Source of the DNA: an uncultured Erysipelotrichaceae bacterium
GTDB lineage: Bacteria; Bacillota_I; Bacilli_A; RF39; UBA660
Reading direction: 5' to 3'
Assembly: GCA_902789225.1 (NCBI GenBank)
Contig: CADANC010000013.1
Location: 1-34,125, forward strand
DNA: 34,125 nucleotides
Shown here one piece after another: positions 1 to 34,125 of the stretch (its first letter is position 1; each line of letters opens with the position of its first letter). Position numbers and translations under genes: made by a program. The notes under the pieces are model-generated. The model did no database searches and was not told where the DNA came from. It saw only the letters and a program-made list of their open reading frames with translations.

Positions 1-63
1 CCTAGCTATGCATTAAATTATAAAACCCCAATTGAATATAGAACTCAATTAGGGTTTAAATAA
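1..63 (+). mobile_element. IS3-family transposase (OrfB), C-terminal tail only
   Basis: The frame starting at base 1 encodes the last 20 residues of a protein, with the tract NYKTPIEYR followed by QLGFK and a TAA stop. This is the usual C-terminus of IS3/IS150-group OrfB (DDE integrase-type) transposases. Only the tail lies in the window; the catalytic part would lie upstream. The element's right end follows directly and matches inverted sequence at the other edge of the window. The family assignment is by recognition of the tail alone. Confidence 0.72.
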
Positions 64-64
64 A

Positions 65-114
65 GAGTTTTTATTGTCTACTTTTTATTGACAAGTTCAC
101 AATTAAGTTAGTGT
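65..114. repeat. Right terminal inverted repeat of the IS3-family element
   Basis: Read on the minus strand from base 114, this starts ACACTAAC and contains AAAAGTAGACA. The stretch 34031-34080 on the plus strand has the same two blocks, plus GTG and TTGT between them, at identical spacing without gaps. The two ends of the window therefore look like the right and left ends of the same IS type. The IS tip falls one or two bases before the lipoprotein stop codon at 116. The exact tip and target duplication cannot be fixed here. Confidence 0.65.
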
Positions 115-115
115 T

Positions 116-592
116 TTATTCTTTTTCAAATAAGTCACATTTATAATTATCTTTTTCTAATAATTCTTTGATTTCCCCTAATAAAGATTTATCTTTATCA
201 GGATTATCCTCTAATAATTTATAAGTATATCTTATTCTAACATTATAATTATCTTTCTCTAAACCAACAAGATACTTATCAGCTTCACATTTACTAAATT
301 TAGACTCATCATATTCAGCACAATATTCTTTTTGAACATCTACATCATTTAAATCTTCTATTATTTGAGAATAATAAATAGTTAATGATTGTCTTTTAAT
401 AGCAAAAGTTTCAGGATCTTGATATGTAAGAATACGATAATTTTTATTATCTTCTGTTTTATAACATTGTAACTTGTTATTCTCAAGAGAATATTCTTTT
501 TCAATATCATCAAAATGATCTATTTCTTCTCCACAACCAACTAAACAAAATACAAAAATAATACTAAATAATAAATATAAATATTTTTTCAT
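116..592 (-). CDS. Small secreted lipoprotein of unknown function
   Basis: This is a 158-residue protein with a clear lipoprotein signal: Lys-Lys after the start Met, a hydrophobic stretch over residues 4-17, and the lipobox LVGC with the lipidated Cys at about residue 20. The mature part is Asp/Glu/Lys/Tyr-rich and I recognise no domain in it. It is expected to be anchored on the outer face of the cytoplasmic membrane. The start has an AGAGG site just upstream and a TATGATAT-like -10 box further out, in the 85-bp space shared with the divergent acetyltransferase gene. The stop codon abuts the end of an IS, so the native C-terminus or terminator may have been lost to the insertion. Confidence 0.75.
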   Translation of the reverse strand: MKKYLYLLFSIIFVFCLVGCGEEIDHFDDIEKEYSLENNKLQCYKTEDNKNYRILTYQDPETFAIKRQSLTIYYSQIIEDLNDVDVQKEYCAEYDESKFSKCEADKYLVGLEKDNYNVRIRYTYKLLEDNPDKDKSLLGEIKELLEKDNYKCDLFEKE

Positions 593-677
593 AATAAACC
601 TCTTAATATAAATATATCATAATAATTAATGATATAATAAGTATATAAAAAAATTACTATAAGAAAGTAGTGATTAT
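593..677. promoter_or_regulatory. Divergent promoter region, lipoprotein / GNAT
   Basis: An AT-only stretch between two divergent starts. On the plus strand GATATAATAAG supplies a TATAAT box about 40 bases before the GNAT start. On the minus strand a TATGATATAT box precedes AGAGG and the lipoprotein start. No clear -35 hexamers or operators are seen. Confidence 0.5.
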
Positions 678-1127
678 ATGAAAATTATTAATATAAAAGA
701 TAATGATAATTATTTAACTGAATATATAAAATTATGTAACTTAGAGTGGGGAAATAAAAAAGATAATATTGAAAAATACATAATAGAAAAGAAAGAGAAA
801 ATACTAAGTAATGATAAAGTAATCAGTATATTAGGATTAATAGATGAAAATAACCTAGTAGGATTTATATCACTATTTAAATATGATGGAGAATATCGAA
901 AAGACTTAACTCCATGGTATGCTACTATGTATGTAAAAAAAGAATATAGAGGAAAAGGCTATTCCAAATTATTAAATGAAGCATTACTAAATGAAGCAAA
1001 AAAACTAGGTTATACAAAAGTATATCTAAAAACAGAATTAGAAAACTATTATGAAAAATTTGGAGCAATCTTCCAAGAAAATCTAAATGAAAAAGAAAAA
1101 CTATATTACTTTCAATTAGATAATTAA
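678..1127 (+). CDS. GNAT-family N-acetyltransferase
   Basis: This 149-residue protein matches the GNAT fold in length and in motif A. Near residues 86-98 it has beta-strand ATMYVKKEY followed by the acetyl-CoA pyrophosphate-binding loop RGKGYSKLL, then a helix ALLNEAKKLGY and a strand VYLKTE. The late NYYEKFGA (about residues 121-129) is the motif-B 'YxKxGF'-like turn. It should transfer an acetyl group from acetyl-CoA to an amine; the substrate cannot be told. A GAAAGTAGTG sequence before ATG is a weak ribosome site. It appears monocistronic, followed by a boundary region of a mobile element. Confidence 0.85.
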   Translation: MKIINIKDNDNYLTEYIKLCNLEWGNKKDNIEKYIIEKKEKILSNDKVISILGLIDENNLVGFISLFKYDGEYRKDLTPWYATMYVKKEYRGKGYSKLLNEALLNEAKKLGYTKVYLKTELENYYEKFGAIFQENLNEKEKLYYFQLDN

Positions 1128-1159
1128 TCATAAAAAAAGAATCTAATTTGTAAAACTAA

Positions 1160-1204
1160 CTCTCTTCCCCCTGAAGAGAGCATTTAACCGTGCTCTCATT
1201 TTTT
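1160..1204 (+). terminator. Terminator hairpin with an alternative upstream stem
   Basis: GAGAGC (1176-1181) pairs with GCTCTC (1192-1197) and is followed by ATTTTTT, a standard intrinsic terminator downstream of the acetyltransferase gene. CTCTCTT just upstream can instead pair with AAGAGAG, giving a mutually exclusive stem. The hairpin recurs at 10518-10549, so it probably travels with the boundary described in the next entry. Confidence 0.65.
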
Positions 1205-1274
1205 ATGCCCATTTTATAAGGGTTTGCGAGGCATCGATATTGCTAAAATAGTTTTAGGTACAATTTAGGTACAA
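1167..1274. other. Attachment-site-like boundary 1 (15-bp core and tandem TTTAGGTAC boxes)
   Basis: The 15-mer CCCCCTGAAGAGAGC (1167-1181) is identical to 10509-10523. About 70 bases further on, two TTTAGGTACAA boxes lie head to tail (1253-1274), as the TTAGGTACCA pair does at 10600-10620. Tandem ~10-bp boxes beside an integrase-linked junction are typical arm-type binding sites of tyrosine recombinases. In both cases a cargo block and then a related, broken integrase follow. The sequence shows the repeats; the att interpretation is inference. Confidence 0.5.
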
Positions 1275-1294
1275 AAAAATATGATTTAAGAATA

Positions 1295-1412
1295 GTTCAT
1301 TGAAAAAAATGCCGAAAGTGGCAAAAGTTCTCAATGAATTTTTTATTGCTTAAGATCTCGTTGAGAAAAAGTGGCAAAAGTGGCAAAAATTCTCAATGAA
1401 AATTATTTGCTT
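1295..1412. repeat. Two tandem ~57-bp units carrying inverted repeats
   Basis: Unit A (1295-1351) and unit B (1356-1412) both contain GTGGCAAAAG, then TCTCAATGAA, and end in TTGCTT. Each also begins with a TTGA-containing arm (TTCATTGA or CGTTGAGAA) that can pair with the TCAATGAA arm, so each unit can form a long stem-loop. They lie upstream of the AbiE promoter. They could be regulator or integrase sites, or small RNA hairpins; the sequence does not decide. Confidence 0.55.
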
Positions 1413-1458
1413 TTTGACAAATAAACTGAAAATCCTTAATTTATCAGTTTTTAATATA

Positions 1459-1495
1459 TTGACAATGATACGGATAAATGATATAATGTCCGTAT
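1459..1495 (+). promoter_or_regulatory. AbiE operon promoter with overlapping operator
   Basis: TTGACA (1459-1464), a 17-bp spacer and TATAAT (1482-1487) form a near-perfect sigma-A promoter. The perfect 7-bp inverted repeat ATACGGA (1468-1474) / TCCGTAT (1489-1495) spans the -10 box. Such a repeat fits known AbiEi behaviour: the antitoxin represses its own promoter by binding inverted repeats. Transcription would begin near 1494. Confidence 0.75.
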
Positions 1496-1517
1496 GAATG
1501 AACAAAGAGGTGAAATT

Positions 1518-2144
1518 ATGGATTTTATGACAAAAGAGGAGTTTATAAATGAAAGTAATATAGAAATTATTCAAAAACTTATGGAAAGAAATAATGGATA
1601 TATTACTGCAAAAGAACTTGAAGATTTTGATATAAGTAGAAATTATCTATCTATTATGACTAAAAAAAATATGATTGAAAAAGTTGCTAAGGGAATTTAT
1701 ATAGATTCTTCTAAGATTGAAGATGTTTATTATGTACTTAGTGTAAGTACTCCAAAAGTAATCTATTCTCACATGACTGCACTTTATTTTCATAATCTTT
1801 CAATTAAAGCGCCAGATAGTTCTTTTGATATAACTGTTACAAAAAAATATAATAATTCTAAGCTAAAAAAGCATAACGTTTTTTATGTAGATGATAAGTT
1901 CTATGATGTTGGAATTACTGAAGTTGAAACACCACAAGGAAATAAGGTAAAAGCTTATGACATAGAAAGATGTATATGCGATATAATTCGTTCCAAAAAG
2001 AGAATGGATCTTGAGCATGTAAAATATGCAATAAAAGAATATCTTAAAAGAAAGGACAATGATCTAATAAAACTTTCTAAGTATGCCGATATGTTTGGCA
2101 TAAAAGAAGAAGTTATGGATTTTGTGAGTATGATGTATGAATAG
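1518..2144 (+). CDS. abiEi: AbiEi-type antitoxin / transcriptional repressor
   Basis: Antitoxin of a type IV toxin-antitoxin abortive-infection pair. The N-terminal third is a winged-helix DNA-binding domain: a helix with NNGYITAKELEDF, a recognition-helix stretch ISRNYLSIM, and a wing with KGIYID. The C-terminal part carries the family hallmark KAYDIERCICDIIRS, about two thirds along. I start at 1518 because AGAGGTG sits six bases upstream. The alternative ATG at 1494 coincides with the predicted transcription start and would have no ribosome site. It overlaps the toxin gene by 8 bases, giving translational coupling. Family members repress their own operon, and a palindrome over the -10 box is the likely operator. 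About 208 residues is normal for the family. Confidence 0.85.
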   Translation: MDFMTKEEFINESNIEIIQKLMERNNGYITAKELEDFDISRNYLSIMTKKNMIEKVAKGIYIDSSKIEDVYYVLSVSTPKVIYSHMTALYFHNLSIKAPDSSFDITVTKKYNNSKLKKHNVFYVDDKFYDVGITEVETPQGNKVKAYDIERCICDIIRSKKRMDLEHVKYAIKEYLKRKDNDLIKLSKYADMFGIKEEVMDFVSMMYE

Positions 2145-2973
2145 TATGCAAGTAAAAGACAAATTAAAAAATATAGCAGTAAAGCGAAATCTAGATTTTA
2201 ATACATTACTTCGTTTATATATGTATGATAGATTTATAGAAAGATTAGCTGTAAGTAAATATCATGATAATTTCATTTTAAAAGGTGGATTTTATTTAAG
2301 TACATTATTTGGATTAGAGAGTCGATCTACTAAAGATATAGATACTGCAATTAAAGATGCTAATTTCACTAAAGAAAATGTTGAAGAGATGATTAAATCA
2401 ATTATCTCAATAGATATAAATGATGGAGCCTTAATAAACTTTGTAGAGATTGGTAATATACGTGAAGAAGATCAATATGGTGGATTTAGAGTAATTCTGA
2501 ATGTTAAAGTCGATACAATTAGAGAAAACTTTCAAATTGATATAGCCACAGGAGATCCAATTACTCCAAAACCAATTGTGTATAAATATCGCCCAATATT
2601 AGGAGATAGTTATGTTAATGTATGGTCATACAATATTGAAACTGTAATAGCCGAAAAGCTGGAAACAATTCTAAGAAGAGCTGAAGCTAATAGTAGAATA
2701 AGAGATTACTATGATTTATATTTAATATACACAAAAGGATGGAAAGATGTTAAAGTTGATGATCTACGTAAGGCTATAGATAAAACATTTGAAAAGAGAA
2801 ATTATACAGGAAATATTGAAGAAGCAATAGCTATATTAAAAGATAGTGAAATTATTAAAAATAGATGGGATTCATATAAGAAAAAATATGAATATGCCAA
2901 TGATATTAATTATGATGAAATAATGAAATGTATTACAGAAATTATTAAGGTAATAGTACCAGTAGCAGTATAG
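2137..2973 (+). CDS. abiEii: AbiEii-type nucleotidyltransferase toxin
   Basis: Toxin partner of the preceding gene. It belongs to the DUF1814/AbiEii nucleotidyltransferase-like family, whose studied members transfer nucleotides to tRNA and arrest growth. The first signature is LKGGFYLS (about residues 48-56); next comes STKDIDTAI (about 64-73), with the DxD-type metal ligands of the polymerase-beta fold. The late tract EKLETILRRAEANSRIRDYYDLY (residues about 175-197) is the conserved C-terminal motif of the family, with the RxRDYYDLY core. The 278-residue length is normal and the frame is intact, so the pair is probably functional. An in-frame ATG at 2146 is an alternative start just after the antitoxin stop. 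Confidence 0.86.
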   Translation: MNSMQVKDKLKNIAVKRNLDFNTLLRLYMYDRFIERLAVSKYHDNFILKGGFYLSTLFGLESRSTKDIDTAIKDANFTKENVEEMIKSIISIDINDGALINFVEIGNIREEDQYGGFRVILNVKVDTIRENFQIDIATGDPITPKPIVYKYRPILGDSYVNVWSYNIETVIAEKLETILRRAEANSRIRDYYDLYLIYTKGWKDVKVDDLRKAIDKTFEKRNYTGNIEEAIAILKDSEIIKNRWDSYKKKYEYANDINYDEIMKCITEIIKVIVPVAV

Positions 2974-2983
2974 GAGGTTTTGT

Positions 2984-3184
2984 ATGAGCAGTATATTTGA
3001 TTGGATTGGGAAAAATGCTTATTGGATATTTGATGGAATAGGTGTAATAGCCATAACAGGAATATTAGGTGTCATTTTCAAGAAAAAAAAGAATAAAGGA
3101 AAAAATATTAGTATTGTTCAAAAAGGAGGAAAAAACTCTATAAATATTCAGAACAATAACATAGGAAGTGAACATGATGAATGA
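2984..3184 (+). CDS. Small single-pass membrane protein with a G/N/Q-rich C-terminal motif
   Basis: A 66-residue protein with three parts. Residues about 13-32 form one hydrophobic segment (YWIFDGIGVIAITGILGVIF). A strongly basic stop-transfer stretch KKKKNKGK follows, then a polar tail with QKGGKNSINIQNNNIG (about 45-60). An AGGAGG site eight bases before ATG argues for strong translation, 10 bases after the AbiEii stop. The tail motif is repeated almost exactly at the N-terminus of the next protein (QSGGKNSENIQNND), whose start overlaps this gene. I know no family for it. The layout, with a membrane-active N-terminus and a motif shared with the neighbour, resembles amyloid-signalling effectors; that function is inferred. 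The stop is TGA. Confidence 0.7.
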   Translation: MSSIFDWIGKNAYWIFDGIGVIAITGILGVIFKKKKNKGKNISIVQKGGKNSINIQNNNIGSEHDE

Positions 3185-4256
3185 TGTAGAAGTAAAACAA
3201 TCAGGAGGAAAAAATTCTGAGAATATACAAAATAATGACATGTCAAAAAATAACATAATTATATATAATCAAAGTGGGTTGTCACTTGAAGAAGCAAAAA
3301 CTATTGCATTAGATGTTTATAAAGCAGAAGAAGCAAAAAAGTATTCGGATGAATCATGGGAAATAACAAAAAGAAGAGTTGAAGAATTAGTTACAGATTT
3401 CTTAAAACAAGCATTTGATGAAACCCCCAATCATATACAAAATTTAAAAAAGCCGTCTGTGCAGCAATCGTTTCTAAATGCTGAAAAAGGATATGCTTCT
3501 GATGAAACTGGAACTACCAAAAATAACTATATAGATATTATGAAATCACGATTATGTGTAGAAGATAGAAGTATCTTACAAATATTTGAAGATGAAGCAA
3601 TAAAATTAGTGGAAAAGTTGACGAAGTCACAGATGAATTATTTGACTTTTATGTTCTTAACATATTCATATCCCAAACCATTAAATGATATAAGAAATGT
3701 TATTGATTACTGTAACAAATTGTGCGAATTATATGATATATCATTTAAAAAAGACATAACTTTAATTTCTTTAGAAGCCGTAGGTGCATGTACGCCATTA
3801 GGTGGAGCACGTAGTATGAAAACAATTCAACAACGCTTTCGTGAAATGATACCAGGAATGTTTTATAAAGGCCAAACATCGGAGGAAATTATAAATGAAT
3901 TAGAAATAGATGACATAAAAATAATTCAACCAGTATTAACAAAACATGTATGGAATAATGCGTTATTACAAATTGATGCATTGAATTTAGAAACATTAAA
4001 AACATCAATAAAAAAGTATGAATTAAACTTTATTGAGGATAAACTTGTTAACATGTTTAATAAACAAATAATGAATGAAAGTGAAATTAAAAATAGATTA
4101 ATAGAAATAAACCAGAAAATGCAAGAAGTATTGTCATTATGGGATGATAATGAATTTAATTCAAGAAGAATAACTCCACAAGGTGAGATAATTGCAATAA
4201 GCAATTATAATAATTTATATAATGATAATTTAAAGTTTGAAAAATATATTAATTAA
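3174..4256 (+). CDS. LPO_1073/Vpar_1526-family-like protein with N-terminal shared motif
   Basis: About 360 residues. The first ~30 carry QSGGKNSENIQNND, nearly the same as the tail of the 66-residue membrane protein just upstream. Next comes IIIYNQSGLSLEEAKTIALDVYKAE, which I recognise as the opening of the LPO_1073/Vpar_1526 protein family, of unknown function and often in accessory loci. The rest is mostly helical, including EEAKKYSDESWEITKRRVEELV and an ALDSV-free, charged C-terminus; I see no catalytic motif. I prefer ATG 3174 (GGAA six bases upstream) over the upstream GTG 3168; it overlaps the previous gene by 11 bases, so the two are probably co-translated. Likely a sensor or regulator of the membrane protein, by inference only. 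Confidence 0.7.
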   Translation: MMNDVEVKQSGGKNSENIQNNDMSKNNIIIYNQSGLSLEEAKTIALDVYKAEEAKKYSDESWEITKRRVEELVTDFLKQAFDETPNHIQNLKKPSVQQSFLNAEKGYASDETGTTKNNYIDIMKSRLCVEDRSILQIFEDEAIKLVEKLTKSQMNYLTFMFLTYSYPKPLNDIRNVIDYCNKLCELYDISFKKDITLISLEAVGACTPLGGARSMKTIQQRFREMIPGMFYKGQTSEEIINELEIDDIKIIQPVLTKHVWNNALLQIDALNLETLKTSIKKYELNFIEDKLVNMFNKQIMNESEIKNRLIEINQKMQEVLSLWDDNEFNSRRITPQGEIIAISNYNNLYNDNLKFEKYIN

Positions 4257-4259
4257 AAA

Positions 4260-4280
4260 AGCTTAGTCATCTTCTAAGCT
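4260..4280. terminator. Bidirectional terminator between cargo 1 and integrase remnant
   Basis: AGCTTAG (4260-4266) pairs with CTAAGCT (4274-4280). A run of A precedes it, so it is a T-tailed terminator mainly for the minus-strand integrase remnant; it also closes the plus-strand cargo operon. Confidence 0.5.
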
Positions 4281-4735
4281 ATCTATAACAGAAACAACAG
4301 AGTCGAGGGCAGTACTAAACATATGTGAATATGTATTTAGTGTTTCCTCGATTTTTGTATGTCCTAAATATTTGGCTACTAATGTAACATTAGCACCATT
4401 ATTAATAAGTAGTGATGCACATGAATGTCTAAAATCATGTAATCGGATCTATTTAACATTAGCTAATTTGCAATTAACATTTTTATGATTAGTGAGTGTA
4501 TTACTACATACAGGAAGCATATCCCCAGCTACAAAGAAATTATCATTGAATCCTGGTATCTCTTCTACCTCGTTTTTCATCATTTTAAGGTCATTTGTAA
4601 GAACTTGTGGCATCTTTAATATTCTTATACTGTTTTTAGTTTTTGGAACCGAGAATCGCCAATTTTTTACGGATCCACAACGGTCATTAATTTGCTTGGT
4701 TATACTTAAAGTTCTATCTTTAAAAAGGATATATT
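4263..4735 (-). pseudogene. Tyrosine recombinase (phage/ICE integrase), truncated and with internal stop
   Basis: On the minus strand a C-terminal integrase catalytic domain can be read: KDRTLSITKQINDR, then KTKNSIRIL, then IRLHDFRHSCASLL (catalytic His and Arg), AKYLGHTKIEETLNTYSH (catalytic His and nucleophile Tyr), ending EDD-stop at 4263. A TAG at 4449-4451 interrupts it just before IRLHDFRH. Everything N-terminal of about 4735 is missing. The sequence to 4809 that replaces it ends in a short plus-strand frame (KYNEFYNCMMEYYKLLKRN-stop), perhaps the tail of a disrupted host gene. It is clearly paralogous to the remnant at 13388-14235. A dead gene, it cannot mobilise its block. Confidence 0.85.
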
Positions 4736-4851
4736 TAAATGATTCAAATAAATATAATGAATTCTATAACTGTATGATGGAATATTATAAGTTATTAAAA
4801 AGAAACTAATTATATGATTATTAGTTAAATGGTTAAGTAATATTTCTATGA

Positions 4852-4857
4852 TATAAT
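4852..4857 (+). promoter_or_regulatory. Putative -10 box of glycosyltransferase gene
   Basis: TATAAT in CTATGATATAATTAC lies 18 bases before the start codon, followed by TTAGGTGACG as ribosome site. No convincing -35 is seen. Confidence 0.45.
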
Positions 4858-4874
4858 TACAATTAGGTGACGAT

Positions 4875-5711
4875 ATGATAGATATAATAATTCCAGTATA
4901 TAATACTCCAAAATTAGATTTAGAAAGATGTTTAAATAGTATTCTAAATCAAACATATAATGATTATAAAGTATATATAATAGATGATGGTAGTAATAAT
5001 AATACTAAAAACTATTTAGATGATTATGTTAATGATAAAGATAATTTCATAGTAAAGCATATTAAAAATAATGGAGTAAGTAATGCAAGAAATATAGGAA
5101 TTGATATTTCTAATTCTAAATATATAACTTTTATTGATGCTGATGATACTATAGAGAATAACTTTTTACTAGAAGCATATGAATTAATTGAAAAAAATAA
5201 TTTAGATATTATAATTGGTGGATATAATGAAATTAAAAATAATAATATAGTTAGAACTAGATTATCATTACCTGGATTACATATTTATGAAGGAAAAACT
5301 ATTGATAATTTTTTTGAAAAGTTATTAACAAGTAAAACAAATGAATCTAATAAAGAAATAGGGGATTGTCCTACAGGAAGAATATATACTAGATTATTTA
5401 AAAGAGCTAGTATAGGAAATTTAAGATTTGATACTAATACTCATATGAGTGAAGACACACTATTTATGATTGACTATACTTATAAAGCAAAGAGAATTGG
5501 TATAGTTGATAGAATTTGGTATAACTATTATATAAATGATTATTCAATATCTAATGGTACTAAAAAAGAAATGCTAGAGCATAATATTAAAGAATTTATA
5601 GAAGAAATAGAAAAAAGAATGAATAAAGAAGAAAATAAATCTTTAAAGGTATCTTATCAAGCTAGAATTGATAAAGCAAATAATGCAATTAAAGAATTAA
5701 GAGGAAACTAA
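4875..5711 (+). CDS. Family 2 glycosyltransferase (GT-A fold)
   Basis: The 278-residue protein opens with the textbook GT2 N-terminus: DIIIPVYNT, then LERCLNSILNQTY, IIDDGSNNNT (nucleotide-sugar binding), and GVSNARNIGIDIS. ITFIDADDTIE follows at about residues 91-101, where the DxD motif coordinates the metal and sugar nucleotide. The second half has the acceptor-side stretch with FDTNTHMSEDTLFMIDY, containing the family's ED general-base region. It should add a sugar to cell-envelope polysaccharide or a glycolipid on the cytoplasmic face; donor and acceptor are unknown. No membrane segments are seen. The catalytic frame is intact. It stands between a dead integrase and small orphan genes, so it may be part of the resident genome. 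Confidence 0.88.
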   Translation: MIDIIIPVYNTPKLDLERCLNSILNQTYNDYKVYIIDDGSNNNTKNYLDDYVNDKDNFIVKHIKNNGVSNARNIGIDISNSKYITFIDADDTIENNFLLEAYELIEKNNLDIIIGGYNEIKNNNIVRTRLSLPGLHIYEGKTIDNFFEKLLTSKTNESNKEIGDCPTGRIYTRLFKRASIGNLRFDTNTHMSEDTLFMIDYTYKAKRIGIVDRIWYNYYINDYSISNGTKKEMLEHNIKEFIEEIEKRMNKEENKSLKVSYQARIDKANNAIKELRGN

Positions 5712-5734
5712 TAGTAATTGGATAAGGATGAATA

Positions 5735-5842
5735 ATGATGGATAGATACACAATTGAAGAAAAAATAGAAATAATTAATATAATAAATGAAATGCAAAAA
5801 GTAATTAGAAAATATAAAAAAGGAAAAAATCTATTAAGCTAA
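5735..5842 (+). CDS. Very small hypothetical protein (35 aa)
   Basis: An ATG-ATG pair follows AAGGATGAAT and opens a frame of 35 codons ending TAA at 5842. The product is one charged amphipathic helix (EEKIEIINIINEMQKVIRKY). It lies between two co-directional genes with close spacing, which favours translation. There is no recognisable family, and random occurrence in AT-rich DNA is possible. Confidence 0.35.
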   Translation: MMDRYTIEEKIEIINIINEMQKVIRKYKKGKNLLS

Positions 5843-5877
5843 TTAAAGATTATATGGAGTTATGAAGGAGAAATATA

Positions 5878-6315
5878 ATGATAATTAATGAAAAAAAGTT
5901 AACAATAGACGATTATGAAAAATTAAAAGAAGATGAACTGCTTTTTATTACCTATCCAGGAAGAATGGGAGATATCAAAGGATGTTCATTTGTTATAAAG
6001 AAAAATAATAATATTATTTTTTATAGAATAGATGATTTATATGAATTTAAAGGAAATATTTATGAAAAATTTCCTATATGGAATGAAACATTAAAAAATT
6101 ATAGTGAAAATAAAGAATCTAAAAAATATGAAATTATTTATATGGGAATGGGTAATCTTTTAGCAGTTGATAAAAGTGTTTTTAGAGAATTTGAAACACT
6201 AATTAAAGAAAGAACTAGCGAGATAAAAGAAAACTATGAAGATAAATTAAAATTTGGTATTGTTTGTTATTCATTTTGGAAAGAGACAGTATATCAAATG
6301 TATAACCATGAATAA
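5878..6315 (+). CDS. Hypothetical cytoplasmic protein (145 aa)
   Basis: A strong GAAGGAG ribosome site lies seven bases before ATG. The protein alternates strands and helices and has no signal peptide or membrane segment. It shows FITYPGRMGDIKGCSFVI near residues 23-40 and a central YMGMGNLLAVDKSVF. I do not recognise the family. The composition (Lys, Glu, Asn, Tyr) matches its neighbours and gives no hint of recent transfer. Confidence 0.7.
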   Translation: MIINEKKLTIDDYEKLKEDELLFITYPGRMGDIKGCSFVIKKNNNIIFYRIDDLYEFKGNIYEKFPIWNETLKNYSENKESKKYEIIYMGMGNLLAVDKSVFREFETLIKERTSEIKENYEDKLKFGIVCYSFWKETVYQMYNHE

Positions 6316-6395
6316 TGTATGTTTAGTATGAAGATCAAAAAAAAGAATAAATTACTAAAAATATATGATATATTAAAAATAATAGAGGTAAGATT

Positions 6396-6533
6396 ATGGC
6401 AAAAAAGAATGATTGGTTAGAAATAAATAGAAGAAAGCATGGATTATTATGGTGGCTTTGTATTGGATGGTGGGAAAGACCTACAGCAACTATATTACTG
6501 ATAAATTGGTTACAACAGCGTTGGAATTATTAA
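6396..6533 (+). CDS. Short Trp-rich protein (45 aa)
   Basis: ATG follows AATAGAGGTAAG with good spacing and the frame ends TAA at 6533. The product has seven Trp in 45 residues, including LLWWLCIGWWERPTATILL, so it probably sits in or on the membrane as one segment with aromatic girdles. Similar short 'WWLxIGWW' proteins occur in Bacillota without known function, as I recall. Such a Trp-rich frame is unlikely by chance in DNA this AT-rich, which supports it as real. Confidence 0.6.
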   Translation: MAKKNDWLEINRRKHGLLWWLCIGWWERPTATILLINWLQQRWNY

Positions 6534-6540
6534 AACTTAA

Positions 6541-6571
6541 AAAAAAGATATCTATTATAGATATCTTTTTT
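6541..6571. terminator. Bidirectional terminator
   Basis: AAAAAAGATATCTA and TAGATATCTTTTT form a near-perfect stem around a TTA loop, with A and T runs on either side. It closes the plus-strand small-gene cluster and the minus-strand helicase gene, whose stop codon overlaps its edge. Confidence 0.85.
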
Positions 6572-9500
6572 AGAATAATTCTAATTGTTCAATTTGTTGT
6601 CCACAACTTATTAAAATTAATTCTTTAATAGTTTCATATGATTTAGCAAATGAATTTGGTATTTCGAGTACGGTAATACCTTTTTCTTTGCATATCTGTG
6701 ATTTCCTTGCATCACATTTTTCTCTATCTAAATTTCCAAAATGTTCTCCACCTTGTAATTCGATTGCTATTCTCGGAATAAGATTTGTATCTTCTATTTC
6801 ATAAAGTACAACATCAAATTCTAATTTTGAATTAGCTAATAGTGGATCATTATGGAATAGAGAAGCTAATTTAACATTTCTTTTCGCTTGAAATGTATTA
6901 TTTACGCTACAGAAATGTGATATTGTTTGGAAGAATATATCTTCATTTTTACTTCCATTAGAACTTCCTATTTGAATAGAATATGATTCATTTGGAGGTA
7001 CTTCAATTTTTCCTCTTCTTGCAACATAATTTGCTAGATTATATAAGTCATCTTTTTTGTCTACTGATAATTTGTCTAGTGCTTCTATATCTGATACTAC
7101 TATTAAGTTCTTTTTAGCTCTTGTAACAGCAACGTTTGTTATTTCAGAATTGTTTTTTATCCAATCAAATGTTTTTTTACTAGTTTTTGGAGATATTGAA
7201 GTTGAAATAATTATTGTATCTTTTTCTGCTCCTTGTACTTGATGAATTGTTCCACAAGTTACATCTTTAATTCCATTTTCATCAATCATTTTTGTTATTA
7301 GGTTTTGTTGATTTTTGAATGGAGTAATAATAGCAGCATCTTTTAATTCATTTCTTTTTATGTAATCTATTATTGCTTGAGCTTCTTCGTAGTTTTCGTT
7401 TCTCAATCTTGAATTAATATTCTTAACATTGATTAATGATAGATTACCTTCTTCTGAAAGATAGTCTAGATTTAGTTTTCCTTCATAGAAACGTTTATTA
7501 GAGAAGTTTATGATACTTCTACCACATCTATAATGGTAAGTTAACATGATATCTTTAGATATTTTGTCATGTCTTTTCATTATATCTAAAATTGAATTAG
7601 TACAATAATCATAATCTTCAGATATTTTGTATTCTTCTTTTAATTTGTCGTTTATTATTTCTTCTAATACTATTACTGGCTTAAGTTGATTAGTATCACC
7701 AACTAATAGTAAATTTTTGGCACGTGCTATTGGAAGTAGGGCAGTTGCACAATTACATTGTCCAGCCTCATCCATTATTACTAAATCGAATGTATGCCTT
7801 GCTGTTCCTAATCGTGCTGCTGAAATATTGGTTGTAATTATTACTGGAAAGACTAATTCTAATAGTCTTATATTGTAATCATTTTGACACCATTGATTAA
7901 AAGCAGTTATACGTTCATCTTCATCTTTGATAAGGCATATATTAATTAATGGTTCATATGTTGCAGTTTTTAATTTTTTAATATATTTTATTGATTCAAA
8001 ATACATATATTGTTTAAATGCTCTGTCTTCAGAAACAGATGTTACTAACTCAAGTACATCATTATTTGTAATAATAGGCATTTCTTTATATTCGTTTATT
8101 AATAAACTAAGTTGTTTTTCAACATTTTGATATAGTCGATTATTTGTATTATCTAATGATTCTAATAATCTTTTTGCACTATTTATTTTGTTTCTTAATT
8201 CTCTTCTAGATTCATATAATTCTAAATGATGTAAAAGATTTTTATTTCCTTCATTAGTTCTGTTTTTAATTCTTTCAAGTTTTTCTTCATCTGGTTCTAA
8301 TGTAGATTGATAATTATATAAATCAAGAATTCTAAGTGTTGCTTTAGCAATTTCTTTTCTATTGCCTAATCTTAAAAAGGGGAAAGGAATATCATCTTCT
8401 CCTCTATAAGAAAAGGTTAGTTTTTCAATTATTCCATTTACAGGTTTGTTGTTGGAAGAACAAACTAATGTAGTTCTATTATTAAAGAATGCACTTAAAA
8501 TTACGTTTAATATAGTTTGAGTTTTACCAGTTCCTGGAGGACCTTGAACATAGTTAACAGGATATTTCATTGAGTTATAAATAACTCTCATCTGATCTAT
8601 ATTAACTTTGTTATCGTATATTACGATTGAAGGTTCATTTCTTTTTGCACCTCTTCGGTTAGAGTTACCAAAAAAGGCTTTTAATGGATATTCTAATTCA
8701 CCATTTTCTTGTTTTTCTTCTATTACTTTAAAGGTAGGAGCTAAGTTAGCACTTATAGATCGTTCCAAAATCATAAATTCTGGCATTTGATTTATAATCT
8801 CTGTATCTCGTAAATTAGCTCTTATTAATTCAGTATAAGATTTGTAATAATCTTTAATGTTGTTTGTAATATTATTAACAAATTCTTCTGGATCGATATC
8901 TACATAAGAAGTTAAAGAATGTCTTTTATCTTTTATCAAGAAACTTTGATTTACACGTGGAATATCCTTAATAACTAATCTTTTATTTTTAGGATTGAAG
9001 AATACATCATAATATATAACAACATATTTTTTCTCTATTTCTTCTATAGATAATACTGATAGTATTAAATAACATGCATATGAATCTAATTTTTTTTCAT
9101 CATATTTTTTAATATAACTAATTACTATTTTTGATTGTTCTTCGTTTAATAGTATTTGTTTTTCTCTAAGCAATGTTGTTTTGTCTATTCCTTCAATAAG
9201 GCATGAATCTTTTTGAAATGGATCGTTATCTAATTCATTACATTTTAAATAGTATCTTAATATATTATTATTAAATGATTCGAATTTTAACCATTCGGCA
9301 TCTTCTTTGTTATGTTCTATTTTTTGAATTAATTCTTCTGGAACATCATATGTTGTAAAATCTAATAATTTGGCAGAAAGAATCCTATCAAATCTAATTG
9401 TTGCTTCTAGGCAATCAATTGATTTTTGATCATTAAACATTTCAACGATTAATATTTTTTTCTTTAGATCAATATCCTTTATGGCAATCCAATAATATGT

Positions 9501-9587
9501 AGTTTCGTTTTGACTATTTTGGTACGAAATGTCTAACCATTTTCCTGTTTTTATACTTTCGGATATTAATAATTCAATATTATCCAT
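6570..9587 (-). CDS. SF1 (UPF1/DNA2-like) helicase with C-terminal DUF2726-like nuclease domain
   Basis: A 1005-residue intact protein. Residues ~1-90 (SIKTGKWLDISYQN, YYWIAIKDID) look like a WYL-type SH3-barrel sensor. The helicase core has Walker A VQGPPGTGKTQTIL near 345-358, motif II VIMDEAGQC near 603, GDTNQL (motif III) soon after, and late motifs GTIHQVQGAEKDTIII (~782) and NVAVTRAKKNLIVV (~825), as in UPF1/DNA2-type SF1 proteins. Residues ~870-990 (LEFDVVLYE, IAIELQGGEHFG, DARKSQICKEKGI, VLEIPN) match the DUF2726 region, a PD-(D/E)XK-like fold with E/D and ELQ ligands. It probably unwinds and cuts nucleic acid. It diverges from a 184-residue gene that may be its partner. Defence role is inferred from family context. 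Confidence 0.82.
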   Translation of the reverse strand: MDNIELLISESIKTGKWLDISYQNSQNETTYYWIAIKDIDLKKKILIVEMFNDQKSIDCLEATIRFDRILSAKLLDFTTYDVPEELIQKIEHNKEDAEWLKFESFNNNILRYYLKCNELDNDPFQKDSCLIEGIDKTTLLREKQILLNEEQSKIVISYIKKYDEKKLDSYACYLILSVLSIEEIEKKYVVIYYDVFFNPKNKRLVIKDIPRVNQSFLIKDKRHSLTSYVDIDPEEFVNNITNNIKDYYKSYTELIRANLRDTEIINQMPEFMILERSISANLAPTFKVIEEKQENGELEYPLKAFFGNSNRRGAKRNEPSIVIYDNKVNIDQMRVIYNSMKYPVNYVQGPPGTGKTQTILNVILSAFFNNRTTLVCSSNNKPVNGIIEKLTFSYRGEDDIPFPFLRLGNRKEIAKATLRILDLYNYQSTLEPDEEKLERIKNRTNEGNKNLLHHLELYESRRELRNKINSAKRLLESLDNTNNRLYQNVEKQLSLLINEYKEMPIITNNDVLELVTSVSEDRAFKQYMYFESIKYIKKLKTATYEPLINICLIKDEDERITAFNQWCQNDYNIRLLELVFPVIITTNISAARLGTARHTFDLVIMDEAGQCNCATALLPIARAKNLLLVGDTNQLKPVIVLEEIINDKLKEEYKISEDYDYCTNSILDIMKRHDKISKDIMLTYHYRCGRSIINFSNKRFYEGKLNLDYLSEEGNLSLINVKNINSRLRNENYEEAQAIIDYIKRNELKDAAIITPFKNQQNLITKMIDENGIKDVTCGTIHQVQGAEKDTIIISTSISPKTSKKTFDWIKNNSEITNVAVTRAKKNLIVVSDIEALDKLSVDKKDDLYNLANYVARRGKIEVPPNESYSIQIGSSNGSKNEDIFFQTISHFCSVNNTFQAKRNVKLASLFHNDPLLANSKLEFDVVLYEIEDTNLIPRIAIELQGGEHFGNLDREKCDARKSQICKEKGITVLEIPNSFAKSYETIKELILISCGQQIEQLELF

Positions 9588-9693
9588 ATATTATCATCTC
9601 ATTACTAATATATCATAATTAAAACTAAAGAAAAATAAATTAATGTAATTTATTGTGTGATATAATAATTCGTATAAAAAGAGGAATCGAGTT
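9588..9693. promoter_or_regulatory. Divergent promoter region, helicase / 184-aa gene
   Basis: On the plus strand TATAAT (9661-9666) precedes AGAGGAA and the ATG at 9694. On the minus strand TATGATATAT-like sequence precedes GAGATGA and the helicase start. The shared 106-bp region suggests the two genes may be co-regulated. No clear operator palindrome is seen. Confidence 0.5.
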
Positions 9694-10248
9694 ATGGATG
9701 AAAAAAGATTAGTTGAGCATGCAAATGGTTATATTAAACAAATGGCAAAAGGAATAAATCCTTTAACTGGGGAGAATGTTCCAGATAGTGATTTAATAAA
9801 CAATGTTAAAATTTCAAGATGTTTGTTTTATGTTTCGGAAGTCTTAGATAAGTATACTGAATTAATTGAAAACGGTGGAAAAAGAAATAAATCTAAAGCA
9901 AAATTTTATGCCAAAAGTGAAGACTTTAATAACTTTGTATATTTTAATGAACCAACATATTTAAGCATACTTACTAAAAAAATTAATGAATTATATAATA
10001 AAGATGATATGAGAAAATTACCAGCATCTTCTATTTCTAATTGGCTAGTTTCCAAAGGCTTTTTGATGAATTATACAAGAGAAGATGGAAAATCATCTAA
10101 AAAGCCAACATCTTTAGGTAATAATTTGGGAATTAGCCAAGTAGTAAAAGAAGGCAAAAATGGTCCATATTCTCTTAATGTATATAATAGGGAAGCACAA
10201 AAATTTATTATTGATAATATAGAAGAAATATCTAAAAGTATTCAGTAA
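9694..10248 (+). CDS. Hypothetical protein, probable partner of the SF1 helicase
   Basis: 184 residues with a good AGAGGAA site. The first third is helical (EHANGYIKQMAKGINPLTG, then ISRCLFYVSEVLDKY). The C-terminal half has SSISNWLVSKGFLMNY, a basic KSSKKPTSLGNN loop, and a short sheet ending in a helix, which reads like a winged-helix nucleic-acid-binding fold. I recognise no named family. Divergent, promoter-sharing placement beside the nuclease-helicase suggests a regulator or specificity partner; this is inference. A 460-bp non-coding region follows. Confidence 0.65.
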   Translation: MDEKRLVEHANGYIKQMAKGINPLTGENVPDSDLINNVKISRCLFYVSEVLDKYTELIENGGKRNKSKAKFYAKSEDFNNFVYFNEPTYLSILTKKINELYNKDDMRKLPASSISNWLVSKGFLMNYTREDGKSSKKPTSLGNNLGISQVVKEGKNGPYSLNVYNREAQKFIIDNIEEISKSIQ

Positions 10249-10409
10249 GCGTGACCATCGGTCGCAAAGTGTGACAAGTTGGCGAGAAGTAACTTCTGGA
10301 ACAAATGACCATAAGCTTATTGCATCAAAAAGAGGACTTTTTAAGGATATAAAATTCTTTTCAGTTTTTTATAAAGCTTATACAAATACACTTACAAATA
10401 CAAACTATT

Positions 10410-10469
10410 AAAATCGCATAAAAATACGTAAAATGTTAAAAACAAAGAATCCCGTATTTATGCGGTTTT
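10410..10469. repeat. Long imperfect inverted repeat in intergenic region
   Basis: AAAATCGCATAAAAATACG (10410-10428) is inverted as CGTATTTATGCGGTTTT (10453-10469), with a two-base length difference and a 24-base loop. It may be an extended terminator or a replication/integration site at the edge of cargo block 2. Upstream, 10249-10409 holds a small AAAAAG-CTTTTT hairpin near 10330 that can end the 184-aa gene, and otherwise nothing recognisable. Confidence 0.5.
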
Positions 10470-10508
10470 AAATGGTTAGGAAATAACAGATACCGAACAA
10501 GCATACGT

Positions 10509-10620
10509 CCCCCTGAAGAGAGCGATTAACTTATGTTGCTCTCATTTTTGTTAGGTAATATAAGGACTTCATCAATTTCATAGTTCTCTAAAAATAGAAT
10601 TAGGTACCATTTAGGTACCA
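10509..10620. other. Attachment-site-like boundary 2
   Basis: CCCCCTGAAGAGAGC (10509-10523) is the same 15-mer as at 1167-1181. GAGAGC pairs with GCTCTC (10538-10543) before ATTTTT, again a terminator. TTAGGTACCA and TTTAGGTACCA then lie in tandem at 10600-10620, about 77 bases after the core; boundary 1 has 72. A cargo block and a broken integrase follow, exactly as in the first block. Conservation of core, hairpin, box sequence and spacing is seen directly; identity as attL/attR or attB is inferred. Confidence 0.55.
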
Positions 10621-10692
10621 TTTTCATTTAAAAAGGATATTTTTAGAGCATTTTTATAGCAATAGAATTAATGGATTGTAAGAAAATAGTGA

Positions 10693-10698
10693 TATAAT
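10693..10698 (+). promoter_or_regulatory. -10 box of HEPN cargo operon
   Basis: TATAAT lies 18 bases before the ATG, with TAGGTGG as ribosome site. The -35 region is weak, so regulation by another factor is possible. Confidence 0.5.
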
Positions 10699-10715
10699 AA
10701 GATGTAGGTGGTAAT

Positions 10716-12449
10716 ATGAACCATAGAGATTTAGGAATAATTTATAATAAAACAGTTGAACATCCTGAAAATGGAGTTGGAACAATCGATAATTTATATG
10801 CTATATATAAAGACAATAAAGTATCATTTTGTGTCGAAGTTAAATTTATTAAAAACGATAAAAGCGTTTTTGGATTATTTGGAATAGATTTATTAAAGGG
10901 AGAAATTACATCTTTATCATATTATAACTACTTATGGTATTTAAAAAATATCATTAAAATTGATTTTAAAACGGGCTATTTAAATATTTATAAAATGTTG
11001 AAAAAAAAGAAATATGATAATTGTCAATTGAATGCTATAAATTGTTTTATAACAATCGATAATGATGAAGATTTAATAAGCTATGAATCTGATTCATATT
11101 GTGAATTATTAGATAATGGAATTAAAGTAAAACCAGATATAGCAATTTTACATACTTCCAGCGGATTGTCAACGTCGTATTTTGAAATAAACGAAAAAGA
11201 TTATAATAAAAAAAATTTTAGTAATATTGATTTATCAACTAAGGTGGAAGTATTTATTAAATATAATAATGACTATTATTCTGAATTTGGAAATATAAAG
11301 AAGATTTTAAAACAAGATAAAACAATAGGATTTATAATAGAGCCTGTTGAAACAACATTGTTAAATAATATTATTCCAGGTAATATAAATTTTCAAAATA
11401 TTACTCCATTAGAAATGGTTAGCATTATAATGAATCAGTCAAAAGTGACTAAGCTCGCCAATGAACTACCTAATAAAAATCTTCAGAAATATAGATATAT
11501 TACATTTCTTCAAAATGTTGAAATAGATAAGGAAGAGTTAATAATAGGCGAAATGATATTATCAAAAAGATTAGATGATATAAACTTTTCAAACATGAAA
11601 TTGCCTAAAAATAAATTTGTTTATGTAACCATATACACTTCTGCAAAAAATATAGCAGATGCAATCAACATTTCACAAAAGAAAATCAAGAACATTTTGA
11701 ATTTTGTCGAATTAACACAAAAAAATAGTACATTTTTTGAATTGTATGACAAAAAAGAAGAAATTACAAATTGGGATATAAATAATTTATTTGTTGATTA
11801 TAAAGTTAATCATTCATATTTGATTTATAATGTATTAAATCCAAAACAAGTTATTTATAATGATTTTTCTGCAATGACTTTAAAGAAAATTGCTAATATA
11901 TCAAAAGAGGATAATATAATTAAATACTATGAAGAATTAGAGAAAATATTATATCTTCCCAACTCAGTTGTTGATGATTTATATGAATCCATTTATTGGT
12001 TAAATAAAGGTTTGGAGTCAATTAATTATGATTTAAATAGATCTGTTATTTATTTAAATATTGCTTGTGAATATGTAACAAAAGGTGAAAAAGGCGAAAG
12101 CTTTATAGATAAGCATCCTGAAATTAAAAAATTTAAAAGGCCACTAAAGAAATATATAAAGGAAAATGTTGTTGACGAAGATATTTATACAGATTTGATA
12201 GGAATTGTTATGGGAGCACTGAATTATACAACATTGCCTAATCGATTTGAATGTATGTTAAGGCGCTTAGATCTTAAATTTTCCGAAAATGAGATATCAA
12301 TATATAATAAAATGAGAAAAGCTAGAAATGCTATAGTTCATAAAGAATATAAAATAGAAGTCTTTAAGCATGATATTATTATCTTCTATATTATGCTTTC
12401 TAAGATTATTTTTGTAAAGATGGTGAAAAAATCTAGTGAAAATATATAA
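10716..12449 (+). CDS. Large protein with C-terminal HEPN-type RNase motif
   Basis: 577 residues. Residues 1-430 are a mostly beta and mixed region (FCVEVKFI, VKPDIAILHTS, FIIEPVE) that I do not recognise; it may be a sensor. From about 435 the protein turns helical: SIYWLNKGLESI, then NRSVIYLNIACEYV (an ApeA-like HEPN first helix with E), YTTLPNRFECMLRRL, and at 535-544 KARNAIVHKE. The RNAIVH string is a canonical Rx4H HEPN ribonuclease motif (Arg537, His542). HEPN domains of this layout cleave RNA in abortive-infection systems such as ApeA. The next gene overlaps by 14 bases, so the two are likely one system. Placement between an att-like site and a dead integrase marks it as cargo. Function is inferred. 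Confidence 0.72.
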   Translation: MNHRDLGIIYNKTVEHPENGVGTIDNLYAIYKDNKVSFCVEVKFIKNDKSVFGLFGIDLLKGEITSLSYYNYLWYLKNIIKIDFKTGYLNIYKMLKKKKYDNCQLNAINCFITIDNDEDLISYESDSYCELLDNGIKVKPDIAILHTSSGLSTSYFEINEKDYNKKNFSNIDLSTKVEVFIKYNNDYYSEFGNIKKILKQDKTIGFIIEPVETTLLNNIIPGNINFQNITPLEMVSIIMNQSKVTKLANELPNKNLQKYRYITFLQNVEIDKEELIIGEMILSKRLDDINFSNMKLPKNKFVYVTIYTSAKNIADAINISQKKIKNILNFVELTQKNSTFFELYDKKEEITNWDINNLFVDYKVNHSYLIYNVLNPKQVIYNDFSAMTLKKIANISKEDNIIKYYEELEKILYLPNSVVDDLYESIYWLNKGLESINYDLNRSVIYLNIACEYVTKGEKGESFIDKHPEIKKFKRPLKKYIKENVVDEDIYTDLIGIVMGALNYTTLPNRFECMLRRLDLKFSENEISIYNKMRKARNAIVHKEYKIEVFKHDIIIFYIMLSKIIFVKMVKKSSENI

Positions 12450-13377
12450 GTTATTAATAGAATATTCTAAATATTTAAAGAATAATAATTCTGAAGTTTC
12501 GTTATTATTGAATTTATATGGAAGATTGGAAACTATTAAAAATGATCCTGAATATATAGATTACTTTCAATTATTAAGAAATTACTACTATTATTATTTT
12601 TATTCGCCTGTAATTACATATGATGTTATAAACAATATATACTTAAATAGTAAGTTTAACCAATTTATAACAAAAAATAAATGTGAAAAAATATTACAAA
12701 ATGAGGATATTAAAACATTTGTTGAGCAATCAAAAAAAGTAAATAATATCATAATAAAAAAAATAAGTGAATTTTTTTCACAAGAGTATAAAGATTCAAG
12801 TGTTGAAAACTATTATTGTAATTCTATTATGAATGAACTTGGTAAAGCTAACGTTTTACTTCCTATATCAATTATTAACAGTAATTCTAAATGTGTATCT
12901 AAATATGCAGAAAATAGAGGAAAAATTCAAAAAGAAGGAATATTTACTTATCCATATTTAATAACAAAAGAATTTATCGATGAGCAATTTCAAGCCAAAA
13001 TTGAACTTTCAATTATAAATGCATTTGAAACTATGAATTTAATATATTCGTTAATAATTAAAATACTTTATGACGTAATTTTTGATAAAGTTATTTATTT
13101 AAAAAAGAAAGAAGTTAAAATAAATTTAAGCAAAGATAAAAGTAATTTTAAGGTTATTGAGTTTGAAAGTAAGAATGTATCTTTAATTATACATGAGTTA
13201 GAAACAATTATTATTGATGAAAATATATATTTTCCTTGTTCGTACACAAAACAACTAATGCCAGAAAATAAAGTCAATTATAAATGCTACGTTTTAAATA
13301 TCAGTGATAATACTTTCTTTAATTTTAATATTTTAGATTCCATAGAATTAATGTCTTTATTAAAAAAAGCCGATTAA
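12436..13377 (+). CDS. Hypothetical partner of HEPN protein (313 aa)
   Basis: Starts at GTG 12436, inside the end of the HEPN gene, with GGTG about 11 bases upstream; no closer ATG fits. The 313-residue product has an aromatic helical N-terminus (FQLLRNYYYYYFYSPVITY), a central YCNSIMNELGKANVLLPISII, and a C-terminal beta-rich part (KVIEFESKNVSLIIHELETIII, YFPCSYTKQLMP). It has no signal peptide and only one moderately hydrophobic stretch. I know no family and see no catalytic motif. The 14-base overlap with the HEPN gene implies coupled translation. It could be an inhibitor (antitoxin-like), a second sensor, or a scaffold. Confidence 0.62.
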   Translation: MKIYKLLIEYSKYLKNNNSEVSLLLNLYGRLETIKNDPEYIDYFQLLRNYYYYYFYSPVITYDVINNIYLNSKFNQFITKNKCEKILQNEDIKTFVEQSKKVNNIIIKKISEFFSQEYKDSSVENYYCNSIMNELGKANVLLPISIINSNSKCVSKYAENRGKIQKEGIFTYPYLITKEFIDEQFQAKIELSIINAFETMNLIYSLIIKILYDVIFDKVIYLKKKEVKINLSKDKSNFKVIEFESKNVSLIIHELETIIIDENIYFPCSYTKQLMPENKVNYKCYVLNISDNTFFNFNILDSIELMSLLKKAD

Positions 13378-13392
13378 ATCGACCTTTTTATT
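13367..13392. terminator. Bidirectional terminator after cargo 2
   Basis: AAAAAGCCGAT and ATCGACCTTTTT pair with one small bulge; the stop codon of the 313-aa gene lies in the loop. It serves both the cargo and the minus-strand integrase remnant. The matching position in block 1 also has a bidirectional hairpin. Confidence 0.65.
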
Positions 13393-14235
13393 CTAATCTA
13401 TCAATCAATTCAACTACCTCATTTAAAGCAAAGTTAAATAGATGTGTATAAGTGTTTAAAGTTTCTTCAATTTTAGTGTGTCCAAGATATTTAGCAACTA
13501 CAGTTATATTAGCACCATTATTAACAAGTAGAGATGCACAAGAATGTCTGAAATCATGAATCCTAATTTGAGGTACACCGGCAAGTTCACAGTTGTGATT
13601 TTTTCTTGATGTAATAGTATTACTAGCTAAAGGAAAAGCATCTCCAATAACAAAGTAATCACCATTGAATTCATACTCTTTAGATACCTCTTCTTTGAGC
13701 ATTTTAAGATCGTTTAAGAGAACTTTATTTAGCGGTAGGATTCTTATACTACTTTTAGTTTTAGGAGTGGAAAATAGGAGCTCTTTAACAGAACCACCAC
13801 GATCAGTAATCTGCTTTTTTATTGATAATGTTTTATTAACAAGATCAATGTTTTTCCATGTTAATCATCTAAGTTCTCCCTTTCTTAAATCACAGTAATA
13901 TAATATCTCAAACATAACCTTTTTTTGTAATTCAGGTTCAACAGAAATAAACTATTTCCATTGGTCATAAGTGAAATACATCATCTCTTTAGGTATATCA
14001 GAAGAATTACTAAATTTTGTCATTTTAGAATAAACCTTATTTAAGTTGAAATCATACCAGGTCATAGCAAAGTTCAATACTGACTTAAAACCTTTAATAT
14101 GTCATTTTTATATCGAGTTGAGATATTTGATTCGTTCATTTCTTTTTTTCAATTGTCGTAGTGATTTATATTAAAATCTTTTAATTTAACATTTAATAAA
14201 CATTTTAAATAATCCTCCGATTTTCTTATATATTT
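13388..14235 (-). pseudogene. Tyrosine recombinase (integrase), multiply interrupted
   Basis: Nearly the whole integrase can be read on the minus strand with lesions. Near 14225 comes IRKSEDYLKCLLNVKLKDF; then YDN-stop-KKEMNESNISTRY with a TGA at 14149-14151; a frameshift near 14095; FKSVLNFAMTWYDF; a TAG at 13952-13954 after YFTYDQWK; DLRKGELR then a TGA at 13865-13867 where Gly is expected; KTKSSIRILPL; and IRIHDFRHSCASLL, AKYLGHTKIEETLNTYTH with all catalytic residues. The last intact stretch (13388-13702) could express a C-terminal domain but not a working integrase. It resembles integrases of phages and Tn916-like elements and is a paralogue of the remnant at 4263-4735. Confidence 0.85.
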
Positions 14236-14286
14236 ATATATTTATTTATTTAGATTGTAGCATAAATCATCTTAACGTCCAATAAC

Positions 14287-14316
14287 AAAAAAGATTTAGA
14301 AAAACTAAATCTTTTT
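14287..14316. terminator. Bidirectional hairpin terminator
   Basis: AAAAAAGATTTAG pairs with CTAAATCTTTTT around an A-rich loop. It lies downstream of the minus-strand gene at 14383-14806 and can also stop plus-strand transcription. Confidence 0.75.
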
Positions 14317-14382
14317 GATTGAAAGAGTAGTCACCAATTATGAAACTACCTATACATCATCAATCAATAATTAAATCTATCA

Positions 14383-14806
14383 TTAATTATTAGTTAATTT
14401 ATGTATTTTACCTCCGCATTTTCTATTATTCTGTACTTGATTAAATATCCAGTCTTCATCACTTTTACTTAATTTTGGAAATTCAATTCTTAAATTATCT
14501 GTAGTTCCAAAATAATCATATTCTCCAGAAAAATAATGTCTATAACCATATTCAAAAACATTTGGATACTCACTTTGAAGCATATCATAAAATTTTTCAC
14601 AAGCATTATCATCTTGATCACGTGTAAATAAATAAGGTCTAGTTATAAACCCCCTCTTCATATTTTCCAAAGAACACAGCATTTCTTTGTATCTTGAAGC
14701 CATAATAAGAAAATTCATCTTGTTTATCTAAGTCTTCTCTAATGATAGAAGGTATATCTTCCATTGTTATTTCTTTTAAACTGTTTTTATAAGTCACCCA
14801 ATCCAT
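14383..14806 (-). pseudogene. Hypothetical gene broken by a one-base frameshift in a G run
   Basis: AAAGGAATGAGAAAATT before the ATG at 14806 starts MDWVTYKNSLKEITMEDIPS and runs to KIQRNAVFFGKYEEG. Reading then shifts at a run of five C on the plus strand (14650-14654, G on the coding strand). Dropping one base restores FITRPYLFTRDQDDNACEKF and the rest to KCGGKIHKL and the stop at 14383. The joined protein would have about 140 residues, rich in Tyr and acidic residues. I know no family. The frameshift may be a real lesion, slippage-based phase variation, or a sequencing error. Confidence 0.6.
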
Positions 14807-14870
14807 AATTTTCTCATTCCTTTCTTCAAGCGTGTATTATAGCAAATATATACAATAATTACAATAAAAG

Positions 14871-14891
14871 CTCTAACTATTAAAGTTAGAG
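14871..14891. terminator. Small perfect hairpin
   Basis: CTCTAACT (14871-14878), loop ATTAA, AGTTAGAG (14884-14891). It lies between the frameshifted gene's promoter region and a tRNA-like remnant. There is no long T tract, so its terminator role is uncertain. Confidence 0.4.
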
Positions 14892-14903
14892 TAAATATTA
14901 ACA

Positions 14904-14960
14904 ACGGTAGTGATAAAAGAATTGAACTCGCAACAATGGTTTTGGAGATGGTGTCAATAC
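14904..14960 (-). pseudogene. tRNA-Trp-like 3' remnant
   Basis: Read on the minus strand it gives CTCCAAAACCATTGTTGCGA then GTTCAATTC, matching a tRNA-Trp CCA anticodon loop, variable region and T-loop in order. The anticodon stem does not pair and no 5' half (D-arm) is evident upstream in that orientation, so this is not a working tRNA. Partial tRNA 3' ends are often left where integrases use tRNA genes as targets. Confidence is low because the match is by eye. Confidence 0.35.
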
Positions 14961-14982
14961 TTTAATAGACCTTTCTTCACCT

Positions 14983-15012
14983 TTTTTGACCTGGAGTACG
15001 AAAGGTCAAAAA
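14983..15012. repeat. 10-bp stem hairpin
   Basis: TTTTTGACCT (14983-14992) pairs with AGGTCAAAAA (15003-15012). An outer GACCTTT/AAAGGTC pairing is an alternative. This is probably a structured RNA element or terminator in the junk-like border region. Confidence 0.45.
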
Positions 15013-15097
15013 TTCGCGGGCTTCGCCTGTAAGTTGTAGGATGGAAATAGTCCTTATTTTTACTAAAAGTATATAAATCGTAAAAAAAAATCAAAAC

Positions 15098-15136
15098 AAA
15101 AGAACCGCAAGGAGTGTGGGGGAAGGCGGTTCTTTT
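15098..15136. terminator. Strong terminator-like hairpin, also part of a long-range inverted repeat
   Basis: AAAGAACCGC (15098-15107) pairs with GCGGTTCTTTT (15126-15136) around an 18-base G-rich loop. The region 15069-15139 read on the minus strand resembles 33953-34023 on the plus strand. Confidence 0.7.
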
Positions 15137-15170
15137 ATTCTGGGTTAGCTGCAAAACCTAATAAGACTAC

Positions 15171-15189
15171 TTTGTCGAATTTTGTCGAA
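15171..15189. repeat. Tandem TTTGTCGAA boxes
   Basis: Two perfect TTTGTCGAA copies lie with a 10-base period, shortly after a terminator hairpin. Their layout recalls the tandem TTTAGGTAC boxes of the other two boundaries but with a different sequence, as expected for arm sites of a different integrase. The att role is speculative. Confidence 0.35.
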
Positions 15190-15272
15190 AAATCTGAATT
15201 AATATTACTTTTGCTTGTTTATATAAGGGTATAAAATGGATGTAAATATGCCAAAATGTTAATTATTTATGT

Positions 15273-15303
15273 TATAATTTATTAAGAAGTAAGGATAGAG
15301 GTG
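15273..15303 (+). promoter_or_regulatory. Promoter and ribosome site of the six-gene restriction operon
   Basis: TATAAT (15273-15278) lies 30 bases before ATG 15309; AGAGGTG (15297-15303) is the ribosome site. There is no good -35 hexamer at 17 bases, so the promoter may need an activator or be weak. Confidence 0.5.
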
Positions 15304-15308
15304 CACAA

Positions 15309-18300
15309 ATGAAACTAATAGATAATCATATTGAAAAACTTGGAGATGATCTTAAAAAAAATATTGTAGATAATTCTAAGCTAAGAATATGTGCATCTAT
15401 TTTTTCTATGTATGGTTATGAAGCTTTAAAAAAAGAATTATCAGAGATAGATGAATTTAAATTCATTTTTACAGATCCTACTTTTGTTGAAAAGACAGTT
15501 AATAGCAAGGAACAAAGATTATTTGAAATATATAGTAGAAACAGGGAAAAGAGCTTAAGTGGATCCCCTTTTGAAGTAAAATTAAAAAATGAATTAAATG
15601 GAAAAAGTATTGCACAAGAATGTGGAGAATGGATAAAAAGAAAAGCTAGATTCAAAACAAATATTGGTGGGGAAGCTATACAAAGATTTATGATTCTTCA
15701 AAACAACAATTCAAGCATTACTTATACAAACATGGAGGAGTTTTCTACAATTGGCTTGGGATATGAGAAAGATAATGCTATATACATGCCAATCACAAAA
15801 ATTGATGATAATTATGAATTTACAAAATCATATATAGATTCATTTGAACAAATATGGAACGATGATAAACATTTAAAAGATGTTACAAATGAAGTTATTG
15901 ATTTTATGTCTGATTTATATAAAGAAAACTCACCAGAATTCATTTATTATATTACCTTGTATAATATATTTACTGAGTTTTTAGAAGATATTTCTGAAGA
16001 TGAATTAGCAAACGAAAAAACAGGATTTAAAAAGTCAGTAATATGGAATACATTATATGATTTTCAAAAAGATGCAGTGCTTGGAATTATTAATAAATTA
16101 GAAAAATTTAATGGATGTATACTAGCTGACAGTGTAGGTTTAGGAAAAACTTATACTGCTTTAGCAGTTATTAAATACTATCAAGAAAGAAATAAAAGTA
16201 TTTTGGTATTATGTCCTAAAAAACTAAGCGAAAATTGGAATACATATATTAATCCATATAATGATAATCCATTAATAGATGATAGATTTAATTATAAAGT
16301 GCTATTTCACACAGATTTATCTAGAACGCATGGCCATTCAAACGGAATAGATTTATCTAGAGTAAATTGGGGAAATTATGATTTAGTTGTAATAGATGAA
16401 TCACATAACTTTAGAAATAATCAAGCACGAAATGATAGAGAAACAAGATATGACAGGTTAATGAATGAAGTAATGAAAGCAGGAGTAAAGACAAAAGTAT
16501 TAATGCTATCTGCAACTCCTGTTAATAATAGATTTACAGATTTAAAGAATCAGTTAGCTCTAGCATATGAGGGACATACTGATGTTATTGATAGTAAAAT
16601 AAGTAATACTAAATCTATAGATATAATTTTAAGAAATGCACAAACAATTTTTAATGAATGGAGCAAACTTGAACCATCTGAAAGAACTAGTCAAGAATTA
16701 TTAAAAAGATTAAATTCAAATTTTGATTTCTTTAAATTATTAGATAGCGTTACTATTGCTAGATCAAGAAAACATATTGAAAAATACTATGATATGAATT
16801 CTATTGGTAAGTTTCCAACAAGATTAAAACCGTTAAGTATGTCACCAGATTTAACAGATATAAGTGGATTTATGACAATAAAACAGATAGCTGAAGAATT
16901 AAATAAATTAAATATGTGTATCTACACTCCTTTTGATTATATTCTTCCTAATAAATTATTATATTATCAAGATATGTATGATATTTCTGTTAAAGGAGGA
17001 CAATCTGTTCTTCATCAAGCAGATAGAGAACGTAGTTTACAAATATTAATGAGAATAAATTTTTTAAAAAGATTAGAGAGTTCTGCAGCTTCTTTTAGAA
17101 TTACACTAAATAAAGTCCTTGAACAAATTGAAAATACTCTTCAAGCTATTGAAGGCTTTGAAAACAGAGGAATAAAAAAATCTTTTGAAAACATTGAAGT
17201 AACTAATTATAATCCAGATGAGGATATAGACGATTTACTAGAAGACCAATTTAGTATTGGTAAAAAAGTTAAAATCAATCTTGAAGATATGAACTATATT
17301 GGGTGGAAAGAAGATTTATGTTCAGATCAAATAATTCTAAAAAATTTAGTTTCTGAAATGAGTAGAATAACACCAGAGCATGATACTAAATTAAATGAAC
17401 TGGTAGATCTAATAATTAACAAAGTAAATCATCCAATTAATGGTGACAATAAGAAAGTAATAATATTTAGTGCATTTGCTGATACTGCTGATTACCTATA
17501 TAAAAGCATAGCTGGTAATTTTAAAAATCATTATAATCTACAAACATGTAAGATAACTGGATCAGGTATTAATGAATGTACAATAGATATGAATAAAGAA
17601 TTTAATAATTTACTATTAAATTTCTCACCAAAGTCAAAACATAGAGATTTGTTAGATCCTAATTCAAGTAATGATATAGATATCCTAATTGCAACAGATT
17701 GTATTTCTGAAGGACAAAACTTACAAGACTGTGATTATCTAATTAATTATGACATTCATTGGAATCCAGTTAGAATAATTCAAAGATTTGGACGTATTGA
17801 TAGAATTGGTTCTGATAATGATGTCATACAGTTGGTTAATTTTTGGCCAAATATATCATTAGATGATTATATTAATCTTAAAAATAGAGTTGAGAATAGA
17901 ATGATAATCAGCGATTTAGCAGGAACTGCCTCAGACAATCCTCTAACCAATAAAGAGTTAGATATGGATTATAGAAAAGCTCAACTTCAAAAATTAAAAG
18001 AAGAAGTCGTTGACCTAGAAGAAATGAATTCAGGTATTTCAATAACTGATTTAGGATTAAATGATTTTAGAATGGACCTAGTAGAATACGTAAAAGAAAA
18101 TGGAGAATTAGATGGAATACCATTTGGGTTACACTCTGTAGTACATGAAAATAAATCATTAGGAATTGAAAAAGGCGTTATTTATGTTTTGAAGAACATA
18201 AATAATGAAGTAAATATAGATAGCATGAACCAATTGCATCCATTTTACTTAGTTTATATTAAGAATGATGGAGAAATATTATCAAATCACTTGAATGTAA

Positions 18301-18569
18301 AAAACACTTTAGATCTTTTAAGAATAATGTCTAAAGGAAAAAAAGAGCCAATTAAATCTGCATATAACATATTTAATGAATTTACTAATGATGGAAAAAA
18401 TATGAAGTTGTATTCTGAATTATTAAGTCAAAGCATAGAGTCTATGATTAATATAAAAGAACAAAATGATACTGAAAGCTTGTTTACAAGAGGTGGAACT
18501 ACAATGTTAAGAAATGATATTAAAGGTTTAGAAGACTTCGAATTAATTTCATTTATGGTGGTTGTATAG
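15309..18569 (+). CDS. SNF2-type helicase with degenerate N-terminal PLD-like domain
   Basis: 1086 residues. Residues ~1-170 (IDNHIEKLGDDLKKNIVDNS, LRICASIFSMYGYEALK, FIFTDPTFV, then STIGLGYE) resemble the phospholipase-D-like domain of restriction-associated helicases, but no HxK motif is seen, so it is probably inactive. The SF2 core has Walker A LADSVGLGKTYTAL (~271), VIDESHNFRNN (~362), MLSATPVNN (~399), and a C-terminal lobe ATDCISEGQNLQDCDYLIN with QRFGRIDRIGS (~795-835), where motif VI lies. This is a DNA translocase related to DrmD/HepA types. First gene of the operon; the next starts one base after its stop. It likely moves on DNA to support the Mod/Res pair. Confidence 0.85.
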   Translation: MKLIDNHIEKLGDDLKKNIVDNSKLRICASIFSMYGYEALKKELSEIDEFKFIFTDPTFVEKTVNSKEQRLFEIYSRNREKSLSGSPFEVKLKNELNGKSIAQECGEWIKRKARFKTNIGGEAIQRFMILQNNNSSITYTNMEEFSTIGLGYEKDNAIYMPITKIDDNYEFTKSYIDSFEQIWNDDKHLKDVTNEVIDFMSDLYKENSPEFIYYITLYNIFTEFLEDISEDELANEKTGFKKSVIWNTLYDFQKDAVLGIINKLEKFNGCILADSVGLGKTYTALAVIKYYQERNKSILVLCPKKLSENWNTYINPYNDNPLIDDRFNYKVLFHTDLSRTHGHSNGIDLSRVNWGNYDLVVIDESHNFRNNQARNDRETRYDRLMNEVMKAGVKTKVLMLSATPVNNRFTDLKNQLALAYEGHTDVIDSKISNTKSIDIILRNAQTIFNEWSKLEPSERTSQELLKRLNSNFDFFKLLDSVTIARSRKHIEKYYDMNSIGKFPTRLKPLSMSPDLTDISGFMTIKQIAEELNKLNMCIYTPFDYILPNKLLYYQDMYDISVKGGQSVLHQADRERSLQILMRINFLKRLESSAASFRITLNKVLEQIENTLQAIEGFENRGIKKSFENIEVTNYNPDEDIDDLLEDQFSIGKKVKINLEDMNYIGWKEDLCSDQIILKNLVSEMSRITPEHDTKLNELVDLIINKVNHPINGDNKKVIIFSAFADTADYLYKSIAGNFKNHYNLQTCKITGSGINECTIDMNKEFNNLLLNFSPKSKHRDLLDPNSSNDIDILIATDCISEGQNLQDCDYLINYDIHWNPVRIIQRFGRIDRIGSDNDVIQLVNFWPNISLDDYINLKNRVENRMIISDLAGTASDNPLTNKELDMDYRKAQLQKLKEEVVDLEEMNSGISITDLGLNDFRMDLVEYVKENGELDGIPFGLHSVVHENKSLGIEKGVIYVLKNINNEVNIDSMNQLHPFYLVYIKNDGEILSNHLNVKNTLDLLRIMSKGKKEPIKSAYNIFNEFTNDGKNMKLYSELLSQSIESMINIKEQNDTESLFTRGGTTMLRNDIKGLEDFELISFMVVV

Positions 18570-18570
18570 T

Positions 18571-19536
18571 ATGAATAGTATATATGACTATATAAAATTC
18601 CCAATAGATTCTAAAGCTGATAAAGAATTGGAAATAGATAATTTTTTAAAGCCTAAAAATATATCAGATGTTGAAAAAAATATATTTAAAGATGTTGTAA
18701 TAGGTATAACAGTTAAAAATATGTTAAATAATTCTACAACTGAATTAAAAAATAAGTCTATAAAAGAATTTACTTATCAAGAAATAATAGTTCTTGAAGT
18801 AGAAGTCAATAATCCTGTGTCAGTATATGATGTGGCCATAGTTGTGGGAAGAGCAATCTTTTACCCTACTATGCTGTTTATAAAATATGGAAGCAGATAT
18901 AAAATTGGTTATATTAATAATTCGTTTGGTAAAGTTAAATATGATATTAATGTTGTAAAAGATATTATGTTTACTGGATGGATAAATGAAAAAAAACTAA
19001 GTTCTAGATCTATGGCAGTATTAAATGCTTTATCATATGATTCAATAAAAAATAATGATTTTTATAATACTTATAGAAATTATATAAATGTTATAAAAGA
19101 ATATAAAGGATCATATATATCAATCGATAATGCTATAACAATTCTAAATGACAAAGCACTAAAAGCAATACCTAATTTATTAATGAAATTAAAATTATTG
19201 TGTGTAAGTATAAATATTAATAATTTTATTACTGGATTACAAGTTTATAAAACAAGTCGTCTAGATAAATACATAGATGATAATTATAATTACACACTTC
19301 TATGTGTAGATGATTTATATTCATATATTGAATCATCAAAAGAGTTTACCATATCAAATTTTGAGACTTTACTAAATGCTATAAAGAATCAATATAGAAA
19401 TGATAGATATGAAAATCAATATAAGAATTCAATATGTAAAAATTGTGTTTATTATAATGGTTACTGTTGTGAAAATAAAAATGTAATTAGAAAAAGAACA
19501 ACAAGAATACAATGTCAATTTTTTGAAGGAAGGTAA
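18571..19536 (+). CDS. DUF4391-like protein with C-terminal cysteine cluster
   Basis: I use ATG 18571, one base after the helicase stop, with GGTGG about 10 bases upstream; a TTG nine bases earlier sits on that site. Residues ~55-130 (QEIIVLEVEVNNPVSVYDV, then IFYPTMLFIKYGSRYKIGYI) follow the same strand pattern as the DUF4391 protein encoded next, so it may be a diverged paralogue. The C-terminus has CKNCVYYNGYCCENKN, then QCQFF near the end: a CxxC plus later cysteines that could bind zinc. A helical middle separates the two. I know no named family for the full length. Its place inside the Mod/Res operon points to an accessory subunit. Confidence 0.65.
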   Translation: MNSIYDYIKFPIDSKADKELEIDNFLKPKNISDVEKNIFKDVVIGITVKNMLNNSTTELKNKSIKEFTYQEIIVLEVEVNNPVSVYDVAIVVGRAIFYPTMLFIKYGSRYKIGYINNSFGKVKYDINVVKDIMFTGWINEKKLSSRSMAVLNALSYDSIKNNDFYNTYRNYINVIKEYKGSYISIDNAITILNDKALKAIPNLLMKLKLLCVSININNFITGLQVYKTSRLDKYIDDNYNYTLLCVDDLYSYIESSKEFTISNFETLLNAIKNQYRNDRYENQYKNSICKNCVYYNGYCCENKNVIRKRTTRIQCQFFEGR

Positions 19537-19540
19537 TTAT

Positions 19541-20149
19541 ATGTTTAATCTCCCAAAAGAATGTTATGTAAATAAATTTTTGCCAAAGAAATTATTCTAT
19601 GAAAAAGTAGCAATATCTTCTGGTGCAAAAAATGAATTTACAAATTTAGTTGAAAGAATTACATGGTTATATAAAATAGCTCCTGAAACTATTGGTATTC
19701 CAAAGACTGAAATGGTTGAAGAAATACAAATATTTCAAATTGATACAAGGGAGAAAAAGATACCTTTATCTGTAATTAAGACAATTACAAAAGGTGTAAA
19801 ATATCAAATACTATTTCTTATTAAATATAACAATGACTATTGTTATACATTGGTAGAAAATGACACTATATATAACACTAATTGGAATGAAGATATAGAT
19901 TTTCAATTTAATGGATTAAATCTAGAAAATGTTTGGAATAATATAATTAAAGAAGTAATAAAAGAAGCTGATAATAATTCTTCTATTGATGAAATATTAG
20001 ATAATAAAAATAAAATAGACGAGTTAAAAAACAAAATTAATAAATTGAAAATTCAAGCTGACAGAGAAAAACAATTTAATAGACAAATTGAATTGGATCA
20101 TGAAATAAAAAAATTAAATAAGGAATTGGAGAAATTAATAAATGAATAA
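19541..20149 (+). CDS. DUF4391 domain protein
   Basis: ATG 19541 is preferred, four bases after the previous stop and behind GAAGGAAGG; an upstream in-frame TTG lies inside the site. The N-terminus (NLPKECYVNKFLPKKLFYEK, ERITWLYKIAPETIGIPKTE, EIQIFQIDTREKKIPLSVI, YQILFLIKYNNDYCY) matches DUF4391 as I know it, a family regularly found with restriction-associated helicases and type III Mod/Res. Residues ~150-202 form a charged coiled coil (NKNKIDELKNKINKLKIQAD, LNKELEKLI), likely for assembly. The biochemical role is unknown. It overlaps Mod by 8 bases. Confidence 0.82.
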   Translation: MFNLPKECYVNKFLPKKLFYEKVAISSGAKNEFTNLVERITWLYKIAPETIGIPKTEMVEEIQIFQIDTREKKIPLSVIKTITKGVKYQILFLIKYNNDYCYTLVENDTIYNTNWNEDIDFQFNGLNLENVWNNIIKEVIKEADNNSSIDEILDNKNKIDELKNKINKLKIQADREKQFNRQIELDHEIKKLNKELEKLINE

Positions 20150-21980
20150 GTTAGATATGGAATCAAAAGATATAGTTAAAGATAATTTAGAATATATAAA
20201 AGAAAAATTTCCAGAAGCAGTAACTGAAGAAAATGGAGAATTAAAACTTAATTCTGATTCTTTAATTCAAAGTTTATCATCTGTTATTATTGATAATAAG
20301 AAAGAAAAATATGAATTAACATGGCCTGGAAAGAAACAAGCAATAGTTGAAGGAAATACTAGGACAACAAAAACACTAAGACCATTAAAAGATAAATCTG
20401 TTGATTTTGATAAGACAGAAAATATTTATATTGAAGGAGATAATCTTGAAGCATTAAAAATACTGCAAGAGTCATATTTAAATAAAATAAAATGTATTTA
20501 TATTGATCCTCCATATAATACGGGTAATGATTTTATTTATAATGATAATTTTAACAAATCATCTAAAGATGAACTTGTAGAATCAGGGCAAATAGACGAA
20601 TTAGGTAATAGGTTAGTTACAAATAATTCTTCAAACGGGAGATTTCATAGCGATTGGATGTCTATGATTTATCCAAGATTAAAATTGTCTAGAAATTTAT
20701 TATCTAATGATGGTGCTATATTTATTTCTATAGATGATAATGAACTTGAAAATTTAAAGAAAATATGTGACGAGATTTTTGGCGAATCAAATTTTATTTC
20801 TACATTAGTATGGCAAAAGAACTTCGCACCTAAAAATGATAATAAATATATATCAATAAGTACAGAATATATTTTAGTTTATTCAAAGAATAAAGAAAAA
20901 TTCAATAGAGGATTACTTCCAAGAGAAGAAAAACATAATAAAGGATATTCAAATCCAGACAATGATCCAAGAGGATTATGGACATCTGGTAGTATGCTTG
21001 CAACAACATTTTCACAAAGTGGTGTTTTCGAGATTATTTCTCCAAACGGTAAGGTTAATCTACCACCAGCCGGAAGATGTTGGAGATTTTCTAAAGATAC
21101 AATAAAAAATCTCGTTGAAGATAATAGAATTTGGTGGGGAAGTGACGGTAATGGAGTTCCAAGAGTAAAAAGATTTTTGAATGAAATGCCTGATGGAATA
21201 GTTCCACAAAATTTAATGTTATATACGGAAGTTGGAAGTAATCAAGATGGTAATTTAGAATTAAAAGAACTTTTTGATGCTCAAATTTTTGATTATCCTA
21301 AAAATACAAAGCTAATAGATAGAGTTCTAACAATTGCAAACGTAAAAGATAATGATATAGTATTGGATTATTTCTCTGGGAGCGCAACAACTGCGCATGC
21401 AGTTATGAAAAGAAATTCTAGATATAAATGTAGATATATTTTAGTTCAATTACCAGAAAAATATGTAGACAAAAGTAATAAATACAATTTTGATACCATA
21501 TGTGATTTGGGAGAAGAAAGAATAAGAAGAGCTGGACATAAGATAAAAGAGGAAACTAATGAAGATATAGATTATGGATTTAGAGTTTATAAAGTCGATG
21601 ACTCTAATATGAAAGATGAATTCTATATGACTCCAGATAAAATATCTCAAGAACAAATCAGATTGTTTGAAGATAATATCAAAGAAGATAGAACTCCAGA
21701 TGATTTAATAACTCAAGTTCTATTAAATTTAGGTTTAAAATTAGATTTACCTATAGAAGAAAAAAATATATGTGGTAATAAAGTATTTGATGTAGATGAT
21801 GGTGAATTACTAGCTTGCTTTGATAACAATGTAAGTATTGATATCATTGAAGAAATTGCTAAAATTAATCCAAGACAAGTTGTATTTAGAGATTCATCGT
21901 TTGCTACTGATCAAGATAAAGTTAATTTTGAAGAAAGATTAAAGAGGTTATCAGCTGGTACTAAATTTAATGTATTATAG
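20142..21980 (+). CDS. mod: Type III restriction-modification methyltransferase (Mod)
   Basis: 612 residues, the normal size for Mod. IDPPYNTGNDFIYNDNF (about 121-137) is the N6-adenine methyltransferase motif IV, and LDYFSGSATTAHAVMKRNS (about 407-425) is SAM-binding motif I. Motif IV before motif I is the beta class, as in type III enzymes. The region between (about 225-390) holds the variable target-recognition part. It methylates adenine on one strand of an asymmetric site and gives specificity to Res. Both catalytic motifs are intact. Translation is coupled to DUF4391 (8-bp overlap); Res follows after 15 bases. Confidence 0.93.
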   Translation: MNKLDMESKDIVKDNLEYIKEKFPEAVTEENGELKLNSDSLIQSLSSVIIDNKKEKYELTWPGKKQAIVEGNTRTTKTLRPLKDKSVDFDKTENIYIEGDNLEALKILQESYLNKIKCIYIDPPYNTGNDFIYNDNFNKSSKDELVESGQIDELGNRLVTNNSSNGRFHSDWMSMIYPRLKLSRNLLSNDGAIFISIDDNELENLKKICDEIFGESNFISTLVWQKNFAPKNDNKYISISTEYILVYSKNKEKFNRGLLPREEKHNKGYSNPDNDPRGLWTSGSMLATTFSQSGVFEIISPNGKVNLPPAGRCWRFSKDTIKNLVEDNRIWWGSDGNGVPRVKRFLNEMPDGIVPQNLMLYTEVGSNQDGNLELKELFDAQIFDYPKNTKLIDRVLTIANVKDNDIVLDYFSGSATTAHAVMKRNSRYKCRYILVQLPEKYVDKSNKYNFDTICDLGEERIRRAGHKIKEETNEDIDYGFRVYKVDDSNMKDEFYMTPDKISQEQIRLFEDNIKEDRTPDDLITQVLLNLGLKLDLPIEEKNICGNKVFDVDDGELLACFDNNVSIDIIEEIAKINPRQVVFRDSSFATDQDKVNFEERLKRLSAGTKFNVL

Positions 21981-21995
21981 AAAGGAGAAAACTAA

Positions 21996-24900
21996 ATGAA
22001 AATCAAATTTAAAAATCAATCTTATCAAGATGATGCAGTAAATAGCATTGTAGATGTGTTTGTAGGACAAACTAGTGGTTTTAGAAGAGATTTAATTGGA
22101 AGAAAAGTAGTAGATACTGGTATGTTTGCTCATGAAGAAGATATTATTTCATATGGTAATAATAAAATTAGTTTATCTCCTGATGAATTAAGAAAAAATA
22201 TTAAAGAAGTGCAAAGAAGAAATGATCTGGACTATACTGATAATCAGGGTTTAAAGAATTATTCAATTGAAATGGAAACTGGTACTGGAAAAACATTTAC
22301 CTATATTAAAACGATGTATGAGTTAAATAGAAATTATGGCTGGTCTAAGTTTATTGTTATTACTCCTTCTATTGCTATTCGTGAAGGAGTAGAAAAATCA
22401 TTTAAGTTAACAGAAGAATTTTTTCAAGGTATATACAATAAAAAAATAAGATATTTTGTTTATAACTCAAACAATTCAAGTAATATTGCAAATATAAATA
22501 GTTTTGCTTCAGATGAATCAATACAAGTTATGATTATGAATTATCAAGCCTTCAATGCTTCTGGTGAAAAAAATCGAAGAATATATGATGAATTAGATGA
22601 ATTACAATCTAAAAGACCAATTGATGTAATTAATACCGTTAATCCTATTCTTATTGTCGATGAACCACAAAAAATGGGAAAAACAGAAGAAATGCTCGAT
22701 AAATTAAACCCATTATTTATTATTCGTTATAGTGCAACTCATAAAAAAGACAGAGAATATAATAAGATGTATAGATTAGATGCTTTAGATGCATTTAATA
22801 GAAAACTTGTTAAAAAAATCAATGTAAAAGGATTAGAATTTATTCATGATAAATCAGAGGGTGCTTATATGTATCTTGATAGAGTTAATATTAGTACCAA
22901 TAAAGATCCTGAAGCAATAATGGAATTAGATTATAAAACATCTACAGGAACAAGCAGAAAATTATTTAAAGTTAAACAAGGAGATAATTTAAAGGATTTA
23001 TCTGGTGGGCTAACTCAATATGAAGGGTATGTTGTATCTGAAGTAGATGGAAGATTAGACGATTATGATAATGTTAAATTTATAAACGGAACTGAAATAA
23101 GAACAGGAGAAATAATTGGAAATGTAGATGAAGACCAATTTGTTAGAATGCAAATTAGAGAAACTATCATTTCACATTTTGAAAAAGAAAAATCTCTATT
23201 TAAAAAAGGAATTAAAGTATTATCTTTATTCTTCATTGATGAGGTTAAAAAATATCGTGATTATGAAGAAGAAGATACAAAAGGAAAATATGCACGTGTT
23301 TTTGAGGAAGAATATCAAAATATAGCTAATGAATACAGAGATTTACATAATCCGGATTATACAAGATATTTAGATTCATTTAATAAAGAACAAGTTCACC
23401 AAGGATATTTTTCAATCGATAAAAAAGGTCATGCCATAGATGGAAAGATAGATAAAAAGACAAATCTTTCAGATGATGAAGATGCTTACAATTTAATTAT
23501 GAAGGATAAAGAAAGATTACTTTCTTTAGATGAGCCTGTTAGATTTATCTTCTCACATTCAGCATTAAGAGAAGGTTGGGACAATCCAAACATTTTCCAA
23601 ATATGTACATTAAAACATTCAAATAGTGAAATAAGTAAAAGACAAGAAATAGGAAGAGGTCTTCGTATTTGCGTTGATAACTATGGTAATAGAATGGACG
23701 TTTCAGAATTAGAGGGAGATTTCTTTGGAATTAATACTCTAACTGTGGTAGCTTCTGAATCATATGAAAATTTTGCTAGATCTCTACAATCAGAACTTGC
23801 TGAATCTCTAAAAGACAGACCAAGACAACTTTCCTTTGAATATTTAAAAAAGAAGCTTGAAATTGTTAATAAAGACGGTAATAAATTAGAAATGAGTGAT
23901 ATGAATGTTGCAAGTATTATGATGAGCTTGGGAAGTCGCGGATATGTTGATGCAAACGGAAAAGTGCAACAGTCATTTAAAGATGCTGTCGATGCTGGTG
24001 AAATAATTTTTGAAGATTATCCAGAGTTCAATGAAGAGCTTACTAATATTGTTAGAAAAATATATGAAACTGATAATACTAAATTAATAAATGATGTAGA
24101 TAGAAATCATATAAGAGAATTAGTTCCTAATTCTAATTTTGAAAAACAAGAATTTAAAGAATTATGGAATAAGATTAATTATCAATCTGTTTACGAAGTT
24201 GAATTTAATACAGAAGAACTTATTGATAAATGTGTAAATGCTATAGATGGTAGATTACATATTTCTAGAATGTTGTTAAAAATTACAACTGGTGGACAGC
24301 AAGATAAAATGACTATAGATGAAATTAGAGATGGTAATGCTATGTCTTCTGGAAAACAAACAGTAAAAAAGATTGATTCATTTACCGATTCTTCAGTAAA
24401 GTATGATTTAATTGGTGAAATTGTCAGAGATACAAATTTAACTAGAAAAACTGTAGGTGAAATTTTATATAAAATATCTCCTGAAAAGTTTAATTTATTT
24501 AGAAATAATCCAGAGGAGTTTATTAGAAAAGTATGTAATTTAATTAATGAAGAAAAAGCAACTACAGTAATTGAAGGGATTACATACCATAAAACTGAAA
24601 GTAAATTTAGTAATGATATATTTACTATTAATAATTTAAATGGTGAGTTAGGAACAAATGCTATAGATGTAAAAAAACATATTTATAATTATTTAGTTAC
24701 TGATTCAAAAAACGAAATTGAATTTGCTAAAAAACTTGAATCTGGTCAAGTAACTGTATATGCAAAATTACCTAACGGATTTAAAATACCCACTCCTGTT
24801 GGAAGTTACAACCCAGACTGGGCGATAGTTCTTGATAATGAAGATTTTAAGTATGTATATTTTATTGCTGAAACAAAAGGTTCAATGTCTTCAATGCAAT

Positions 24901-25031
24901 TAAGAGATGTTGAAAAAGCAAAAATTGCCTGCGCAAGAAAGCATTTTAAGCTAATAGAAAAAGAAAATCCAAAAGTTCATTATGATGTTGTAAATAGTTA
25001 TGATGAATTAATAAACATTTTAACAGCATAA
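21996..25031 (+). CDS. res: Type III restriction subunit (Res), SF2 helicase-nuclease
   Basis: 1011 residues behind GAAAGGAG. Walker A METGTGKTFTYIKTM begins near 91; the DExx box is LIVDEPQKMG (~218), typical of Res proteins; YSATH (~246) is motif III; SHSALREGWDNPN (~518) and QEIGRGLRI (~549) are motifs V and VI. Near the C-terminus PDWAIVL (~939) and IAETKG (~956) form a PD-(D/E)XK nuclease site. It translocates on ATP hydrolysis and cuts unmodified DNA together with Mod. Every hallmark is intact, so the core type III system looks active. Confidence 0.93.
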   Translation: MKIKFKNQSYQDDAVNSIVDVFVGQTSGFRRDLIGRKVVDTGMFAHEEDIISYGNNKISLSPDELRKNIKEVQRRNDLDYTDNQGLKNYSIEMETGTGKTFTYIKTMYELNRNYGWSKFIVITPSIAIREGVEKSFKLTEEFFQGIYNKKIRYFVYNSNNSSNIANINSFASDESIQVMIMNYQAFNASGEKNRRIYDELDELQSKRPIDVINTVNPILIVDEPQKMGKTEEMLDKLNPLFIIRYSATHKKDREYNKMYRLDALDAFNRKLVKKINVKGLEFIHDKSEGAYMYLDRVNISTNKDPEAIMELDYKTSTGTSRKLFKVKQGDNLKDLSGGLTQYEGYVVSEVDGRLDDYDNVKFINGTEIRTGEIIGNVDEDQFVRMQIRETIISHFEKEKSLFKKGIKVLSLFFIDEVKKYRDYEEEDTKGKYARVFEEEYQNIANEYRDLHNPDYTRYLDSFNKEQVHQGYFSIDKKGHAIDGKIDKKTNLSDDEDAYNLIMKDKERLLSLDEPVRFIFSHSALREGWDNPNIFQICTLKHSNSEISKRQEIGRGLRICVDNYGNRMDVSELEGDFFGINTLTVVASESYENFARSLQSELAESLKDRPRQLSFEYLKKKLEIVNKDGNKLEMSDMNVASIMMSLGSRGYVDANGKVQQSFKDAVDAGEIIFEDYPEFNEELTNIVRKIYETDNTKLINDVDRNHIRELVPNSNFEKQEFKELWNKINYQSVYEVEFNTEELIDKCVNAIDGRLHISRMLLKITTGGQQDKMTIDEIRDGNAMSSGKQTVKKIDSFTDSSVKYDLIGEIVRDTNLTRKTVGEILYKISPEKFNLFRNNPEEFIRKVCNLINEEKATTVIEGITYHKTESKFSNDIFTINNLNGELGTNAIDVKKHIYNYLVTDSKNEIEFAKKLESGQVTVYAKLPNGFKIPTPVGSYNPDWAIVLDNEDFKYVYFIAETKGSMSSMQLRDVEKAKIACARKHFKLIEKENPKVHYDVVNSYDELINILTA

Positions 25032-25060
25032 AAGAATAAATATATGAAAGGAGTATGTAG

Positions 25061-28000
25061 ATGATACAGCATTTGTCAATAAGAGTTCCATGGCATGATA
25101 ACGGTTGGAATGGGACAGTTTGTTTAAATCCTGAATCAAACACATCATGTCTTAGACTTAAAAGTATATTGGAAAACAGAAAAAATGATTTAGAATGTTC
25201 AATATGTGGGAAATGTATGCTAGGTCATGAAAAGGAATTACCTTGTATTAGTGAAGGTGGAACCTTTATGTATGATGGCGAACTGCATAGACCTCAAATT
25301 CATCCATATAAAGATAACAATCCAGAAACACATGGCCATTTTTTAGAAACCGATGTAGTGTACCCACCATTTTCTTTTTCTGCAAGGCCCTTTGCATGGT
25401 TAAGATATGATGATAAAGAAAAACATTCATACGATAAAGCAAATAAATACGGAATTAAATATGATCCTTCTAGAGAACCAGAATTACAATGGGGTGGTGT
25501 TAAATCTGTTTGGATTCAAGATGCAGAGAATCATAGAGAAATATTTAAATATTTCTATCAAGATGTTATCCCAGATGAATCATTATGTATAGCTTATGCA
25601 AAGCAAGTTCCTTTTGTAGATGATAATAGACGTGTAATAATTGGAATGGGTCATGTAAAAAAAATAATTCCTGCTATTGAACATAATCATACTGAAGCTG
25701 GATCATTAAGATCAATGATTTGGGAAACAATGATATGTCACTCTATTAGAGAAAATCACGAAGACGGTTTCATAATTCCATATCAAAAAATGATGGAATA
25801 TGCTGAAAGTCATCCTGATTTTGATATGTCATCTATCACTGTTTTTGCACCTGATGATGCTTTTGAAGAATTTTCAAATGCTACTGAACATGTTAGTTAT
25901 GATTCAGTAATAGATGTAATATTATCCTGTATTAAAGCTTTCAAAATTATTAATGAATGTTTAGATGAAGATTATTCAAATGTTATTAGTTGGCTTAATA
26001 TTCAACTGTCAAGAGTTTGGAGTGACAGAGGTGCATTTCCTGGATTAGGCGTAATGTTGACTACATTTGGTATACAATTAGGTATTCCTGTTGCTAGAGA
26101 AATTAAAAATAAAATAAAAGAAAATGATAATTTATGGCAATTACTTGATGAAGTTATTAATAATCCTACTGAGTATTTGTCAGATTCTTTAGTTAACTCA
26201 ATAACACCAATAATACAAAAAACATGGAAATCCATGCCTGAAGAAAGAAGAAAGTTATTTGAATTATTATCTAGGTTTTCTTTAAGCTTTGAACAAGCAG
26301 ATATTCTATTTTACAGTAATAAAAGAGAAAAAAGAAATATTCTTTGTTCAGATTTGGATATTATAGAAAATCCATATATTTTATATGAAAAAACAAGATT
26401 AAAACAAGATGATTTATATTTATCAATACAAAAAGTAGATAGAGCGGTATTTCCAATTCCTTCAATTAATGAAAAATACCCATTATCTAATCCAACAAAA
26501 TTAAAGTCAGATAATGATGAGCGTAGAATAAGAGCAATTATTATTTCAGTTCTTGAATCAGCAGCAGATTTAGGGCATACTTTTTTACCGGTAGATATTC
26601 TTACCAATTTAGTACAAAATATAACTCTTGAACCATCTTGCAATATTACTTCTGACATGATAAATGCTATAGAGAGTTTTATAAGTAATGAAGTATTAAA
26701 AAGAGAAATGAAAGATGGCACAGAATATTATAAATTATCTAGAATAAATGAATTTGATAAGGAAATAGAAACAAGAATAAGAAAAAGAATGAATGCTCCA
26801 AAAATTGAAATTAATACTAATTGGAGAAAAATGCTAGATGATAAATTTGGTGAAAATAATGATCCAAGCGGTTTAGAAGAAATGGCTAGAACTGAAAAAG
26901 CAGCTGTGCTAAAAGTTTTGGCAGAATCAAGAATTTCAGCATTAGTTGGAGACGCTGGGACAGGAAAAACTACTGTTTTATCAGTATTATGTAGTGATCC
27001 AAGTATTGCTGCAGGTGGAATACTATTGCTAGCTCCTACCGGTAAAGCAACAGTAAGATTAATGGAAAGCGTAAATTCTAGTAATAGTTCAATAACTGCT
27101 TTGAATGTTGCTCAATTTTTGACTCAAAGTAAAAGATTTTCATGGGATGATATGAGGTTTAGATTATCTGACCAACCATATGATGATGTTCCTGAAACGG
27201 TAATTATTGATGAATCATCAATGTTAACTGAAGAAATGTTTGGGGCTTTAATTCAAACTATAGGAAGACGTGCACAAAGAATTATCTTTGTAGGAGATCC
27301 AAATCAATTGCCACCAATTGGTGCTGGTAAACCTTTTGTGGATTTGGTAAATCTTCTTCGTGAAGAACTACCAGATAATCAACCACTAAATGAACCTAAG
27401 GTATGTAATAATTATGGTGAATTAAGGATTAATAGAAGACAGCAAAAAGATAAGGAGCGATTGGATGTTAATCTATCTAGATGTTTTACAAGGAATAATG
27501 CTATGATGGATGATGAAGGTATTATAGCTGATATTATTAAAGACAAAAGCGATAATATAAAAATCTATAAATGGTCAACAAATGAAGAACTAGAAGAGTT
27601 AATACTTACAAATGTAGCAAATGAAATTGGAATGGAAAATATCAATGATCAAGTTGGTTTTGATAAAGCTTTTGGTGCTAATGTTTTAGAGTATGAAACA
27701 TTATTTGATAAAAATGGTTCGGAATATGTTGATAAATGGCAAATACTAGCTCCAGTAAGAAATATGGTTCATGGCGTAGTTAACATTAATAGACTGTTCC
27801 ATAGTAGATATCGTAATCATCAAATAGAATTGTCCAAAAGAAAAGGATGGAATAAAAAAATTCCAGTTGCTTATGGAACAGAAGAAATTGTATATGGAGA
27901 TAAAGTAATCAATATAAAAAATATTGTTAAAAAGGCATATCCAGAAGATGAAACTTCAAAGAATTATGTAGCAAACGGTGAAATTGGTCTTGCTTGTGGC

Positions 28001-28783
28001 AATTATGCTGGTAAAGGAAAGAAAGCAACCAATTATCTTCAGGTAAGCTTTTCTTCACAAAAAGGATATACTTATTCTTATGATAGTAGAGATTTTGATG
28101 AAGAGTCTGGAGAGGAAACATTAGAGTTAGCTTATGCTCTAACAGTTCACAAGGCTCAAGGAAGTCAATTCAATACTGTAATTCTAGTTTTATCAGAACC
28201 ATGTAGAATTATTTCAAGAGAAATGTTATATACAGCCTTAACAAGACAAGTGGATAAAATTATTATCTTGTACAATGATGAGCCATATCACTTGATGAAA
28301 TATGCTTCTGAAAATCATTCTGATATTGCAAAAAGATTTACAGATTTATTCGCTGATGTTTTCGATGATGATGGTAGCCATAAGCCACTGATAGTAAAGG
28401 TTGGAGACTCTTTCTTCGATAATAAACTAGTTCACAAAACAAAACGTGGAGATATTGTTAGATCAAAATCGGAAGTTATAATAGCTGATGCTCTATTTGA
28501 TAATGGTATAGAATATGAGTACGAACCTGAGCTACAATTAGAAGGAAGAATCAAAAGACCTGATTTTAAAATAATAGATGCAGATACAGGTGTTGTTTGG
28601 TATTGGGAACATTGTGGTATGATGTCTGATGAAAAATATGCAAAACGTTGGCATGATAAACAAAAATTTTATGAAAAAAACGGAATAGTTGAAGGAAAAA
28701 ATTTAATAGTTACAAAAGAATATTTGGAAGAAGGATTTGATTCTTCAGAGATTGATGCTCTAGTTAAAAAATATTTTTGTTAA
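25061..28783 (+). CDS. RecD2-like SF1 helicase with C-terminal PD-(D/E)XK-like domain
   Basis: 1240 residues, sixth gene of the operon (GAAAGGAG, 29 bases after Res). The N-terminus has SIRVPWHDNGWNGTVCLNP and a CSICGKC cysteine pair, an N-terminal module often seen in defence-linked helicases. The middle (~270-600) is long and helical, unrecognised. LVGDAGTGKTTVL (~627) is Walker A, VIIDESSMLTEEM (~715) motif II, VGDPNQLPPIGAG motif III, and LAYALTVHKAQGSQF (~1022) and LYTALTRQVDKIII the RecD-type C-terminal motifs. Residues ~1148-1210 (EYEPELQLEGRIKRPDF, VVWYWEHCGM) give E, PD and WEH residues in a PD-(D/E)XK-like order. It probably unwinds and degrades cleaved or damaged phage DNA. The nuclease activity is inferred from motif order. 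Confidence 0.85.
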   Translation: MIQHLSIRVPWHDNGWNGTVCLNPESNTSCLRLKSILENRKNDLECSICGKCMLGHEKELPCISEGGTFMYDGELHRPQIHPYKDNNPETHGHFLETDVVYPPFSFSARPFAWLRYDDKEKHSYDKANKYGIKYDPSREPELQWGGVKSVWIQDAENHREIFKYFYQDVIPDESLCIAYAKQVPFVDDNRRVIIGMGHVKKIIPAIEHNHTEAGSLRSMIWETMICHSIRENHEDGFIIPYQKMMEYAESHPDFDMSSITVFAPDDAFEEFSNATEHVSYDSVIDVILSCIKAFKIINECLDEDYSNVISWLNIQLSRVWSDRGAFPGLGVMLTTFGIQLGIPVAREIKNKIKENDNLWQLLDEVINNPTEYLSDSLVNSITPIIQKTWKSMPEERRKLFELLSRFSLSFEQADILFYSNKREKRNILCSDLDIIENPYILYEKTRLKQDDLYLSIQKVDRAVFPIPSINEKYPLSNPTKLKSDNDERRIRAIIISVLESAADLGHTFLPVDILTNLVQNITLEPSCNITSDMINAIESFISNEVLKREMKDGTEYYKLSRINEFDKEIETRIRKRMNAPKIEINTNWRKMLDDKFGENNDPSGLEEMARTEKAAVLKVLAESRISALVGDAGTGKTTVLSVLCSDPSIAAGGILLLAPTGKATVRLMESVNSSNSSITALNVAQFLTQSKRFSWDDMRFRLSDQPYDDVPETVIIDESSMLTEEMFGALIQTIGRRAQRIIFVGDPNQLPPIGAGKPFVDLVNLLREELPDNQPLNEPKVCNNYGELRINRRQQKDKERLDVNLSRCFTRNNAMMDDEGIIADIIKDKSDNIKIYKWSTNEELEELILTNVANEIGMENINDQVGFDKAFGANVLEYETLFDKNGSEYVDKWQILAPVRNMVHGVVNINRLFHSRYRNHQIELSKRKGWNKKIPVAYGTEEIVYGDKVINIKNIVKKAYPEDETSKNYVANGEIGLACGNYAGKGKKATNYLQVSFSSQKGYTYSYDSRDFDEESGEETLELAYALTVHKAQGSQFNTVILVLSEPCRIISREMLYTALTRQVDKIIILYNDEPYHLMKYASENHSDIAKRFTDLFADVFDDDGSHKPLIVKVGDSFFDNKLVHKTKRGDIVRSKSEVIIADALFDNGIEYEYEPELQLEGRIKRPDFKIIDADTGVVWYWEHCGMMSDEKYAKRWHDKQKFYEKNGIVEGKNLIVTKEYLEEGFDSSEIDALVKKYFC

Positions 28784-28807
28784 AAAGTAGTTATATAACT
28801 ACTTTTT
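28782..28807. terminator. Operon terminator
   Basis: AAAAAGTAGTTAT is followed by its perfect complement ATAACTACTTTTT. It starts in the stop codon of the RecD-like gene and ends the six-gene transcript. Confidence 0.9.
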
Positions 28808-28853
28808 ATAATGCTTTATTCAAATGATCTATAAAAAAAATAGTTAAAAATGT

Positions 28854-28859
28854 TATACT
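28854..28859 (+). promoter_or_regulatory. -10 box of Nudix/SRA operon
   Basis: TATACT in ATGTTATACTTTAAT lies 16 bases before the Nudix ATG, with TTAGGTGAT as ribosome site. The position right after a strong terminator shows that this operon starts separately. Confidence 0.5.
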
Positions 28860-28875
28860 TTAATTAGGTGATTTT

Positions 28876-29262
28876 ATGATTACAGTTGTAGCTGCATTAA
28901 TAAAGAAAGATGGAAAATACTTAATAGCTAAACGATCTACAGGAGATCCTAATGTATTAGGAAAATGGGAATTTCCTGGTGGAAAAGTAAAAGAAAATGA
29001 ATCAGAAGAACATGCAATTGAAAGAGAAATAAAAGAAGAATTTGAAATGGATATAAAAGCTAATAAATTTTTAATTAACAATATTTGTGAATATCCTACC
29101 AAAACAATAGACCTAAGATTATATGAATGTGAATATATATCTGGTGAATTTCATTTACATGATCATTCGGAGTATAAATTTGTTAATAAAGAAGCGATAC
29201 TTAAATATGATTTATGTCCTGCAGATATACCACTAGCTGAATATGTTAAGGAGATGAAATAA
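28876..29262 (+). CDS. Nudix (MutT-like) nucleoside triphosphate hydrolase
   Basis: 128 residues. The Nudix box is GGKVKENESEEHAIEREIKE then EFEMD (residues ~35-60), matching GX5EX7REUXEEXGU except that F replaces the usual Gly. LGKWEFPGG just before and the N-terminal VVAALIKKDGKYLIAKRS are typical of MutT and (d)CTP pyrophosphohydrolases. The metal-binding Glu residues are intact, so it should hydrolyse a nucleoside triphosphate, perhaps an oxidised or modified dNTP. The stop TAA and the next ATG overlap as TAATG, so translation is coupled to the SRA-like nuclease gene. A link between modified-nucleotide hydrolysis and recognition of modified DNA is a reasonable guess. Confidence 0.88.
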   Translation: MITVVAALIKKDGKYLIAKRSTGDPNVLGKWEFPGGKVKENESEEHAIEREIKEEFEMDIKANKFLINNICEYPTKTIDLRLYECEYISGEFHLHDHSEYKFVNKEAILKYDLCPADIPLAEYVKEMK

Positions 29263-30524
29263 TGGCTACCTTAGTTGAAGATACGAGAAGAGCTGTAATA
29301 GAATTACATGAAGAGACAAAAAAAGAATGGATTAGTTTAAAAGAAATATATCAAAAAGTAGAAGAAATAAGAAAAAAACCTAACGCTAATAATGGAGCAT
29401 CTATTAGAGCAGCATTAGAAACACATTGCAAATCATCAGATGCATTTCGCGGAGAAGAATTATATATCTTGAAAGAAAAAGGATCTGGATTGTATAAATC
29501 CATTTACTATGATGCAATTAATATAATTGATAACATGACTATTGGAGATATTTTTACTAGAGATCAATTGATGTCTTTATTTAAAATAAGTGGTCAATCT
29601 GGAATGATGAAAACCAATACATTAAATGCCTTAGTTTTAACAACTTCAGAAGAAAGTATATATGGTGATTCTAGTATAGAAAATGGTACAATTCAATACA
29701 CAGGTGAAGGACAAGAAGGAGATCAAACAATAACTAAGAATAATAAAACACTATTTTATTCTAAAGATAATAACTTACCAGTATATCTTTTTACTAAAGA
29801 TAAGAAAAGAAGATATATATTTGAAGGAAGAGTAGAGTTATATGATAAACCATATCAGGTTCAGGAAAATGATAAAAATGGTAAAGAAAGACTAGTATGG
29901 AAATTTCCTTTAAAAGTAATCTATTCTGAAAATAATATGGTCGATGAATCTATAAAAGATATTTCATATGAAATAGTAGAAATATCAAATAATATTCAAA
30001 CAGATGATAATAAGGATATTATTTATGATGAGAGTCCATTAGAATTAAGAAAATATAGAAAAAATGATATTGATAGAAAGATTAATAGAACTAAAAAACC
30101 AGATTACATAGCAGAAGAATTAGTTAAAACAAAACAAGGCGAATTAAATGAAAAAGTTATTTATGAAAGAGAACTTCAAAAGATGATGGAATTAGAAGCT
30201 AAAGAAGAAGTTGAAAGAATGGAAGAGTTCTTTAAAAATAGAAATGATAGTGAAGGATATGATATCTTATCTTTTGAACAACAAGAAGATGGATCTTTAA
30301 AAGAAATATATATTGAAGTTAAATCTACAAAAGGTAATGAAGGAACTCCAATTGATATAACCGATAATGAATTAGAATTTGCTAAAAAGCATATTGATCA
30401 ATACTATTTATATAGAATATACAATAGTGATAAAAAGAACAAAACTTTAAAAATAGTAACAGGAAAAGAATTATTGAAAAATTATATATTTGTTCCATCA
30501 AGTTATAAGATTTATTCTGAATAA
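29262..30524 (+). CDS. SRA-like / DUF3883 protein, candidate modification-dependent restriction enzyme
   Basis: 420 residues in three parts. Residues 1-90 (DTRRAVIELHEETKKEWISL, then ASIRAALETHC) look like a HARE/winged-helix DNA-binding domain. Residues ~130-223 (YGDSSIENGTIQYTGEGQEG, DQTITKNNKTLFYS, YIFEGRVELYDK, VWKFPLKVI) follow the pattern of SRA-type modified-base readers such as those in McrA-like enzymes. After a charged linker and coiled helix, residues ~325-385 (SEGYDILSFEQQEDGS, YIEVKSTKG, ITDNELEFAKKH, YYLYRIYN) match DUF3883, a PD-(D/E)XK-like domain with EVKST. A base-reading domain joined to a nuclease-like one suggests type IV restriction. Translationally coupled to Nudix. DUF2075 debris follows at once. 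Confidence 0.75.
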   Translation: MATLVEDTRRAVIELHEETKKEWISLKEIYQKVEEIRKKPNANNGASIRAALETHCKSSDAFRGEELYILKEKGSGLYKSIYYDAINIIDNMTIGDIFTRDQLMSLFKISGQSGMMKTNTLNALVLTTSEESIYGDSSIENGTIQYTGEGQEGDQTITKNNKTLFYSKDNNLPVYLFTKDKKRRYIFEGRVELYDKPYQVQENDKNGKERLVWKFPLKVIYSENNMVDESIKDISYEIVEISNNIQTDDNKDIIYDESPLELRKYRKNDIDRKINRTKKPDYIAEELVKTKQGELNEKVIYERELQKMMELEAKEEVERMEEFFKNRNDSEGYDILSFEQQEDGSLKEIYIEVKSTKGNEGTPIDITDNELEFAKKHIDQYYLYRIYNSDKKNKTLKIVTGKELLKNYIFVPSSYKIYSE

Positions 30525-30526
30525 GA

Positions 30527-30912
30527 ATAGTAATACCAGAATACAACTTTGAAATGAGTTGGAATATAGGTAGTTCATCAATATGGCAATAGATAAAAAC
30601 TCAATTAATGAAATAGGATGTATTCATACATGTCAAGGATTAGAGTTTGATTATGTAGGAGTAATAATTGTAGATGACATGAAGTATGTTGATGGCCATA
30701 TTGTTACAGATTATACAAAAAGAGCTTCAACAGATAATTCATTAAAAAGAATAAAGAAGATAGCTAATGAACAAGGAGAAGAAGTTGCTCAAAAGATAGC
30801 AGAAAATATTATTAAAAATACATATAGAACTTTAATGACAAGAGGGATGAAAGGCTGTTATGTGTAATGTACTGATAAAAGGTTAAGTGAATATTTAAAA
30901 CATCAATTATAA
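30527..30912 (+). pseudogene. DUF2075 (Schlafen-like helicase) C-terminal fragment, frameshifted
   Basis: Directly after the SRA gene stop, IVIPEYNFEMSWNIGSSSIW is readable, then the frame shifts. TGG at 30584 and GCA at 30586 share one base, as if one G were lost. In the new frame AIDKNSINEIGCIHTCQGLE, FDYVGVIIVDDM and NTYRTLMTRGMKGCYV follow; a TAA (30865-30867) stands where Tyr is expected, and CTDKRLSEYLKHQL continues to a stop at 30912. These are the last ~125 residues of a DUF2075 nucleic-acid helicase, a family often beside nucleotide hydrolases and nuclease genes. The rest has been deleted. An ATG at 30583 gives an open frame but not a real gene. Confidence 0.85.
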
Positions 30913-30975
30913 GATAAGATTTATAAACAATAAATCATTAGTAGGTTTGTCAATTACTTAACATAGGAGGGCTTT

Positions 30976-32811
30976 ATGATAATAAAAAAATTAACACTCG
31001 AAGGATTAAGAGGATTCAGTGAAAAACGAGAAATAGAATTTGCAATTCCAGATAAAATCAATAATGGTAGTGGACTAACTGTTATGGTCGGACCAAATAA
31101 TAGTGGAAAGTCAACTGTAATAGAAGCTGTACATATATTGAATTCAAATAATAACGCAATTCCTAAAAATGCAAGGAATATTATTAATAACAAAATTGTA
31201 AAAATAGAAGCGGAAGATATTATAGGAAATAAGGTATTAGTACAAACAACTAAGAATGGTGGATCATACATAGAAAGAAAATATAATAACGAAAAAACAA
31301 AAGTATGGCCAAATAATTTAAATGCGTTTGTTTTATCAAATAAAAGAAATTTTTCATCAACATTTGGAAATAGTGGAGAGCAAACAAGAGAAAACTATAG
31401 AGGAAACTCTGGAAATGATTCGTATAGAAACGAAAATAATATTAATCATAATTTTGGTGGTCGCTTGATAAAAATCTTTAATGAAGGTAATAGTAGTTTT
31501 AATGAGTGTTTGAGTAAAGTATTGACACCAGTTCCAAAATGGACAATTGAATCATCTAATGAAAATCAAATGTATTTAGAATTTTCTTTTGGCAAAACAG
31601 ATCATAGTAGTCAAGGTGCTGGAGATGGATATATTAATATATTTAATATAATCGATTCGTTATATGATTCAGCAGAAGATAACATAATTCTAATAGATGA
31701 GCCAGAAGTGTCATTACACCCTGATCTTCAAAGAAAACTATTTAACTTACTATTAGAATATTCTAAAGATAAACAAATAATTATCAGTACACATTCCCCT
31801 TATTTTGTTGATTGGAAAGCATTTTCATCATACTCAAAAATAATTAGATTTAGAAAAGAAGAAGAAAAAATCAGTTGTTATGAATTAAGCAACATATCAA
31901 AAAATAATATAAAGCGTTTATTAAAAGATACGAATAATATACATACTCTATCGCTAGATGCAAGCGAAATTTTTTTCTTAAGTGATAATATTATTTTAAC
32001 TGAAGGACCTGATGATGTATATGGCTATAAGAAATTATTTAAACTCAAGGGATATAATCCTAATGCATCATTTTTTGGATGGGGATTAGGTGGAGCAGAT
32101 AACGCAAATATTGTTTTGAAAATACTTGAAGATTTAGGATATGAAAAAGTGTTTACTATTCTAGATTGCGATAGAAAATCAAGTGTTGAAAAGTTGGAAA
32201 AAAAATTTCCACAATATTCGTTCTATGCAATTACCGCAAATGATATTAGGAATAAGAAAAGGCCAACAAAAGTTAATAGTTTAATCGAAGAAATAAAGAA
32301 AAAAAGCATAACGGAAGCAATTAAAAATGAGCTTATTCAGTCTATAGAAAAAAATTTTCCAGAAAAAGAAGGTATTTTTGTTAAACTAAATGATGACTAT
32401 ATTAATGAAAAATATGATGAAACAATCAAAATATTAATTGAAAAAATGAATGAGTATTTTAAAAAAGATAATAAGCCAATAAAAAAAGATGATTTAAAAA
32501 ATGAAATTATAGAGAATGAAAAAGAAAAAATAGCCCAAAGACTATTAGATGATTATTTAAAAATAAATCCATTACACACAAAAATTGAAAAAAAATATAA
32601 GCACATTAAGTTTAATGGTGGGAGTGGTGGACAAATCAGTTTTAAGATGATCTCAAAAAATGAGTATTATGCAATACTAGAGGCCAGTCAAGGAATCACA
32701 GAAAAGTATAAAATAACTATTCAATATCATTTTATGATAAATATAAAAACAAAAAAGGTTATATTAAAAAAAGAAAAAATTATAGAGAATACGATTCCAA
32801 AAAAGTATTAA
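30976..32811 (+). CDS. OLD-family ATPase-TOPRIM nuclease
   Basis: 611 residues behind AGGAGGG. Residues 1-330 form an ABC/SMC-like ATPase: IKKLTLEGLRGFS, Walker A VGPNNSGKSTVIEAV (~36-50), a signature-like SSQGAGDGYINI (~213), Walker B IILIDEPEVSLHPD (~237) and STHSPYFVDW (~270). From ~338 a TOPRIM domain follows: IILTEGPDDVYGYKKLF supplies the metal-binding Glu, and FTILDCDRKS (~394) the DxD. This is the overcoming-lysogenization-defect nuclease layout, also used by GajA and by retron-linked proteins. No UvrD-like partner gene is adjacent, so it is a class-1-like stand-alone copy rather than Gabija. It likely nicks or cuts DNA in an antiphage response. Confidence 0.85.
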   Translation: MIIKKLTLEGLRGFSEKREIEFAIPDKINNGSGLTVMVGPNNSGKSTVIEAVHILNSNNNAIPKNARNIINNKIVKIEAEDIIGNKVLVQTTKNGGSYIERKYNNEKTKVWPNNLNAFVLSNKRNFSSTFGNSGEQTRENYRGNSGNDSYRNENNINHNFGGRLIKIFNEGNSSFNECLSKVLTPVPKWTIESSNENQMYLEFSFGKTDHSSQGAGDGYINIFNIIDSLYDSAEDNIILIDEPEVSLHPDLQRKLFNLLLEYSKDKQIIISTHSPYFVDWKAFSSYSKIIRFRKEEEKISCYELSNISKNNIKRLLKDTNNIHTLSLDASEIFFLSDNIILTEGPDDVYGYKKLFKLKGYNPNASFFGWGLGGADNANIVLKILEDLGYEKVFTILDCDRKSSVEKLEKKFPQYSFYAITANDIRNKKRPTKVNSLIEEIKKKSITEAIKNELIQSIEKNFPEKEGIFVKLNDDYINEKYDETIKILIEKMNEYFKKDNKPIKKDDLKNEIIENEKEKIAQRLLDDYLKINPLHTKIEKKYKHIKFNGGSGGQISFKMISKNEYYAILEASQGITEKYKITIQYHFMINIKTKKVILKKEKIIENTIPKKY

Positions 32812-32815
32812 AAAA

Positions 32816-32842
32816 AGCATTGTGCTGATTAATCACAATGCT
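32816..32842. terminator. Hairpin between convergent genes
   Basis: AGCATTGTG pairs perfectly with CACAATGCT around a 9-base loop. An A run on the left gives a T-tailed terminator for the minus-strand gene; it also separates the OLD gene from it. Confidence 0.65.
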
Positions 32843-32869
32843 CCTTAAATCCTATAAGAGAAAAGCTTA

Positions 32870-33784
32870 TTATAATACATTTTTTTTCTGTTCTTCTATT
32901 AACATAATAAATCTAATAAATGAAGATGTTAAATAAATTAAATAGTCAATTTCTATTTCGATAACTGAATCATTGTGTTTTGCATGATTATCATTATATT
33001 TTGCATAATAATCCATCAATACAACATACATATTTGATATTTCAGTTGAAACATCATTGTTTTTAAAATATTCTCCTATATATGATTTTTGATTTTCAAG
33101 TGATTTGTTATTATTCAAAACTTTTTTTAAAAACAATTCCAAACTTAATCTTAAATCATCTACAATATTTCTATAATTATTATTTATTCTTTCTGTTTTT
33201 AAAACTTTAGAAAAAATGCTTTTAACATTTGAAAAATCATTAAGCCAATTTAATACATCTGTTATAAGCGGCTTATCTAAAAAGTCTATATCTGATGGAT
33301 AGATTTCATATGATCCATTATCATTTAATATTTTGGCATTGATATTACATATTTTCATAGCTTCCGCAAAGCGTAATGCGATTGTCTCGTTTAAAATATA
33401 TTCTTTATAATCATAATTCAATGATAATTGCAAAAAGAGAAGAAGTTGTCTATAGTCTTGGATATCATTCATTTTTAGCTTATTTATGTAATTATATAAA
33501 TCTTTATGTGCAAAATTATCAAAAGTATTTGCTTTTGTGGAAATTCCCAAATCAGAGGAAATGTCTAAACAATAATCATTGATATAAGAAATTCTATCAC
33601 TAAATACTCCATTATCTGGAGAATGCTTGTAGAACTCATTATCTAAAATTGTTAAACATCTAGTTTTAAATTCTTCTTTTTTCTCGGTATTATCAACTAT
33701 ATTCCATCTCTTATTAAAAGCATCTTTTTGTGCAAATAACTTGCTATTTTTAGTAGTTATTTCGATTTCTTGTGTATTACTCAT
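32870..33784 (-). CDS. Hypothetical protein with possible HEPN/Abi-type C-terminus
   Basis: 304 residues, with a perfect AGGAGG site seven bases before ATG and a TATTATAT -10 region. Mostly helical. The C-terminal part (YRNIVDDLRLSLELFLKKVL, then YVVLMDYYAKYNDNHAKHND, then IEIDYLIYLTSSFIRFIMLI) has the helix-loop-helix layout of HEPN-like abortive-infection C-terminal domains, with AKH in the expected loop, but a clear Rx4-6H motif is lacking. The N-terminal half (FNKRWNIVDNTEKKEEFKTR, FSDRISYINDYCLDIS) is unrecognised. It faces the OLD gene with a shared terminator and so has its own promoter. Role in defence is inferred from location and fold impression only. Confidence 0.62.
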   Translation of the reverse strand: MSNTQEIEITTKNSKLFAQKDAFNKRWNIVDNTEKKEEFKTRCLTILDNEFYKHSPDNGVFSDRISYINDYCLDISSDLGISTKANTFDNFAHKDLYNYINKLKMNDIQDYRQLLLFLQLSLNYDYKEYILNETIALRFAEAMKICNINAKILNDNGSYEIYPSDIDFLDKPLITDVLNWLNDFSNVKSIFSKVLKTERINNNYRNIVDDLRLSLELFLKKVLNNNKSLENQKSYIGEYFKNNDVSTEISNMYVVLMDYYAKYNDNHAKHNDSVIEIEIDYLIYLTSSFIRFIMLIEEQKKNVL

Positions 33785-34030
33785 ATGTACCTCCTAACTA
33801 ATAACATATATAATAGCATATCAATACTGTATATTTGAAGGAAACAATAAAAAAAATATCATTATGATCAAATATACAATTTTTAGAAACATGTGCTTTT
33901 TAGACTCTTTAGACACTAACTAAATAATATAATGAACCTATATAATAATAAAAATAAAAGAACCGCTTTTCTCAGCACCTATTGTGATTTTGACTTTTGA
34001 TTTTCTTTTACTATTTATCAATACAAAAAA
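33785..34030. repeat. Intergenic region with inverted copy of the 15.1-kb terminator region
   Basis: 33953-34023 reads AATAAAAGAACCGC, then a diverged loop and TTTTGA...TTTTACTATTTATCAATA. The minus strand of 15069-15139 gives the same AATAAAAGAACCGC, and later TTTTGATTT and TTTACGATTTATATA in the same order. The hairpin is decayed in this copy. The rest of the space (33785-33950) holds the promoter of the minus-strand gene and AT-rich sequence with nothing else recognised. Confidence 0.55.
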
Positions 34031-34125
34031 ACACTAACAATTAAGTGGTGTTGTAAGATAAAAGTAGACAGAAAAAACACTGTTTACTTTTTCTTTGCTA
34101 TAATTTTAATAAGGAGATGATTTGA
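34031..34125 (+). mobile_element. Left end of a second IS3-family element, up to the orfA ribosome site
   Basis: ACACTAAC, GTG, TTGT and AAAAGTAGACA (34031-34080) match the inverted sequence at 65-114 at the same spacing. TATAAT (34099-34104) and AAGGAGATGA (34111-34120) form the expected promoter and ribosome site of orfA, whose start codon would fall just past the window end. Orientation is the same as the IS tail at 1-63. Confidence 0.65.

Follow-up and report, generated by a model that had tools for sequence, protein, structure and literature searches.

Where HEPN families retain an intact Rx4-6H motif, prediction or experiment identifies them as metal-independent RNases (PMC3710099). ApeA (PF18739) is described as a HEPN system, with no dedicated partner given by Anantharaman et al., and the title of a 2026 preprint, as it appears in the reference list of PMC13405049, states that deoxydinucleotides activate ApeA. 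Two-gene HEPN systems are also known, namely HepT/MntA and RnlA/RnlB (PMC7641770, PMC3710099). P4-like satellites have a defence hotspot between psu and int (PMC9122126), and Gram-positive PICIs have accessory genes near int, with defence cargo (PMC13376191).

Here we analyse a pair of overlapping genes in a 34,125-nucleotide stretch of DNA from an uncultured Erysipelotrichaceae bacterium (contig CADANC010000013.1), referred to below as the window. We give roughly an even chance to the reading in which the pair is carried as cargo by a small integrative element and forms an anti-phage abortive-infection module with a HEPN ribonuclease that the 313-aa protein restrains or licenses. New here are a protein pair outside every family searched and an element family for which no description was found in the literature searched. 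Defence cargo beside a satellite integrase and HEPN defence proteins are both of a known kind.

The gene pair and its other copies

The pair comprises the only genes between the att-like end at 10509 and the remains of a tyrosine integrase at 13391-14217 (Table 1). The original prediction, made from the window alone, named a 577-aa and a 313-aa gene with a 14-base overlap, an RNAIVH motif with Arg537 and His542, an att-like site and a dead integrase, and all of these are present.

Table 1. Features of the element carrying the pair, of the first element in the window, and cargoes of the element family.
Feature	Position or locus	Strand	Remarks
Left end of integrative element	10509..10547	+	core CCCCCTGAAGAG, then terminator-like hairpin (GAGAGC...GCTCTC) and T run
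Paired AGGTACC repeat inside left end	10599..10620	+	possible integrase arm sites, a putative role
Extended -10 promoter-like TGATATAAT of HEPN gene	10690-10698	+	candidate, by consensus match only
Shine-Dalgarno AGGTGG of HEPN gene	10706-10711	+	sequence reading
Putative HEPN gene, 577 aa (P0001)	10716..12449	+	ATG start; N-terminal ~415 residues unplaced; helical C-terminal region with RNAIVH
Partner gene, 313 aa (P0002)	12436..13377	+	GTG start; family not recognised; 14-base overlap with HEPN gene
Decayed tyrosine integrase, same element family	13388..14217	-	PF00589 E=3.8e-15; open frame only 13388-13702 (104 codons)
Window element 1	1167-4742
Window element 1, left end	1167
Window element 1, AbiEi	1494-2144
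Window element 1, AbiEii	2137-2973		PADLOC model PDLC02288 E=1.5e-94
Window element 1, 362-aa ORF	3168-4256
Window element 1, integrase relic	4266-4742	-
Cargo AbiEi/AbiEii	window element 1, L062
Cargo AbiEi and AbiLi	L061, L040		with AbiLii in L061
Cargo AbiLi/AbiLii	L033		near-identical genes in L042
Cargo AbiLi-like	L037
Cargo PDC-S01 and ApeA-type HEPN	L036
Cargo PDC-S56	L043
Cargo macro domain	L032
Cargo NERD-HRDC	L034
Cargo unknown genes	L038

The search for carriers covered the class, the family and the phylum with approximately 390 genomes apiece, a pattern-based scan of 84,980 GTDB species, and phages, plasmids and IMG/VR; besides the window, it yielded only two. One genome (MAG SIG198, hereafter G565) has both genes intact at another site, with 94% and 95% identity to the window and the same overlap and gene order. 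In the other (MAG RUG14322, hereafter G200), the first 375 residues of the HEPN gene are present at 99% identity, and the contig then ends. No relatives of the pair were identified in phages and plasmids (tblastn with both proteins) or in IMG/VR (pattern scans). Weak matches to the 577-aa protein in four further genomes were rejected as chance: a beta-lactamase-like protein (G221), acyltransferase-like proteins (G124 and G033) and a sequence with internal stops (G070).

The extended -10 element and ribosome-binding site of the HEPN gene are identical in G565 and G200, and the start codon of the 313-aa gene, GTG in the window, is ATG in G565. Between the window and the G565 copy, dN/dS is 0.28 (HEPN gene) and 0.36 (313-aa gene), and thus both have been kept as proteins: both are under purifying selection, with open reading frames, while the integrase decays. 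An arrangement in which the 577-aa protein works alone, as ApeA does, with a sensor N-terminus and a HEPN RNase, beside a 313-aa gene that is unrelated co-travelling cargo, would agree with the account of ApeA by Anantharaman et al. and with the lack of a detectable relation between the 313-aa protein and any defence family. It is nevertheless unlikely, given that both readable copies (window and G565) keep the 14-base overlap and the same start position, that selection on the two genes is comparable, and that wherever both genes could be read they occurred together.

A dedicated partner for the HEPN protein is plausible from these two close relatives. Few genomes carry the pair, and what speaks for a conserved pairing is consistent but shallow, because the sole other full copy is, at such identity, a recent common descendant. 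The conserved partner that had been proposed is therefore retained only in that the two genes occur together in G565, the one other genome readable for both; deep conservation was not found, and the G200 copy is cut short by its contig end.

The C-terminal region of the 577-aa protein

The RNAIVH motif (residues 537-542, R537-N538-AIV-H542) is located 35 residues from the protein end, is the sole R[NDH]xxxH in the protein and is unchanged in G565. It agrees with the HEPN superfamily pattern, Rx4-6H with a polar residue after R (PMC3710099). When the protein is shuffled, R[NDH]xxxH appears anywhere in 2.0% of sequences and within the last 60 residues in 0.19%. Of 86 real ORFs of at least 200 aa in the loci checked, 3 have a motif of this type in their last 60 residues, a count that includes the copies of the HEPN gene.

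Neither protein of the pair has a useful match in Pfam, NCBIfam, PADLOC, PHROGs or PDB chains, and the PDB sequence-search matches, at chance level only, were rejected. HMMER assigned no HEPN or ApeA family to the 577-aa protein at a useful level; in the Pfam scan HEPN_Apea (PF18739) did not match it at E<=5, nor was any N-terminal ApeA-type domain identified. The protein is also absent from the matches of a PF18739 search of G000, the genome that contains the window, among which L047 was rejected as a UvrD-like helicase. The AlphaFold models, built from two-sequence alignments, have mean pLDDT of 30 and 36 and are unusable; helices predicted at residues 416-573 of the 577-aa protein, one of them ending in the motif, have pLDDT below 50.

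For profile comparison we assembled an ApeA-like HEPN profile from four proteins: P0003, a cargo protein of the sister element L036, and three proteins found with PF18739 (L045, L046 and L049). No plasmid relatives for deepening the profile were found for L045, L049 and P0003. With hhalign, the 577-aa protein scores 28.3 against this profile with the motif in register, over a span of only 26-28 columns around the C-terminal motif, and ranks first (best of 60 shuffles, 20.9; best of 63 other proteins, 21.7). After shuffling of residues 524-577 with the motif kept, 0 of 100 sequences attain the score of the real protein; thus, the likeness to ApeA-like HEPN reaches beyond the six-letter motif.

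The C-terminus of the 577-aa protein is likely of HEPN type, and a HEPN fold with RNase activity is predicted from the motif and the weak profile match. Given that HEPN_Apea does not match, the term ApeA-like denotes likeness, and the protein is not placed in the ApeA family. The ApeA-like HEPN domain of the original prediction is thus upheld at the level of the motif only. The missing HMM match, the motif-level similarity, the unusable structure models and the motif frequency in real ORFs are what would be expected if RNAIVH had arisen by chance in a pair with another function. We regard this as very improbable in view of the motif's rarity near the end of shuffled sequences and the extension of similarity past the motif.

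The integrative element

Homology between the window, G200 and G565 starts at 10509/10512, with the first bases of CCCCCTGAAGAG varied in G565. The three copies share this starting base although their chromosomal surroundings are unrelated, which shows that the unit is mobile and has been transferred. The same core is repeated at 1167, 9,342 bp from 10509, and the paired AGGTACC repeat recurs at 1253-1274 (2 matches versus 0.01 expected) and in most related ends. The hairpin-end pattern was identified in 15 of 291 family genomes (0 with the reversed control), and 18 copies of the element family were found. Two of them lie in the window (1167 and 10509), and ends of the same kind occur on contigs 15 and 20 of G000 and in a further 14 genomes of the family.

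In nine loci the cargo is followed by an intact or decayed tyrosine integrase that points back at it. Direct repeats of the 12-base core bound L043 (11.9 kb), L040 (7.4 kb) and window positions 1167-10508 (9.3 kb). A shared left end, a tyrosine integrase, att sites in direct repeat and cargo that varies from copy to copy identify the family as integrative elements with a cargo slot beside the integrase. L033 and L043 carry an integrase, an S24-type repressor and HTH genes, and L033 also a phage-type replisome organiser; in gene organisation they resemble phage satellites.

The element carrying the pair is a decayed copy, with a broken integrase and no right end found. Its integrase remains, interrupted by internal stops and a frame change, align to the intact L033 integrase across 13391-14158 at 56% identity (tblastn). 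In G565 only about the last 21 codons of the integrase are left, with both cargo genes intact.

The att site is a small-RNA terminator in several element copies. This small structured RNA, which lacks an Rfam match, was identified at L008:1290-1410 (minus strand) and consists of two 8-12 bp hairpins, the linker UUCAACCAAAACCCCCUGAA and then a terminator hairpin; the hairpin sequences vary between genomes and the pairing is preserved. It is also present in L034, L036, L037, L042, L043, L060 (G000:C2:11694), L064, L065 and L066, and in several genomes its gene directly follows recG. Insertion of the elements takes place at CCCCCTGAAGAG, and each brings a terminator hairpin of its own, much as elements that target tRNA genes rebuild the tRNA end.

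Cargo of sister elements

We define the slot as the region between the left end and the integrase. Its content in sister elements (AbiE, AbiL, PDC-S01 with an ApeA-type HEPN, PDC-S56) supports the captured-defence position first assigned to the pair, and does so more strongly than the window sequence alone could. PADLOC-listed defence genes occur in 8 of 11 distinct other cargoes, whereas two of the ten nearest genes beyond the left end have a near-full-length PADLOC match (one-sided Fisher about 0.02). The comparison is rough, as cargoes have one to four genes and controls one, but its direction is plain. As the macro domain, NERD-HRDC and L038 cargoes are uncatalogued and some outside genes are defence genes, the slot is enriched in defence rather than exclusive to it. 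G000 has three further elements with AbiE or AbiEi plus AbiL. The cargoes of the other family elements show no resemblance to either protein of the pair.

Other slots contain further candidates. L036:2676-5351 encodes PDC-S01 (AAA_14/DUF4143) and, immediately after it, a 467-aa HEPN protein of ApeA type that falls just short of the HEPN_Apea cut-off (E=9.3e-5); this is possibly another two-gene HEPN module. In L061:6208-9348 (G000 contig 15) and L040:2345-5507 (G412), AbiEi is followed by a gene for a 104-aa protein and then an AbiL-type ATPase gene pair, in place of AbiEii, which suggests that the partner behind the AbiEi regulator has been exchanged. The cargoes at L038:4627-5851 (minus strand) and L034:2305-4843, uncharacterised or NERD-HRDC, are candidate defence genes of unknown kind. 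Window positions 1167-10508 also encode a DUF2726-containing SF1 helicase that resembles MkoC, along with a glycosyltransferase. A further defence cluster at 15309-32811 includes a SNF2 helicase (best PADLOC match C3a139, HKD+Snf2), two DUF4391 genes, type III modification and restriction genes, a RecD-like helicase, and NUDIX, SRA-like/NOV_C and OLD-like ATPase genes.

AbiE, on the neighbouring element, is a type IV toxin-antitoxin system, and the two genes of the pair overlap and are carried by a mobile element. The pair could thus be a plain toxin-antitoxin system comparable to RnlA/RnlB or HepT/MntA, with a HEPN RNase toxin and the 313-aa protein as antitoxin, that mainly stabilises the element. 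This has a low probability: the candidate toxin is unusually large, with an N-terminal region of about 415 residues that would be superfluous in a simple toxin, and an antitoxin fold was not recognised in the 313-aa protein.

Proposed function

The same slot in relatives mostly holds known anti-phage suicide systems, and thus the pair is probably a new phage-defence system, a role that we infer from this association. On the best reading it is a new HEPN abortive-infection candidate, possibly one of two genes. Under this abortive-infection reading, the large N-terminal region of the 577-aa protein would sense infection or keep the enzyme off. Once activated, the C-terminal HEPN domain may cleave cellular RNA via R537 and H542, and the cleavage could halt growth before phage maturation. 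The 313-aa protein may be made through translational coupling at the overlap and, as antitoxin or sensor, would restrain or license the HEPN protein.

A bolder proposal, which we hold only tentatively and consider less probable than the abortive-infection module as such, is that the pair is the founding example of a HEPN defence system that has two components and no sequence relation to any catalogued system. It would combine a HEPN RNase, whose sensor region is of a new kind, with a partner that it requires, on an element family that inserts at a small-RNA terminator and swaps AbiE, AbiL, PDC-S01, PDC-S56 and the pair in one slot.

If the defence reading is right, current defence catalogues have wholly missed a module with a HEPN effector and, possibly, a dedicated partner. 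The 12-base core and hairpin provide a handle for picking defence modules via the cargo slot in a little-studied family of Bacillota for which genomes have been assembled from metagenomes, and the slot yields several uncharacterised modules (e.g., the L038 and L034 cargoes).

Comparison with known systems

The 577-aa protein shares with ApeA a large N-terminal region, a C-terminal part of HEPN type that has R[N/D]xxxH close to its end, and a defence setting, and an ApeA-type HEPN protein occupies the same slot in the sister element L036. Unlike ApeA, it has no Pfam match, its similarity is confined to approximately 28 columns surrounding the motif, its N-terminus is unrelated to that of ApeA in every search made, and an overlapping second gene is kept in both readable copies.

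As in HepT/MntA and RnlA/RnlB, a HEPN toxin candidate and a second gene share an operon, and the view that a conserved partner would in itself be new was overstated given these systems. However, the 313-aa protein has no MNT nucleotidyltransferase match (Pfam, NCBIfam, PADLOC) and matches no RnlB model, and the HEPN protein of the pair is much larger than HepT.

The AbiE and AbiL modules on sister elements are, like the pair, two-gene cargo in the same slot and orientation with the same kind of left end, although they have no sequence relation to it. P4-like satellites and PICIs have in common with this family variable defence cargo of approximately 1-5 kb adjoining the integrase of an integrative element. 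They differ in host group and in att site, which in several cases in the present family is a small-RNA terminator.
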